A DNA stretch of 64,000 nucleotides, taken from the NCBI GenBank assembly GCA_028356795.1, contig JAOMVH010000003.1, positions 1-64,000 of the forward strand, given 5' to 3'. This document shows positions 1 through 64,000 of this stretch, one piece after another. Origin of the DNA: Aliiglaciecola sp. (GTDB taxonomy: Bacteria; Pseudomonadota; Gammaproteobacteria; Enterobacterales; Alteromonadaceae). The stretch's first letter is position 1. Every line of letters begins with the position of its first letter. Made by a program: the position numbers and the translations under genes. The notes beneath the pieces are model-generated. The model was given only the letters and a program-made list of their open reading frames with translations, was not told the origin of the DNA and ran no database searches.

Positions 1-2
1 AC

Positions 3-1412
3 CTTGTTAGCCAATTGATTGCGGCTGAGCGCGAGCCTAAACAAAACCGCTTAGACGCCAAAGAAGAATCTCTTGATGCTCAGATATCCGGTTTAGGCTC
101 GCTAAAATCTAAAATGAGCGACTTTTTAGACACGGTAGACGAGTTGCGTAGTGACTCCGCGTTGCAAGGCAGAGAGCCAACCATATCCAATCCTAATGAG
201 GATAACGAACCCTTTACTGCCGAGGCGGCGAACAGTGCAGTAAAAGATGAATATGCGATTGCCGTCACCCGGCTTGCTAGTGGCAGCCGTATCGAGACTG
301 CAGATGCTGTCAATGGCGGGTTCAGTGACAGCTCTGACTCAGTCCTGTCTTCTGGGAGCGGTAGTTTAACTTTTAAAATTGGCAGTACCGGCGACACATT
401 TGATGTTGATGTTACTGCTGGCCAAACACTCCAAGAACTTGCTACTTCAATTAACAGCAATGAAAACAATTTTGGTGTTAATGCGAGTATTATTGACACG
501 GGTACCGCCGATGGTGGGGCCAAGTTAGTTTTCACCTCATCAACAACCGGTGACGGAAACGATCTTGTTATTGTTAACAACGATGATCTGGCAGACCTCG
601 ATAGAGTGGCGACAACCGACTCTACTGAATTAAGTACCTACCTTACTCCGGTTACTAGTGCACAAAATGCTCAGGCGACGATTGATGGCATCGCTGTTGA
701 ATCTAGTACAAACAAATTTGAAAATACCATCTCTAGTGTGTCCTTTGAAGCCCAATCTGTGTCCTCCAAAGATTCTTTGGGTGATTTTGAAACATCCACC
801 TTGTCGATTGGCTTTGATACGGAAGGTTTAGACAAGAAAATTCGGGATTTTGTTGATAATTTTAATGCCCTTGCTAAAGAAATCGACACCTTAACGCGAT
901 ATGGTGATTCGGAATTAGAGGAAGATGGAGCATTGGCCGGCGACTTTATGGCGCGGGGTATTACCAATGGCCTTGCAAGTATCATTGGCTCGAGTGTTAG
1001 TGCATCTGAGTTAGGTGGTTTGTTTGCCATCGGGGTAGAGCTAAACCAAGACGGTGAACTAGAAATAAGTTCTTTGGATGAATTTGGCATCGGCAGTGGC
1101 GAAGAACGTCTTAAAGAAGCGTTAGAAGATAACTTCGATGACATTGCGGCCCTGTTTACTGATGAAGATGAGGGTATCGCATCCCGCCTCTACGAATATA
1201 CCAAAGAATACACCACGTTTAGTGGCCTTTTGCAGACGCGAGAGCGCTCAGTTAAAGATGAAAAAGATCAACTAGCAGACGAAAGAGAGCAATTTGAGCT
1301 AAGGATGTTGAGTTTTGAGCAGATACTAAGAGATAAGTATTTAAACCTTGACCAAACCGTCGCCAAATTGAATTCTACGAGCAGCGCGTTAATCGCATCA
1401 TTAGGTGGATAA
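3..1412 (+). CDS. fliD: Flagellar hook-associated protein 2 / filament cap FliD, 5'-truncated by window edge
   Basis: Frame is open to the window start (LVSQLIAAEREPKQNRLD, typical FliD N-terminus); followed directly by fliS. Confidence 0.93.
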   Translation, partial: LVSQLIAAEREPKQNRLDAKEESLDAQISGLGSLKSKMSDFLDTVDELRSDSALQGREPTISNPNEDNEPFTAEAANSAVKDEYAIAVTRLASGSRIETADAVNGGFSDSSDSVLSSGSGSLTFKIGSTGDTFDVDVTAGQTLQELATSINSNENNFGVNASIIDTGTADGGAKLVFTSSTTGDGNDLVIVNNDDLADLDRVATTDSTELSTYLTPVTSAQNAQATIDGIAVESSTNKFENTISSVSFEAQSVSSKDSLGDFETSTLSIGFDTEGLDKKIRDFVDNFNALAKEIDTLTRYGDSELEEDGALAGDFMARGITNGLASIIGSSVSASELGGLFAIGVELNQDGELEISSLDEFGIGSGEERLKEALEDNFDDIAALFTDEDEGIASRLYEYTKEYTTFSGLLQTRERSVKDEKDQLADEREQFELRMLSFEQILRDKYLNLDQTVAKLNSTSSALIASLGG

Positions 1413-1424
1413 GGAGCAGTAAAA

Positions 1425-1856
1425 ATGGCACTTAAAGGCATCAACGCTTATAAAAAAGGCAACCTTAAGCATGAAGTTGCGTCAGCAGACCCTCATAAAT
1501 TAACCTTAATGTTAATGCAAGGCGCACTCGATCGCCTAGCATATGGTAAAGGTTGTATTGAACGCAAAGACTTCGAAGGTAAAGCCGAACATTTGTCTCG
1601 CGTGTCTGCAATCATAATGAATTTAAGAGATACACTTGATTTAGAGTCCGGTTCAGACGTGGGTGAAAACTTATTTGCCTTATACGATTACATGATACAG
1701 CGTGTGACTGATGCCAATGTGCAGAATGACTTGAATATCATGGATGAAGTGATTAACCTGCTCCTTCCTATTAAATCTGCCTGGGCGAGCATTCCAGATG
1801 AAGCAAAACAAGAAGCTTATGAAGCTCAAAGGCAAAAACGCCAAGCAGTCGTGTGA
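1425..1856 (+). CDS. fliS: Flagellar export chaperone FliS
   Basis: MALKGINAYKKGNLKHEVASADPHKLTLMLMQGALDRL..., FliS family sequence; position after fliD. Confidence 0.95.
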   Translation: MALKGINAYKKGNLKHEVASADPHKLTLMLMQGALDRLAYGKGCIERKDFEGKAEHLSRVSAIIMNLRDTLDLESGSDVGENLFALYDYMIQRVTDANVQNDLNIMDEVINLLLPIKSAWASIPDEAKQEAYEAQRQKRQAVV

Positions 1857-2164
1857 GTAATCCGTTAGAGCTTAGTCATAGCCAAACGCCTGAAATATTG
1901 CAGGCAATTAACCAAGAAATAAGTAAAGCATTATCTGCTGAAGAGATTGATGACGCAAAATTGCGCCTCCTGGTTACTCGTAGGGACGAATATGTTCAAT
2001 CTTATTTACCGGAATTGGATGAAATTAAACGGGCCGAATTTGCTCAACAAGAATTGGTCAGTAATGAAAAGCTGCTCGCTATTGTTAAAGTTCAATTGAG
2101 TGATTCGTTAGGCCAATTAAGTGGTTTAATTCGAGGTCGAAAAGCAGTAAATAAATACAAATAA
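1853..2164 (+). CDS. Small FliT-like flagellar protein
   Basis: 103 aa, GTG start overlapping the fliS stop; fliD-S-T position; weak primary-sequence signature. Confidence 0.6.
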   Translation: MSNPLELSHSQTPEILQAINQEISKALSAEEIDDAKLRLLVTRRDEYVQSYLPELDEIKRAEFAQQELVSNEKLLAIVKVQLSDSLGQLSGLIRGRKAVNKYK

Positions 2165-2430
2165 ACTCTCATCGACAACCTGTTGATTGATTCAGTCTCA
2201 TTATATTTTCACTCTCTCTATTCATATATCGTATGCAGCTTTAATCCCTTGGCGTCTAGAACAATCTAATGTTATTGTGGAATCAGTAACTTAATCAATG
2301 ACATTGGCGCAAAATATGCTTCAGGTTTGCCAGACAGTATCGAAGCTTCTCAAGCCGTCAATAAATTGTCTTTGCGCCATTGGGCGGTGCAGCGTTCGGT
2401 ATACGACCTAAAAGGTAGTAACAGATTATT

Positions 2431-3429
2431 ATGTTTAAAGATAAATCGATTTTAATTACTGGTGGAACTGGCTCTTTTGGTAAACATTTCGTTTCACACC
2501 TTCTCGATAATGACACACCTAAACGGTTGATAATTTATTCTCGAGATGAGCTTAAGCAGTTCGAAATGCAGCAGCAATTTGATGCACCTTGTATGCGTTA
2601 TTTCATTGGCGATGTGAGAGACAAACATCGGCTAACATCGGCAATGAAGGATGTGGATTACGTTATTCATGCTGCGGCCCTTAAACAAGTCCCTGCTGCT
2701 GAATACAACCCAAACGAATGTATCAAAACCAACATCAATGGTGCGCAGAACGTAATTGATGCAGCCATTGAGACAGACGTGAGAAGAGTCATTGCGTTGT
2801 CTACTGACAAAGCAGCTAACCCAGTTAATTTATACGGAGCAACCAAACTTGCTTCGGATAAGTTGTTTGTTGCGGCCAATAATATATCCGGCGCCAAGGG
2901 CCCAAGATTTGCGGTTGTACGCTATGGCAATGTTGTCGGGTCTCGAGGCTCCGTTGTACCGTTTTATCGTGAACTGCTGGCTCAAGGTAAAACGACGTTG
3001 CCAGTGACTCACAAAGAGATGACGCGTTTCTGGATTACCCTAGATGAAGGTGTGCAGTTTGTTATTAAAAACTTCCAACGGATGCAGGGAGGAGAGATAT
3101 TTGTACCCAAAATTCCTTCGATCACTATTATTGATTTAGTTGAATCAATGAGTGGTAAAAGAGATTACGAGATCATTGGTATTCGTCCTGGAGAAAAGCT
3201 CCATGAAGTGATGGTGCCTCAAGAGATGGCCCATCATTCCCTTGAGTTTGACGATCACTACGTGATTACCCCAGCAATTAAATTTTTTGATAAAACCGTA
3301 AATTACAAGGTTAACAAGCTAGGCGAAAAAGGTCAGTCGGTAGAAGAGAAATTTGAGTACCATTCGGGAACAAATCCCCACTTTCTCAGTATTGACGAAT
3401 TACGAGATTTAGACAAAGCAACACTGTAG
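2431..3429 (+). CDS. pseB: UDP-GlcNAc 4,6-dehydratase (5-inverting) PseB
   Basis: MFKDKSILITGGTGSFGKHFV, SDR/FlaA1 family; first gene of a pse operon. Confidence 0.95.
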   Translation: MFKDKSILITGGTGSFGKHFVSHLLDNDTPKRLIIYSRDELKQFEMQQQFDAPCMRYFIGDVRDKHRLTSAMKDVDYVIHAAALKQVPAAEYNPNECIKTNINGAQNVIDAAIETDVRRVIALSTDKAANPVNLYGATKLASDKLFVAANNISGAKGPRFAVVRYGNVVGSRGSVVPFYRELLAQGKTTLPVTHKEMTRFWITLDEGVQFVIKNFQRMQGGEIFVPKIPSITIIDLVESMSGKRDYEIIGIRPGEKLHEVMVPQEMAHHSLEFDDHYVITPAIKFFDKTVNYKVNKLGEKGQSVEEKFEYHSGTNPHFLSIDELRDLDKATL

Positions 3430-3438
3430 GACGGCAAC

Positions 3439-4602
3439 ATGCCAGATCCCAAGAAGTTTATTCCTTATGGTCGTCACTTTATCGATAGTGACGACATCGA
3501 TGCGGTTGTAGATGTATTGGAAAATCATTTTCTTACCCAAGGCGCAAAAGTCCCCGAATTTGAGCGCGCCCTTTGTGATTACACAAATGCCCGTTTTGCA
3601 ACGGCAGTGAATAGCGCGACATCCGGACTTCATGTCGCATGTTTAGCCTTAGGTGTCACCAAAGGAGATTTGGTCTGGACAGTGCCAAATTCCTTTGTTG
3701 CCTCGGCCAATTGTGCTGTTTATTGTGGAGCGGAAATCGATTTCGTCGATATCGACGCTTCGACTCGAAATATCAGTATTTCACAATTGGAAGAAAAGCT
3801 GGCTAAAGCCAAAACGAAAGGTAGGTTGCCAAAAGTACTGATCCCCGTGCATTTTTCGGGCGCCAGTTGTGACATGCAAAAAATACAACACCTCGCCAAT
3901 GAATATGGCTTTAGGGTGATAGAAGACGCCGCACATGGACTAGGTGGTAGCTATCTTAAAAGCAAAATTGGAAGCTGCGAACATAGTGACATTACGGTGT
4001 TAAGCTTCCATCCAGTGAAGTCTATGACAACGGCAGAAGGTGGCGCAGTATTGACTAACTGCCCAGCCCTAAATAAACAGATTTTATTGTATGCTAAACA
4101 CGGTGTAACCCGTGACCCCGATCTTATGCAATCTGAGGCAGATGGACCTTGGTACTATCAACAAGTGACGCTAGGCTACAATTATAGATTGAGTGATCTA
4201 CATTCAGCATTAGGAATTTCCCAACTCAAAAAGCTCGATGGTTTTGTCGTTAAAAGACGGGAGCTCGTTGCCCGATACAACACGGAACTTAAACATTTAC
4301 CCCTATCTTTACCCTTGTCCGAAGAATTGCACTGTAGTGCATGGCATCTCTATATGGTGGAACTACAGGAACATGATAGAAAAGCTGTCTATGAGAAATT
4401 GCATGCCAAGGGTATTGGCGTGAACGTGCACTATATTCCAATTCATTTGCAGCCGTTTTATCAAAATATGGGCTTTCGAAAAGGCGATTTCCCTAATTCT
4501 GAAAAGTTTTATCACAATGCGCTAACTTTGCCTTTATTTCCGAGCATGACGGCCGATGATCAACATAGAGTGATACAAGCATTAAATGAGGTTCTCGCTT
4601 GA
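3439..4602 (+). CDS. pseC: UDP-4-amino-4,6-dideoxy-N-acetyl-beta-L-altrosamine transaminase PseC
   Basis: DegT/DnrJ/EryC1 aminotransferase fold (EDAAHGLGGSY, SFHPVKSMTTAEGG); follows pseB. Confidence 0.95.
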   Translation: MPDPKKFIPYGRHFIDSDDIDAVVDVLENHFLTQGAKVPEFERALCDYTNARFATAVNSATSGLHVACLALGVTKGDLVWTVPNSFVASANCAVYCGAEIDFVDIDASTRNISISQLEEKLAKAKTKGRLPKVLIPVHFSGASCDMQKIQHLANEYGFRVIEDAAHGLGGSYLKSKIGSCEHSDITVLSFHPVKSMTTAEGGAVLTNCPALNKQILLYAKHGVTRDPDLMQSEADGPWYYQQVTLGYNYRLSDLHSALGISQLKKLDGFVVKRRELVARYNTELKHLPLSLPLSEELHCSAWHLYMVELQEHDRKAVYEKLHAKGIGVNVHYIPIHLQPFYQNMGFRKGDFPNSEKFYHNALTLPLFPSMTADDQHRVIQALNEVLA

Positions 4603-5300
4603 ATTTAGCCATTATCCCCGCTAGAGGCGGAAGTAAACGAATCCCCGCGAAAAATATCAAAGAATTTGCTGGGAAACCCTTGATAGCTTATTCCATTCAG
4701 GCAGCAGAAAATTCTGGATTATTCGACAAAGTTTGGGTGTCGACTGACTCGGACGACGTTGCCGATATCGCTAAGATGTATGGGGCAGACGTGCCATTTA
4801 TGCGCTCAAAAGAATTATCCAATGATGTAATTGGCACTAGGCCTGTTACTACCCATGCAATACAGCATTGTATTGAACATTATCAAAAGCCCGATTACTG
4901 TTGCTGTATATACGCTACAGCCCCATTCCTGCAGGCGGAATATCTAAGAAAAGGCTTTGACTCATTAACGAGTGATGATAAAAAGTCTTTTTCATTTGCT
5001 GTAACAAGTTTTGCCTTTCCGATACAACGTTCTATTAGTATCAAGCAAGGTAACGTTGCTCCTATGTTTCCCCAAGATATTTTTAAGCGATCTCAGGACC
5101 TTGAAGAGGCTTATCACGATGCCGGACAGTTTTATTGGGGAAAGACTGACGACTATTTAACGTCTAAGAAAATTTTCTCTGAGCACAGTGTGCCCATTGT
5201 TTTACCCCGTCATTTGGTTCAAGACATTGATACACCTGAAGATTGGCATCGTGCAGAGCTGATGTATCAGGCGTACGTTAGAGGCATGGAGAATGACTAA
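4599..5300 (+). CDS. pseF: Pseudaminic acid cytidylyltransferase PseF
   Basis: NLAIIPARGGSKRIPAKNIKEFAGKPLIAYSI, CMP-NulO synthetase motif; TTG start overlapping pseC. Confidence 0.93.
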   Translation: MNLAIIPARGGSKRIPAKNIKEFAGKPLIAYSIQAAENSGLFDKVWVSTDSDDVADIAKMYGADVPFMRSKELSNDVIGTRPVTTHAIQHCIEHYQKPDYCCCIYATAPFLQAEYLRKGFDSLTSDDKKSFSFAVTSFAFPIQRSISIKQGNVAPMFPQDIFKRSQDLEEAYHDAGQFYWGKTDDYLTSKKIFSEHSVPIVLPRHLVQDIDTPEDWHRAELMYQAYVRGMEND

Positions 5301-6246
5301 AATTTTAGTTATTCGAATGCTTGAAATGGGGGATGTTGCAAGCATTGCACTGCCAGCAATTCGATATATTAAACAGGCTAATCCAAATGCCCAGTTGTTT
5401 TGTTTAACTCACGGGCAAGGCCATGAGTTAATATCGTTGTTGGAGCCTGATATTCAATTATTAGGCTTGGAAAACGGTAACTGGCCAGATAATATTTTCC
5501 ATGGCTTAGAAGCCTTTTTGGGGGTGGCAGAATCAATTGTTGAAATAAAGTTTGATCAAATTATCAATTTAGATACTGCATTTATGCCATGTTTTTTATC
5601 TCGCTTTTTAAAAGATGCGGGCGAGCCTGTACAAGGCAATTATATCGGTTTGTCGCTCCAAGAGTTGATTGATCAAATCCAAAATCAAACATTGCAACCG
5701 GCCTATGTAAATGATGTTCAACAGTATATGCAAAGTTCCTTTTTTAGCATGTTTAAATGGCATACCCAATGGTGGCAGTCAGACGTATTATGTGACCACG
5801 GCTATCCGGAATTCTATTTAAAAAATTGCTGTGGTTTCAGCGATATAAACTATGATGCCGTGCTATTACCAGCATCGGTAGAATTTCAAAAAAAATCGAC
5901 AAAAAAGATTTATTTAGGACTTAATGACCTTCAAATGCCCTATTTACAAACACAAACTTTGGTCCAAGAATTGGAACAACGAGGGTTTATCGTGGAGGTG
6001 GATAAAGAGAATGCACCTATTTCTTCGCGACTTGAAAGATTAAGTGCTAGTGACCTCGCAGTTTCACTTGCTAATGTTGTATATGCTTTGGCCAATACTG
6101 TTGGAACTCCTACCTTATTGGTTCCTATACAATTGGACCCCAGAATTCTAATGCCTGATTATGCCTTAGATATGGCAAGCGAGCTGCCTCAACCCGAAGA
6201 TTTAGCTGATAGTATCGCGTCAATCTTTGAGGAGTCAGCACAATGA
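5293..6246 (+). CDS. GT9/heptosyltransferase-like glycosyltransferase
   Basis: N-term ILVIRMLEMGDVASIALPAIRYIKQANPNAQLFCLTHGQG resembles GT9; C-term ...LANTVGTPTLLVP. Confidence 0.6.
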   Translation: MTKILVIRMLEMGDVASIALPAIRYIKQANPNAQLFCLTHGQGHELISLLEPDIQLLGLENGNWPDNIFHGLEAFLGVAESIVEIKFDQIINLDTAFMPCFLSRFLKDAGEPVQGNYIGLSLQELIDQIQNQTLQPAYVNDVQQYMQSSFFSMFKWHTQWWQSDVLCDHGYPEFYLKNCCGFSDINYDAVLLPASVEFQKKSTKKIYLGLNDLQMPYLQTQTLVQELEQRGFIVEVDKENAPISSRLERLSASDLAVSLANVVYALANTVGTPTLLVPIQLDPRILMPDYALDMASELPQPEDLADSIASIFEESAQ

Positions 6247-7295
6247 AAGATATAAAAATAGGTCGACATACTATTGGCTCTGAGCATGCGCCATTTATCA
6301 TTGCCGAGTTAAGTGGTAACCATAGTCAGAACTTTGAATTGGCCAAATCCATGGTTGATGCAGCAGCGCAAGCCGGGGCTGATGCAATCAAACTGCAAAC
6401 CTATACGGCAGATAGTATGACTCTAAACGTCAATACGTCAGATTTTATAATCCAAGAAGAAGATAGCTTGTGGCATGGTGAAGCGCTGCATGGCCTGTAT
6501 GCGAAGGCCGCAACGCCTTATGAGTGGCATAAGCTTTTGTTTGAATATGCCAATTCTTTAGGAATGTTGGCCTTTAGCAGCCCATTTGACGAAGATGCGG
6601 TAGACTTTTTAGAAACCTTGCATGTCCCTTGTTATAAAATTGCCTCCTTTGAGCTGACAGATCTTCCATTGATTAACAAAGCTGCCAGTACTGGCAAACC
6701 TATGATCATGTCGACGGGTATGGCAACGTTGAGTGAGATAGAAGAAGCAGTGAATACTGCTAAAGCGGCAGGTTGTGAAGAAATTGTGCTGCTTAAATGC
6801 ACCAGTACTTACCCTGCGAGTCCAGAAAACACCAATTTGGCGACCATACCGCATTTGCAGCGCGCATTTTCGACCCAAGTAGGGTTATCGGATCATACGC
6901 GGGGGATTGGTGTCTCCGTCGCTGCTGTTGCAATGGGAGCAAGTGTGATTGAAAAGCATTTTGTATTGGACAGAAATGCAGGTGGCGTAGATGCAGAGTT
7001 TTCCCTCGAGCCCCATGAACTAGCGTTACTCATTGAAGAAACACAACGCGCGCGAAAAAGTATTGGTAATGTTTGTTACGGTGGCACTGTTGCTGAAGAA
7101 AAGTCCAAGCACTATCGCCGGTCAATTTTTGTCAGCAGCGATATTAAACAAGGGGAAACCTTGGGCAAAGACAATTTAAAAATTGTACGTCCAGCGACGG
7201 GACTCAAACCCAAGCATTGGGGATCTGTCCAGCAAAAACATGCAAAACAAGATATACCGGCGGGAACACCCTTGTCATGGGAATTGTTTGAATAA
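6243..7295 (+). CDS. pseI: Pseudaminic acid synthase PseI
   Basis: NeuB family with C-terminal SAF domain; IAELSGNHSQNFELAKSMVDAAAQAGADAIKLQTYTADSMT. Confidence 0.95.
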   Translation: MKDIKIGRHTIGSEHAPFIIAELSGNHSQNFELAKSMVDAAAQAGADAIKLQTYTADSMTLNVNTSDFIIQEEDSLWHGEALHGLYAKAATPYEWHKLLFEYANSLGMLAFSSPFDEDAVDFLETLHVPCYKIASFELTDLPLINKAASTGKPMIMSTGMATLSEIEEAVNTAKAAGCEEIVLLKCTSTYPASPENTNLATIPHLQRAFSTQVGLSDHTRGIGVSVAAVAMGASVIEKHFVLDRNAGGVDAEFSLEPHELALLIEETQRARKSIGNVCYGGTVAEEKSKHYRRSIFVSSDIKQGETLGKDNLKIVRPATGLKPKHWGSVQQKHAKQDIPAGTPLSWELFE

Positions 7296-7342
7296 CACTT
7301 GGAAAATTGGCCAGGTCGCCAAAGTCCAAGAGGAACACCTTA

Positions 7343-8389
7343 ATGTCGACAATTTTATTCAGAGTAAATGCCGGTTCAGAATATGGTTTAGGCCACTTAA
7401 TGCGCTGCTTAGCATTGGCTCAATCACTCAAAAAACAAAACGTAAACAGTGTGTTTTTAGTCAATCATGAAGCGCGAGCTATCTGTCAGCAGCGCCAAGA
7501 TTGGACGGGAGAAATTGTGACACTGGATCCCCATGTTGTGGAATGCGAAGATGTGTCTTGTATCCAAGGTTTAATTCAACAATTTAGTCTTTCAGCCATC
7601 GTGATTGACGGCTACACCTTTTCATCTTCTTATCGTAAACAACTTCAAAATTTGGGCTGCTTTGTCATTTGCTTTGATGACACCAATGAGTTTGGCGATT
7701 TACACGCAGACCTGATTGTGAATGGCGCAAACGCAGCGCTGACATTGGAGTATGAAACAACTAACCCACAATCCATATTGTGTTTGGGTGATGAATACAC
7801 AGTGATGCGAGAGGAATTTATTGCAAACCAGCAAAGGCACTTTCCCTATCGTGAGTCTCTGCTTGTTATGTTAGGGGGAAGTGACCCTTTGGCATTAACA
7901 TTACCTATTATCAAAGAATTGCAGCACCAACGCTTCCAACACGCTATTGATATCGTCACAGGGGCGGCTAATCCAAACGCCAAAGAGATATCTAACTGTT
8001 TGCAATCAAGTCAACTCAATGCCCGGCACCTACATGATTGTCAAAATATGGCCCAAATAATGGCGAGATCCCGGTTCGCAATTTCAGCAGCAGGTGGCAG
8101 CCAATTTGAATTGCAAGCTTGTGGTTGTCCAAGTCTTTTGCTAGTGGTGGCTAATAATCAATGCAATGCTACCCGTGATGCCGTGCAACAAGGTTGGTGT
8201 CAATGCTTGGATTGTCAGGGTGCTGATTCAGAACTATCCAAGCAGGCATTCGCAAAAGCGATTGTTAAACAAACATTGGCGATATGGGAGGATCCGGATT
8301 TGCTTATGAGTATGCACTGCAAAGCAAACGAAACTAAACACATTGGTGGCGCGCAAAAGCTGGCGCATGCCATTAAGCAGAAGGTCTAA
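7343..8389 (+). CDS. pseG: UDP-2,4-diacetamido-2,4,6-trideoxy-beta-L-altropyranose hydrolase PseG
   Basis: RVNAGSEYGLGHLMRCLALAQSL motif; start moved to ATG at 7343. Confidence 0.92.
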   Translation: MSTILFRVNAGSEYGLGHLMRCLALAQSLKKQNVNSVFLVNHEARAICQQRQDWTGEIVTLDPHVVECEDVSCIQGLIQQFSLSAIVIDGYTFSSSYRKQLQNLGCFVICFDDTNEFGDLHADLIVNGANAALTLEYETTNPQSILCLGDEYTVMREEFIANQQRHFPYRESLLVMLGGSDPLALTLPIIKELQHQRFQHAIDIVTGAANPNAKEISNCLQSSQLNARHLHDCQNMAQIMARSRFAISAAGGSQFELQACGCPSLLLVVANNQCNATRDAVQQGWCQCLDCQGADSELSKQAFAKAIVKQTLAIWEDPDLLMSMHCKANETKHIGGAQKLAHAIKQKV

Positions 8390-8390
8390 G

Positions 8391-8954
8391 ATGAAGCCTA
8401 ATGTTGAAACATTGACGGGGTATCAAGTGACGTTGCGGCCAGTTGAGCTGCCTGACTTGGATATGCTAAGGCAATGGAGGAACTCACCACAAGTGAGTCA
8501 ATATATGTTGTCTCATGCGATGATTACCCAAGAGCAACAATTAGCGTGGTTTAAAAAGGTTGAACGTGATAATAGCCAGCAGCATTTTATGATCAGTTAC
8601 AAAGATACGCTGATTGGGTCGCTCAACATTAAGTCTAGACTTGTAGGTGAGAGCTTGGCGCAAGCTTCGGTAATTGAACCTGGCCTATATATTGCCGATA
8701 ACCGTTATCGCAACAATATTATTGCCTTTTCCCCAACTCTTTTAATTAATGATTATTGTTTTGACCAACTAAACTGTGACAAATTAGTCGCTGTTGTGAA
8801 GCCTGATAACCACGCTGCATTGAACTACAATGAAAAACTTGGTTATAAAGTCGTCAAACAGGGTGAATTAATTGAAATTGAACTGAATTTCGATGATTAT
8901 CAAGACCATAGCAAAACATTAAAAGCATTGTTGTCCCGTAACGCCAGTCGTTAA
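8391..8954 (+). CDS. pseH: PseH-like GNAT N-acetyltransferase
   Basis: VTLRPVELPDLDMLRQWRNSPQVSQYM GNAT signature; follows pseG; start moved to ATG 8391. Confidence 0.85.
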   Translation: MKPNVETLTGYQVTLRPVELPDLDMLRQWRNSPQVSQYMLSHAMITQEQQLAWFKKVERDNSQQHFMISYKDTLIGSLNIKSRLVGESLAQASVIEPGLYIADNRYRNNIIAFSPTLLINDYCFDQLNCDKLVAVVKPDNHAALNYNEKLGYKVVKQGELIEIELNFDDYQDHSKTLKALLSRNASR

Positions 8955-9000
8955 TACCGTCAACACTAGGTGTATAAACCGTAACTATGAGCATCAGATC

Positions 9001-9246
9001 ATGACCAATCAGCATAAATTAGTGCAGGCTTTCTCCACCAGTTTAGGGGTAGAGCCAGCAATGGTGACCGATGACCTCACTTACGACACCATCCCACAAT
9101 GGGATTCAACCGCACATATGATATTGATTGCAGAACTAGAAGATGAATTTAAAGTGATGCTTGATACGGACGATATTATTGATATGAGCTCTGTTGCAAA
9201 AGCAAAGCAAATATTGACCAAATATGACGTAGACTTTGATGCTTAA
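9001..9246 (+). CDS. Acyl carrier protein
   Basis: 81 aa; QWDSTAHMILIAELEDEFKVMLD with phosphopantetheine-type DS site. Confidence 0.88.
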   Translation: MTNQHKLVQAFSTSLGVEPAMVTDDLTYDTIPQWDSTAHMILIAELEDEFKVMLDTDDIIDMSSVAKAKQILTKYDVDFDA

Positions 9247-9964
9247 CGATAAACACATATTGATCACTGGCGCGTCCAGTGGGATCGGTTTTGAAACCGC
9301 AATACAGTGCGCCAATCAAGGCGCATTTGTGTATTTGGCTGGACGAAATCAAGACCGTTTAGCGGCACTTCAAAAGCGGATTAAAAATGCTCTACTATTG
9401 CCTTACGACGTGTGTGATGAACAACAGGTTAAACAGGCATTTGTACAGATTAAACAAACCGGCAAACCTTTTCACGGCTTAGTGAATTGCGCAGGCGTAA
9501 TGTTGGACGCAGGGTTTGCAATGACTCGCATCAGCGACTTGCAGCAACAACTCAATGTCAATACCGTTTCAGCTTACTTGCATAGTCAGCTCGCTTCGCG
9601 ATTAATGACGCGAAAAAGAGAAGGAAGTATTGTCAATCTTTGTTCTATTGTTGGGGAGCAGGGGAGCGCAGGGCAAACCGCCTATGCCACGAGTAAATCA
9701 GCATTATCTGGCTTGACTCGCTCGCTGTCTAAAGAACTAGGAAAATTGAATGTCAGAGTAAATGGCGTAGCGCCTGGGTTCATTGATACACCAATGACCA
9801 ATGGCTATGAAGATGCTGCGAAGCAAAACATCATAGATAAAACCGCACTGAGTAGAATGGGCACACCGTCGGATGTTGCTCAATTGATTTGTTTTTTACT
9901 ATCCAAGCAATCGAATTTCATCACCGGTCAGATTATTGGTGTGGATGGTGGTTTGAGCCTTTAA
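9239..9964 (+). CDS. SDR family, FabG-like (3-oxoacyl-ACP reductase-like)
   Basis: ILITGASSGIGFETA, YATSKSALSGLTRSLSKELG, VDGGLSL. Confidence 0.88.
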   Translation: MLNDKHILITGASSGIGFETAIQCANQGAFVYLAGRNQDRLAALQKRIKNALLLPYDVCDEQQVKQAFVQIKQTGKPFHGLVNCAGVMLDAGFAMTRISDLQQQLNVNTVSAYLHSQLASRLMTRKREGSIVNLCSIVGEQGSAGQTAYATSKSALSGLTRSLSKELGKLNVRVNGVAPGFIDTPMTNGYEDAAKQNIIDKTALSRMGTPSDVAQLICFLLSKQSNFITGQIIGVDGGLSL

Positions 9965-9967
9965 ATC

Positions 9968-11380
9968 ATGTTTTTTAATGCGTTATCTCAGTTTTCAAAC
10001 AACGTTGCCGCGATAGAAGGCAATGAAAGACTCTCCTATACACAGTTAAATGATGCTCAAGGGGAATTGGCGACATCAATCGACAAATTAATTGGGAAAC
10101 CAAGCCAAGTCATACTAATTGAAGCTTACAATGGTATTTCAACGTTAATCGCTTACCTAGCCGTTCTAAATACAAATCATTGCGCCATTCTGGTTGAACC
10201 TTCTCCCCCTTCGGGTTCACTGAACAAAATCATTAAAGCGTTTGCCGTTAGTCTGGTGATTCAGTGTCGTGCCGATAAGCATCTCAATATTGAGGTTGTC
10301 AGCCATGATCAACAGCCCTTGGCAAGCAACAAAACCGCGGTATTGCTGACAACCTCTGGTTCTACTGGCACCGCCAAACATGTGGCATTGAGTCGTGATA
10401 ATTTGCAAGCTAATGCCGATTCCATTTGTGAATATTTGCCCATCCAATCGTTAGATAAAACCCTTTGTTCGCTGCCATTTTTTTATTCCTACGGCTTGTC
10501 TGTGATAAATACCCACTTAAATGCAGGCGCCTGTTGTGTCTTTACCAGTGCAAACCCAATATCCAAGGGGTATTGGCAGCTTATTAGTGAACACAAGGTC
10601 AATAGTATTGCAGGTGTGCCCTTTATCTACGAGATGTTACTTCGACTAAAGCTAACCGAAAAAGAGCTACCACACTTGCGATATTTGACGCAAGCGGGGG
10701 GAAAATTGTCGCCAGAAAAAATCAAAGCCTTGGGGCAATATGCAAAAGACAAGGGTAAACAGTTTTTTGTGATGTACGGGCAAACCGAGGCTACGGCTAG
10801 AATGGCATTTTTAGCGCCGCAAAAGGTGCTAGACAAACCAGAATCAATTGGCAACGCTATTGCTCATGGTGAATTTAAACTTATCAATGATTTGGGCCAG
10901 CTTATCGTTGAGCCGAATATTCCAGGGGAGCTTTATTACCAAGGACCGAACGTGATGCTAGGGTACGCGGACAGTCGGGAGGCATTAGCAACACTAGACA
11001 GTGAAAATTTGACGGGGTCTTGGCTAGCAACCGGCGATATGGCAATTGTCGATAGCGATGGCGATTACACCATTACCGGTCGAAAATCGCGCTTTGTTAA
11101 ATTTTCGGGCCAACGAATTGATTTGGATAGCTTAGAAACCTTACTTTCCAACAAAAAACGTCAAGTGATTTGTACGGGAGATGATGCGCAGTTGATAGTT
11201 GGACTTGTAGATAACAAACTGACATCAAATGAAAGTGAGGTCGTCTCACAATTGCATCGTCAGATGGGCATTCATCCCTCTAAAGTCTGCATAGTGCTTA
11301 TCGACACCATCCCGATCAATAAAAACGAGAAGACTGATTATCCTGCTTTGCGGTTATTGGCCCAAGGATTAAGCCAATGA
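9968..11380 (+). CDS. AMP-dependent acyl-CoA/acyl-ACP ligase
   Basis: TTSGSTGTAKHVALSRDNL (P-loop), MYGQTEAT, ATGDMAIVDSDGDYTITGRKSRFVK. Confidence 0.9.
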   Translation: MFFNALSQFSNNVAAIEGNERLSYTQLNDAQGELATSIDKLIGKPSQVILIEAYNGISTLIAYLAVLNTNHCAILVEPSPPSGSLNKIIKAFAVSLVIQCRADKHLNIEVVSHDQQPLASNKTAVLLTTSGSTGTAKHVALSRDNLQANADSICEYLPIQSLDKTLCSLPFFYSYGLSVINTHLNAGACCVFTSANPISKGYWQLISEHKVNSIAGVPFIYEMLLRLKLTEKELPHLRYLTQAGGKLSPEKIKALGQYAKDKGKQFFVMYGQTEATARMAFLAPQKVLDKPESIGNAIAHGEFKLINDLGQLIVEPNIPGELYYQGPNVMLGYADSREALATLDSENLTGSWLATGDMAIVDSDGDYTITGRKSRFVKFSGQRIDLDSLETLLSNKKRQVICTGDDAQLIVGLVDNKLTSNESEVVSQLHRQMGIHPSKVCIVLIDTIPINKNEKTDYPALRLLAQGLSQ

Positions 11381-12483
11381 TCAGCTTAATGACTCGCCCT
11401 GACATGGAGAATTACCTAACCCAATTCGAATCTCTCTTGCAGCATGACGTTTATGGATTACTCCAAGAACAAAAAGAACAAATTCTGTGCAACATACTTG
11501 ACGCGCTGCACAAACATCATGAGCAGCACTGTGAAGCCTATGGCCGCATCGTCAATGATGAAAATGACTCATTCAATATGTTGAGTGATTTTCCATATTT
11601 GGCTGTGCGACTATTTAAACAGTTGGATTTAAGAAGCATAGACAAACAGGATGTGTATAGAGTGTTGCAGTCTTCTGGCACCACCAGTCAACAACCTGCA
11701 AGGGTCTATCTAGATAAAGTCACCAGTGCTCGTCAAAGCAAAGTACTAGTGAAAATTTTGCAAGATAGCATTGGTAAACAGCGGTTGCCGATGTTAATCA
11801 TTGATAGCCCAAGTGTGCTTAAAGATAAAGCCAAGTTCAGCGCACGAGGAGCGGGTATTCAAGGTCTTTCTTTTTTTGGGCGAGATCACACTTATGCGCT
11901 AGACGACAACATGCAGCCAAACTGGCCCGTGATTGACGCGTTTCACGACAAGTATGCGGGCCAACCGGTGTTGATGTTTGGTTTTACTTATATGGTGTGG
12001 CTATATTTTGTGCAACAGCTATCGAGCTCACAGCGCACCTTACACTTTGATAAAGGCATACTGCTGCACTCTGGTGGGTGGAAAAAGCTCGAACAAGCGA
12101 AAGTCGACAATGATTCGTTCAAAGCGACCTTGTTAAAAACCACCGGTATCTCTAGGTGTTTTAATTTCTATGGCATGGCAGAGCAGGTTGGTTCGGTATT
12201 TGTGGAATGTGCACATGGTCATTTACATGCCCCTGTTTTTGCTGATGTGATCGTGCGCGACCCGTTTACCCTAGCATGCAGCCCAAATGGCGAGTTGGGT
12301 TTACTACAAGTGCTTTCTGCCGTGCCAAGCAGCTACCCAGGACACAGCATACTAACAGAAGATCTCGGCACCTTGTTAGGGGTCGATGATTGTCCTTGTG
12401 GGCGCAAAGGCAAGTACTTTTCAGTGCAAGGACGTTTGCCCAAAACCGAGGTGAGGGGATGCAGTGATACACATAAAGGGTGA
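11377..12483 (+). CDS. LuxE-like acyl-protein synthetase
   Basis: LQSSGTTSQQPARVYLDKVTSARQ, LLHSGGWKK, FNFYGMAEQVGSVFVEC; LuxE family pattern. Confidence 0.85.
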   Translation: MISLMTRPDMENYLTQFESLLQHDVYGLLQEQKEQILCNILDALHKHHEQHCEAYGRIVNDENDSFNMLSDFPYLAVRLFKQLDLRSIDKQDVYRVLQSSGTTSQQPARVYLDKVTSARQSKVLVKILQDSIGKQRLPMLIIDSPSVLKDKAKFSARGAGIQGLSFFGRDHTYALDDNMQPNWPVIDAFHDKYAGQPVLMFGFTYMVWLYFVQQLSSSQRTLHFDKGILLHSGGWKKLEQAKVDNDSFKATLLKTTGISRCFNFYGMAEQVGSVFVECAHGHLHAPVFADVIVRDPFTLACSPNGELGLLQVLSAVPSSYPGHSILTEDLGTLLGVDDCPCGRKGKYFSVQGRLPKTEVRGCSDTHKG

Positions 12484-12507
12484 ACGAATGAAATCAAAAG
12501 GGCAGTC

Positions 12508-13734
12508 ATGCAAGCGTTAACCATATTAGCGCCAACAGGCGTGGATGAACGTTCACATGAAGAGACTGCACAATTGCAGCAAGTGCAGGTTGCCATTGAT
12601 GCCACACCGCTGAGTGTCGATCACCCATTGTGTTTGGATTTTTTGCAAGATTTGTCGAAACGCCTGTTAAGTGCAGCAAATGCAAAAAAACACCCTGAAC
12701 TTGTGGCATTAGGCTTCTGGTTGCGCAGAAATAATCTTAATGCATTATTTTTGCTATATGATACAAGCAGTGAAACCAATACGCCTATTCGCAAACCACT
12801 TGGGCTTGTGGTGCATTTTACACCTAGCAATGTGGATACCATGTTCATTTATAGCTGGGTTTGTGCCTTGCTATGCGGCAACAACAATATTATCCGTGTC
12901 GCAACGGCTAAAACGGATTTGCAAGACACCTTGCTGGCAACCATTGACGAACTTCTCAACACATCAACTTATTATGACATTGCTATTCGCAATTGTTTTG
13001 TCAGCTATGCAAAAGATTCTCAAGTCAGTGCCATGTTGTCGCGGGTTGCGGATGCTCGTGTAATTTGGGGAGGTGACGAAAGTGTCACTGCCATTCGGTC
13101 ACTTGATTGCAAGCCGCGCTGCAGAGACATTTGTTTTGCCGATCGCTATTCGGCAACACTCATCGCCCTAAACGCTGATCATTCTTCTACGCAGGTTGAT
13201 GATTTGGCGCGTAAAATCCGAAAAGACACAGAGCCATATCATCAACAGGCGTGTTCATCACCAAGAGTTATGTATTTTATTGGCAGTAGCACGCTGCTGA
13301 TTGATTTGCTTGAAAGGTTGGATCACATTGCTCATGGCTCCGATGATTCGATAACACGGGCTAACAATCAATTGGTAAATTCTCAATTGGTCAAAAGTGT
13401 TGATTCTGAGGCGAAGGTGTTTGCATTTGACAATATCACAGCCGCGGTGGTGAAGGGCGTATCTGAACAAATGATGGATTGGCATGGTGGTGAAAACGTG
13501 TTTTATATTCGTCATATTGAGCATGTTGATGCCATCTATAATGATGCTGTGACGAAGTTGCAAACCCTCAGCTATTTTGGCGTTGACAAAGAAGCACTAT
13601 TAAAGCTTTCAAGTGATTCGTCGATATCAGGAATAGATAGAATTGTACCTGTTGGACAGGCATTAGATTTTTCACCCGATTGGGATGGGTATCAGTTGCG
13701 AGAACAATTAACTCGCAGCGTGGTGCTTCGTTAA
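12508..13734 (+). CDS. LuxC-like acyl-CoA/acyl-protein reductase
   Basis: GLVVHFTPSNVDTMFIYSWVCALLCGNNNIIR and catalytic-Cys segment QQACSSPRVMYFIG, LuxC family pattern. Confidence 0.87.
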   Translation: MQALTILAPTGVDERSHEETAQLQQVQVAIDATPLSVDHPLCLDFLQDLSKRLLSAANAKKHPELVALGFWLRRNNLNALFLLYDTSSETNTPIRKPLGLVVHFTPSNVDTMFIYSWVCALLCGNNNIIRVATAKTDLQDTLLATIDELLNTSTYYDIAIRNCFVSYAKDSQVSAMLSRVADARVIWGGDESVTAIRSLDCKPRCRDICFADRYSATLIALNADHSSTQVDDLARKIRKDTEPYHQQACSSPRVMYFIGSSTLLIDLLERLDHIAHGSDDSITRANNQLVNSQLVKSVDSEAKVFAFDNITAAVVKGVSEQMMDWHGGENVFYIRHIEHVDAIYNDAVTKLQTLSYFGVDKEALLKLSSDSSISGIDRIVPVGQALDFSPDWDGYQLREQLTRSVVLR

Positions 13735-13785
13735 CCCTCTCGGTTTTTTCGTTTATCATTCATTACGTCTTGGAACATAAATAGT

Positions 13786-15087
13786 ATGACAAAAGTAGTT
13801 TACGTGGGGATGAGTGCCGACCTTGTTCATCCCGGCCACCTGAATATAATTAAAGAAGCGGCAAAATTAGGACAAGTGACGGTGGGTCTATTAACTGATC
13901 AGGCGATAGCCAGTTATAAACGCGTGCCCTTTATGGAGTTCGAGCAACGTAAGCAAGTCATCGAAAATATCAAAGGTGTGCATACGGTTGTTACGCAGTC
14001 TACGCTCGACTATGTACCGAATTTAGAATCGATCAAACCTGATTATGTGGTACACGGTGACGATTGGAAAACTGGTGTTCAAAGTAAGACTCGTCAACGG
14101 GTGATTGATTGTTTGAAGCCGTGGGACGGTGAATTAGTTGAAGTTTCATATACACAGGGAATTTCTTCTACTCAGTTGCACAATGCCATGAAAGAAATCG
14201 GCACGACACCGCAAGTGCGTTTGAAATCACTCAAGCGCTTGTTAAATGCCAAGCCCCTTGTGCGATTTTTAGATATTCACAATGCCTTGTCTGGCTTGAT
14301 TATTGAAAACACCAAAATCACTACCGAACAGGGCGAGCAAGAGTTTGACGGCATGTGGGGGAGTAGCTTGACTGACTCTACGGCAAAGGGAAAGCCAGAT
14401 ATCGAAGCAGTTGATGTGTCATCGCGCATGAGCACCCTTAACGAAGTCCTCGAGGTAACATCCAAACCAATTATTTATGATGGTGATACCGGTGGAAAGA
14501 CTGAGCATTTCGTATTTACGGTCAAAACGTTGGAGCGACTTGGTGTATCCGCGGTTATTATTGAGGATAAAACCGGCCTCAAGAAAAACTCGTTATTTGG
14601 CACCGAAGTCGCGCAAACACAAGATAGCATCGAAAACTTTAGTCAGAAAATTCAAGCGGGGAAAAATGCTCAGGCAACTGATGATTTTATGATTTTTGCG
14701 CGAATCGAGAGCTTAATTTTAGGACAAAGTGTTGAACATGCACTGGAAAGAGCGCAAGCGTTTTTAGATGCCGGTGCTGATGGGATCATGATCCATAGCC
14801 GTAATAAAAGCCCCGATGAAATATTCAGTTTCTGTGATAAGTACAATCAGATCCCGAATCGGAAAACCTTGGTAGTTGTGCCCTCGAGCTTCAATAAAGT
14901 GTATGAGCAAGAGCTGCAAGCCAGAGGCGTGAATATTGTTATTTACGCCAATCAACTTTTGCGCAGCGCGTATCCTGCCATGGTGAATACCGCTCAATCA
15001 ATCTTGCAACATGGCCGCTCCGCTGAAGTGGACGAAAACATGATGCCGATTAAGCAGATTTTAGAATTGATACCAGGTGGAAAGTAG
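13786..15087 (+). CDS. Fused cytidylyltransferase (N-term) - phosphoenolpyruvate mutase (C-term)
   Basis: N-term HxGH nucleotidyltransferase ([10 protein letters not shown]); C-term PEP mutase signature [10 protein letters not shown] = EDKXXXXXNS (14563-14592). Confidence 0.93.
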
Positions 15088-16220
15088 TGATAGAGCCAAA
15101 GCAATTTTGTGACATCTTGCTGAAAAACAACGTCGATTTTTTCTGCGGTGTTCCCGATTCATTGCTTAAAGAACTGTGTGCCTATATTGATGATCAGTTC
15201 TCATCACAGCAACACATTATTACTGCCAATGAAGGAAATGCGGTAGGCTTGGCGATGGGACGATTTTTAGGCAGCAACTCGCCCGCCGTTGTGTATATGC
15301 AAAACTCAGGTTTGGGTAACGCAGTGAATCCCTTGACCTCCCTTGCTGATCCTAAAGTATACAGCGTTCCTATGTTATTAGTGGTTGGTTGGCGAGGTGA
15401 GCCTGGCGTGAAAGATGAACCGCAGCACGTCATGCAAGGACAAATCACCGAACAGCAATTAGCGATACTCGATATTCCGTATGTGGTGTTGCATGCGCAG
15501 TCTGATAACCAAGGTGCCCTTGAGCCATTGTTACAACAAATGCGCTCACAAAGTCGACCGGTAGCCGTGTTGGTGAAAAAAGGCACCTTCAGTAGCTTTA
15601 AATCAGACAAAAAAGTAAGTGTGGTTAAGTATGCCATGAAGCGCGAAGAAGCGTTAAATGTACTGCTGAGCGAATTTGACGGTGACGATATTGTGGTATC
15701 CACAACGGGCAAAACTTCTCGAGAGGTATTTGAATTACGCAAAGCTAGAGGGGAGGCTGCTTCGGACTTTTTAACCGTTGGCGGCATGGGACACACCTTG
15801 TCTATCGCTATGGGGGTTGCATTGGCTCAACAAGATCGTAAAGTCATCGCCATTGATGGTGATGGCTCTATGTTGATGCACATGGGCGCGCTTCCCATTG
15901 CTGGGAGTCATGCAACAAACAACCTAGTTCATATCGTCTTGAATAACCAATGCCATGAGTCGGTAGGTGGTCAACCTACCGTAGCGGGTAACATTGACTT
16001 GCAGCGGATTGCCATCGCATCCGGTTACAAACAATACTTTAGCGCCAGTGAGCAAGATACTATTGCCAAAACATGGAAGCAGATAGCACAAAGTAATGGA
16101 CCTGCACTATTCGAAATAAAAATAGCCAAAGGTGCCAGAAGCGACCTAGGCCGCCCAACGAGTAGTCCTGTAGAAAATAAGCGTGCTTTCATGGAGCATG
16201 TGGGAAGCTTAAATGATTGA
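15087..16220 (+). CDS. Phosphonopyruvate decarboxylase (ThDP-dependent)
   Basis: FFCGVPDSLLKELCAY, TANEGNAVGLAMGRFLG, GDGSMLMHMGALP; overlaps PEP mutase stop. Confidence 0.92.
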   Translation: MIEPKQFCDILLKNNVDFFCGVPDSLLKELCAYIDDQFSSQQHIITANEGNAVGLAMGRFLGSNSPAVVYMQNSGLGNAVNPLTSLADPKVYSVPMLLVVGWRGEPGVKDEPQHVMQGQITEQQLAILDIPYVVLHAQSDNQGALEPLLQQMRSQSRPVAVLVKKGTFSSFKSDKKVSVVKYAMKREEALNVLLSEFDGDDIVVSTTGKTSREVFELRKARGEAASDFLTVGGMGHTLSIAMGVALAQQDRKVIAIDGDGSMLMHMGALPIAGSHATNNLVHIVLNNQCHESVGGQPTVAGNIDLQRIAIASGYKQYFSASEQDTIAKTWKQIAQSNGPALFEIKIAKGARSDLGRPTSSPVENKRAFMEHVGSLND

Positions 16221-17286
16221 GAGGCTGGCAGATTATCCTGACGTCAACATCGTCGAATGTGATGATGTGATGTCTGTATTACCGCGATTAGTTTGTAGCG
16301 GCAATATATTGCTGGTCACCAGTAAAGGATTTGTTAAAAGAGGCACAGTTTCACGCCTTCTGGAGTCGCTAGGGACTGACCGCGTTATGGTGTTTGATGA
16401 AGTAACGCCAAACCCTGAAAAAAGCCACCTTCAACGTGCAAGTGGTGACTTTGCTGGTAAAGGTATTCAACAAGTTATTGCCCTAGGTGGCGGCAGTGTC
16501 ATCGATGCCGCAAAAGTATTTTGTGGCTTACTCAGCTATCCCAACTATTCACTGGACGAATTATTATCAACCGATGTGGTTGAGAATCGCATCAACCTAA
16601 TTGCCATTCCTACAACTTCAGGAACTGGCGCAGAGGTAACGCCCTTTGCCACCGTTTGGCAATCTGATATTGGCAAAAAGTATTCGCTTTATGGAGTGCG
16701 ACCCAATATCGCGGTGCTAGATTCAAGTTTGACTAACTCTTTACCGGAAAAACAGACACTTTATCCATCTCTTGATGCACTATCTCATGCCATAGAGTCA
16801 CTTTGGAACATTAATAGCACAGAGCAATCACGAGAATATGCGCTTTATGCCATTGACCTTATTTGTGACAATTTACCTTTGGTCTTAAACAATCCAAGTG
16901 ATTTTCTTGCGCGTAAAAATTTGCAAATAGCATCTAGCGCAGCAGGAATGGCAATTTCGATCACTAAAACTGCGATCGCACACGCTATTTCTTATCCTCT
17001 TACCATGCAGTTTAATGTCCCCCATGGATTGGCGTGTAGCTTCACCATAAATAGCATTATCAATATATTTGGAGCGGAGCAATTAAACTTAGACTCAGAG
17101 TTAGCATCCAAGGTGCAGGGACTACTAAGATCACTAAATTTGCCAAATGAAATCGAATCCTATGTTAGTTGGGACATTTTGCTAAGTGAATTAACTACGC
17201 CGCTAGATCCCAGCAGGGCTGGAAAATTTATTATAAATTTTGAAAAACTGAATGTTCAAGAGATCTTACTCGTTGCAAAAGCGTGA
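16213..17286 (+). CDS. Iron-containing alcohol dehydrogenase, probable phosphonoacetaldehyde reductase
   Basis: IALGGGSVIDAAKVF, IPTTSGTGAEVTPFATVW; 8-nt overlap with Ppd. Confidence 0.85.
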   Translation: MIERLADYPDVNIVECDDVMSVLPRLVCSGNILLVTSKGFVKRGTVSRLLESLGTDRVMVFDEVTPNPEKSHLQRASGDFAGKGIQQVIALGGGSVIDAAKVFCGLLSYPNYSLDELLSTDVVENRINLIAIPTTSGTGAEVTPFATVWQSDIGKKYSLYGVRPNIAVLDSSLTNSLPEKQTLYPSLDALSHAIESLWNINSTEQSREYALYAIDLICDNLPLVLNNPSDFLARKNLQIASSAAGMAISITKTAIAHAISYPLTMQFNVPHGLACSFTINSIINIFGAEQLNLDSELASKVQGLLRSLNLPNEIESYVSWDILLSELTTPLDPSRAGKFIINFEKLNVQEILLVAKA

Positions 17287-17303
17287 TAGATGAGGAAGCG
17301 TGA

Positions 17304-18236
17304 ATGAAAACTCAAACTTTGTTATTTGGTGCCGGACAAGGATCTCGAATTTATATGGAGAATAACCTCGAGACCCGCGAATTTATTGGTTTTTTGGATA
17401 ACGACAAATCCAAGCATGGCGAAATTTTTGAAGGGCTACCAATACATCATCCATCGTTTATCAATGAGTTAGAATTTGATGAGGTGGTAATTACCACACA
17501 ATGGGCATTGGAAGTTCAACATCAGTTATTAGATGAACTTCATATCTCTAAAGATAAAGTCATCTTGCCAGAGAAAAATCAATTAAAAAAAATAACGCCA
17601 TTTGAAAACCCCAAAACCAGAAATCTAGCCAGAGACATTGTCAAAACAATTTGCCGAAAGGCTATTGATGGAAATGTTCCAATTGTTGTTGATTTTGGCA
17701 CGCTGTTGGGTCTCATTAGAGACCAAGACATTATTGAGTGGGATGATGATGTTGATTTTGCAGCGCCAATCGACTCCCTTGAAAGTGTTGAACGGTTATT
17801 TACCGATTTTGTTTCTGAAGTAAATCTTGGAGTCGATTGGATACTGGAAAAAGTGACCGATAGTCAAAATGATATATCGGGTTTTCTGCTTAAATTTAGT
17901 GATCCCACAACAACAATGGTTGAGTTTACAAGCTCTATTAGTTTTAGAAAAAATGTAGCGGAAAAGTCGATTCATATGCCAAGTCTTGGCATGTGGTTTT
18001 CACCCCAAATTCATTTTAGTGGCGTTGACACCATTGAGTGGCAGGGAAATTTAATCGCTGTACCTATTAATTATGAGGCTTACTTAACCTTCCAATATGG
18101 TGATTGGAAAACACCCAAGAAAAATATTCAATTAAGTGATTATGCGAACATCCAGTCAGTTGACTTTGCTGATATTCAAAAAGCAAAATTCCAAGCAAAA
18201 CAAATTAATCAGACTAAAGAAGAAAAACGAAAGTGA
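17304..18236 (+). CDS. LicD-family phosphotransferase with N-terminal Rossmann-like (PglD-N-like) domain
   Basis: VDFGTLLGLIRDQDIIEWDDDVDFAAP is the LicD core; N-term LLFGAGQGSRIYMENN...IGFLDNDKSKHG. Confidence 0.85.
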   Translation: MKTQTLLFGAGQGSRIYMENNLETREFIGFLDNDKSKHGEIFEGLPIHHPSFINELEFDEVVITTQWALEVQHQLLDELHISKDKVILPEKNQLKKITPFENPKTRNLARDIVKTICRKAIDGNVPIVVDFGTLLGLIRDQDIIEWDDDVDFAAPIDSLESVERLFTDFVSEVNLGVDWILEKVTDSQNDISGFLLKFSDPTTTMVEFTSSISFRKNVAEKSIHMPSLGMWFSPQIHFSGVDTIEWQGNLIAVPINYEAYLTFQYGDWKTPKKNIQLSDYANIQSVDFADIQKAKFQAKQINQTKEEKRK

Positions 18237-19297
18237 CAGATAAGTCAGGTTTGTTTTTGGTCCAATCTCCTTTGCATATATATAATGCTTGCGAAGCCAT
18301 TCGCAAGTTCGACATAGCTAAGCCAACATTTCTCATTGTGACAAGCAAACATAATGTCAAATGGTCGGAAATGATGCGAGATTTACTGCCAGCTAATACG
18401 GAGCATCGATTTTGTGAACGTGATGATCTCGATATAGCTGCTTGTACCAAAGAATATGTTGGTCACATTCAATTCTTTAAGCAACAGAAGTATGACTATG
18501 TTTTCTTTTCAGATTCACGTTTGTACATTTTTGTTGATATCGTCAATTCACTGCAAAATGAAAACACGTTTTTAATGGACGATGGATCGGGAATAATACA
18601 GACCGTGCATACGTTAGAGCAGACTGGGCGTTATTTTGACACAACACAAAGTTCCCAGAAAGAAAGACGACAAGAGATCGAAAAAATAAAGCGTAAGTAT
18701 GACCTGTGGCAACTTGCATCATGCAAATACAATTTATTTACTGCATTTGACTTTAAAGATGGAGAACACTTTAAGGTAGTTGCGAATCCCATGCGCACAC
18801 TTTGCCACAAGCATGAAAAACTTGATCACCAAAGCGTGCTAATACTGGGTGTTCCTTTTATAAAAATCAATTACATGTCATCAGAAAAGTATTGTGACTA
18901 TTTAGTTGCGCTTAGCGCATTTTATACAGGCAAGCGCTTGTTATATTTACCCCATCCGCGAGAAGATATGAGCTATCTTCATAGCAAATGTATAGACTCA
19001 GGTATTGAGGTTGTTAGTACGCACTTAACCGCTGAAAAATACTTAATGAGTTTGAACCCTGCTCCAGCGATTGTGACTGGTTTTTATTCCGCAGCACTGT
19101 GGTACATCGCTAAATTCCAACCTGAAATTTGTGTTGAAGCACATCGATTCCATTTAAGCGATATTACACTGCCTCCTTCTCAGATGATGTCTAGAAGCAG
19201 CCATTTAAGTATCTTGGATATTGTCGACTTGGTTTATGACTATTACACTCTAAGGATGAGGGTCATTGAACCACTTTTAAAGCCGAGCGTAGCGTAA
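18233..19297 (+). CDS. GT52/polysialyltransferase-like protein
   Basis: GLFLVQSPLHIYNACEAI...FLMDDGSGIIQTVHTLEQTG resembles bacterial sialyl-/polysialyltransferases; GTG start overlaps licD-like stop. Confidence 0.55.
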   Translation: MTDKSGLFLVQSPLHIYNACEAIRKFDIAKPTFLIVTSKHNVKWSEMMRDLLPANTEHRFCERDDLDIAACTKEYVGHIQFFKQQKYDYVFFSDSRLYIFVDIVNSLQNENTFLMDDGSGIIQTVHTLEQTGRYFDTTQSSQKERRQEIEKIKRKYDLWQLASCKYNLFTAFDFKDGEHFKVVANPMRTLCHKHEKLDHQSVLILGVPFIKINYMSSEKYCDYLVALSAFYTGKRLLYLPHPREDMSYLHSKCIDSGIEVVSTHLTAEKYLMSLNPAPAIVTGFYSAALWYIAKFQPEICVEAHRFHLSDITLPPSQMMSRSSHLSILDIVDLVYDYYTLRMRVIEPLLKPSVA

Positions 19298-19315
19298 CGC
19301 ACTATTAGGTAAAAA

Positions 19316-20482
19316 ATGCGAAAGATAGCAGTATTCACGGGGTCGAGAGCGGATTATGGGATCCTCTATTGGCTTTTGACAGAACTGATAGACATCGAGG
19401 GTGTCGAACTTCAACTTTATGTTGGCGGTAGCCATTTGTCTGATGAGTTTGGGCACACAATAACTCAAATTATGAATGACAAGTTTAAGGTTACGGAGAC
19501 ATTTAGCTATTTGCCATACGATGATTCAGCTATCGGCGTAGCCAAGTCAGCTGCTCGTACATTGGTTTGTGCTACCCAAGCCATAGTTAAAAATAAACCT
19601 GATCTAATGGTGGTGGTTGGGGACAGATACGAGACTTTTTCTGTTGCTCAAGCAGCTATGATGTCTCGGTTGCCTATTGCTCATATCCATGGCGGAGAGT
19701 TGACGATAGGGGCAATAGATGACGCTATTAGGCATGCAATAACAAAAATGTCACAACTTCATTTTGCCGCAACAGAAAAATATAGGCAGCGAATTATTCA
19801 ATTGGGAGAGCAGCCTAAGAACGTGTTTAGTTTTGGTGCTCCTGGTTTGGACAATATAGACAAGCTGAGATTGTTATCACTATCCGAGCTGTCAGAAACC
19901 TTAACTTTTGATTTAACGTCGCGCTATTTTGTAGTGACATTTCACCCAGAAACACTTTCTCTAAATGGTGGTTCGCGGACTCTGCAAAATCTATTCGATG
20001 CTTTGGATAGTTTTACGAATTATAAGCTTCTTATAACCTACCCAAATGCAGATGCCTGCGGCCGAAAATTAGTTGCAATGTGCCAGCAATACCAAGAAGC
20101 GCGGCCTGATCGAGTACTGCTTGTCAAATCGCTTGGTCAGTTGCGATATTTAAGCGGTATCAAGCATTGCTCTGCAGTGATTGGTAATTCTTCAAGCGGC
20201 TTAATTGAAGCGCCAAGCTTTCATGTCCCAACGGTAAATATCGGTGAGCGACAGCTCGGAAGAGACTGTGGCGCGTCAGTTTTAACCTGCAGTGGCTCTC
20301 TAAAGGATATTGAAAAAACAATTAATCGTGCCTGCAGTCCAGCGTTTGTGGAAAAATGTCAAAATGCTGAAAATCCATATGGTTGTGGTGCCGTTGCAAA
20401 AAAAATCGTCAATGAAATAGTGTCTTTTCCGTTAGAAAACCTGCTTAAAAAGCAATTTCATGATCTTAATACCGGCTTTTAA
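19316..20482 (+). CDS. NeuC/LegG-type hydrolysing UDP/GDP-GlcNAc 2-epimerase (copy 1)
   Basis: KIAVFTGSRADYGILYWLL, HIHGGELTIGAIDDAIRHAITKMS, GNSSSGLIEAPSF. Confidence 0.9.
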   Translation: MRKIAVFTGSRADYGILYWLLTELIDIEGVELQLYVGGSHLSDEFGHTITQIMNDKFKVTETFSYLPYDDSAIGVAKSAARTLVCATQAIVKNKPDLMVVVGDRYETFSVAQAAMMSRLPIAHIHGGELTIGAIDDAIRHAITKMSQLHFAATEKYRQRIIQLGEQPKNVFSFGAPGLDNIDKLRLLSLSELSETLTFDLTSRYFVVTFHPETLSLNGGSRTLQNLFDALDSFTNYKLLITYPNADACGRKLVAMCQQYQEARPDRVLLVKSLGQLRYLSGIKHCSAVIGNSSSGLIEAPSFHVPTVNIGERQLGRDCGASVLTCSGSLKDIEKTINRACSPAFVEKCQNAENPYGCGAVAKKIVNEIVSFPLENLLKKQFHDLNTGF

Positions 20483-20504
20483 GGCTTAGGTCGAAGGATA
20501 TTGG

Positions 20505-20531
20505 TAATGAAACTCTTTGGGAAGCCGATAA
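20505..20531 (+). promoter_or_regulatory. Candidate FliA (sigma-28) promoter TAAT-N15-GCCGATAA
   Basis: TAATGAAACTCTTTGGGAAGCCGATAA; perfect -10 octamer, exact N15 spacing; in 253-bp intergenic gap. Confidence 0.55.
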
Positions 20532-20759
20532 AAACTAAAGCTCTGTTATGATTAAATTTTAATTACATTATTTATGTTAGACGGTTTGTTGTTGATTTAA
20601 TAAGAGTTTTTTGAGTGGTAGTTATGCTGTAAGCTAGCTAGTACTTTGTTGCTTAGGAATTGTGGGCGGAAAAAGTCGAGACTTGGACAAGTCTTATTTT
20701 CTCCAATTGCAAATATCCCAATATGCTGATCATAATTGATCTCAAGGATAATTATAAAC

Positions 20760-21773
20760 GTGTCTGAATTGCGTGTATTGGTGTGTGGTGCCGGTTCTAT
20801 TGGACAAAGGCATATTAGCAACTTAATTAAACTTGACGTATCGGTAATAGCTTGGCGTGAGCGCAAGGACAAAATAGACGAATTGGCTGCTGCATTCAAA
20901 ATTTCAGTTTTTTCAGACTTAGATGAAGCTATTGAACTCTGCGATGCAGTGGTTGTGGCAACCGAAACCCATAAACATATTGATATCGCCCTAAGGGCCG
21001 CGCGCAGCAAGAAACATTTGTTCATTGAAAAGCCCGTTTCTCATACGCTCGATTATTTACAAAAATTGAACGCGATAGTAGAAGAGAACCGTTCGATCGT
21101 TGAAATTGGGAGTATGCTTCGAGCAAGCGAAACCCTTCAAGAGCTCAAAGCAATTACCGACAACCAAATCTATGGTGAAGTCTTAACATATCGAGCAGTT
21201 ATGGGGCAGCGCTTAGATACATGGCGACCCGATAGTGATTATAGAGACTCATATAGCGCTGATCGCGATAAAGGCGGTGGTGCATTGATGGACCTAATCC
21301 ATCAAATAGACCTCGTCCAATTTTTGTTTGGAAAAATTGATGTTGTTTATTGCTTTAATCAAACGGTCGGTGCACTGGAAATAAAAGCAGAAACTCTCTC
21401 CAGTCTGACGTTAGAAGGAGAACGTGGTCTTAGTGGGCAAGTACAGGTTGATATGATAAGCCCTGTTTATCGTGGAAGCATTGAAGTGGTTACAAGTGAT
21501 GCTTTGTTAGTTTGGAATATACAAACAAACGTCTTGCAGATTACTGAACAAAATGGCCAACAGAAGGTTATCTCACCAAGTGATAGTTTTGAGCGAAATA
21601 ACCTCTTTGAGAATCATATGGCGCACTTCTTATCTCGAGTCAAAAACAAAAATGTGCTAGCTCTTTCTAGTCTTAAGGATGGTGTCATGGCTCTTAACAC
21701 AGTGTTGACCGCATACAAATCTAGTGCATATGGCAGAAAACTGCCTGTGCAAAGTGTCCATTGGTTAAAATAA
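20760..21773 (+). CDS. Gfo/Idh/MocA-family oxidoreductase
   Basis: RVLVCGAGSIGQRHISNLIKL, LFIEKPVSHTLD; GTG start at 20760. Confidence 0.88.
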   Translation: MSELRVLVCGAGSIGQRHISNLIKLDVSVIAWRERKDKIDELAAAFKISVFSDLDEAIELCDAVVVATETHKHIDIALRAARSKKHLFIEKPVSHTLDYLQKLNAIVEENRSIVEIGSMLRASETLQELKAITDNQIYGEVLTYRAVMGQRLDTWRPDSDYRDSYSADRDKGGGALMDLIHQIDLVQFLFGKIDVVYCFNQTVGALEIKAETLSSLTLEGERGLSGQVQVDMISPVYRGSIEVVTSDALLVWNIQTNVLQITEQNGQQKVISPSDSFERNNLFENHMAHFLSRVKNKNVLALSSLKDGVMALNTVLTAYKSSAYGRKLPVQSVHWLK

Positions 21774-21798
21774 TAATAGTGATAAGGTGATATTCGAA

Positions 21799-23307
21799 AT
21801 GGTAGGTATTTGTGTGATCTCGGCAAGGGGTGGAAGCCAAGGTGTTCCGGGAAAAAATATTAAACGTGTTTTGGGCAAGCCCCTTATTGTTTGGTCAATT
21901 GAGCAAGCAATTGCTACACCAGAAATCAGTCGCGTTGTTGTTTCCACGGATTCCCCCGAGATTGCTAAAATTGCGAAATCTGCTGGAGCCGAGGTACCTT
22001 TTTTACGCCCTCAACATTTATCCAATAGTGAGGCTGGCAAGTTTCAGGTTTGGCAACATGCACTTGAGGCTTGCGAGAAAGAGTACAACGAAAAATATAA
22101 CTTTTTTGTCGATTTGGATTGCACTAATCCACTTCGAGATGTTGATGATATTAGTGCTGCAATTAGTCAATTTAAAGAGGCTCAAACGCGCAATATAGAT
22201 GCCGTTTTTTCTGTTTGTGAGGCCCGTAAGAACCCTTACTTTAATGTGTTAGAGAAAAGTGACGATGGAACACTAAAGATTTGTAAAAAAGGACAAGATG
22301 GTCAGTGGATTGTACGACGTCAAGATGCACCAGAGGTGCTTGAGCATGTTGCTAGTATTTACGTGTTGTCTCCAGAGTTTCTTAAAAGTAATGCCAAAAA
22401 CCTGTTGGAAGGCAAAACTGAGGGTTATTACATTGCCCCTGAAAAGACCTTCGATTTAGATTCTGAAGTTGATTTGGAATTGATTGAATTTTTTCTTCGT
22501 AAAAAACTACAAAAAAACCGTCAATCACTTTTGGATGTGGTTGGAAAGCGCGTAGTGTTGGTGGGTGCTACAGGTGTCTTAGGCTCTTATTATTCCCAAA
22601 TGCTAGTTGCTGAAGGTTGTATCCCTGTGTTGGTTGACAGACCTGGCAGCACGGTTATCACTTTAGGCGCAGAGTTAGGCGTTCAAGCATTTGAGATGGA
22701 TGTTACAAACGAGCAAGAGGTTATCACTGGGTTTGCCCAAATTCGTGAACAGTTTGGCGATATTGATGCAGTCATTAATAATGCGGCTGTTACAAGTGAA
22801 GGATTGGCCAGTGGCGGCGGGGACCCTTTTTCTCCTTTCGAAAAATCCTCATTAGATGTATGGCAAGCCGCTATTGATGTAAATTTGACTGGGACTTTCC
22901 TCGTTGCCCGTGAAGGAGGCCGACTCATGAAAGAAAATGGAGGCGGCAGCCTCATCAATGTATCGAGTATCTATGGTGTTGTAGGCCCAGATCATTCGAT
23001 CTACGATGATATGCCCTTCAAGTCTTTTGCTGGTTACTCTGCTTCAAAATCCGGAGTGATAGGTTTAACTCGTTGGCTCGCTAGCTGGTGGGGAAAAGAT
23101 AATTTGCGAGTTAATTGCGTATCGCCCGGCGGTGTATTCAATGATCATGCAGTTGAGTTTGAGCAAAGGTATGCTGCCAAGACTGCGATGGGGAGAATGG
23201 CAAACCCAGATGACATTGCAGGTATGGTTTTATACCTAATATCTGATGCTTCGAAATATTGCACAGGACAAAACTTTATCGTTGATGGAGGCTTCACGTG
23301 TCAGTAA
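21799..23307 (+). CDS. Bifunctional CMP-nonulosonate cytidylyltransferase (NeuA/LegF/PtmB-like) fused to SDR (PtmA-like)
   Basis: N-term VISARGGSQGVPGKNIKRVLGKPLIVWSI; C-term VVLVGATGVLGSYYSQ...YSASKSGVIGLTRWLA...VDGGF; one uninterrupted frame. Confidence 0.88.
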   Translation: MVGICVISARGGSQGVPGKNIKRVLGKPLIVWSIEQAIATPEISRVVVSTDSPEIAKIAKSAGAEVPFLRPQHLSNSEAGKFQVWQHALEACEKEYNEKYNFFVDLDCTNPLRDVDDISAAISQFKEAQTRNIDAVFSVCEARKNPYFNVLEKSDDGTLKICKKGQDGQWIVRRQDAPEVLEHVASIYVLSPEFLKSNAKNLLEGKTEGYYIAPEKTFDLDSEVDLELIEFFLRKKLQKNRQSLLDVVGKRVVLVGATGVLGSYYSQMLVAEGCIPVLVDRPGSTVITLGAELGVQAFEMDVTNEQEVITGFAQIREQFGDIDAVINNAAVTSEGLASGGGDPFSPFEKSSLDVWQAAIDVNLTGTFLVAREGGRLMKENGGGSLINVSSIYGVVGPDHSIYDDMPFKSFAGYSASKSGVIGLTRWLASWWGKDNLRVNCVSPGGVFNDHAVEFEQRYAAKTAMGRMANPDDIAGMVLYLISDASKYCTGQNFIVDGGFTCQ

Positions 23308-24203
23308 ATACAAACTTTCCTGCATGTAGGATTTGCAATCAAACAGAATGGGAACGGATTTATTCTGGTCCAGTTAGGGCCGGTTCGTTTGGTGATGAAA
23401 CTGAACCAACTGAAGTATGTTGCTGCAAAGGGTGTGGAATTTGGCAGCTTTCAGAAGATTGCACATTTAATGATGATACCTACGCATCAGAGCAATATCG
23501 TGAAGCTATGGGGCAAGGTACCGAAGTCGCAGACTTCTTCAAAGCCCACGATAGCTACCAACCTTACAATGTTAAAGGTGTTGGGAAACTTAATTATCGC
23601 GATGCTGTTGTTGCGGATGTTGGCTGTGGTGCTGGCAGTTTCCTTGACCACATTTCTGGTTTGGCTAAAAAAGTAATCGCTATAGAGCCAACACCTTTAT
23701 ACCATGATTCCTTGGAAGAACGGGGTTATCACGTTTACCCTTTTACGTCTGATGCGCTAAATGATGAAAGAAACCGAGTTGATATTGTTACTAGCTTTCA
23801 AGTAATCGAACACGTCAGCGATCCCGTTATCTTTTTAAAAGAGTTATCTGAATTATTAGTCGATGACGGGCGGATAGTTATTGCTACACCAAATCGAGGC
23901 GATATACTTTTAAAACTCATCACAGATGAGTTTATGCCATTTTATTTTAGGAGTGCGCATCGTTGGTACTTTGATAAAAGCTCGCTTACTAGGTGTGCTG
24001 AAAATGCAGGGTTAGTCGTAGAAAGCTGTGATTTTATTCATACTTTTGATATGTCTAATACGTTGTCTTGGCTAAAAGATAAAGCGCCCAAAGGTAACAA
24101 ACGCTTGGCAGGAATTCTTCCGCAAATGGATCAGTTGTGGACAAGCTTTTTGCAAGCAACAGAACAAGCCGACAACATTTATATAACACTGAAAAAGAAA
24201 TAG
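23298..24203 (+). CDS. Class I SAM methyltransferase with N-terminal Cys-rich segment
   Basis: CRICNQTEW...CCCKGCGIW; VADVGCGAGSFLDHI, VTSFQVIEHVSDP. Confidence 0.87.
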   Translation: MSVNTNFPACRICNQTEWERIYSGPVRAGSFGDETEPTEVCCCKGCGIWQLSEDCTFNDDTYASEQYREAMGQGTEVADFFKAHDSYQPYNVKGVGKLNYRDAVVADVGCGAGSFLDHISGLAKKVIAIEPTPLYHDSLEERGYHVYPFTSDALNDERNRVDIVTSFQVIEHVSDPVIFLKELSELLVDDGRIVIATPNRGDILLKLITDEFMPFYFRSAHRWYFDKSSLTRCAENAGLVVESCDFIHTFDMSNTLSWLKDKAPKGNKRLAGILPQMDQLWTSFLQATEQADNIYITLKKK

Positions 24204-24244
24204 ATTACAGAACAATGATCGAATCAATTGCAGTTAAAATGAAA

Positions 24245-24266
24245 CGCATAAAACAACCTTTATGCG
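24245..24266. other. Intergenic perfect hairpin (8-bp stem, 6-nt loop)
   Basis: CGCATAAA-ACAACC-TTTATGCG; no U-tract afterwards. Confidence 0.6.
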
Positions 24267-24296
24267 CCAACTAAAGAACAGAGGACATGAAATAGC

Positions 24297-25337
24297 GTGC
24301 CTGAAATAAATATAGCCGGTCGATTAATTGGTGGGGAGCATGCACCTCTTGTTATCGTGGAAATAGGTATCAATCACGAAGGGTCATTGGATCTCGCAAA
24401 GTCAATGGTAGACGAGGCTTGGCGTTCTGGCGCTGAAGTCATTAAACATCAAACCCATGTGGTAGAAGATGAAATGAGTCGGGCGGCCAAAAGTGTGGTT
24501 CCCGGAAATGCGTCCGACTCAATTTATGAGATTATGGAACGATGTGCACTTAATGAAGAGGACGAAACTGAACTCAAAGATTATGTCGAATCCAAAGGCA
24601 TGATATTTATCAGTACACCTTTTTCTCGCGCGGCAGCCAATCGGCTTGAAAGAATGAATGTAGAGGCTTACAAAATTGGTTCTGGCGAATGCAACAACTA
24701 CCCACTGATCGAACATATTGCGGCATTCGGTAAACCTATGATTGTCAGTACAGGCATGAACAGTCTTGAGTCTGTTGAAAAAACCGTGGCGATCCTTGAA
24801 AAATATAATATTGACTATGCATTGCTACATACAACTAATTTATACCCAACGCCAATGCACTTAGTTCGTCTAGGAGCTATGGTGCAGCTTAAAGAAGCGT
24901 TTCCTAATGCTGTCATTGGATTATCAGATCATACCACCTCAAATTTGGCATGTTTTGGCGCAGTTGCGCTGGGCGCGTCAATTTTAGAGCGGCATTTTAC
25001 GGATAAAATGGAAAGGCCTGGTCCAGATATTATTAATTCTATGGATCCTGTAGCCCTGAGGGATTTGATCTTCAGCGCTAAAAATTTGTGGATGATGCGA
25101 GGCGGCAACAAAGAAGCTGCAGCGGAAGAGCAAGTGACAATGGACTTTGCATTTGCCACAGTTGTGTCGATTGCACCCATTAAGAAAGGTGAAGTGCTGA
25201 CCAAAGAAAATATTTGGGTTAAACGGCCTGGAACCGGAGAGATACCTGCCGAGGAATACCAAAATTTATTGGGAAGAAGCGCTTTGTGTGATATTGGATT
25301 CGACGAACACCTTTGCTGGCAAAATGTGTCAAATTAA
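24297..25337 (+). CDS. NeuB/LegI-type nonulosonic acid synthase
   Basis: [39 protein letters not shown]-like C-term; GTG start. Confidence 0.92.
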
Positions 25338-25396
25338 ATACATAAATATAGCGAAGGTTGCCAAATAATGTATTGGCCAAATGTGAAAATTATTTT

Positions 25397-26587
25397 ATGA
25401 ATACTGTTTTGAAGCTAATAGGCCGAGATTGTGAGTTGTTTGCAAATGACTTGCTACATTGTGAAAATCAAATAGCCGAAGAGGTTGCTTCAAGCACGTT
25501 TTTGGTTATTGGGGGAGCAGGGTCTATTGGTCAAGCCGTGGCAAAAGAGATCTTTAAACGCAGTCCTCAAAAATTGCATGTTGTCGATCTGAATGAAAAT
25601 GGGCTGGTGGAATTAGTTCGAGATATAAGAAGCGCTTACGGGTATATTTCTGGTGATTTTCAAACATTTGCTTTGGACATTGGTAGCCAAGAATATGATG
25701 CTTTTATCCGAAGTGATGGCCATTATGATTATGTCTTAAACCTCTCAGCTCTAAAACATGTAAGAAGCGAAAAAGACCCATTCACATTAATGAGAATGAT
25801 CGATGTCAACGTATTCAATACTGAAAAAACCATTCATCAAGCGATAGATAATGGTGCGAAGAAGTACTTTTGTGTATCAACGGATAAAGCGACCAACCCC
25901 GTCAATATGATGGGGGCATCGAAACGTATTATGGAAATGTTTTTAATGCGTCAAACATCCAATATTTCTATCTCAACCGCGCGGTTCGCAAATGTAGCGT
26001 TTTCAAACGGTTCACTTTTAGATGGTTTCAATCAGCGGATACAGAAACATCAACCGATAGTTGCTCCTAATGATGTCCGGCGTTATTTTTTAACCCCATC
26101 AGAGTCAGGTGAACTTTGTTTGATGTCATGCATTTTAGGCGAGAATAGAGACATATTCTTTCCTAAGTTGAGCGCTGAATTAAGTTTAATTACTTTTTCA
26201 GATATTGCGCTCAGGTACCTTCAGGAATTGGGGTATGAGCCCCACTTGTGTGAAAGCGAAGATGAGGCAAGGCGTCTTGCTAATGCATTACCAGCACAAG
26301 GAAAATGGCCATGTTTGTTTTCCAAAAGTGATACCACAGGTGAGAAAGACTTTGAGGAGTTTTTTACCGACAAAGAAGTTCTCGATATGCAGCGTTTCAG
26401 CAACTTAGGTGTCATCAAAAATCCAGATAGCTATGACAAACAAAAAGTGTCTTATTTTGAAGCTGAGATAAAGAGATTGAAAGCCCAAGGTGTTTGGACT
26501 AAAAAAGAATTGGTCGATTTATTTTTTGAGATGATACCTGATTTTGGGCATCAAGAACTTGGCAAGTATTTAGATAGCAAAATGTAG
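25397..26587 (+). CDS. FlaA1/CapD-like NDP-sugar 4,6-dehydratase
   Basis: FLVIGGAGSIGQAVAKEIFKRSP, LSALKHVRSEKDPF, VSTDKATNPVNMMGASKR; ATG at 25397 preferred over TTG 25358. Confidence 0.83.
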   Translation: MNTVLKLIGRDCELFANDLLHCENQIAEEVASSTFLVIGGAGSIGQAVAKEIFKRSPQKLHVVDLNENGLVELVRDIRSAYGYISGDFQTFALDIGSQEYDAFIRSDGHYDYVLNLSALKHVRSEKDPFTLMRMIDVNVFNTEKTIHQAIDNGAKKYFCVSTDKATNPVNMMGASKRIMEMFLMRQTSNISISTARFANVAFSNGSLLDGFNQRIQKHQPIVAPNDVRRYFLTPSESGELCLMSCILGENRDIFFPKLSAELSLITFSDIALRYLQELGYEPHLCESEDEARRLANALPAQGKWPCLFSKSDTTGEKDFEEFFTDKEVLDMQRFSNLGVIKNPDSYDKQKVSYFEAEIKRLKAQGVWTKKELVDLFFEMIPDFGHQELGKYLDSKM

Positions 26588-26638
26588 TTTTGCTAAGAGC
26601 CAACATTATCAACATATCCTTGATAAAAGTGAGAGTAT

Positions 26639-27460
26639 ATGCGCAGAATAATTATCATTGGTGCTAGTGGGTTTGTTGGGCAGGCACTTTTAGCTGCACT
26701 CAGTAAAAGTCAATTCGACGTTGTTGGTGTCTCTCGTACACACAAAAAAGGGCTGGCAAAGGTTGATTCATACGATGATTGTCCTGCCGGAGATTTACTT
26801 GTTCATTTAGCCGAAGAGTCTGATATTCATCAAGCTAATCTATTAGGTGATTCATATTTAAATAAATCTCATCAGATTACTCAAAGACTTTGTGACAAGT
26901 TTAAAGGAAACGTTATTTATTGCTCTTCAGCTGCGGTATATGGTGATAAAAACCATCAAGCCAGCAAAGAAAGCGACGTAGTAAAAGGCGCAAATATCTA
27001 TAGCCAACTCAAACTCTTAAACGAGCAAACCGTCTTAGAGCGCGGTGGTTGTGTTTTGCGGTTGTCAAACCTCTATGGCGAGGGCATGTCTCCCAACAAT
27101 GTTCTTTCTGATATTTTGAGTCAAGTTGGTCAGGTTGGACCTTTACGCCTTAGAAGTACCGACCCCATAAGAGATTTTCTCTACATTGATGACTTGGTCA
27201 GGTTGATATCAATAATCGCTGAGCGGTTTCAATCTGGTGTGTATAATGTGGGGGCTGGCGAAGGAATATCGATAAGAGCGTTAGCCGAAACCGTATTATC
27301 TGTTTACGGTGAAGCTAATAGAGAGATTGAATCAATGAATACGGGAAGCCAAGAATCTGTCAACTTTTTAGATACGTCTAAAGTCCTAGAAATGTTTGAT
27401 TGGAAGCCTAAACATTCATTGAAAGACAATCTAAATATTCTTAAACAAGGTAGTATCTGA
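26639..27460 (+). CDS. NAD-dependent epimerase/dehydratase (extended SDR)
   Basis: RIIIIGASGFVGQALLAAL, IYCSSAAVYGDKNHQ, RDFLYIDDLVRL. Confidence 0.87.
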   Translation: MRRIIIIGASGFVGQALLAALSKSQFDVVGVSRTHKKGLAKVDSYDDCPAGDLLVHLAEESDIHQANLLGDSYLNKSHQITQRLCDKFKGNVIYCSSAAVYGDKNHQASKESDVVKGANIYSQLKLLNEQTVLERGGCVLRLSNLYGEGMSPNNVLSDILSQVGQVGPLRLRSTDPIRDFLYIDDLVRLISIIAERFQSGVYNVGAGEGISIRALAETVLSVYGEANREIESMNTGSQESVNFLDTSKVLEMFDWKPKHSLKDNLNILKQGSI

Positions 27461-27471
27461 GGGTTTTTTTG

Positions 27472-28686
27472 ATGCGTAAGGTCGCAGTTTTCACCGGGAA
27501 TAGAGCTGAGTACGGGCTGCAATTCCCAATATTAAAAGCGATTGATAAACACCCAGATTTGGATTACCAATTGATCGTTTCAGGGGCACATTTAGATCTG
27601 CAATTTGGAAGTACTCTCGATGAAATAAAGCGTGATGGCTTTCAGATAAGCGCCGAAGTTAAATTAGATTATAACGAGGACAACAATTCCTCTACAGCAC
27701 AAGCAGTTGGCGTTGGAGTGTTAGCAATGATTGACGCCCTTGAACGCTTGAAACCTGATATTTTGATTGTCTATGCTGATCGCTTCGAAGGCTTCGCTGC
27801 AGTTATTGCTGCAACTCAAATGAATATACCTACAGCGCACATTGAAGGTGGCGACTTAACTGAAGGTGGCGCTCTTGATGATTCAGTACGGCACGCCATG
27901 AGCAAACTTTCCCATTTACATTTCACTACAAATGAGCAAGCCTCAAACCGCTTACTTGCCATGGGAGAGGAGTCTTGGCGGGTGAAAACGGTTGGTCTTC
28001 CTTCTTTAGACATGATTTCTAATGAGGATATTGCGGATCAGCAATCAGTGGCTGATGCACTGAACATTGATCTAGCTAGACCCGTCGTTTTGTTTACACA
28101 ACACTCGGTCACAATTGAGTTTAAAGATGCCAGCAAACAAATTAAACCCTCAATTACGGCACTTAAAAGACTTGCTGAAGAGGGGGTTCAGGTTATTGTT
28201 ACCTACCCAAACAATGATGCTGGTGGCAAGTCGATTATTAAAGAAATAGAGGCGTTAGATAAACAGTCTTTGCAAAACATCCAAGTACATCGTTCCCTTG
28301 GCAGATACCTTTATCATAGTGTTCTGGGTCTAGCGAAAAACCCGGATGTTAATATAGTATGTGTTGGTAACTCCTCGTCTGGATTAAAAGAGACGCCCAT
28401 TTTTGGATGTCCAACGGTTAATGTTGGTACTCGACAAAATGGCAGGCTTAGAGGAAATAATGTTATTGATGCAAGTTACAGCGACACCGAAATATACACT
28501 GCAATTCAAAAAGCATTGAGTGATGAAGACTTTCGCCATCGTTGTCGCAATACGTCGAATCCTTATTTTATAGGAAAGGCAGGAGAGGCGGTTGCTGATG
28601 TATTAGCTAAGGTTCCGCTAGGAAAGGAAATACTCCGCAAGGGGATGACCTTAAGCGGTGAATCAAATGATGGTTGGTATCGATAA
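27472..28686 (+). CDS. NeuC/LegG-type hydrolysing 2-epimerase (copy 2)
   Basis: KVAVFTGNRAEYGLQFPIL, HIEGGDLTEGGALDDSVRHAMSKLSHLHF, GNSSSGLKETPIFG. Confidence 0.9.
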   Translation: MRKVAVFTGNRAEYGLQFPILKAIDKHPDLDYQLIVSGAHLDLQFGSTLDEIKRDGFQISAEVKLDYNEDNNSSTAQAVGVGVLAMIDALERLKPDILIVYADRFEGFAAVIAATQMNIPTAHIEGGDLTEGGALDDSVRHAMSKLSHLHFTTNEQASNRLLAMGEESWRVKTVGLPSLDMISNEDIADQQSVADALNIDLARPVVLFTQHSVTIEFKDASKQIKPSITALKRLAEEGVQVIVTYPNNDAGGKSIIKEIEALDKQSLQNIQVHRSLGRYLYHSVLGLAKNPDVNIVCVGNSSSGLKETPIFGCPTVNVGTRQNGRLRGNNVIDASYSDTEIYTAIQKALSDEDFRHRCRNTSNPYFIGKAGEAVADVLAKVPLGKEILRKGMTLSGESNDGWYR

Positions 28687-28742
28687 GCGTTGGCACAAAG
28701 CGCCTTACTTATAGTTAATCATTCGTGTGTAAACAAACCAAT

Positions 28743-28769
28743 TAAATTTAAATTTAATATGGCCGATAC
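28743..28769 (+). promoter_or_regulatory. Candidate FliA (sigma-28) promoter TAAA-N15-GCCGATAC
   Basis: TAAATTTAAATTTAATATGGCCGATAC; perfect TAAA, 7/8 -10, exact N15; 50 bp upstream of ptmE-like ORF. Confidence 0.65.
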
Positions 28770-28818
28770 CAAATATAAATGATCAACATATTTTTCACCT
28801 AGATTTGCAGATAATATT

Positions 28819-29865
28819 ATGAAGAATTGGCGCGATACGTTAATTAATAAACGCAATACTATCCGAGAAGCTCTGACAATGATTAATCAGTCTGCCCATA
28901 AAATCGGCCTGATTGTGACAGATAATATTGAATTGCTCGGAACTGTTACAGACGGTGACGTTAGACGAGCAATGCTTAACAATGTAGCTATGGATGCGTC
29001 TATCTTAGAAATAATGAATACGCGGCCCAAAGTGGCTCATAGAGCAACCAGCAAGCAGCAGATTGTTAGCTTGATGGACAATTATTTACTGAATTGCATA
29101 CCAATAGTGACAGAAGACAATATTGTCGTCGATGTTGTTTCTTTTCGCCAATTGGTAACCAAATCAACTCGCACCAATGCGGTATTATTAATGGCTGGTG
29201 GACTAGGGACTAGATTGAGTCCGCTAACCAATAATTGTCCAAAGCCGCTTCTTAAGGTGGGTGAGAGCCCGCTACTTGAGATTGCCCTAAAGAACTTTGC
29301 AGAAGCCGGATTCAAAAAATTCTATATTTCAACCCATTATATGCCCGAGAAAATCCAACAGTATTTTGGCGATGGGAAGCAATGGGGCGTTGATATTACC
29401 TATGTTCATGAACATAGTCCTCTTGGTACCGCTGGAGCGCTAGGCCTTTTGCCCAAGTCCGACATTGTTGATGATTTGATTATTATGAACGGGGATATTC
29501 TGACCAATATTGATTTCAACAAACTCTTAGAGTTTCATCATGAAAGCCAAGCTGACGCGACCATGTGTGTGCGTGAATATGTGCAGCAAATTCCCTACGG
29601 TGTGATCGAAACGGATGGTTATAAAATCACCAAAATTAAAGAGAAACCCTCATCTCAGCATTTTGTCAATGCGGGTATTTATGTAGTTTCTCCAACACTT
29701 GTGAAAAGTGTCTCAGCGAATACCATTGTAGATATGACCACCTTGCTTGAGAACTGTATAGCCAAAGACGGTGATGTAGCTGTTTACCCCATATTAGATT
29801 ATTGGTTGGACATTGGCAGGTTAGACGATTTCCAGCAAGCACAAATAGATGTAAAAGCGCTTTGA
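28819..29865 (+). CDS. CBS-pair plus nucleotidyltransferase, PtmE-like sugar-1-P guanylyltransferase
   Basis: N-terminal CBS-like repeats; AVLLMAGGLGTRLSPLTNNCPKPLLKVG. Confidence 0.87.
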   Translation: MKNWRDTLINKRNTIREALTMINQSAHKIGLIVTDNIELLGTVTDGDVRRAMLNNVAMDASILEIMNTRPKVAHRATSKQQIVSLMDNYLLNCIPIVTEDNIVVDVVSFRQLVTKSTRTNAVLLMAGGLGTRLSPLTNNCPKPLLKVGESPLLEIALKNFAEAGFKKFYISTHYMPEKIQQYFGDGKQWGVDITYVHEHSPLGTAGALGLLPKSDIVDDLIIMNGDILTNIDFNKLLEFHHESQADATMCVREYVQQIPYGVIETDGYKITKIKEKPSSQHFVNAGIYVVSPTLVKSVSANTIVDMTTLLENCIAKDGDVAVYPILDYWLDIGRLDDFQQAQIDVKAL

Positions 29866-29908
29866 AAAAATATTCGTTGGGACAATCGAAAGGAAATACT
29901 GTTAACCA

Positions 29909-30871
29909 ATGAACAATATCCTATTAGTTGGGGCGGGACAGATTGGGAGCCGCCACTTGCAAGCGTTAGCTGGCATTCATCGCTTATGCGAGATAACGGT
30001 CGTAGATCCCAATGAAAGTTCTTTGCAGGTTGCACAGAAAAGGTTGTTAGAAGTAACTGCAAAATCTACACATATCAGTTTTACTCAGCATATACCTAAA
30101 AATATGACATTTGACATAGTCATCATTGCCACAAGCGCAGATGTTCGATTGACAGCATTCGAAAAAATACTGCAAAAAAACAAATTCAAACATGCTATTT
30201 TTGAAAAGGTATTGTTCCAGTCTGTTGGCCAAATTCAACAGTGCTCTTCTTTGTTAGAAAAGCATGGGATCAAGGCCTGGGTAAACTGTCCTCGAAGGGC
30301 TTACGATAGCTACAAGCAACTCAAAAACCTCACAATGAACAATCAACTTGTCTCGATGAAAGTAGCAGGAAGCAGTTATGGGTTAGCTTGTAATGGCATT
30401 CATTTTGTAGACTTGTTTGAGTTTTTAAGTGGAGAATCTATTGTTTCTATGGGGCGGGATTTAAGTCGTAAAATTTTTGAATCCAAAAGACCTGGCTGTT
30501 TCGAGTTGTTTGGAGAGATAAGCGCGACGTCACCAACAAGCTGTCTCAACGTGCAGTGTGACAACAACAGTAAAGATATGCATTATGAATTAGATATTCG
30601 AACTCACCATGCTAAATATGTGATTAATGAGCTGTCTCAACAGGTTAGAGAGTATGATCTACACGGTAATTTACTATCGACAAAGGATTTTAGCATTCCG
30701 CCTCAGAGTCAACTGAGCCATATTATCGTTGAACAAATACTCGCAACCAGCGATTGTGATTTGCCAACGTATAGTGAGTCAGCCCAATTACACAAGCACT
30801 ACTTGAATACCTTCTTTTCCCATTTTGATTTGCTTGAACCGGGTCGGTTCAACGTATGTCCCATTTCATAA
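29909..30871 (+). CDS. Gfo/Idh/MocA-like oxidoreductase (PtmF-like)
   Basis: NILLVGAGQIGSRHLQALAG; follows ptmE-like gene. Confidence 0.75.
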   Translation: MNNILLVGAGQIGSRHLQALAGIHRLCEITVVDPNESSLQVAQKRLLEVTAKSTHISFTQHIPKNMTFDIVIIATSADVRLTAFEKILQKNKFKHAIFEKVLFQSVGQIQQCSSLLEKHGIKAWVNCPRRAYDSYKQLKNLTMNNQLVSMKVAGSSYGLACNGIHFVDLFEFLSGESIVSMGRDLSRKIFESKRPGCFELFGEISATSPTSCLNVQCDNNSKDMHYELDIRTHHAKYVINELSQQVREYDLHGNLLSTKDFSIPPQSQLSHIIVEQILATSDCDLPTYSESAQLHKHYLNTFFSHFDLLEPGRFNVCPIS

Positions 30872-30881
30872 GGAGCTCAAT

Positions 30882-31850
30882 ATGATCTGGTTGATAGGTG
30901 CAGGCCCAATGGCAATCGAATATGCCAAGGTGTTAGAAGCACAAGACAAACCCTACTTGTGCATTACACGAGGAGAATTCTCAGCCTCAATATTCAAACA
31001 GCAGGTAAAAGGTGCGGCAATCGCAGGTGGAGTAAACTCCTTTCTTGACGGCGGCCCACAAGCAGCAACACATGCCATAGTGGCAACGGGTATTGAAACA
31101 TTGGCAGAAATCACCCATCGGTTGATTAAGTTTGGTATCAAATCAATCTTAGTTGAGAAACCTGCGGGTATGTCCGTCTTGGAAATCGAAAAGACAATAA
31201 TGCTTGCCAATGAATACCAAGCAAATGTCTATGTTGCATATAATCGGCGCTTCTACGAGTCAGTTAACCTCGCACAAAAGATGATCATTGAAGATGGAGG
31301 GGTTGAGTCTCTTTCTTATGAGCTCACTGAGTGGTCGCATGTGATTGAAGCTCTTGATATTAAAGATGACGTAAAAGAGAACTGGTTTATCGCCAATACA
31401 AGCCATGTTGTCGATCTAGCTTTTTTTCTTGGAGGAAAACCAAAACACTTGTCTTCGTTCACTAGTGGCCAAACAAGCTGGCACAAACGAAGTGCTATTT
31501 TTGCTGGTTCGGGTGTTACCCAAAGCAACGCCTTATTTACATATCACGGAAATTGGAATGCACCTGGAAGATGGGCTCTAGAGATATTGACTAAAAAGCG
31601 CCGCTTTATATTTAGTCCTTTAGAAGCGCTGAAAGTGCAGCAGCGTGGCACCGTCAAAATTGAAGACGTTAAGATAGAAAATCAAATTGATAAAAATTTT
31701 AAACCGGGTGTTTTTCTTCAAGTAGAGTCATTTTTAAATGGTAAATCAAATATGCTTTGCAATATCAAAGAGCAGTTGGCGAACGTGTTTTATTATACAA
31801 AAATGGCAAACTATGGTGACCAAGATGCGTCCAGAATTCAGGATACCTAA
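30882..31850 (+). CDS. Gfo/Idh/MocA-like oxidoreductase
   Basis: IWLIGAGPMAIEYAKVLEAQ, ILVEKPAGMSVLEIEK; RBS AAGGAG before ATG 30882. Confidence 0.8.
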   Translation: MIWLIGAGPMAIEYAKVLEAQDKPYLCITRGEFSASIFKQQVKGAAIAGGVNSFLDGGPQAATHAIVATGIETLAEITHRLIKFGIKSILVEKPAGMSVLEIEKTIMLANEYQANVYVAYNRRFYESVNLAQKMIIEDGGVESLSYELTEWSHVIEALDIKDDVKENWFIANTSHVVDLAFFLGGKPKHLSSFTSGQTSWHKRSAIFAGSGVTQSNALFTYHGNWNAPGRWALEILTKKRRFIFSPLEALKVQQRGTVKIEDVKIENQIDKNFKPGVFLQVESFLNGKSNMLCNIKEQLANVFYYTKMANYGDQDASRIQDT

Positions 31851-31852
31851 AT

Positions 31853-33235
31853 ATGGCTGCTGAATACCCATTGGGTGCAGAACTAAGCAACCTTTTCACC
31901 ATTGTAACTTTGAGTTACGAGCGAAAAATCTTCCTTGAACGCTACTTTATCGCGTGTCAACAAAACAGATTCAATACGATTGTACTTGATGGTAGTCAAA
32001 AGGCTTTTTATGGAAAGATACCTGACAATGTTGATTACTATCATTATCCGAAAACCGGACCGATAGAACGACTGAAACTTGGTTTCGAAAAAGTGAAAAC
32101 GCCCTTTGCGTTATTGTTGGCTGATGATGACTTTGTTGTTCCCTCAGCGCTGATGAAGGCGGTCAAATTTTTAAGCGAAAATCCAACTTATCACTCCATT
32201 CAAGGTAAAGTCTTAACGTTTAACGAGTTATACAAAAAAAGTGACATTCTGGTCAGATCATATAACGGGTTTGATAAGGCAACGCCATTGAACAGTGAAA
32301 GCCAAAGTCGTCGTTTGCAGGAACATTTGTCGGACTATGTGTTCACTATTTATTCTTTACAAAAAACCGAAATTTGGCGGAATTGTTTGGAAAAAGTCTA
32401 CGCTGATTTAAAAGATCATGCACTTTTAGACTGCAATTGCCCCGCAATTTTCGAACTCACTCAGTCCATTCACTGTGTACTAAGTGGCAAAAATAAGAAT
32501 TTGAATGAAACATTCTTAATTAGAGAGAGCGTTCCTAGACCTCAACATGAAAAGGTCGAAGGACACTTGTATTTCAATGAAACTAGTGAGTTTGATGCAT
32601 TCATAAGAGCACTTTCGAAATCCTTAGTAACTACGCTAAAGTTAGAAGGAAAAGTAGATTGGTATGGATTGTTGAAAAATTCCTTTTCTGACTTTGCCGC
32701 ATTCAGGCGCAAGAATACCTTTTCCTCTATTTTCACCAATCTTGGTTCAATGACCAATTTTTTTGGATTGGAAAATGATAAATCTAGCGAAATCAAACAG
32801 ATTAAAGATATTGTTATTTCGTATCGCAGCTCTGTTTTAAGAATGTTGTTTAGTGATGGCTTGAAGCATGTAGACTACTGGTATGATGATATTTGGAGAA
32901 AAAATATCGTCAATAGGTTCAAAGTGCTTTCACAAGAATATAATGACTACGTAATTTTTGGTGCAGGTGAACATACTGCGCAGTTACTTCAAAACGTTGT
33001 GGTTGGTGAGGAACTAAAGGGAATTAGTGACTCAAACTCTTCTCTTTGGGGAAGCAATATACTTGGAAAACACTGTTGTCCGCCTTCAGAAATATTAAAC
33101 TATTCCTCTAATGTCATTATTTCCTCTCAGCACTATGAAAGGGAGATTGAAGAACACCTTGTTGCCCTTTTGGGTAGTGAAATTAACGTTTTAACATTAT
33201 ATGAGCAATACTATATTCAGGAAGTGCGTAAATGA
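31853..33235 (+). CDS. TIGR00180-like glycosyltransferase with C-terminal Rossmann-like domain
   Basis: FTIVTLSYERKIFLERYFIACQ, FALLLADDDFVVPSALMKAV; C-term YVIFGAGEHTAQLLQNVVVGEELKGISDSN. Confidence 0.75.
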   Translation: MAAEYPLGAELSNLFTIVTLSYERKIFLERYFIACQQNRFNTIVLDGSQKAFYGKIPDNVDYYHYPKTGPIERLKLGFEKVKTPFALLLADDDFVVPSALMKAVKFLSENPTYHSIQGKVLTFNELYKKSDILVRSYNGFDKATPLNSESQSRRLQEHLSDYVFTIYSLQKTEIWRNCLEKVYADLKDHALLDCNCPAIFELTQSIHCVLSGKNKNLNETFLIRESVPRPQHEKVEGHLYFNETSEFDAFIRALSKSLVTTLKLEGKVDWYGLLKNSFSDFAAFRRKNTFSSIFTNLGSMTNFFGLENDKSSEIKQIKDIVISYRSSVLRMLFSDGLKHVDYWYDDIWRKNIVNRFKVLSQEYNDYVIFGAGEHTAQLLQNVVVGEELKGISDSNSSLWGSNILGKHCCPPSEILNYSSNVIISSQHYEREIEEHLVALLGSEINVLTLYEQYYIQEVRK

Positions 33236-34155
33236 CGATGATTAGAAATTCACAACAGTTGATTGACTTATTTATTGAAAGTAAAGGCGTGCAAGATGAA
33301 ACGTTAATAACATCACTCTCCAGGATTCCAGAACTATCTAGAGAGGAATTTCTCAAACTAGGAAAAGTCTTATCTAATGATGATATTGTTGCCAAGCTCC
33401 GCCCTGCTGACAAAAGGCTTGTTTGGCATGTAGCTATGCCCAAAAGTGGCAGTACATGGGTTTCTTCAGTATTGAAAAAGGGCTTGAGTGGTAAAGGTTG
33501 GAAAAACGTAAATTTATTACCAACATATGGGCATAGAGAACAAGAAGTAGTGCCCCTTGAAATTCTTCGCCAAAGTGGTTTGAATGACAATGTTTTCGCG
33601 GCTCATCAACACTGCTCATATTCGAGTTACGCTTTTAACTTCATCAAAACGTTCAATGTTCATTTAATTTTACAAGTCAGGAATATAGCTGATTGCATTC
33701 TCAGCTATATTGACCATTTAAACAAAGGTGAAGTGGTTATCCCGTATGGGCATCAAACTGTTGATACTTGGGCTGGCTATAGCGATGAACAAAAACTTAG
33801 CTTTGTAGTAAATATTTTAGTTCCATGGTATGTCGATTTTTGGGCTGGGTGGTCTTCAGGCTTAAAAGACAACAATATTTCTTACTGTCTCGTTACGTAT
33901 GACGACCTGATAGCGAATCCGTCTTCGGAATTTCAAAGAGTTGCTAGCTATTGTGACTCTTCAATCACTGGAAGCGAAGTCAATGCGTGGTTGGAGTTAG
34001 GTCGAAAATCTAATACTCGTAAAAATAAAGGCGTTGCTGGAAGAGGCGAGAGTCTGCCATTGTGGGTGCATGAAAGACTGCAAACTCTTACCAGTTTTTA
34101 TCCCAACACGGATTTTTCATCTATTGGTCTTGGCCCTAGTTATTGTCGGCGTTGA
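33232..34155 (+). CDS. PAPS-dependent sulfotransferase-like protein
   Basis: VAMPKSGSTWVSSVLKKGL (5'-phosphosulfate loop), LILQVRNIADCILSYIDH. Confidence 0.8.
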   Translation: MTMIRNSQQLIDLFIESKGVQDETLITSLSRIPELSREEFLKLGKVLSNDDIVAKLRPADKRLVWHVAMPKSGSTWVSSVLKKGLSGKGWKNVNLLPTYGHREQEVVPLEILRQSGLNDNVFAAHQHCSYSSYAFNFIKTFNVHLILQVRNIADCILSYIDHLNKGEVVIPYGHQTVDTWAGYSDEQKLSFVVNILVPWYVDFWAGWSSGLKDNNISYCLVTYDDLIANPSSEFQRVASYCDSSITGSEVNAWLELGRKSNTRKNKGVAGRGESLPLWVHERLQTLTSFYPNTDFSSIGLGPSYCRR

Positions 34156-34159
34156 GCGT

Positions 34160-34954
34160 TTATTTGACCTTTTTCAAATAGCCATCTGGTGCAACCGTGA
34201 TTAGTAACTTGTGCGTTAAGGAGTGATCGATTTTAAATTCTTTGTGTTCCTTAAGGTATTCTCTTACGGCCGTCTTTGGATTGTCTTTTTTACCCCAAGG
34301 TCGGTCTGGATACATGTCGTCAGGCATATCTTCGACAATCGTATCAAACACAACACAATAACTGTCGATACTCACAAGTGGGGCATAAGCATTGAGCTCA
34401 GCTAATACGTGTTCGTGCGTATGATTTGAATCTAAACAAAGTAATATTGTGGTGTAGTTTTTCGCATACTGTTTAACTTTGTTTATCATTTCTGGCGAGA
34501 TACTTGAGCCTTCAAACATCTCGATACGACTTTTCATTGCATGCTTTTCTATTTCTATTCGGTTGTGTTTTCGAATATCTATATCAATACCAAGAACTTT
34601 GCGTTTAGATACGGAAGGGTCGATCATTTCGCCACGTTCAATAGCATCTTGCATATCCAGTAAAGCGAGCATTGATGCACTAAAAATGAGTGAGCCGCCA
34701 TGGGCTATGCCTGTTTCAATAATTAGGTCGGGACGGATTGCATAGATTAGTTCCTGCATCGCAACTATATCCTGTGGAACTTGAATAATTGGTCGATTCA
34801 TCCAAGAAAAGTTGTATGAGTAATTATACTTTGCCGTTTCTTTGAACCATTGCATCGACCCTTTTTGGATGCCATGATCACCTGCGATTTTCGCCACATT
34901 ATTATTAACTTCTTGCTGAAATTCTTTTGTTTTGTCCACTTGTTTTGTACTCAC
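34160..34954 (-). CDS. CmcI-like (cephalosporin hydroxylase/rhamnosyl O-methyltransferase) family protein
   Basis: IIQVPQDIVAMQELIYAIRPDLIIETGIAHGGSLIFSASML, VLGIDIDIR. Confidence 0.85.
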   Translation of the reverse strand: MSTKQVDKTKEFQQEVNNNVAKIAGDHGIQKGSMQWFKETAKYNYSYNFSWMNRPIIQVPQDIVAMQELIYAIRPDLIIETGIAHGGSLIFSASMLALLDMQDAIERGEMIDPSVSKRKVLGIDIDIRKHNRIEIEKHAMKSRIEMFEGSSISPEMINKVKQYAKNYTTILLCLDSNHTHEHVLAELNAYAPLVSIDSYCVVFDTIVEDMPDDMYPDRPWGKKDNPKTAVREYLKEHKEFKIDHSLTHKLLITVAPDGYLKKVK

Positions 34955-34985
34955 TTGTGAAATCTTATTTGTTTATCTGACACTT

Positions 34986-35858
34986 TTATCGGCCAATGCT
35001 CTGAAGGTCATGAATGCTTTGTAGTTGAAGAGCGTTCAATAGTTTTTTGTTATTCCCCCAAAATGCCTTTGGCTCGTTGGGTGAATAAGGGTAATGACCT
35101 AATAATAAGTGAATGGAGGCGTGAGCCTGTTCGATAATATCTTGTGCTAATTGCCTGATAGTTGTAGGTTCATTACTGCTGCAATTAAAAATGCCAGACT
35201 CTTCCGTTTCTAATAATCTAACGAGTAGTTGACTGATTATTTCAACTGGTAAGTAGTCACGAACTTGGTCTCCAGCAGACATTTTAAATTCATTTTGTCC
35301 GCTGGCTATTGCTGTTTTTAACATGGGAACGAAACTATTTATTCTTTGGCCCTCCCCATAAGTATAAAAAAGTCTCGGCCACTGTAAGCAAAAACGTTGG
35401 TGCTTTTGTAGCTCTTCAAGTTTTTGACGTAATCGATTTTTGCCTTTTCCATAACATGTATGGGGCATAACAACTGTGTGTTCATCGAGGCAGCCTTCTA
35501 TTAGACCGTATTCAAAGCATGTTCCTACAACCTGTAGCTTTTTAACACCTTGTTTTATCAAATTATGCAACCAATCAAAGTGTTGTATCGGGTAAATATT
35601 TTGGTGGCTTTCCGATTGGTAGTTATCTAATTCAGGCCAGGCAAGGTGAACGACAGCATCAAGATGCAAAGACTCTACATTGAAAGACCTTTTCTCTTTT
35701 CCTATAGGATAAGTTAGCCACTTAATTCTGGCATCAATATCGTGCGAAAGTGATTCAACAGTTTGTGTTAAACCTATAACACTGTGGTTTTGCGCCAGAA
35801 GGGCATTGCATACATGTTTACCTACAAAACCATTAGCGCCACTTACTAATACATTCAC
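34986..35858 (-). CDS. NAD-dependent epimerase/4-ketoreductase (SDR)
   Basis: NVLVSGANGFVGKHVCNALLAQ, YGKGKNRLRQKLEEL. Confidence 0.85.
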   Translation of the reverse strand: MNVLVSGANGFVGKHVCNALLAQNHSVIGLTQTVESLSHDIDARIKWLTYPIGKEKRSFNVESLHLDAVVHLAWPELDNYQSESHQNIYPIQHFDWLHNLIKQGVKKLQVVGTCFEYGLIEGCLDEHTVVMPHTCYGKGKNRLRQKLEELQKHQRFCLQWPRLFYTYGEGQRINSFVPMLKTAIASGQNEFKMSAGDQVRDYLPVEIISQLLVRLLETEESGIFNCSSNEPTTIRQLAQDIIEQAHASIHLLLGHYPYSPNEPKAFWGNNKKLLNALQLQSIHDLQSIGR

Positions 35859-35898
35859 ATCATTCTCTTATTTTTTCAGAGGCTAATAAATACATACC

Positions 35899-37116
35899 CT
35901 AGTCGATCTCGAGCTTTGATATTGCCGTGACGAACGCTGTGTTTTTTAAAAAAGAAAGTTGCTGTTTAACCTCTTGCTTAATATTCCAAGGCAAGATGAG
36001 TATGAAGTCGGGCGATTGATCTTCTAAATACCTTGGTGAGTAAATGGGAATATTACTACCCGGCATATATTTTCTTTGTTTCGAAGGCGCAGCGTCACAA
36101 ATAGCGGGTAGTAAATCAGGTTTTATATCAGCATAATTTAGCAGGGTATTTCCTTTTGCTGCGGCACCATATCCAATGACTGTTTTTCCTGCTTTTTGTT
36201 GTGTACATAAAAAGTCTACTAAGCCCTCAGTTACATTATCTATTTTTCGTTGAAAACTTAAATAGGTAGTAAGCTCCTGTAGCCCATTATCACGCTCTGA
36301 TTGAATGATAAGGTTTACATTTGAACTTGCGTTTCGTGGTGATGACTTTTTGCAAGCATAAACTCTTAAACTTCCACCGTGAGTCGTTAGCTCTTCAACA
36401 TCAAATACCTTGAGTCCTGAGTGGGAAAAAATTCGTTGAACGACGGATAAACTTAAATATGAGAAATGCTCGTGATAAATAGTGTCAAATTGGCAGTGTT
36501 CAATTAGTCTTAATAGATGAGGGAACTCCATGGTCACTACACCATCCTCTTTTAATACATGCTCTAAACCTTTTACAAAATCATTTATATCTGGGACATG
36601 AGCGAGTACATTATTTCCGATCACCAGATCAGCCTGTTTACCTTCTGAGGACAAAGAATTTGCCAAGTCCTCAGTAAAAAATTTTTTCATTACAGGTATA
36701 CCAAGCTCGCGAGCTTTATCTGCTGTTTCCTCGGTCGGCTCTATACCTAGACAAGGAATACCCAAATTAACAAAATTTTTCAACAAATAGCCATCATTAG
36801 AAGCCACTTCAATCACAAAATTGTCTTTCCCTAAATTCAATTTGGATGTGATCATTTCAACATAAGATTTGGCATGTTTAAGCCAGCCACTCGATACTGA
36901 TGAAAAATAGGCGTAGTCAGGACTAAACATTTCATTTGCAGCAACAAAGTCTTGAGTTTGAACTAACCAACAATGGTGGCAAACTTTAACCACTAAAGGG
37001 AATGTTGCTTCTGGCTGGTCAATTTCTTCTAGGCGGCGATAAGCATTTGAAGGAGGCGCATACCCCAGATCTGCAAATGTATATTCAAGTTTTTTTTTAC
37101 AATGTCGACATTTCAT
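35899..37116 (-). CDS. Sugar C-methyltransferase (class I SAM, Cys-rich N-term; TylC3/NovU-like)
   Basis: CRHCKKKLEYTFADLGYAPPSNAY, FVIEVASNDGYLLKNF, VIGYGAAAKGNTLLNY. Confidence 0.88.
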   Translation of the reverse strand: MKCRHCKKKLEYTFADLGYAPPSNAYRRLEEIDQPEATFPLVVKVCHHCWLVQTQDFVAANEMFSPDYAYFSSVSSGWLKHAKSYVEMITSKLNLGKDNFVIEVASNDGYLLKNFVNLGIPCLGIEPTEETADKARELGIPVMKKFFTEDLANSLSSEGKQADLVIGNNVLAHVPDINDFVKGLEHVLKEDGVVTMEFPHLLRLIEHCQFDTIYHEHFSYLSLSVVQRIFSHSGLKVFDVEELTTHGGSLRVYACKKSSPRNASSNVNLIIQSERDNGLQELTTYLSFQRKIDNVTEGLVDFLCTQQKAGKTVIGYGAAAKGNTLLNYADIKPDLLPAICDAAPSKQRKYMPGSNIPIYSPRYLEDQSPDFILILPWNIKQEVKQQLSFLKNTAFVTAISKLEID

Positions 37117-37712
37117 AGATTTATCCCACGGTAATCAGAATCGATGTATGGATGAGTTAAGTCGCGCTCTGAAATATCTGAAGGAGGAAGGGGCCACTGT
37201 ATATTGATCGCTGGCTCGTCAAATCTGAGCCCTTGCTCATACTCGGCAGAATAATACTCAGTGTGAAGATATAACATTCTTACATTTTCTGTCAGGCTCT
37301 GGAACCCATGAGCGAAACCTTCTGGAATGATCATCATATTGTTAGTTTCAGCACTGAGTTTTTCCCCATGCCATTTTAAGTAAGTGGGAGAATTAACTCT
37401 CAGATCAACCGCAACGTCAAATACTTCGCCTTGAATACATCTAACCATCTTCATTTCCAATTTCGGGGGAACTTGAAAATGAAGGCCACGGATGGCTCCT
37501 CGCTTTTTGGTATTAGAATGATTTATCTGAACCAGCGAATCTTTGATGTTTTTTTCTAACAGAGCTTGACGACAGTAGAGCCGAGAAAATTCGCCTCTAT
37601 GGTCTGAAATACGGTTGCTGTGTGCAACATAAAGGCCCTTGATAGACGTATCTGAAAATATCAATATTTTCTTCCTTAAGATGACTCGTAGGCAGCTATT
37701 TGGCGTAAACAT
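37113..37712 (-). CDS. dTDP-4-dehydrorhamnose 3,5-epimerase-like protein (RfbC family); start uncertain, TTG near 37664 plausible
   Basis: DHRGEFSRLYC, KKRGAIRGLHFQVPP, EGFAHGFQSL. Confidence 0.9.
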   Translation of the reverse strand: MFTPNSCLRVILRKKILIFSDTSIKGLYVAHSNRISDHRGEFSRLYCRQALLEKNIKDSLVQINHSNTKKRGAIRGLHFQVPPKLEMKMVRCIQGEVFDVAVDLRVNSPTYLKWHGEKLSAETNNMMIIPEGFAHGFQSLTENVRMLYLHTEYYSAEYEQGLRFDEPAINIQWPLPPSDISERDLTHPYIDSDYRGINL

Positions 37713-38743
37713 ACAGCGCGCGGGTGCTCATCTTGTTGAGTGCTCTTTGACCATTCAATGACTTTCAATAACGCAGATTCTAAATCCCATTTCGCGCGCC
37801 AATTTAATGAGTTTTTTGATTGCGAACAATCTAGTTTCAAATATTTCGCTTCATGTGGAGAGTCCCGCTCATCTTCAATTATTTTGATGTCTGAAGGGTA
37901 ATTCTTTATGACAAAGTCGGTTATCCAGCGCACCGTTTTAGCTGATTCGTCCTCAGGCCCGAAATTCCAAGCTTTCGCGTATTCAGTTCCGTCACTATAT
38001 AATTTTTCAGCAAGATTAATATAACCAGAAAGCGGTTCTAAAACGTGTTGCCAAGGTCTAATTGAATAGGGGTAACGTAATGAAATTGATGACTTTTTTT
38101 TAATTGCATCAAGTATATCTGGTACAAGTCGGTCTTTAGCCCAGTCTCCACCGCCGATTACGTTGCCGGCCCTTGCCGTCGCTATTGCTAATTTTTTCTG
38201 AGCATCAAAATCACCGGAAAAATATGAACGACGGTATGATGAAATTAGAATCTCCATACAGGCTTTGCTGCTGCTATATGGATCATGCCCACCAAGTTCA
38301 TCAGACTCTCTGTAACCCCAATGCCATTCCTTATTTTCGTAGCACTTGTCAGTTGATACAATAACCATTGCTTTAATTGATTTGCAATTTCGACAAGCCT
38401 CTAACAAATTAAGGGTTCCCATAACATTTGTTTCGTATGTCTGTTTTGGCGATTCATATGACTCTCGCACAATAGCTTGGGCTGCAAGGTGAAATACTAT
38501 CTGTGGCCGCTGTTGGTTGATACAATCTTGTAAAAATTTGGGGTCAGCTAGATTTCCAACGTGGTGAGTTATATCATTTCTTATTTGCGCTGCATCGAAT
38601 AAATTATGAGTTAGATTTGGCGACAGAGCGTAACCAGAAATTTCAGCACCTAGGCTTTTAAGCCAAAGACAAAGCCAGCTTCCTTTAAAGCCCGTATGAC
38701 CAGTAATAAGTACGCGCTTTCCTTTCCAAAAATTTATATCCAT
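37676..38743 (-). CDS. rfbG: CDP-glucose 4,6-dehydratase
   Basis: FWKGKRVLITGHTGFKGSWLCLWLKSLGAEISGYAL; overlaps upstream rfbF as TAATG. Confidence 0.93.
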   Translation of the reverse strand: MDINFWKGKRVLITGHTGFKGSWLCLWLKSLGAEISGYALSPNLTHNLFDAAQIRNDITHHVGNLADPKFLQDCINQQRPQIVFHLAAQAIVRESYESPKQTYETNVMGTLNLLEACRNCKSIKAMVIVSTDKCYENKEWHWGYRESDELGGHDPYSSSKACMEILISSYRRSYFSGDFDAQKKLAIATARAGNVIGGGDWAKDRLVPDILDAIKKKSSISLRYPYSIRPWQHVLEPLSGYINLAEKLYSDGTEYAKAWNFGPEDESAKTVRWITDFVIKNYPSDIKIIEDERDSPHEAKYLKLDCSQSKNSLNWRAKWDLESALLKVIEWSKSTQQDEHPRAVCLRQIAAYESS

Positions 38744-39516
38744 TACCATTTTACCCAAGGAGCACAATTATTGTTGATCATATCTTCTAATTGATTTTTA
38801 TCTCTTAATGTGTCCATTGGTAACCAAAACCCTTTATGTTTATAGCACGATAACTCCCCATCACCGGCTAGTTTCTGCAGGGGTTCTTGTTCCCATAATG
38901 TAGTATCATTATCGATATAATCAAATACTCCTTGTGATAGAACGAAGTAACCGCCATTTCTCCACGAGTCATCTCCTGGTGGCTTTTCTTGGAAATGGTT
39001 TATCATATTGCCTTCAATATTTAATGCACCAAACCTCCCAGGAGGCTGAATGGCCGTAACAGTAGCTAAACGCCCTTGTTTTTTGTGATGTTCAATGGTT
39101 TTTAGTATATTTAAGTCAGTTACACCATCACCATACGTAAAACAGAAAAGTTCGTCATCTTGAACATACTTTTTTATTTGTTTAAGTCGACCACCAGTAC
39201 CTGTTTGCAATCCAGTGTCAACTAATGTGACCTTCCATGGCTCAGAATGGTTTGAATGGACTTCCATTTTATTCTTTGTCATATCAAAGGTGACATCAGA
39301 CATGTGAAGAAAGTAGTTAGCGAAGTATTCTTTAATAATATAGCCTTTGTAACCACAACAAATAATGAAGTCATTGATACCATAGTGAGAGTAGGTCTTC
39401 ATTATGTGCCAAAGGATTGGCCTACTGCCAATTTCGATCATAGGTTTGGGTCTCAAGTGAGACTCCTCACTTATTCTGGTCCCTAAACCACCGGCTAAAA
39501 TAACTGCTTTGATCAT
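38743..39516 (-). CDS. rfbF: Glucose-1-phosphate cytidylyltransferase
   Basis: [46 protein letters not shown] at 39516. Confidence 0.95.
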
Positions 39517-39606
39517 ATTCTCTTCCAGTCGTATTTCTAAGATTGAAAACGTTAAAACCAATTTCACTTAAGGGTTTTCGTTGTTTTCCATCTGTTTGTA
39601 TCAATG

Positions 39607-39633
39607 TTATCGGCTGGCTCTAGCCAAAGCTAA
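39607..39633 (-). promoter_or_regulatory. Candidate FliA (sigma-28) promoter TTAG-N15-GCCGATAA
   Basis: Minus strand TTAGCTTTGGCTAGAGCCAGCCGATAA; perfect -10, exact N15; upstream of rfbF. Confidence 0.55.
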
Positions 39634-39635
39634 AC

Positions 39636-42600
39636 TTATCCGGCATTTGATTGGGCTAACCCGATACTCTCAAGATGTTTTTTGTTAACACTGTCTATTT
39701 TTGTTTTCTTAATGATTCGGTAAACTAAATCCTTCATTGTAATATCGCCAAAATGAAGATTTCCTCTCGACCCACATCGCGTCGCACCAATTTCTATTTC
39801 CGATACAGTTTTGTCGTATACAGCAAAGTACAAACCAAAGTCATATATTTGAAAACCACTTCCATGAAATCCGACCTCTTCCTCACTGAATAATGACAGA
39901 TCACAAGTTTGATATTGGGGGATTATAATGTGTGATTCATGTGCATTGAAGCTAGCTATAATGCTAATTAACGCATTTGATACAGGTGTATTTATTGTAT
40001 TCTGTTTATCGACTTTAGGTGTGAGCATCTGAGTCACGCTGGGGTCAAGGTTCAGGGTGTCATCCATCTTTTCCCTTACAACTATTGAACTTAGATTTCC
40101 TCTAATCGTTATACTTTTTTTAGTATCAGGTTGAAAAACAATACAGTAACTTACTGATTCTGAATAGGTTAGGCTCTCGTTAATGCTTAAATACACTACT
40201 TTAACCCATGGGTAGAGAGTACTTAAAACCTCCTGACATGCTTTGGTATTCTCTATATTGTCACTGACAATCACCATAGTTTGATTAATATAATCGCGCT
40301 TTAGTACAGCTCGTTCTCTTTGAATTTGGTGAAATGATGTCACATCAAAACAGTTTTCTCTTCTCTGCTCAAGTTGATATTTTATATGGCGAATTGTCAA
40401 CGCCCACTTTTTTCTCATTTCATTGCTTGGGTCATTGAAGTCTTGTGTAATTTGAGTAGCAAGAAGAAACTTTGTTAGCATAGCGTTGGCGTAATTTACA
40501 GTTCCGTACAGATAATAAAAAAGCAGCGACTGTCCATTTTTATAAGAGGCAAATAACATCTCTTTTTGCGCATTAATGATGCTCGTGATATCTTTTTTAT
40601 CGGTAAACTCATGATTAACACACGACTCGAATGCGGCCAACTCTTCTACCAAAGTTTGATGCGAAAAAGTGGCATTAAATTTTTCTTGGTATTTCGTCGT
40701 GTCATAGGCTCTAAAAATGTCAGACGTCAACTTATTTATGGTCTGTACCTTTTGCATTTGAGTAGTGACAATTAGCAACTCATTTGGTTGTAACGGAATT
40801 GTTCCAGCAATTCTTGCACCATCACTACAGTTGTAAAACGCTTGCGCTTTGGACTTTTCACTTGTTACCTGTTCTAGGACCTGTCTTGACACTTTAAACT
40901 CGTGTTTGGTGTTGACTGTAGGGCGAAAATTTCCAGGTACGATTAATGATGTATTATTTTTTTCCGCATAGTCATAAACTTCTTCTCCGCTTTCTCCGTA
41001 GTACCCTGATAGCTTTGAGTGATGATGTTTAACATCGACAAACCCCAAATCAACACCAATAAGATAAATATTGGTAAATCCAATAGTGCTAAACAAATCA
41101 CAAGCAAAATTACTCACGGTTGGAAACGCATTTTTGAGTAACGTGAAGTTTTCTGTTCCAACTACCTGTGTCGCGGATACGGTGGAAGATTCCCCTTCTT
41201 TAAATGCAATCAATACATCCTTGTACAAATCGCAAGTATCTGGATGAATGCCGTTACAAGAAATAAGCGTGATGCGTTTTAGGTAATCCAGATCCCCGAT
41301 TAACACTGCCCAATCATAGGTGCTTCTGTTTTGTTCTATCTCAGCATGAAAATCAGGGGTGATACCATGTCGATGTAGCGCTTGCAGAGCGGTTCCACAG
41401 CTCACGACAATAGCCTGGCCTTGCCATTCTTTAATGCTTTCTATCGAACTATCTAATGAGGGGCCATTACCTACTAGAAATATAGGTACCTCCTTTTCGT
41501 CATAGCTAAATTTATCAGCTGGCGAGGCAGATAAAACGGGTATTTGCCTTTTCATTCCTTCGTAAGTATGTGCAATTCCATAATAAGCGTGGTCGAAGTA
41601 TTCACCCATGGAGATAACCACTTGTAGCTGCTCACGCAATTGGCCGATTGCAGCATTCAAAGAGGCGTTATAATAGCTTTGGTAAAAGTAGGTACTATTA
41701 AGTATGTACGGACCAACCGCGTAAAACTGATTTAATAAATCCCGAAATAAGTTTGTTCCGTCATCGCCAATGTTCAGGTAAATACGAGTGTCAGTTTTTT
41801 CGATGGTTTCAAGAATTTGTTGCCAATCAATGGTAAATAGTGATGCGTAAAAAAAGTCTCTGTTAGGTTCACAGACAAATAGTTTCTCAACCGTGTGAGA
41901 GTCCAGTAACTTTTCTAATTGATAGCCAACACCTAAGCCGAACATGATAATTGATGGCACGGTATCTGGTAGTGCACCCACTTCCTCTTCGGCTTCTTTG
42001 AGTAACTCCTCTGTCTCTTTCACAAACTTATAGTGTGTGTAGTGAGCTAGTTTTGTGCCTGTGTAGCCTAGCACTAGTCCATCTTTGGTGGATTGATCAT
42101 TAAAATTTTCAAAGTTTATTAAGCAGTCATCTTTAGGGGATTCACCATACCAGGTGTTTAAACTATCCATTTTAAGTATATTAATTTCGCCATCATGATT
42201 GACGATTGGTAACCATTTTTTAGGTATGTAATCCTTAAATTGCTTGTGTATTTCGGGGAAGTATTTTGAAAATGCCCCCAGATTGTTTTTAAACAACTGG
42301 GAAGACTCATATGCAAGAGAGTGGCTTGCTAAATCAACATTGGGTGTCCAACTCGGTAGGTAATCTAAGTAGCTTTCATCCGCTCGAATTGAAAACCCTG
42401 TTTCCACTATTTGCCCCCAGCTTCGTTGTGATAAATCCTGGAAAACTGAGTTAAAAACTAAATGATTGTAGTGTTTATACACGTGAAAGTTATTAATTGA
42501 AGAGTGCTCAATCAACTCATTAATGTCTTGTACTAAATCTCTGCCGTCTTTGTTCAATTGCAAAAATATCGCGGTATTGTGGGCTTTTGCTAAATTAAAT

Positions 42601-43160
42601 ATCTCTAGCCAATCTGTCACCATCACTGAGCATTGAAAATACTGTTGTTCAGGCTCATAAATAACCAGATTTTTAATCTCGTGATGTTTTAGCAAGTGTG
42701 ATAAATGCAGGCCTAGTCCACAGCCAAACACAATGAGACAGTCAATTTTCTGTGGCAGTGGTGGCTGTGATTCCCTTATTTTAAAGCTACTGAGCTCATT
42801 GATACTCTCGACTTGGCTTACATCCTCAAATTGACAAGAGTTTTTTTCGTGAACAAGAACCTGCGGGCAATGTCTTTTGTAGGCTTCGAACTGTTCAGTC
42901 ACTTCTTGTTCAGGATGGAACCCATATAGCGTGCGCCCTCTGCCATAATCGACGATATTGTTTTCACCATACTTATTGACAAAAACTGAGTAGTTCGCCA
43001 TTTCGTTCGAACGTACATAGGGCAATAGTGAAGGGATATTGCGCTGAAATGCATTGATGTTGTTTTTGTGGGTTAGAATAATGTGGTCGGCAAGCTTTTC
43101 ATCAAGTGCTGACTGTTTTTCTTCATCTTTCGAAAGGTGTAAACGGATATTTTTTAGCAT
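39636..43160 (-). CDS. Maf/DUF115 motility-associated glycosyltransferase, 1174 aa with duplicated N-terminal region
   Basis: DUF115-type VPIFLVGNGPSLDSSIESIKEWQGQAIVVSCGTALQALHRHGITPDFHAEIEQ; two similar N-terminal segments (VFGCGLGLHLSHLL / MFGLGVGYQLEKLL). Confidence 0.88.
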   Translation of the reverse strand: MLKNIRLHLSKDEEKQSALDEKLADHIILTHKNNINAFQRNIPSLLPYVRSNEMANYSVFVNKYGENNIVDYGRGRTLYGFHPEQEVTEQFEAYKRHCPQVLVHEKNSCQFEDVSQVESINELSSFKIRESQPPLPQKIDCLIVFGCGLGLHLSHLLKHHEIKNLVIYEPEQQYFQCSVMVTDWLEIFNLAKAHNTAIFLQLNKDGRDLVQDINELIEHSSINNFHVYKHYNHLVFNSVFQDLSQRSWGQIVETGFSIRADESYLDYLPSWTPNVDLASHSLAYESSQLFKNNLGAFSKYFPEIHKQFKDYIPKKWLPIVNHDGEINILKMDSLNTWYGESPKDDCLINFENFNDQSTKDGLVLGYTGTKLAHYTHYKFVKETEELLKEAEEEVGALPDTVPSIIMFGLGVGYQLEKLLDSHTVEKLFVCEPNRDFFYASLFTIDWQQILETIEKTDTRIYLNIGDDGTNLFRDLLNQFYAVGPYILNSTYFYQSYYNASLNAAIGQLREQLQVVISMGEYFDHAYYGIAHTYEGMKRQIPVLSASPADKFSYDEKEVPIFLVGNGPSLDSSIESIKEWQGQAIVVSCGTALQALHRHGITPDFHAEIEQNRSTYDWAVLIGDLDYLKRITLISCNGIHPDTCDLYKDVLIAFKEGESSTVSATQVVGTENFTLLKNAFPTVSNFACDLFSTIGFTNIYLIGVDLGFVDVKHHHSKLSGYYGESGEEVYDYAEKNNTSLIVPGNFRPTVNTKHEFKVSRQVLEQVTSEKSKAQAFYNCSDGARIAGTIPLQPNELLIVTTQMQKVQTINKLTSDIFRAYDTTKYQEKFNATFSHQTLVEELAAFESCVNHEFTDKKDITSIINAQKEMLFASYKNGQSLLFYYLYGTVNYANAMLTKFLLATQITQDFNDPSNEMRKKWALTIRHIKYQLEQRRENCFDVTSFHQIQRERAVLKRDYINQTMVIVSDNIENTKACQEVLSTLYPWVKVVYLSINESLTYSESVSYCIVFQPDTKKSITIRGNLSSIVVREKMDDTLNLDPSVTQMLTPKVDKQNTINTPVSNALISIIASFNAHESHIIIPQYQTCDLSLFSEEEVGFHGSGFQIYDFGLYFAVYDKTVSEIEIGATRCGSRGNLHFGDITMKDLVYRIIKKTKIDSVNKKHLESIGLAQSNAG

Positions 43161-43213
43161 GCTTAGCTGTTGCTCATCGTTATAATTTTTCAGCTCTTGG
43201 TTATTATCTTAAT

Positions 43214-43240
43214 TTATCGGCGTTCGCATAAAAAGCATAA
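43214..43240 (-). promoter_or_regulatory. Candidate FliA (sigma-28) promoter TTAT-N15-GCCGATAA
   Basis: Minus strand TTATGCTTTTTATGCGAACGCCGATAA; perfect -10, exact N15; 54 bp upstream of maf-like ORF. Confidence 0.6.
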
Positions 43241-43412
43241 GTCACTGAATTTATTCTAAGAAACAAACATTCGATGATATTTGTACTTATTAATCCAATG
43301 CCTTTTCATACAAAGTAATAATTTAGCATACCTTTGATTAATTTTTATCCACCCATTTAACGTCTCATTATGCTAACCTTTCTGACTAGAGATAGTATAT
43401 GGGAGGCGAAAA

Positions 43413-44213
43413 ATGGTTGGTATTAATACTGAATCAAATTCATCAATACTACAGCAGCTTCAACAAAAACAAGAGACCTTGTTTGAACGCTTGGCTTCTG
43501 GACGCCGTGTTAATTCTGCGTCGGATGATTCCGCAGCTCAGCAAATTATTGATAGGTTGACTTCGCAAGTTGAAGGCAATCGTCAGTCAATATCTAATGC
43601 CTATGATGGCGTGTCTCTGGCTCAAGTAGCAGAAGGTGGATTGTCGGGAATTAACGAAGATGTTAATCGCATTCGTGAATTGTCTGTACAAGCGGGAAAT
43701 GGTTTGTTGAACGAAGCAGACCGAAGCGCCATTCAATCTGAAATTTCTCAACTTCAAGAAAATATCACCCAAACGATTGATCAAACAACCTTTGGCGGCA
43801 GGGAGCTGTTGTCGGAAGATGCTAGTATCGAATTCCAAGTTGGCGCTAATCCAGGTCAGCGAATTGGCGTAGATACCTCTGATATCGCTGCACAAATCGA
43901 TAGTGTACTAAATATAGATGTTTCTACTTCGCAAGGTGCGCAAGATGCCCTTGATGCGGCTGACGCGGCATTAGAGGTTGTCGGTGGAGCCAGAGCCGAA
44001 CTAGGTGCAACTCAAAACCAATTTGAAAGTGCGGCGCGTAATTTAAGCCAAACTGATGTTAATGTGTCAGCAGCGAGAAGCCGATTGCAAGATGTTGATT
44101 TTGCCCAAGCAACCACTGAAAGTATTGCAACTGGCATTCAAAGCCAGGCAGCGCTGACAGTGCAAGCACAAGCAAACCAACAACAAGGCCAAGTATTGTC
44201 GTTGTTGAGTTAA
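43413..44213 (+). CDS. Short flagellin (D0/D1 only)
   Basis: LFERLASGRRVNSASDDSAAQQIIDRL, INRIRELSVQAGNG-type segment, AARSRLQDVDFAQATTE...QGQVLSLLS. Confidence 0.9.
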   Translation: MVGINTESNSSILQQLQQKQETLFERLASGRRVNSASDDSAAQQIIDRLTSQVEGNRQSISNAYDGVSLAQVAEGGLSGINEDVNRIRELSVQAGNGLLNEADRSAIQSEISQLQENITQTIDQTTFGGRELLSEDASIEFQVGANPGQRIGVDTSDIAAQIDSVLNIDVSTSQGAQDALDAADAALEVVGGARAELGATQNQFESAARNLSQTDVNVSAARSRLQDVDFAQATTESIATGIQSQAALTVQAQANQQQGQVLSLLS

Positions 44214-44248
44214 TCTCGATTTAATCCAAATTTCAGTGACATACCTTC

Positions 44249-44274
44249 AAAGCAGCATTCGCTGCTTTGTTTTT
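44249..44274 (+). terminator. Rho-independent terminator after flagellin
   Basis: AAAGCAGC-ATTC-GCTGCTTT-GTTTTT. Confidence 0.85.
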
Positions 44275-44437
44275 ATACAGATAATTGTTTTTATCATAAA
44301 AGAATCATATTGTTAGTTGCTATCCAGCAACGAATGTTTAAAATCAACCTACAACATCATGGTCTTACGCTGCACTAAGTCGCAGACAAAATAAGATCTG
44401 CATCCGACAATAATAAAAAAATACGCTTGGGGAAAAG

Positions 44438-45895
44438 ATGAGTACTATTCTGATTATCAGCGAGCATTCAAAGCGCGCCTATAATCTCGAGACAATCTTG
44501 TCTTTTTTGGGTGAGCAGTGCACCGTCGTTAATTTTTCTCAAGCTATGACTTCATTGAAATCACAAGCGTTTTATGACGGTGTCATTATTGATTGGGAAA
44601 AACCTGAGCTTACCGATGATGTGGTGAGTAAATATCCTGCTCAGCCTTTTGTTGTGATTGGTAACACTAACCAAAACGCCGACTTTCGCTCTAATATCGT
44701 TGGTCAAATTCAAGACCCCGTTACTTATCCCGTACTTACTCAAATGTTGCATCGTTGCCAAGAATATTTACGTAAACGGCCAGCGAAAAGCAAACAAGAA
44801 AGTAAAACGAAGCTATTTCGCAGTTTGGTTGGAAAAAGTGATGAAATCCAAAATGTCCGTCATTTGATTGAGCAGGTGTCTGGCTCCGATGCTAATGTCC
44901 TTGTTTTGGGAGAATCCGGCACCGGTAAAGAGGTGATTGCCCGCAACTTGCACTTTTTGTCAAATCGTAAAGAGGGTCCATTCATTCCCGTGAACTGTGG
45001 AGCCATTCCCGCTGAACTGCTAGAAAGTGAATTGTTTGGGCATGAAAAAGGGGCGTTTACCGGAGCGATAAACTCTCGCAAAGGCAGGTTTGAATTGGCT
45101 GAAAAAGGCACCCTGTTTTTAGATGAAATAGGCGATATGCCGTTGCAAATGCAAGTGAAGTTGTTACGTGTTTTACAAGAACGTTTGTACGAGAGAGTGG
45201 GAGGTAACAAACCCATCAAATGCGATGTTCGCATAGTTGCCGCCACACACCGTGAGCTGGAAGATATGATTAAGGAAGGCTCGTTTAGAGAAGATCTTTA
45301 TTATCGCCTCAATGTTTTCCCCATAGAAAGTCCAGCATTACGAGACAGAAAAGAAGATATTCCTCTGCTTTTACAAGAACTTGTGTCTCGCTTAGAAAAA
45401 GAAAGTGAAACGGCCATTAAGTTTACTGAAAGTGCCATCAACTCGTTAGTAGAGCACCAATGGCCCGGTAACGTACGTGAATTATCAAACTTAATTGAAA
45501 GACTGCTGATTTTGTTTCCCAACCAAGTGGTCGATGTGCAAGATCTGCCGGTTAAATATCAATACACCGATGGTGATGCCTTTGAGCCAGATTACCCCGA
45601 AGAATTATTGGAGCGAGAGGCATTAATTGCCATGTTCAGTGATGATTCAGATGATGACGATTTACTAGGTGAGCCGCAAATGGATGCGTCTAGTTTATCC
45701 GAAGAGACGGTTAATTCTGCGTTACCCTCAGATGGATTGAATTTGAAAGAGTATCTTTCTGAATTAGAAGTTAGCATGATCAATCAAGCGTTAGATCAAC
45801 AAGACGGTGTGGTAGCAAGAGCCGCTGAAGTGTTGGGGATGCGACGAACGACGCTGGTCGAAAAAATGCGAAAATACGCAATTGTTCGCGACTAA
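44438..45895 (+). CDS. flrA: Sigma-54-dependent flagellar master regulator FlrA/FleQ
   Basis: FleQ-type N-term, AAA+ with GAFTGA, Fis-type HTH C-term. Confidence 0.95.
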
Positions 45896-46020
45896 CCGTT
45901 AATACCTTTATTTTATCCCGAGCACAGCTCAACCCGCTAAAGACCGCCTAATCGTCATTTTGTTGACGTACTACACCCATAGATATCTCTACACGTCATT
46001 GATTTATATAGCGAAATATT

Positions 46021-46036
46021 TGGCATGCGAGTTGCA
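46021..46036 (+). promoter_or_regulatory. Sigma-54 promoter upstream of flrBC
   Basis: TGGCATGCGAGTTGCA vs consensus TGGCACGNNNNTTGCW. Confidence 0.85.
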
Positions 46037-46085
46037 AGTCCTTAACCCATAGAAATAGATAACACTTTTTTGACGTGGGGAAAGT

Positions 46086-47213
46086 ATGTCGCTAGATAGT
46101 GCATTGCAAGAATCGTTCGACACAAACCATCAAGTAATGGATTTTGCGTCCACCCATCGTTTAAACGCAGATACAAGGCAAGTATCTTTGCAGGAATTTG
46201 AACAACTACAAAACCAAGCAACCCGCCTTGAGCATTTGCTACAAGTTATGCCTGCAGGTGTTGTGGTGATAAATGGAAAAGGTATCGTCAAACAAGCCAA
46301 TGCCCTTGCCAAGACCTTTTTAGGAGAGCCATTAGAAGGGCAAGCTTGGCGAAATATTATAAAACGTTCATTTAAACCCCAAGCTGATGATGGTCATGAA
46401 GTGTCTTTGCACGACGGACGCAAGGTAAAGCTATCAATCACACCATTAAAAGACGAGCCGGGTCAACTTATCGTATTAACTGATCTGACTGAAACTCGCC
46501 AGTTACAGCAACGTATTGGCCACATGCAGCGGTTGTCCTCTTTAGGAAAAACTGTGGCTTCGGTTGTACATCAAATTCGAACGCCATTGTCGGCAGCTGT
46601 ATTGTATGCTTCAAATCTTGCGAGTGACAAACTCACCGAACACGCCAGAGAGCGCTTTAGCCAGAAATTAATCGACCGATTGAAAGATCTTGAGTCACAG
46701 GTTAATGACATGTTGTTGTTTGCTAAAAGTGGCGATCAGCAAGTGGTTGAAACTATCTGTATCAACGAACTTTTCGAACAAGTTTCTGCCGCTAGTGAAA
46801 ACATGTTAGAGCAAGCTGAGGCAAAACTGGTTGTTGGGTTTGATAAGTCTTCGCCAGCAATTATAGGTAACCGACCTGCTTTGCTTGGCGCCATTCAAAA
46901 TATTATTCACAACGCCATTCAAGTAAAGCCTCAAGGTTGTGAAATACAGTTGTTGTGTGACAGTGATGACATCGGTGTTCGTATCTACGTGCAAGACAAT
47001 GGTCCGGGCATTGATACAGATATGCAAGCAAAGATATTCGAACCATTTTATACATCTAAGAGTCAGGGCACAGGTCTTGGTCTTGCCGTCGTAGCGACGG
47101 TCGCGAAGTCACATGGAGGTCGAGTGACGGTTGAGAATCAACAAGATGGCGGCGCACAATTTATGTTGCAATTACCACGTCAACAACAAACAGTAACAAA
47201 GGCGAGGGGATAA
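46086..47213 (+). CDS. flrB: Flagellar sensor histidine kinase FlrB/FleS
   Basis: PAS-like N-term, SVVHQIRTPLSAAVLYASNL H-box, ATPase GTGLGLAVV. Confidence 0.94.
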   Translation: MSLDSALQESFDTNHQVMDFASTHRLNADTRQVSLQEFEQLQNQATRLEHLLQVMPAGVVVINGKGIVKQANALAKTFLGEPLEGQAWRNIIKRSFKPQADDGHEVSLHDGRKVKLSITPLKDEPGQLIVLTDLTETRQLQQRIGHMQRLSSLGKTVASVVHQIRTPLSAAVLYASNLASDKLTEHARERFSQKLIDRLKDLESQVNDMLLFAKSGDQQVVETICINELFEQVSAASENMLEQAEAKLVVGFDKSSPAIIGNRPALLGAIQNIIHNAIQVKPQGCEIQLLCDSDDIGVRIYVQDNGPGIDTDMQAKIFEPFYTSKSQGTGLGLAVVATVAKSHGGRVTVENQQDGGAQFMLQLPRQQQTVTKARG

Positions 47214-47215
47214 TC

Positions 47216-48556
47216 ATGAGTCAATCTACAGTACTAATCGTTGAAGATGATGCCGGTTTGCGTGAAGCATTGGTCGATACATTATTATTAGGTGGATACC
47301 ATGTCTTAGAAGCAGACTGTGCTGAATCGGCCATGGTAAAACTAGGTAACTCTCAGGTTGATTTAGTGGTAAGTGATATTCAGATGGGGGCCATGAATGG
47401 CTTAACCTTATTGCGCAGTATCAAACAAAAGTTTCCTAACATGCCCGTGCTTTTAATGACGGCTTACGCAACCATTGACGATGCAGTACAAGCAATGCGC
47501 GATGGTGCCACTGATTATTTATCCAAACCCTTTAGCCCGGAAGTATTGCTTAATTTGGTTAGTCGCTACGCTCCTGCGCAGCAGGTTGAATCTAGAGACC
47601 CGATAGCGGCAGACCCCATCAGTATCAACCTATTAAATATTGCAAAGAAAGTGGCAACATCCGACGCCACTGTCATGGTACTTGGCCCTAGTGGGTCAGG
47701 AAAAGAAGTATTGGCACGTTACATTCATGATCAGTCTTCTCGTCATGAACAACCTTTTGTTGCGATCAACTGCGCGGCGATCCCTGAAAACATGCTCGAG
47801 GCCACTTTGTTTGGCTACGAAAAAGGGGCATTCACAGGAGCACTCCAAGCCTGTCCCGGTAAGTTCGAACAGGCACAAACGGGTAGTTTGTTGTTAGACG
47901 AAATTACCGAAATGGATTTGGCCTTACAAGCAAAACTATTGAGAGTATTGCAAGAAAAAGAGGTTGAGCGTTTAGGCGGGAGAAAAACAATCTCTCTTGA
48001 TGTACGCGTCATCGCCACTAGCAACCGAGATCTTAAAGAGGCTGTGGAAAGTGGCAAATTCCGTGAAGATTTGTATTACCGTCTCAACGTATTTCCACTC
48101 ATGTGGTATCCATTAGATAAGCGAGCAGGCGATATTGTACCTCTTGCAGAACACCTTATTGAACGACATTATTCCGGTAAAGACACGCTGCCAGTGCTAA
48201 CCGCCTCGGCGCGCAGCAAGTTATTACAACACCCTTGGCCTGGCAATGTGCGTGAGTTAGAAAACGTGATCCAGCGAGCATTGATATTGACCGATGGAAG
48301 TACCATTGATGCTGGCGATTTAATGATTGAAATTGAAACCGGTCATTCCAGCATAACTGATGTATCGCCCGTTGAAGTTGATGACAGTAAATTAGGTAAT
48401 GAATTGCGTCACCAAGAGCATCAGATTATTTTGGACACCTTACAGTCATGCAATGGTAGGCGTAAAGATGTCGCAGAGCGATTGGGAATCAGCCCGAGAA
48501 CCTTGCGTTATAAATTAGCCAGAATGCGAGAAGTGGGTATAGAGCTTCCTGCTTGA
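47216..48556 (+). CDS. flrC: Flagellar NtrC-type response regulator FlrC/FleR
   Basis: Receiver domain plus AAA+ GAFTGA plus Fis HTH; follows flrB. Confidence 0.95.
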   Translation: MSQSTVLIVEDDAGLREALVDTLLLGGYHVLEADCAESAMVKLGNSQVDLVVSDIQMGAMNGLTLLRSIKQKFPNMPVLLMTAYATIDDAVQAMRDGATDYLSKPFSPEVLLNLVSRYAPAQQVESRDPIAADPISINLLNIAKKVATSDATVMVLGPSGSGKEVLARYIHDQSSRHEQPFVAINCAAIPENMLEATLFGYEKGAFTGALQACPGKFEQAQTGSLLLDEITEMDLALQAKLLRVLQEKEVERLGGRKTISLDVRVIATSNRDLKEAVESGKFREDLYYRLNVFPLMWYPLDKRAGDIVPLAEHLIERHYSGKDTLPVLTASARSKLLQHPWPGNVRELENVIQRALILTDGSTIDAGDLMIEIETGHSSITDVSPVEVDDSKLGNELRHQEHQIILDTLQSCNGRRKDVAERLGISPRTLRYKLARMREVGIELPA

Positions 48557-48577
48557 TAAAACATGTTTACTACGAAC

Positions 48578-48604
48578 AAAGCCGACTTGTCGGCTTTTCT
48601 TTAT
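48578..48604 (+). terminator. Rho-independent terminator after flrC
   Basis: AAAGCCGAC-TT-GTCGGCTTT followed by T-rich TCTTTA. Confidence 0.8.
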
Positions 48605-48699
48605 TTTAACCCTCATAAAACCCTAATTTTAACCATAGCCTCCCGTGTCAATAAAATGTCGCAACTCATATATGATTGAAATATATGGGGTTTATATGT

Positions 48700-48715
48700 T
48701 GGCATTGAGATTGCT
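48700..48715 (+). promoter_or_regulatory. Sigma-54 promoter upstream of fliE operon
   Basis: TGGCATTGAGATTGCT vs consensus TGGCACGNNNNTTGCW. Confidence 0.8.
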
Positions 48716-48800
48716 TAGTATCATTAATAGTAAAATTTAAGATGATTGATGGTTGTTTTTTGACATCAATATGTCGTAGTAACAATCACGGGGACAGCAC

Positions 48801-49130
48801 ATGGAAATCAAAGCACAATCTTTGTACCAAGAGATGCAAGCGATGGCATCGGGCGCAAAACTTGACATTCCAACCGTATCACCACAGGCCGAATTCAATC
48901 CATCATCAAAAAACTTTGGTGACATGCTGGGTCAAGCGATCAATACCGTCAATGAGATGCAATTGGATTCAAAGAATAAACAAATTGCGTTTGAAATGGG
49001 CGATAAATCAATGAGTCTCGCTGATGTAATGGTCACAAAAGAGAAGTCTGGTATTGCTTTTGAAGCGACAGTGCAAGTGCGTAATAAAGTGATGGAAGCA
49101 TACAAGCAAATCATGAATATGCCAGTTTAA
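48801..49130 (+). CDS. fliE: Flagellar hook-basal body protein FliE
   Basis: FGDMLGQAINTVNEMQLDSKN...VMVTKEKSGIAFEATVQVRNKVMEAYKQIMNMPV. Confidence 0.95.
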   Translation: MEIKAQSLYQEMQAMASGAKLDIPTVSPQAEFNPSSKNFGDMLGQAINTVNEMQLDSKNKQIAFEMGDKSMSLADVMVTKEKSGIAFEATVQVRNKVMEAYKQIMNMPV

Positions 49131-49147
49131 CGGTGAGAGGATAAAAA

Positions 49148-50851
49148 GTGGCTGAGGCAACCAGTACAGAGCTCGCTCTAAGCGATAGCGACAACTTCAA
49201 CGATTCTTCCGAATTTGAACAAAAATCCGGTTTTATGGATGCGTTGGGTAGTGTCGACGTAATGCGTCAAGTGACCATAGTGGTGACATTGATTATTTGT
49301 ATCGCTATCGCCATTTTTATCATGCTTTGGGCCAAAGAGCCTGTGTATCGTCCACTTGGGCAAATGGAAACCCAAGAGCTAATCGATACGCTCGATTACC
49401 TTGACCAGAATTATCCGGACTACATCCTTGAGGGAAATGTCGTCAAGGTCTTAGAAAGTGAATACAAACAAATAAAACTGAATATGACGCGCCAAGGCTT
49501 ATCTTCCTCTTCTTCGTCAGAAGGGACTGATATCATCATGCAGGACATGGGCTTTGGAGTTAGCCAACGAGTTGAGAAAGAGCGTCTCAAACATGCAAGA
49601 GAACAACAAATTGCCCGCACAATAGAAGAAATTAATGGCGTCAAACGGGCCAAGGTTTTACTGGCGTTGCCGGTACACAACGTATTTGCCCGCAGAGAAA
49701 AAAAGGCCAGTGCTACCGTGGTGATTACGTCGGGAAGAGGCGCTACACTATCCAACGAGGAAGTGGGTGCGATAATCGATATCGTTGCTTCTGCGGTACA
49801 GAGCATGGAGCCCAACCGAGTCACAGTGACCGATAGTAATGGTCGTCTACTAAATTCAGGTTCACAAGATGCCGCATCTGCAAGAAGCCGAAAAGAATAC
49901 GAATTAGAGAAACAGCGTGAGTCTGCGTATTTAGGTAAAATTGACTCAATCTTAATTCCGGTTCTGGGCTTGGGGAATTATACTGCACAAGCCGATGTCA
50001 CAATGGATTTCACTGCTGTAGAGCAAACCCAGCGCCGTTATAATCCTGATCTGCCCGCGATTCGCAGTGAAATGTTGGTAGAAGAAAATAGTGTGGGTGG
50101 GGTTATCGCTGGGATCCCCGGAGCATTAACTAATCAGCCTCCCCTTGATTCAAATATTCCTGAAAGAGCAGGCAGCAGCAATTCAACAGCGGTGCAACCA
50201 GGGCGAAACTCCAAAGAAGAAACCCGTAATTATGAGCTCGACACCACAATAAGCCATACCAAACAGCAAACCGGCATTATTAAGAGACTCAGCGTATCTG
50301 TAGCCGTTGACTACATTAGTCAAACTGCTGAAGACGGCACCGTGACCACCTCACCAAGAGCCCAACAGGAACTCCTCAATATTCGCCGTTTATTGCAAGG
50401 TGGTATAGGCTTTGATGTAACCCGAGGTGATTCACTGGAAGTGGTGAGTATCCCATTTAGCAAAGACAATGACTTTGTTCCTGTGGTGTTGCCATATTAT
50501 AAAGAAGAGTGGTTTGCACAAACGGTCAAGGTTGGCGCTGGGGCATTGGTCATTATTGTATTGATTTTCGCCCTCGTAAGACCCTTGTTGGGCAGACTCA
50601 TTAATCCTCAGGATACCACTGAGAGTGACGACTTTGATGTTGATAGTGCCTTAGACCTAGGTGATGAAACAATCTCAATGCTGTCACAAGAATTTGACGA
50701 GGGTCAGGTTGGGTTTGCTGCCGATGGGTCGCTGATGCTACCTGATCTCCACAAAGATGAAGACGTGCTTAAGGCGGTAAGAGCCTTAGTCGCCAATGAA
50801 CCAGAGCTTTCCGCACAAGTTGTGAAAGGCTGGCTAATGCAAGATGAATAG
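49148..50851 (+). CDS. fliF: Flagellar MS-ring protein FliF
   Basis: Length and FliF family segments (ARTIEEINGVKRAKVLLALP, NYELDTTISHTKQQTGIIKRLSVSVAVDY). Confidence 0.96.
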   Translation: MAEATSTELALSDSDNFNDSSEFEQKSGFMDALGSVDVMRQVTIVVTLIICIAIAIFIMLWAKEPVYRPLGQMETQELIDTLDYLDQNYPDYILEGNVVKVLESEYKQIKLNMTRQGLSSSSSSEGTDIIMQDMGFGVSQRVEKERLKHAREQQIARTIEEINGVKRAKVLLALPVHNVFARREKKASATVVITSGRGATLSNEEVGAIIDIVASAVQSMEPNRVTVTDSNGRLLNSGSQDAASARSRKEYELEKQRESAYLGKIDSILIPVLGLGNYTAQADVTMDFTAVEQTQRRYNPDLPAIRSEMLVEENSVGGVIAGIPGALTNQPPLDSNIPERAGSSNSTAVQPGRNSKEETRNYELDTTISHTKQQTGIIKRLSVSVAVDYISQTAEDGTVTTSPRAQQELLNIRRLLQGGIGFDVTRGDSLEVVSIPFSKDNDFVPVVLPYYKEEWFAQTVKVGAGALVIIVLIFALVRPLLGRLINPQDTTESDDFDVDSALDLGDETISMLSQEFDEGQVGFAADGSLMLPDLHKDEDVLKAVRALVANEPELSAQVVKGWLMQDE

Positions 50852-50859
50852 GATCTATC

Positions 50860-51894
50860 ATGCCTGAGGAAATGATCGAAGCCCAAGATTATGATGTTGG
50901 TAAACTTGAAGGTGTCGATAAAGCCGCGATATTGTTGTTGAGTCTTTCTGAAGAAGATGCAGCACAGATCTTAAAGCACCTTGAACCCAAGCAAGTGCAA
51001 AAGTTGGGTCAGGCGATGGCTCAAATCGATGATATGACACAGACCAAAATAACCGCTGTGCATAAACACTTCATCGAAGAGATCCAAAACTACAGTACCA
51101 TTGGCTTCCAAAGCCAAGATTTTGTTAAACGGGCTTTGACCGCAGCGCTTGGTGAAGATAAAGCGGCTAACCTGATTGATCAAATCCTTATGGGAAGCGG
51201 AGCCAAGGGACTGGATTCATTGAAATGGATGGACTCCAAGCAAGTAGCTAGCATCATCCGTAACGAGCATCCGCAGATCCAAACTATTGTTATGTCTTAT
51301 CTTGAAGCGGAACAATCGGCTGAAATACTTTCTCAATTCCCTGAGAAGGTTCGTCTTGATCTGATGATGCGTGTGGCTAATCTGGAAGAAGTACAACCTG
51401 CCGCACTGCAAGAATTAAACGAGATTATGGAAAAACAATTTGCTGGTCAAGCGGGTACACAAGCGGCCAAAATGGGCGGCCTGAAATCTGCTGCTGATAT
51501 CATGAACTACCTTGATACTAATATCGAAGGGCAGTTGATGGATGCGATTCGTGAACAAGACGAAGAAATGAGTCAGCAAATTCAAGACTTGATGTTTGTG
51601 TTTGATAACCTTGCTGATGTTGATGACCGATCTATTCAAGCAATATTGCGTGAAGTTCAGCAAGATTCGCTCCTTAAAGCGATTAAAGGCGCTGATGAAG
51701 AGCTTAAGAATAAGATCACCAAAAACATGTCTAAACGTGCTGCAGAAATGTTAATTGATGACCTTGAGGCACTTGGTCCGGTTCGGATCAGTGAAGTGGA
51801 AACTGCGCAGAAAGAAATCCTCTCCGTGGCTCGTCGTTTGGCTGACTCTGGAGAGATCATGCTTGGCGGCGGTGGCGGTGAAGAGTTCTTATAG
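50860..51894 (+). CDS. fliG: Flagellar motor switch protein FliG
   Basis: GVDKAAILLLSLSEEDAAQILKHL, NEHPQIQTIVMSYLE, MFVFDNLADVDDRSIQAILREV. Confidence 0.97.
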   Translation: MPEEMIEAQDYDVGKLEGVDKAAILLLSLSEEDAAQILKHLEPKQVQKLGQAMAQIDDMTQTKITAVHKHFIEEIQNYSTIGFQSQDFVKRALTAALGEDKAANLIDQILMGSGAKGLDSLKWMDSKQVASIIRNEHPQIQTIVMSYLEAEQSAEILSQFPEKVRLDLMMRVANLEEVQPAALQELNEIMEKQFAGQAGTQAAKMGGLKSAADIMNYLDTNIEGQLMDAIREQDEEMSQQIQDLMFVFDNLADVDDRSIQAILREVQQDSLLKAIKGADEELKNKITKNMSKRAAEMLIDDLEALGPVRISEVETAQKEILSVARRLADSGEIMLGGGGGEEFL

Positions 51895-51921
51895 TGTTAA
51901 CGTCTTTGTGGGGAATCAGCC

Positions 51922-52704
51922 TTGAGTGATCATGACCTAACTGATGAGGACATTGCAGCTTGGGATTTGCCCTTTTTAGAGGATGATACACCTGCTTCAG
52001 AACATGTCACCAATGCATTTAACCGCAAAAGTAATTGGAAATACGAGCCGCCTGAGGAACAGCCTGAGGAAATCCTGCCACCTACGGCAGAAGAAATTGC
52101 AGAGATCCGGCAAGCCGCCTACCAAGAAGGCTTTGAACAAGGCAAGTTAGAAGGCAATGAAGTTGGCCATGCTGAAGGGAAACAGCAAGGTTATGACGAA
52201 GGCAAAGAGCAAGGGATTAAAGAGGGCACAGAGGAAGGATTACAAGCTGGCCAAGAAACGCTCAATGCTCAACTAGACACATTACAAAGTGTACTTGATA
52301 ACCTTCATCAGCCTACGAGCCAAGTTAATGACCAGCTTAAGGCTGAATTAGTTAAATTATCTGTTTCCCTTGCTCGAGCGGTGATTCGAAGTGAAGTAAC
52401 TTCGAACCAAGATATTGTCACCGGCGCGCTCAATGCCGGCTTGAAAACATTGCCGATAAAAGAAAATGAATATCAAATTAGTATGCATCCTGAAGATGTA
52501 GCCTTGATAAAGTCCTTGTATAACGAACAACAAATTGAAAAAAGTCATTGGGTATTTATCGACAATCCCACAATGAGTCGTGGGGGCTGTGATATTAGCA
52601 CCACCAGTAATGCGGTCGACGTCTCTATTGAGCGACGTTCTAGAGATGTGCTTGATCGCTTTTTGCTGGAGCAAGGCCTTACCGATATTGATTTAGATAG
52701 ATAG
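51922..52704 (+). CDS. fliH: Flagellar assembly protein FliH
   Basis: GxxxG-like repeats [34 protein letters not shown] start; between fliG and fliI. Confidence 0.92.
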
Positions 52705-52709
52705 CACCA

Positions 52710-54041
52710 ATGGATAACTTTGCCCAACAAATTCAAAACTTACAAAGTCACGTATCTGAGTCAACCACAGTGGCCTCGGGCAAATTGGTCCGAGGAATTG
52801 GATTAACCTTAGAAGCGGTAGGTTGCCAAATGCCAGTTGGCAGTCAATGTTTGGTACAAACGATTGACGGCCAAATTGAGGCAGAAGTTGTAGGCTTTGC
52901 AGAAAATATCACTTATTTGATGCCAACCGAAGCGGTAAAAGGGATTGTGCCTGGTTCACGGGTCGAACCATTAGATCGCGAACAAGGCTTGCCGGTGGGG
53001 ATGTCATTATTAGGCCGAGTGGTTGATGGCAATGGCAAACCTATTGATGGCTTAGGCGCAATTAAAGCTGAAAAACGGGTATCTTTGAACAAACCCCCGA
53101 TCAATCCATTGCTAAGAAAACCAATTGCTCAACCAATTGATGTTGGAGTCAGGGCGATTAATTCGGTCATTACCGTTGGTTTAGGGCAGCGAATGGGGTT
53201 ATTCGCAGGAAGCGGGGTAGGTAAAAGTGTGCTTATGGGCATGATGACCCGCGGAACAACTGCCGATGTAGTGGTGGTTGGTTTAGTTGGGGAGCGTGGA
53301 CGAGAAGTTAAAGAGTTTATCCAGGATATTCTGGGTGAAGAAGAGCGTAAGAAATCTGTTGTGGTTGCATCACCCGCTGATACGTCTCCATTGATGAGGT
53401 TAAAAGGGTGTGAAACAGCAGTCGCAATTGCTGAGTATTTTCGAGACAAAGGCATGAATGTGCTGCTGCTTATCGATTCGCTGACTCGATATGCTATGGC
53501 TCAGCGGGAAATAGCACTGGCTGTGGGTGAGCCGCCAGCGACTAAGGGGTATCCACCTTCCGTGTTTGCTCGATTACCTGCTTTGGTTGAACGTGCAGGC
53601 AATGGTCAAGAAGGACAAGGTTCTATTACTGCGTTTTATACGGTTTTGACGGAAGGGGATGACATGCAGGACCCCATTGCTGATGCTGCCAGAGCGATAC
53701 TCGATGGTCATATTGTTTTATCGCGTATTTTGGCTGAATCAGGGCATTACCCAGCGATAGATATTGAGGCTTCAATAAGTCGTGTTATGCCCACGGTTGT
53801 AAGTGAAGAGCACTTAAGTGCAAGCCGCAGAATCAAACAAGTCTACTCCAATTATCAACAAAACAAAGATCTCATTAACATCGGAGCATATACCAAAGGC
53901 ACTGATCCTAGAATGGATCTGGCCATCGCTGCGGAGCCCGCTATTAATGCGTTTTTGCAACAAAGCATGCAACAAGTGCTGCCCTACGATGAGAGTTTAG
54001 AAGGGATGATGGCGTTAACCAAAGGTTTAGGTAACGGATAA
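52710..54041 (+). CDS. fliI: Flagellum-specific ATP synthase FliI
   Basis: [19 protein letters not shown] Walker [37 protein letters not shown]. Confidence 0.97.
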
Positions 54042-54487
54042 TGGCTGAGCGGCAGTTAGAGCTAGTAGCGCGCTGGGAAAGAGACAAAGAAGACAAGCTG
54101 GCGCAAAACTTCCAGATTGCCCAACAACATGCCGACATGAACAAACAGAAATTGTCTAGTCTAGAGCAATACCGCCTTGACTATTTAAAGCAAACCCAAG
54201 TGGTGGCCCATACCCCATTAAACGTCGACAAATTTAATCAACTTCATTCTTTTATAGGAAAACTAGACAAAGCTTGTGAACAGCAAACACAAGTTCTTAA
54301 TCAATCTCGAATTGTTTCTGAACAACGTAAAAATCAATGGTTAGCACAACAGCGAAAGCGCAAAGCGGTAGAAATGTTGTTGAATAAAAGACGCGCCCAG
54401 AAGCAGTTGCGAGAAAGTCGTATCGAACAACAGTTGATGGATGAATTGTCTAATCAGCGATATGTGAGAAAATTACATGTTCGTTAA
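54041..54487 (+). CDS. fliJ: Flagellar protein FliJ
   Basis: Coiled-coil 148 aa ORF directly after fliI. Confidence 0.88.
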   Translation: MAERQLELVARWERDKEDKLAQNFQIAQQHADMNKQKLSSLEQYRLDYLKQTQVVAHTPLNVDKFNQLHSFIGKLDKACEQQTQVLNQSRIVSEQRKNQWLAQQRKRKAVEMLLNKRRAQKQLRESRIEQQLMDELSNQRYVRKLHVR

Positions 54488-54514
54488 ACCCTTGAAAGAG
54501 TCTGAATCATTTTT

Positions 54515-54530
54515 GGAACATTCCTTGCTG
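54515..54530 (+). promoter_or_regulatory. Candidate sigma-54 promoter upstream of fliK operon
   Basis: TGGAACATTCCTTGCT vs TGGCACGNNNNTTGCW (GG/GC elements and spacing retained). Confidence 0.6.
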
Positions 54531-54587
54531 AGTAAAATCCATAAGTTCGATTTATCAGTCAAATCGATGTGGATATAGGATCTAAAG

Positions 54588-56948
54588 ATGCAATATATTG
54601 CCATAGACAAGCTAAAAGTTGCCGATTGGCCTACTAAGATTGGTACGCAGACTAATGATGTTGCTAATCAGCAAGTGCAATTTCAGTCTTTTTTGCGTGA
54701 TACTACGCCGAAAAACAGCAGCGATGTCAGATATAATCAACCTGTTGAGCCCAAGCGCGATGCGTTACCAGCGGCTAGCGACCCACAAACGCCGTCAAGA
54801 AAACAAAGCTCCAACGGGAGTCACGTAAATCGCGAACCTGAGCAAGGTTCAAATAATATTGACTTTGCTGATAGCAACACACCAGGTGCATTTGAGCAAC
54901 ATCAACGACCGTCAGCAAAGGCGCCTGCCGATGAGTCCCCCAGCCATCAATCTGAATCTTCGACACTGACTGATTTGTCGCAAAGCGAAGCAAAAGAGCA
55001 AGTGACTAAAGATTTGGGGCACGACGACTCTCAGCTGCATCAAAGTGAACTTCAACATGCTGAAGATGTGAGCACACAAACCCCATCCAACGATGCAATG
55101 TCCGCGAGTGATCAGGCAATAACAAGCGAAGAAAACACCGCGCTACAAGACGAGATTACCATAGAAGAAAAACAAGTTGCTGATGATACTGATAGTGTGG
55201 CAATTGCATTAACAGACGCTGATGTTTCTGAGATAGATTGGCTGACATTGGTTGAAAACGGCAAGAATACCGAACTTGAAACCCAAATCGTTGAAAATGG
55301 TATTGCTAAAATCGTTGGACAAGATGCACTAATAAAAGATGCCGAATCAACTATTATTAACAGTGATAACAGCAGTGTTGCTGAGCAACTTACTGTTCAG
55401 GTAAGTGACGTTCAACCGTCAATCATCACCGAAGAACAAGTCAAAGCGGACTTGCTAGCATTTAGCGACTTAGTGCAAAATATAAAGGTTACTAGCAACC
55501 AAAATATGGCGCAACAACACGCGATTTTGGATGAACTCTCTCAACATTTGTCGACCTTAGATAAAGGCACTTTATCAGCGGCAGAGCTAAAAGCTGAGTT
55601 ACAGGAAATATCAGAATTGTATCTATCCTTAACTCAGGCGCTAGAAGGAGAAGGTGTTGATACATCAAGCTTGCCATTGGTCAGCCCAGTTACTATCGAT
55701 GCAAGTGATATTAAGAACGTAGATGATTCGCCTTTATCTGCGAGTACCATGCCGACAATGGCCGTGGATAGTCAAAGCACTGACGAAAATAGTGATTTAA
55801 GCACGGTACCAGGTGCTTCTCAAAACCAAGAGCTTAACCCTGAGATTACATTGTTGCAGGCCATGGTTTCTGAAGAAACTGCTGTTGTTGAAGGCGTAAA
55901 TAGTGAAGAGACTGGGCAACTGGCTCAACCATCGCTCATTTCATCTGAAGAAAAGGTGATTACTCACAGCCCAATGTCTAACGTTGTTGAGCAAGCAAAT
56001 GTGCCTGACACAGCCATCGAGCCACTGATGCTAGATAATGCGCCTGCGGATATCAAACAACTATTGGAGTTACCGGCACAAAAACTCGACGCCGTAATAG
56101 ACAATATTGCTCAAAGACTCGTGTCGCAAGTAGAAAAAAATAGCGGGAATGCTCAACTTTCCGGTATTGAAAAAGCGTTATCGACAACCGAAATCAACCA
56201 AGTCAAAACTGATTTTGTCAATGCGCTAAAAGCAGGGTTGGAAGAAATCAAAGGGCAATTACAGCAAGGTCATCAACCGGCAATAGATTTAACCGCGTTA
56301 GTGGCTGAAAGTATGGCGAAAGTGACTCAAACCGTGATTGCACCGGACGCTATCTCGCAAACGATAAGCCGTTTTAATCAAACTTTAGAAGTGGCGAGTT
56401 TATTAAACTCTCGTACTGAAGCATCACAAATTGTCGCCAGCCTAGATAAAGTTAACGCTAAGGAAAGCTATTCTCAGGCACAAGTGTTACAAAATAAACA
56501 GGGACAGCAACTCGCTCAATTCGATAAGGCGGTGAATATAACCCGCAACGAAGGTCTTCAGCAAATGGCTGAAAAAGTGCGTTGGATGGTTAACCAGCAA
56601 AACTTGCAAGCAGAGATTCGGCTTGACCCACCCGATCTTGGCGCAATGAAAGTACGCATTAATATGGCAGGTGATGCGGCATCAGTAAGTATTGTTGTGC
56701 AATCACAGCAAGCTCGTGACGTGCTAGAGCAGGCTACGCCTCGTCTTAAAGAGCTGCTAGAGCAACAAGGTATTGAGCTGGGGCAATCTTCGGTGCAACA
56801 AGAATCAAAAGAAACGGGCCAGCAGCATCAAGGTCAATTTAGCAATCGTAGTAGTGGAGAGCAAAATACGCTTCAACAAGAAGAACAAGCAGTGATAGAG
56901 CAACCGATTTATAATGGTCGGGTTGGTGGCATCGACTACTTTGTTTAA
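54588..56948 (+). CDS. fliK: Flagellar hook-length control protein FliK
   Basis: C-term AEIRLDPPDLGAMKVRINMAGDAASVSIVVQSQQARDVLEQATPRLKELLEQQGI. Confidence 0.92.
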   Translation: MQYIAIDKLKVADWPTKIGTQTNDVANQQVQFQSFLRDTTPKNSSDVRYNQPVEPKRDALPAASDPQTPSRKQSSNGSHVNREPEQGSNNIDFADSNTPGAFEQHQRPSAKAPADESPSHQSESSTLTDLSQSEAKEQVTKDLGHDDSQLHQSELQHAEDVSTQTPSNDAMSASDQAITSEENTALQDEITIEEKQVADDTDSVAIALTDADVSEIDWLTLVENGKNTELETQIVENGIAKIVGQDALIKDAESTIINSDNSSVAEQLTVQVSDVQPSIITEEQVKADLLAFSDLVQNIKVTSNQNMAQQHAILDELSQHLSTLDKGTLSAAELKAELQEISELYLSLTQALEGEGVDTSSLPLVSPVTIDASDIKNVDDSPLSASTMPTMAVDSQSTDENSDLSTVPGASQNQELNPEITLLQAMVSEETAVVEGVNSEETGQLAQPSLISSEEKVITHSPMSNVVEQANVPDTAIEPLMLDNAPADIKQLLELPAQKLDAVIDNIAQRLVSQVEKNSGNAQLSGIEKALSTTEINQVKTDFVNALKAGLEEIKGQLQQGHQPAIDLTALVAESMAKVTQTVIAPDAISQTISRFNQTLEVASLLNSRTEASQIVASLDKVNAKESYSQAQVLQNKQGQQLAQFDKAVNITRNEGLQQMAEKVRWMVNQQNLQAEIRLDPPDLGAMKVRINMAGDAASVSIVVQSQQARDVLEQATPRLKELLEQQGIELGQSSVQQESKETGQQHQGQFSNRSSGEQNTLQQEEQAVIEQPIYNGRVGGIDYFV

Positions 56949-57040
56949 ACCATTAATCTGACTTTTAATCAAAACAAACATTGCGATTTGAAATGACTGA
57001 CAGATAATAACCTAATACAAACTACTTTTTAGAGAAGGTT

Positions 57041-57562
57041 ATGGCAGAAGAAGAACTACAAATGGAAGAGGGCGGCAAAGGCAAGATGGTCATCATCATC
57101 GTGGTTGCCGTGTTAATCATCGGTGGCGGTGCTGCAGCCTACTTTTTGTTAGGTGGGTCAGATGAACCGCAAATGGAAGAAACGATGGAAGCGGCCCCAG
57201 GTGGCGAAACCAGTGCACCTGTGATGACCAATACCAACAAAGGCACCGCATTATATGTGGCTATGCCCAGGCCTTTCGTTTTTAATGTGCCTGGCCAAGG
57301 TCGAGACCGTTTGGCACAAATTAAAGTGCAATTGATGGTTAGAGGCACGGATAACGAAGAGTTAGCAAAAATGCACATACCCTTAATTGAAGGGACACTA
57401 CTGAAGGTGTTTAGTAGTGCAAATGCAGATGATTTAGTCACTGAAGCGGGCAAAGTTTCATTGCGAGATCAATCAGCACGAGAAGTGCAAAAAGTATTAA
57501 GTGAAACCGTAGGTAACGAAATCGTAGAACAAGTATTGTTCACTGGCTTCGTAATGCAATAA
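57041..57562 (+). CDS. fliL: Flagellar basal body-associated protein FliL
   Basis: Single N-term TM helix; RPFVFNVPGQGRDRLAQIKVQLMVR; before fliM. Confidence 0.92.
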   Translation: MAEEELQMEEGGKGKMVIIIVVAVLIIGGGAAAYFLLGGSDEPQMEETMEAAPGGETSAPVMTNTNKGTALYVAMPRPFVFNVPGQGRDRLAQIKVQLMVRGTDNEELAKMHIPLIEGTLLKVFSSANADDLVTEAGKVSLRDQSAREVQKVLSETVGNEIVEQVLFTGFVMQ

Positions 57563-57602
57563 AACCCATGGCCGACATTAGCAAAAATAGCGAGTATACC
57601 TT

Positions 57603-58661
57603 TTGAGCGATTTATTATCACAAGACGAAATTGACGCACTGTTGCATGGTGTTGATGACGTTGAGGAAGAAGATACCGAGGAACTTGAATCAGATGGTTC
57701 GACCCTTGAGTATGATTTTTCCTCTCAGGATAGAATTGTGCGTGGCCGTATGCCAACGCTGGAGATCGTTAATGAGCGATTTGCCAGACATATGCGGGTA
57801 AGTTTGTTCAATATGATGAGGCGCTCTGCCGAGGTATCGATAAACGGTATTCAGATGATCAAGTTTGGTGAATACATCCATACATTGTTCGTCCCTACCA
57901 GTTTAAATATGGTGCGTTTTAGACCACTAAAAGGCACAGGTTTGATAACCATGGAAGCGCGCTTGGTGTTTATACTCGTGGACAACTTCTTTGGTGGGGA
58001 TGGTCGTTATCATGCCAAGATAGAAGGGCGTGAGTTCACCCCCACAGAGCGTCGTATCACACAGATGTTGTTGAAGCTTATTTTCGAGGATTACAAAGAA
58101 GCTTGGGCACCAGTTATGGATGTATCCTTTGAATATCTTGATTCTGAAGTGAACCCGGCAATGGCTAACATTGTGAGTCCAACTGAAGTCGTGGTTATTA
58201 GCTCATTCCACATTGAACTTGACGGTGGTGGTGGTGATTTCCATGTGTCATTGCCTTATTCAATGTTGGAGCCTATTCGTGAACTTCTTGATGCAGGTGT
58301 TCAGAGCGATAAAGAAGATACTGATCTTCGTTGGAGTAAGGCGCTTCGAGATGAAATTTTAGATGTGAACGTAGCCGTGTCTACGCATATGTTGGATTTA
58401 GATGTTCCACTACAAGATTTAATGGAGTTCAAAAAGGGCGATATTATCCCTATTGATATGCCTGAAACGATTACTGTGTTGATCGAGGACCTACCTACTT
58501 TTAGAGCGAAGTTAGGTCGTTCTCGAGATAATATTGCATTAAAGATAACAGAAAAAATTCCAAGACCAACATCAGTTAAATCTGAGTTGCAACTACTAAC
58601 AAAAGGCGGACGCCGAATCGATAGTGATGCCGAGCTTTCAGTGCTAGAGGAAGACTTGTGA
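57603..58661 (+). CDS. fliM: Flagellar motor switch protein FliM
   Basis: LLSQDEIDALLHGVDD; FliM core; TTG start. Confidence 0.96.
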   Translation: MSDLLSQDEIDALLHGVDDVEEEDTEELESDGSTLEYDFSSQDRIVRGRMPTLEIVNERFARHMRVSLFNMMRRSAEVSINGIQMIKFGEYIHTLFVPTSLNMVRFRPLKGTGLITMEARLVFILVDNFFGGDGRYHAKIEGREFTPTERRITQMLLKLIFEDYKEAWAPVMDVSFEYLDSEVNPAMANIVSPTEVVVISSFHIELDGGGGDFHVSLPYSMLEPIRELLDAGVQSDKEDTDLRWSKALRDEILDVNVAVSTHMLDLDVPLQDLMEFKKGDIIPIDMPETITVLIEDLPTFRAKLGRSRDNIALKITEKIPRPTSVKSELQLLTKGGRRIDSDAELSVLEEDL

Positions 58662-58686
58662 TCAGCGTAATACGAGGTGAAGAACA

Positions 58687-59118
58687 ATGAGTGAAGAAGA
58701 CGGAATGGACGATTGGGCAGCAGCGATGGCCGAGCAGGCTGAAGAAGAAGCTGCCGAAGGCGACGCCGAGGCGGGTGACGCCGGTGATCACGCGATGGAT
58801 GTAACTGTCGCTGAACTCGATGAGCTCTCGGAAGATGCGCCGATAACCCAAAAAGAAAAAAAGAAGCTCGATACTATCCTAGATATCCCTGTCACGATCT
58901 CGATGGAAGTAGGGCGTAGCCATATTAGCATCCGAAACCTTTTACAATTAAACCAAGGATCAGTGGTCGAATTAGACCGTGTTGCTGGTGAGCCATTAGA
59001 TGTTTTAGTAAATGGCACGTTGATTGCTCATGGAGAAGTAGTAGTGGTCAACGATAAATTTGGTATTCGGTTAACGGATGTTATTAGTCAAATCGAGAGA
59101 ATTAAAAAGCTTAGATAA
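58687..59118 (+). CDS. fliN: Flagellar motor switch protein FliN
   Basis: [69 protein letters not shown]. Confidence 0.97.
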   Translation: MSEEDGMDDWAAAMAEQAEEEAAEGDAEAGDAGDHAMDVTVAELDELSEDAPITQKEKKKLDTILDIPVTISMEVGRSHISIRNLLQLNQGSVVELDRVAGEPLDVLVNGTLIAHGEVVVVNDKFGIRLTDVISQIERIKKLR

Positions 59119-59563
59119 TAAAAACTCATTAAAATCATGGGTTTGGATGTCTCTAGGCCCATTGTTTTTAAGCCCTTTTAGTGCCTTTGCGGCACCGGAA
59201 AGCCTGTCAAATCCAACCTCTGTAGTGTCAATTTTTCTATCACTTTTGTTAGTGATTGGGATTGTTTTCATCCTTGCACTAATAATGCGACGGTTTAATG
59301 TCACTGCCACCGGCAATGGTCAATTAAATGTCGTTGCTACCATGGTGGCCGGCACTCGCGAGCGAATCATGGTGATTGAAGTCGGCAAGGAGCAACATCT
59401 AGTCGGTGTTACTGCTACCAACATTAATCACTTAGCAAAACTTGATGCGCCATTAGAAAAGCCCGAACAAAGTGCGAGTGGAAATTTTAAAGACAAGTTA
59501 ACCCAAGCACTGGCAGGTAAAATTCAATCTGGAATGCAAAACAAACAAGGGAGTGAATCATGA
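59078..59563 (+). CDS. fliO: Flagellar biosynthesis protein FliO (true start may be ~59147)
   Basis: TM segment then [42 protein letters not shown]. Confidence 0.9.
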
Positions 59564-60312
59564 TGAGATTTCTCCTAATTGTGCTGAGCATCGTTTTACT
59601 TGTCCCTGTTGAAGCTTATGCTGCTCCAGGAGTAGATGCGCTCACTGTCACGACTAACCCTGACGGGACTCAAGACTATACGATGACGCTGCAAGTGCTA
59701 GCAATAATGACGGCACTGAGCCTATTGCCAGCATTTATCATGATGATGACATCCTTTACGCGGATCATCATTGTACTGTCTATTTTGCGACAAGCGATTG
59801 GTCTTCAGCAGTCTCCTTCAAATCAAGTTCTCATTGGCGTTAGCTTATTTTTAAGTATGTTTATCATGGCGCCGGTTTTTGAACAAATTAATGAAAATGC
59901 CTTGCAGCCATATCTCAACGAAGAAATGACGTCGATTGAGGCGTATGAACAGGCCAAGTTGCCAATGCGAGCGTTTATGCTTTCGCAAACTCGGGTGAAA
60001 GATTTGGAAACCTTTGTTGAGCTTGCTGGCTTACAGGATCAATTCGACGACCCCTCAGAAGTACCCATGACAGTGTTGATCCCAGCGTTTGTTACTAGTG
60101 AATTAAAAACCGCATTTCAAATTGGCTTTATGTTGTTTATTCCATTTTTGATCTTGGATTTGGTCGTTGCTTCTATCTTGATGGCAATGGGCATGATGAT
60201 GTTGTCACCCATGATTGTATCTTTACCATTTAAGCTAATGCTTTTTGTTCTTGTTGATGGTTGGAATTTGATTTTCGGTACCCTCGCAAATAGCTTTGGT
60301 ATGGGGGTGTAA
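59560..60312 (+). CDS. fliP: Flagellar export apparatus protein FliP
   Basis: [44 protein letters not shown]. Confidence 0.97.
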
Positions 60313-60313
60313 C

Positions 60314-60583
60314 TTGGCACCAGAAATGTTCGTCGAGGTGCTAAAAGAAGCACTGCAAATGGTTATCTTATTGGTCTCTGCGATTATTTTGCCCAGTTTG
60401 TTTGTGGGATTGATTGTCGCAGTTTTTCAAGCCGCTACTTCGATCAACGAACAAACCATGAGCTTTCTGCCTCGTCTTATTGTTACCTTGTTGGCACTGA
60501 GCTGGGGGGGACACTGGTTAGTCCAAAAACTAATGGATTTCACCTTTACCATGGTCGAACGTATTCCAGAGATAGTGGGCTAA
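60314..60583 (+). CDS. fliQ: Flagellar export apparatus protein FliQ
   Basis: PEMFVEVLKEALQMVILLVSAIILPSLFVGLIVAVFQAATSINEQTMSFLPRL; TTG start at 60314. Confidence 0.96.
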   Translation: MAPEMFVEVLKEALQMVILLVSAIILPSLFVGLIVAVFQAATSINEQTMSFLPRLIVTLLALSWGGHWLVQKLMDFTFTMVERIPEIVG

Positions 60584-60587
60584 ACTG

Positions 60588-61370
60588 ATGGAATTAGCGG
60601 CATCGACAATTACGCAATTTATGGCAGACATGTTATTGCCCTTTATGCGTGTTTCGGGATTGTTTGCTGCATTAGTTGGGATCAGTGCTAAGACAGTTCC
60701 TACCCCTATTCGTGCACTGTTAACCTTATTTTTAACGTTAATGATCATGCCTGTTGTGCCACCCGTGGACATTTCTGAGTTGGTATCGGTTGGCACTTTT
60801 GTATTGATAATCCAACAGCTTATCATTGGCGTCGCAATTGGTTTTGTTTCGGCCATGGTACTTGAGACATTTGTCTTGGCTGGACAGGTGGTTGCGATGC
60901 AAACGGGCTTAGGCTTTGCGTCAATAGTCGACCCTGTGAATGGCATTAACGTACCCGCGGTTGGTCAATTCTATTTGATTTTGGCTACCCTGTTATTTTG
61001 GGGGCTCGATGGACATTTGGCAATGATCAGAATGGTTGTCATGAGTTTTGAGGCATTTCCAATTGGCGAGGCTTGGTTCCAACCAGAGCAGTTTAGAGAG
61101 ATTGCTCATTGGGGAGCATGGATGTTTATCTCTGCTGTCACACTGTCATTGGCACCCATTGTTTCTTTGTTAATTGTAAATTTGGCGTTTGGTGTAATGA
61201 CCAAAGCCGCCCCCCAATTGAATATTTTTAGTATTGGCTTTTCTATCGCACAGATCATGGGCTTGGTTATCATTTGGCTAACACTGGATAACTTCACTCA
61301 TCACTTTGAAGTGCAGTGGGATCGGGCTCAATTATTAGTGTGCCAACTCGTTCAGGTTTGTGGGAATTAA
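60588..61370 (+). CDS. fliR: Flagellar export apparatus protein FliR
   Basis: LPFMRVSGLFAALVGISAKTVPTPIRALLTLFLTLMI; position. Confidence 0.95.
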   Translation: MELAASTITQFMADMLLPFMRVSGLFAALVGISAKTVPTPIRALLTLFLTLMIMPVVPPVDISELVSVGTFVLIIQQLIIGVAIGFVSAMVLETFVLAGQVVAMQTGLGFASIVDPVNGINVPAVGQFYLILATLLFWGLDGHLAMIRMVVMSFEAFPIGEAWFQPEQFREIAHWGAWMFISAVTLSLAPIVSLLIVNLAFGVMTKAAPQLNIFSIGFSIAQIMGLVIIWLTLDNFTHHFEVQWDRAQLLVCQLVQVCGN

Positions 61371-61373
61371 ACG

Positions 61374-62498
61374 ATGGCTGATGCACATGAAAAAACAGAA
61401 GACCCCACAGCCAAAAAAACCGCTGATGCCCGAAAGAAAGGGCAGATCGCGCGATCCCGGGAATTATCAACGACACTTGTTTTAGTGGGCAGTGCCGTTG
61501 GATTTCTATTAGTAGGTGAGCAGATCGCCCGAGCCATTTTTCAAGTCACTCAACGCACCTTTACGTTATCACGGGATGAAACTTACGATATAACCCATAT
61601 GTTTCAAGCTTGGGGTTATGCGTTTGAAACCATCAGTATGCCAGTATTGCTATATTTGGTCATGGCTTTAGTTGCTGCTGTTTACGGAAGTATCGCCTTA
61701 GGTGGCTATAATTTTAGTTGGAAGTCTGCTGCCTTTAAGGGAAGCAAGATGAGCCCTATTGCAGGCTTCAAACGTATGTTTGGCGTTAACGGATTGGTAG
61801 AGCTACTAAAAGCCATTGCAAAGTTTGTCGTGGTGGCAACAATGGCATATGTTTCTTTGATTACCTTTCAAGATGAAGCCCTTCATTTAGATATGGAAAT
61901 ATATCCCCGTAACCTTTTTCACGCCATGGACTTAATTGCCTGGGCATTTTTATTCATGTGCCTAGCACTGATCCCTATTGCTGCTTTTGATGTGCCTTAC
62001 CAGACATGGAAGCACAATAAAGAAATGAAAATGACCAAACAAGAGGTCAAAGACGAACGCAAAAACTCTGAGGGTGATCCGCAAGTTAAAGGTCGAATTC
62101 GTAAACTACAGTATCAGGCTGCTGCCAAACGTATGATGCAGGAAGTGCCTAAGGCTGACGTTGTGGTTACTAACCCAACCCATTATTCTGTGGCACTAAA
62201 ATATGATCAAAAAGGCGACAGAGCACCAACGGTAGTGGCCAAAGGTGGTGATGCCCTTGCTATGCACATTCGTAAAATTGCTGGCGCTCATGGCGTGCCT
62301 ATTGTATCCGCTCCGCCGCTCGCTCGGGCTATATTCCATACAACCGAAGCTGATCAAGAGATTCCAGAAAAACTGTTTATGGCAGTTGCTCAAGTACTGG
62401 CATACGTATATCAAGTCAAAGCGTTTAAGAATGGTAAAGCAAAACGGCCGCCACCACTTCGCAGCGACTTACCTATTCCACCAGAAATGCGTTATTAA
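61374..62498 (+). CDS. flhB: Flagellar export switch protein FlhB
   Basis: EKTEDPTAKKTADARKKGQIARSREL; NPTH autocleavage site (VVVTNPTHYSVALKY). Confidence 0.97.
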   Translation: MADAHEKTEDPTAKKTADARKKGQIARSRELSTTLVLVGSAVGFLLVGEQIARAIFQVTQRTFTLSRDETYDITHMFQAWGYAFETISMPVLLYLVMALVAAVYGSIALGGYNFSWKSAAFKGSKMSPIAGFKRMFGVNGLVELLKAIAKFVVVATMAYVSLITFQDEALHLDMEIYPRNLFHAMDLIAWAFLFMCLALIPIAAFDVPYQTWKHNKEMKMTKQEVKDERKNSEGDPQVKGRIRKLQYQAAAKRMMQEVPKADVVVTNPTHYSVALKYDQKGDRAPTVVAKGGDALAMHIRKIAGAHGVPIVSAPPLARAIFHTTEADQEIPEKLFMAVAQVLAYVYQVKAFKNGKAKRPPPLRSDLPIPPEMRY

Positions 62499-62506
62499 TG
62501 AATATA

Positions 62507-64000
62507 TTAGATGCTGTCTTGTATCTCAGCCAATAGCATTTCCTCGGACATTGGCTTGCCTAAATAAAACCCTTGTCCCATGGAACACTTTAATTTACGC
62601 ATGAGCTCTAGTTGTTCCTGTGTCTCAATACCTTCAGCGGTGGTTTTTATCGATAAGGATTGCGCCAAATTGATAATCGACTCCAAAATGATGCTCTGTT
62701 GAGAGCTGATAACATGGCCACTAACAAAACTGCGATCGATCTTAATACTGTCAAATTTAAATTGTCCCATGTAACTTAAAGATGAGTAACCTGTGCCATA
62801 GTCATCAAGAGTTAAATGAATCCCCATTTTTGAAAAAACAGCCATTTGAGAACGGGTTAATTCAACGCTTTTAATAATGCTTCTTTCGGTTGTTTCTAAT
62901 GACAAATGCTTAAACAATTCTGGTGTTTTGTCGAATTGACTTTCTAATACCTCCAGCAGGGCGATTGACGTAAAACCTAGACCTGAGATATTAACTGAGA
63001 GCCGAAAGTTTTCAGGTAGCATTGCCTTCCAGTTTTTAATATGCAACAAAGCGGATTGCACATTGTAGATATCTAGCTGCACTATGCTGCCATTTTCTTC
63101 CATTTCATTAAGAAATGAATTGGGTGGCAAAATTCCCATTTTCGAATACTTCCACCTTACAAGTGCCTCTGCTCCAATCATCTGGCCTGAATTCAAATCA
63201 ATGACTGGTTGGAAGACAAAGAAAAATTGCTTTTCTGATATACCTTTTAAAGCATCTTCTTCAATGGTTTGGGTTGGGACCATCTCCAATTGGTCTATGC
63301 CCTTATGCAAAATAGCTTGGTTTCGACCTTGTTGCTTGGCCTGATACATGGCTTTGTCAGCGCATATGACTAAAGATTCAACGGTGTTTTGTGATTTATC
63401 ATGAAAGGCAACTCCGACGCTAGTCGAGGTGTTGATTTGGATTTTATCCAATACAAAGGGTACTTGGATTGCATGAATGATTTTATTGGCAACTAGTAAG
63501 GCTGAATCAGCCGAGTCTAAATCTTCCAATAAAATCGCAAACTCGTCTCCCCCTAACCGACTCAGTGTATCCACTTTGCGTATGTTGTTTTGTAAAACCT
63601 CAGCAACATTGGTTAAAAGAAGGTCGCCGATATGGTGGCCATAGGTGTCGTTTACTTGCTTGAACTTGTCGAGGTCGAGAAAAAGTAAGGCTATTTTTTT
63701 GTCTTTTTCACGTTTACATTTTGTTAGTGCGTGGTTTACTCGATCATTGAATAATGAGCGATTAGGTAGCTTAGTTAGGGGATCGTGCAATGCTAAAAAT
63801 TGTAAATCTGATTTAGCTTGCATCCGTTCGATGGCGTTTCGGATATGCCGCGCCACAAAACAAAGAAGTTGCTCATCATTTCGGGTAAAACTAACTTCTT
63901 TATTATAACTTTGTACAACAACAACGCCGTATAGCGGTGGTTCACCAAATGGCACGCCCAACCAAGAACTGGGCAAAGAGCCTTTGATATAAACCTGATT
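62507..64000 (-). CDS. GAF-like/GGDEF/EAL c-di-GMP protein, N-terminus truncated by window edge
   Basis: RLGGDEFAILLEDL (GGDEF), IGAEALVRWK (EAL), LDDYGTGYSSL; frame open at window end. Confidence 0.9.
   Translation of the reverse strand, partial: NQVYIKGSLPSSWLGVPFGEPPLYGVVVVQSYNKEVSFTRNDEQLLCFVARHIRNAIERMQAKSDLQFLALHDPLTKLPNRSLFNDRVNHALTKCKREKDKKIALLFLDLDKFKQVNDTYGHHIGDLLLTNVAEVLQNNIRKVDTLSRLGGDEFAILLEDLDSADSALLVANKIIHAIQVPFVLDKIQINTSTSVGVAFHDKSQNTVESLVICADKAMYQAKQQGRNQAILHKGIDQLEMVPTQTIEEDALKGISEKQFFFVFQPVIDLNSGQMIGAEALVRWKYSKMGILPPNSFLNEMEENGSIVQLDIYNVQSALLHIKNWKAMLPENFRLSVNISGLGFTSIALLEVLESQFDKTPELFKHLSLETTERSIIKSVELTRSQMAVFSKMGIHLTLDDYGTGYSSLSYMGQFKFDSIKIDRSFVSGHVISSQQSIILESIINLAQSLSIKTTAEGIETQEQLELMRKLKCSMGQGFYLGKPMSEEMLLAEIQDSI

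What the first reader, a model, noticed from the sequence alone, without database searches (positions are those of the whole stretch)
9001..13734. Lux-like acyl activation and reduction module (ACP, SDR, acyl-AMP ligase, LuxE, LuxC) without luxAB or luxD
Five consecutive genes look like a carrier-protein-based system that activates a carboxylic acid and reduces it to an aldehyde, located between a pseudaminic acid operon and a phosphonate module. LuxE/LuxC families are known from bioluminescence, but no luciferase or LuxD thioesterase is present. I recall (unverified) that Shewanella flagellin glycosylation loci also carry lux-like and ACP genes. Inference: the module supplies an unusual acyl, hydroxyacyl or aldehyde-derived substituent for a nonulosonic acid or the phosphonate-bearing residue.
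Basis: partly seen in the sequence, partly recalled or inferred. Interest (0 to 1): 0.78.

Follow-up and report, generated by a model that had tools for sequence, protein, structure and literature searches.

The report
Lux-like cassette making a sugar acyl group
Five genes that look like part of a light-producing system are instead a widespread cassette, matching the cholera O1 surface-sugar genes, that probably turns a small diacid such as malate into a hydroxyacid and attaches it to the sugar decorating the flagellum, which would explain an unassigned sugar mass measured in Aeromonas.

Summary
The five genes (ACP, SDR, AMP ligase, LuxE, LuxC; 9001-13734) are real, intact and keep their catalytic residues. 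In 95 of 133 distinct neighbourhoods sampled they occur contiguously (a Maf gene is sometimes inserted); in 82 they follow pseH directly. No luciferase or LuxD goes with them. The arrangement is already published as unexplained genes of Aeromonas Group II and enterobacterial flagellin-glycosylation islands, guessed there to make a 'liposugar'. Vibrio loci with ACP + ligase + Fe-ADH + LuxE-LuxC fusion match the reported gene functions of the V. cholerae O1 tetronate cluster (rfbKLMN). Best explanation: LuxE/LuxC reduce one carboxyl of a diacid (probably malate), the SDR finishes the alcohol, the ligase loads the other carboxyl on the ACP, and the neighbouring PseH N-acylates the pseudaminic acid precursor. 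Support: the acyltransferase beside the cassette changes with the sugar; PseH beside the cassette lost the CoA-binding G-x-G loop (86/87, against 0/15 without it); Pse5Ac7(dihydroxybutyryl) is 376.148 Da, and the unassigned Aeromonas AH-3 sugar is 376.14 Da, whereas cassette-free A. caviae has plain Pse5Ac7Ac (316). Steps are inferred; the substrate is untested. The phosphonate genes are an independent unit.

The parts
2431..8389 (+). pseB (2431-3429), pseC (3439-4602), pseF (4599-5300), unknown 317 aa (5293-6246), pseI (6243-7295), pseG (7307-8389): pathway to the pseudaminic acid precursor
   Evidence: ORFs; synteny in relatives. pseG and the 317-aa protein have no Pfam match, so pseG is named by position
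8391..8954 (+). PseH-like GNAT, predicted acceptor enzyme that takes the acyl group from the cassette to the 4-amino group of the UDP-sugar (N-7 of Pse)
   Evidence: TIGR03585 71.5 bits, below the cut-off of 93.1; AlphaFold pLDDT 94.4, best PDB match H. pylori PseH 4ri1, E 3.9e-12
8703..8729 (+). RYRNNIIAF, residues 105-113 of PseH: replaces the G-x-G CoA-pyrophosphate loop of canonical PseH
   Evidence: G-x-G absent in 86/87 cassette-linked PseH, present in 15/15 cassette-free PseH
9001..9246 (+). Acyl carrier protein; phosphopantetheine Ser36 (codon 9106-9108) in signature IPQWDSTAHM
   Evidence: signature WDSx[AG]HM in 122/125 SDR/TPP-type and 3/3 Vibrio-type cassettes
9239..9964 (+). SDR, predicted semialdehyde-to-alcohol reductase (FabG-like)
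   Evidence: YATSK active site at residue 149
9968..11380 (+). AMP-forming ligase predicted to load the (hydroxy)acid on the ACP; TSGSTG loop at residue 129
   Evidence: 36-41% identical to cassette ligases of Aeromonas, Firmicutes and rhizobia
11377..12483 (+). LuxE-family acyl-protein synthetase; acyl-accepting Cys362 (codon 12460-12462) in RGCSD
   Evidence: PF04443 158.7 bits; PDB 7xc6_E E 1.2e-12 with the Cys aligned; [RKQ]GC[SG][DN] in 133/133
12508..13734 (+). LuxC-family acyl reductase (ALDH-like); catalytic Cys249 (codon 13252-13254) in QQACSS
   Evidence: PF05893 102.9 bits; PDB 7xc6_A with QQAC aligned; Q..CSS/CFS/CTS-type motif in 108 of 131, and CAS in all of the other 23 that were aligned
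13786..17286 (+). Neighbouring but independent phosphonate unit: cytidylyltransferase-PEP mutase, phosphonopyruvate decarboxylase, Fe-ADH (LicD follows at 17304-18236)
   Evidence: present in a minority of loci and also beside a lux-free cassette

Best explanation
The five genes are an acyl-ACP supply cassette with a built-in carboxyl-reduction step. LuxE adenylates one carboxyl of a small dicarboxylic acid (most likely malate) and passes it as a thioester to its own Cys362 and then to Cys249 of LuxC, which reduces it with NAD(P)H to the semialdehyde. The SDR reduces the semialdehyde to the alcohol. The AMP ligase activates the remaining carboxyl and loads it on the ACP; this may also happen first. 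The neighbouring PseH variant takes the hydroxyacyl group from the ACP and N-acylates UDP-4-amino-4,6-dideoxy-L-AltNAc in place of the usual acetylation. The flagellin sugar is then Pse5Ac with an N7-dihydroxybutyryl (3-deoxytetronoyl) group, residue mass 376.148 Da. Shown: gene content, catalytic residues, synteny, swapping of acyltransferase and aldehyde-consuming partner, change of the PseH CoA loop, mass agreement. Inferred: substrate (malate), product (2,4- rather than 3,4-dihydroxybutyrate), ACP as donor, and order of steps.
For: (1) Two carboxylate-activating enzymes (ligase + LuxE), one acyl reductase, one alcohol dehydrogenase and one ACP fit a diacid with one end reduced and the other activated; a mono-acid turned to an aldehyde would leave nothing for ligase and ACP (inference). 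(2) Vibrio loci L233, L273, L274 have ACP-ligase-Fe-ADH-LuxE/LuxC fusion of 825-827 aa, the same functions as reported for V. [quoted passage not shown] the product there is an N-(S)-2,4-dihydroxybutyryl group on an amino sugar (PMC6562859). (3) The acyltransferase beside the cassette matches the sugar: PseH-like GNAT in pse loci, NeuD/PglD (TIGR03570) in loci with a 4-amino-sugar transaminase such as L101, hexapeptide transferases elsewhere. (4) Cassette-linked PseH lacks G-x-G in 86/87, cassette-free PseH has it in 15/15; TIGR03585 scores are roughly 56-101 bits with the cassette against 104-205 for those over the cut-off without it. The fold is still PseH, and FdhC, a GNAT that moves 3-hydroxybutyryl to a sugar amine, is among the matches (5ktc). 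(5) A. piscicola AH-3, whose island has the cassette, carries an unassigned 376.14-Da Pse derivative that is the only modification in the fgi-1 mutant (PMC7874193); calculated 376.148. A. caviae Sch3 has plain Pse5Ac7Ac (PMC9290775).
Against: No enzyme of the cassette has been assayed and no lux-gene mutant is reported in the papers read. The cassette ligase is only 22-26% identical to the Vibrio-type (RfbL-like) ligase, no closer than the lux-free ligases are to that enzyme, and SDR replaces Fe-ADH, so an identical product is not guaranteed. 376.148 Da also fits O-methylglyceroyl. The assignment of PseH as donor-switched is weakened because lux-free loci with their own ACP/ligase/SDR keep the GSG loop, and the 15 lux-free PseH were drawn from those over the PseH cut-off. 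Some cassettes lack the SDR (for example L034, L041, L045). V. cholerae O1 itself was not identified among the genomes searched, and its pathway is itself a sequence-based proposal (Morona 1995, cited in PMC12208996).
Confidence: 0.6

Rival explanations
1. Fatty-acid/liposugar module: the genes channel a long-chain fatty acid to a fatty aldehyde or acyl chain that is added to the flagellin glycan (reading of the Aeromonas and Enterobacteriaceae papers).
For: Family names LuxE/LuxC/ACP/FabG; proposed in PMC7874193 and PMC4875605.
Against: The AH-3 fgi-1 mutant, in which only the glycosyltransferase was deleted, carries a single 376.14-Da sugar with no lipid mass (PMC7874193). Bioluminescence LuxE/LuxC models score far below cut-off; no LuxD; cassette LuxE/LuxC lie closer to the Vibrio RfbN-type than to luminescence proteins.
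Confidence: 0.07
2. Same cassette logic but another small acid: succinate to 4-hydroxybutyrate, or a 3,4-dihydroxy isomer, with the product used on Pse N-7.
For: Same enzyme chemistry; the substrate cannot be read from sequence; ligase diverges from the RfbL-like enzyme.
Against: 4-Hydroxybutyryl-Pse would be 360.153 Da and succinyl-Pse 374.133 Da, not 376.14; the 3,4-isomer cannot be excluded.
Confidence: 0.18
3. The hydroxyacyl group goes to another sugar of the glycan, for example the terminal 102-Da moiety of the AH-3 heptasaccharide or the phosphonate-bearing residue, not to Pse.
For: 102 Da equals C4H6O3; a phosphonate unit is adjacent in the window.
Against: pseH is directly upstream in 82 of 133 loci, the phosphonate unit is near in 6 and also beside a lux-free cassette; 376 Da persists when the outer glycan is lost (PMC7874193).
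Confidence: 0.1
4. The aldehyde itself is the product, ligated or attached directly, and the ACP/ligase serve a separate acyl.
For: In a minority of loci the SDR is replaced by an acetolactate-synthase-like TPP enzyme with a FabA-like dehydratase, or by a split transketolase, enzymes that could use aldehydes.
Against: The window and 102 of 133 loci have the SDR; no such ligating enzyme belongs to the window cassette.
Confidence: 0.05

Closest known systems
Vibrio cholerae O1 tetronate genes (rfbK/L/M/N = VC0248-VC0251)
   Same: Carrier protein, AMP ligase, alcohol dehydrogenase, LuxE + LuxC; acyl goes to an amino sugar of a surface glycan. ACP signature WDSxAHM shared with Vibrio-type loci of the same layout.
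   Different: Fe-ADH instead of SDR, LuxE and LuxC fused, distant ligase (22-26%), acceptor is perosamine of LPS rather than flagellin Pse.
Aeromonas Group II flagella glycosylation islands (orf1-3, luxE, luxC; 98 strains, PMC7874193) and enterobacterial islands (PMC4875605)
   Same: Same five genes directly downstream of pseH; seen here in named Aeromonas loci L091-L108.
   Different: There pseFGI lie on the opposite strand; function was guessed as fatty acid/liposugar and not tested.
Bioluminescence fatty-acid reductase luxCE (PDB 7xc6)
   Same: LuxE and LuxC families, both catalytic cysteines aligned.
   Different: No luxAB, no luxD, extra ACP/ligase/SDR, separate branch of the LuxE and LuxC trees.
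PseH (TIGR03585; H. pylori 4ri1, C. jejuni 4xpk)
   Same: Position in pse operon, GNAT fold, best PDB match.
   Different: Scores below the equivalog cut-off; CoA-binding G-x-G loop replaced.

Membership tests
V. cholerae O1 rfbKLMN-type tetronate pathway | ACP + AMP ligase + LuxE + LuxC together | tested here: met
V. cholerae O1 rfbKLMN-type tetronate pathway | Iron-containing alcohol dehydrogenase within the cassette, LuxE-LuxC fused | tested here: not met
   Window has SDR and separate LuxE, LuxC; its Fe-ADH belongs to the phosphonate unit. Hence 'works like', not 'is'
V. cholerae O1 rfbKLMN-type tetronate pathway | Product (S)-2,4-dihydroxybutyrate, N-linked to an amino sugar | not testable with these tools
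   Only mass agreement in Aeromonas AH-3
Aeromonas Group II flagella glycosylation island cassette | ACP, 3-oxoacyl-ACP-reductase-like SDR, AMP synthetase, luxE, luxC directly downstream of pseH | tested here: met
   PMC7874193
Aeromonas Group II flagella glycosylation island cassette | fgi-1 GT-2 glycosyltransferase after luxC | tested here: not met
   Window has PEP mutase there
Bioluminescence lux operon | luxAB luciferase and luxD thioesterase | tested here: not met
   Absent from window; LuxA none in own assembly (59.6% complete) and weak in congeners, LuxD partial, 23 bits at best
Bioluminescence lux operon | LuxE/LuxC equivalog scores | tested here: not met
   61/550 and 41/750 bits
PseH equivalog TIGR03585 | Score over 93.1 bits | tested here: not met
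   71.5 bits
PseH equivalog TIGR03585 | GNAT fold of PseH | tested here: met
   AlphaFold + Foldseek, 4ri1 rank 1
PseH equivalog TIGR03585 | Acetyl-CoA pyrophosphate loop G-x-G/A | tested here: not met

The most novel reading that the evidence does not exclude
The cassette is a widespread natural route from malate to 2,4-dihydroxybutyryl-ACP (a 2017 study states that no natural pathway to this acid had been described, PMC5481828). It feeds a donor-switched PseH that uses acyl-ACP, so that Pse5Ac7(2,4-dihydroxybutyryl) is the flagellin sugar of many Gammaproteobacteria. Its aldehyde-consuming enzyme (SDR, Fe-ADH, TPP enzyme, transketolase) and acyltransferase are swapped as interchangeable parts to make different sugar acyl groups across phyla.
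Probability: 0.4. Interest if true: 0.75.

Novelty: new variant of a known kind. Interest (0 to 1): 0.62.

Why it matters
It gives a concrete, testable chemistry to a cassette that has been catalogued in about 170 published strains and guessed to be lipid-related, explains an unassigned 376-Da flagellin sugar, links flagellar glycosylation to the cholera O1 antigen pathway, and offers natural enzymes for 2,4-dihydroxybutyrate, a compound for which synthetic routes have been engineered because no natural route was described (PMC5481828). A PseH that takes its acyl from a carrier protein would be a new donor specificity.

Tried and rejected
Shewanella oneidensis as precedent: rejected, no lux genes in sfmABCDE. 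Phosphonate link: rejected. 'Loss of G-x-G equals ACP donor' as a general rule: rejected, since lux-free ACP cassettes keep GSG; kept only as a correlation with the lux cassette. A first regular-expression count of the loop was faulty (22 false positives, many from the YIGEA turn) and was redone by aligned position; the one linked sequence that still passed (L168, RGSAYAF) has Ala at the second position. V. cholerae O1 itself was sought in the Vibrio genus and not recognised; Vibrio loci with the same gene functions were used instead. The 102-Da AH-3 moiety as direct proof of dihydroxybutyrate: noted, not claimed. A. hydrophila AH-1 has 403 Da, which neither helps nor hurts; one of its figure legends says 376 Da. 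My tallies come from loci ranked by likeness to the window, not from a random sample.
Full report
Observation. Genes overlap or nearly touch. Catalytic residues are intact: ACP Ser36, SDR YxxxK, ligase TSGSTG loop, LuxE Cys362 (RGCSD) and LuxC Cys249 (QQACSS); the two cysteines align with the solved LuxC/LuxE complex 7xc6. Bioluminescence-specific models score far below their cut-offs. No luciferase or LuxD accompanies them (the window's assembly is only 59.6% complete, but congeners are complete). Two relatives in the window's genus have contig lengths equal to those of Aliiglaciecola lipolytica E3 and Aliiglaciecola sp. M165, so the window is an Alteromonadaceae genome of that genus.

How widespread. 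LuxC relatives occur in 69 of 299 genomes of the family and LuxE relatives in 55 of 395 of the order, a few of them luminescence-type. A pattern scan of named genomes gave 559 confirmed relatives, in Alpha-, Beta-, Gammaproteobacteria, Desulfobacterota, Bacillota and others. I read 133 distinct neighbourhoods. In 95 the cassette is contiguous (ACP and SDR in either order, ligase, LuxE, LuxC, a Maf gene sometimes inserted); in 82 pseH is directly upstream. This is a functional unit. Ligase-LuxE fusions (L058, L063) and LuxE-LuxC fusions (L153 and Vibrio) point the same way.

Already reported. The same five genes follow pseH in 98 Aeromonas strains (Group II islands, PMC7874193), and similar sets occur in about 72 Enterobacteriaceae (PMC4875605) and in Dickeya (PMC7575072). 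The first two papers suggest a liposugar. No paper in the open library held mentions both 'dihydroxybut-' and pseudaminic acid.

Link to the cholera O1 antigen. Three Vibrio loci (L233, L273, L274) and L234 have ACP, a ligase of 472-479 aa, Fe-ADH of 374-375 aa and a LuxE-LuxC fusion of 825-827 aa in this order. This is the function order reported for V. [quoted passage not shown]), the cluster assigned to tetronate, that is (S)-2,4-dihydroxybutyrate N-linked to perosamine (PMC6562859). The ACP signature WDSx[AG]HM is shared by both types (122/125 and 3/3), and in LuxE and LuxC trees the two types lie closer to each other than to luminescence proteins. The ligases are distant, so same logic is better supported than same substrate.

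Mechanism. Two acid-activating enzymes, one acyl reductase, one alcohol dehydrogenase and an ACP make sense for a diacid: one end is reduced, the other is activated. Malate gives 2,4-dihydroxybutyrate when its C4 end is reduced. An engineered route of the same logic, malate to semialdehyde to dihydroxybutyrate, exists, and its authors state that no natural pathway had been described (PMC5481828).

Acceptor. The acyltransferase beside the cassette changes with the sugar: PseH-like GNAT in pse loci, NeuD/PglD-family in L100, L101, L142 and others, hexapeptide transferases elsewhere. The window's PseH folds like H. pylori PseH but is under the PseH cut-off. Cassette-linked PseH lacks the G-x-G loop that holds CoA pyrophosphate in 86 of 87; all 15 cassette-free PseH tested have it. 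A weak FeeM match (to my knowledge an acyl-ACP-using GNAT family; 20.3 bits, below the cut-off of 27) fits but proves nothing. A control limits the inference: cassette-free loci carry a different ACP-ligase-SDR set in the same slot, and one class of their PseH keeps GSG. So the loop change goes with the lux cassette, not with any ACP.

Mass. Pse5Ac7Ac is 316.127 Da; replacing one acetyl by dihydroxybutyryl gives 376.148. A. piscicola AH-3 carries an unassigned Pse derivative of 376.14 Da, the only modification left when fgi-1 is deleted. A. caviae Sch3 has plain Pse5Ac7Ac. 4-Hydroxybutyryl (360.153), succinyl (374.133) and malyl (390.127) do not fit; O-methylglyceroyl is isobaric. This also argues against a long-chain lipid.

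Variants. Some cassettes lack the SDR. A minority replace it with an acetolactate-synthase-like TPP enzyme and FabA-like dehydratase, or a split transketolase, which suggests the aldehyde can be ligated instead of reduced. The phosphonate genes are near in 6 of 133 loci and follow a lux-free cassette in L294, so they are independent.

Verdict. Observation confirmed. Hydroxyacyl-ACP supply for sugar N-acylation: about 0.75 likely. Dihydroxybutyryl on Pse N-7 from malate: about 0.45-0.5. The combined statement as written: 0.6.

Noticed in passing
L288, L294, L295, L296; L280, L291, L292, L293, L298: Lux-free relatives carry a different ACP + AMP ligase + SDR set in the same slot beside pseH, in two arrangements with different PseH loops (GSG or RNLGG). 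This looks like an alternative acyl-supply cassette for Pse (an ACP was read in all but L291).
   Followed up: partly
L093, L119, L120, L128, L275, L276, L277, L071, L138, L249, L137: LuxE/LuxC core paired with an acetolactate-synthase-like TPP enzyme and FabA-like dehydratase, or with a split transketolase, in place of or beside the SDR.
   Followed up: partly
window 19316-31850: A second nonulosonic acid set: two NeuC-like epimerases, NeuB-like synthase (24297-25337), ptmE-like CBS-nucleotidyltransferase, and a CMP-NulO synthetase fused to an SDR (21787-23307).
   Followed up: no
window 5293-6246: 317-aa protein between pseF and pseI, conserved in many Alteromonadaceae loci, with no Pfam match.
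   Followed up: no
window 33232-34155: Sulfotransferase-domain protein (46 bits) in the flagellin glycosylation island.
   Followed up: no
G276 contigs C24 and C90 (L019, L287): One genome holds both PseH types: cassette-linked (77 bits) and canonical with the GSG loop (134 bits).
   Followed up: partly
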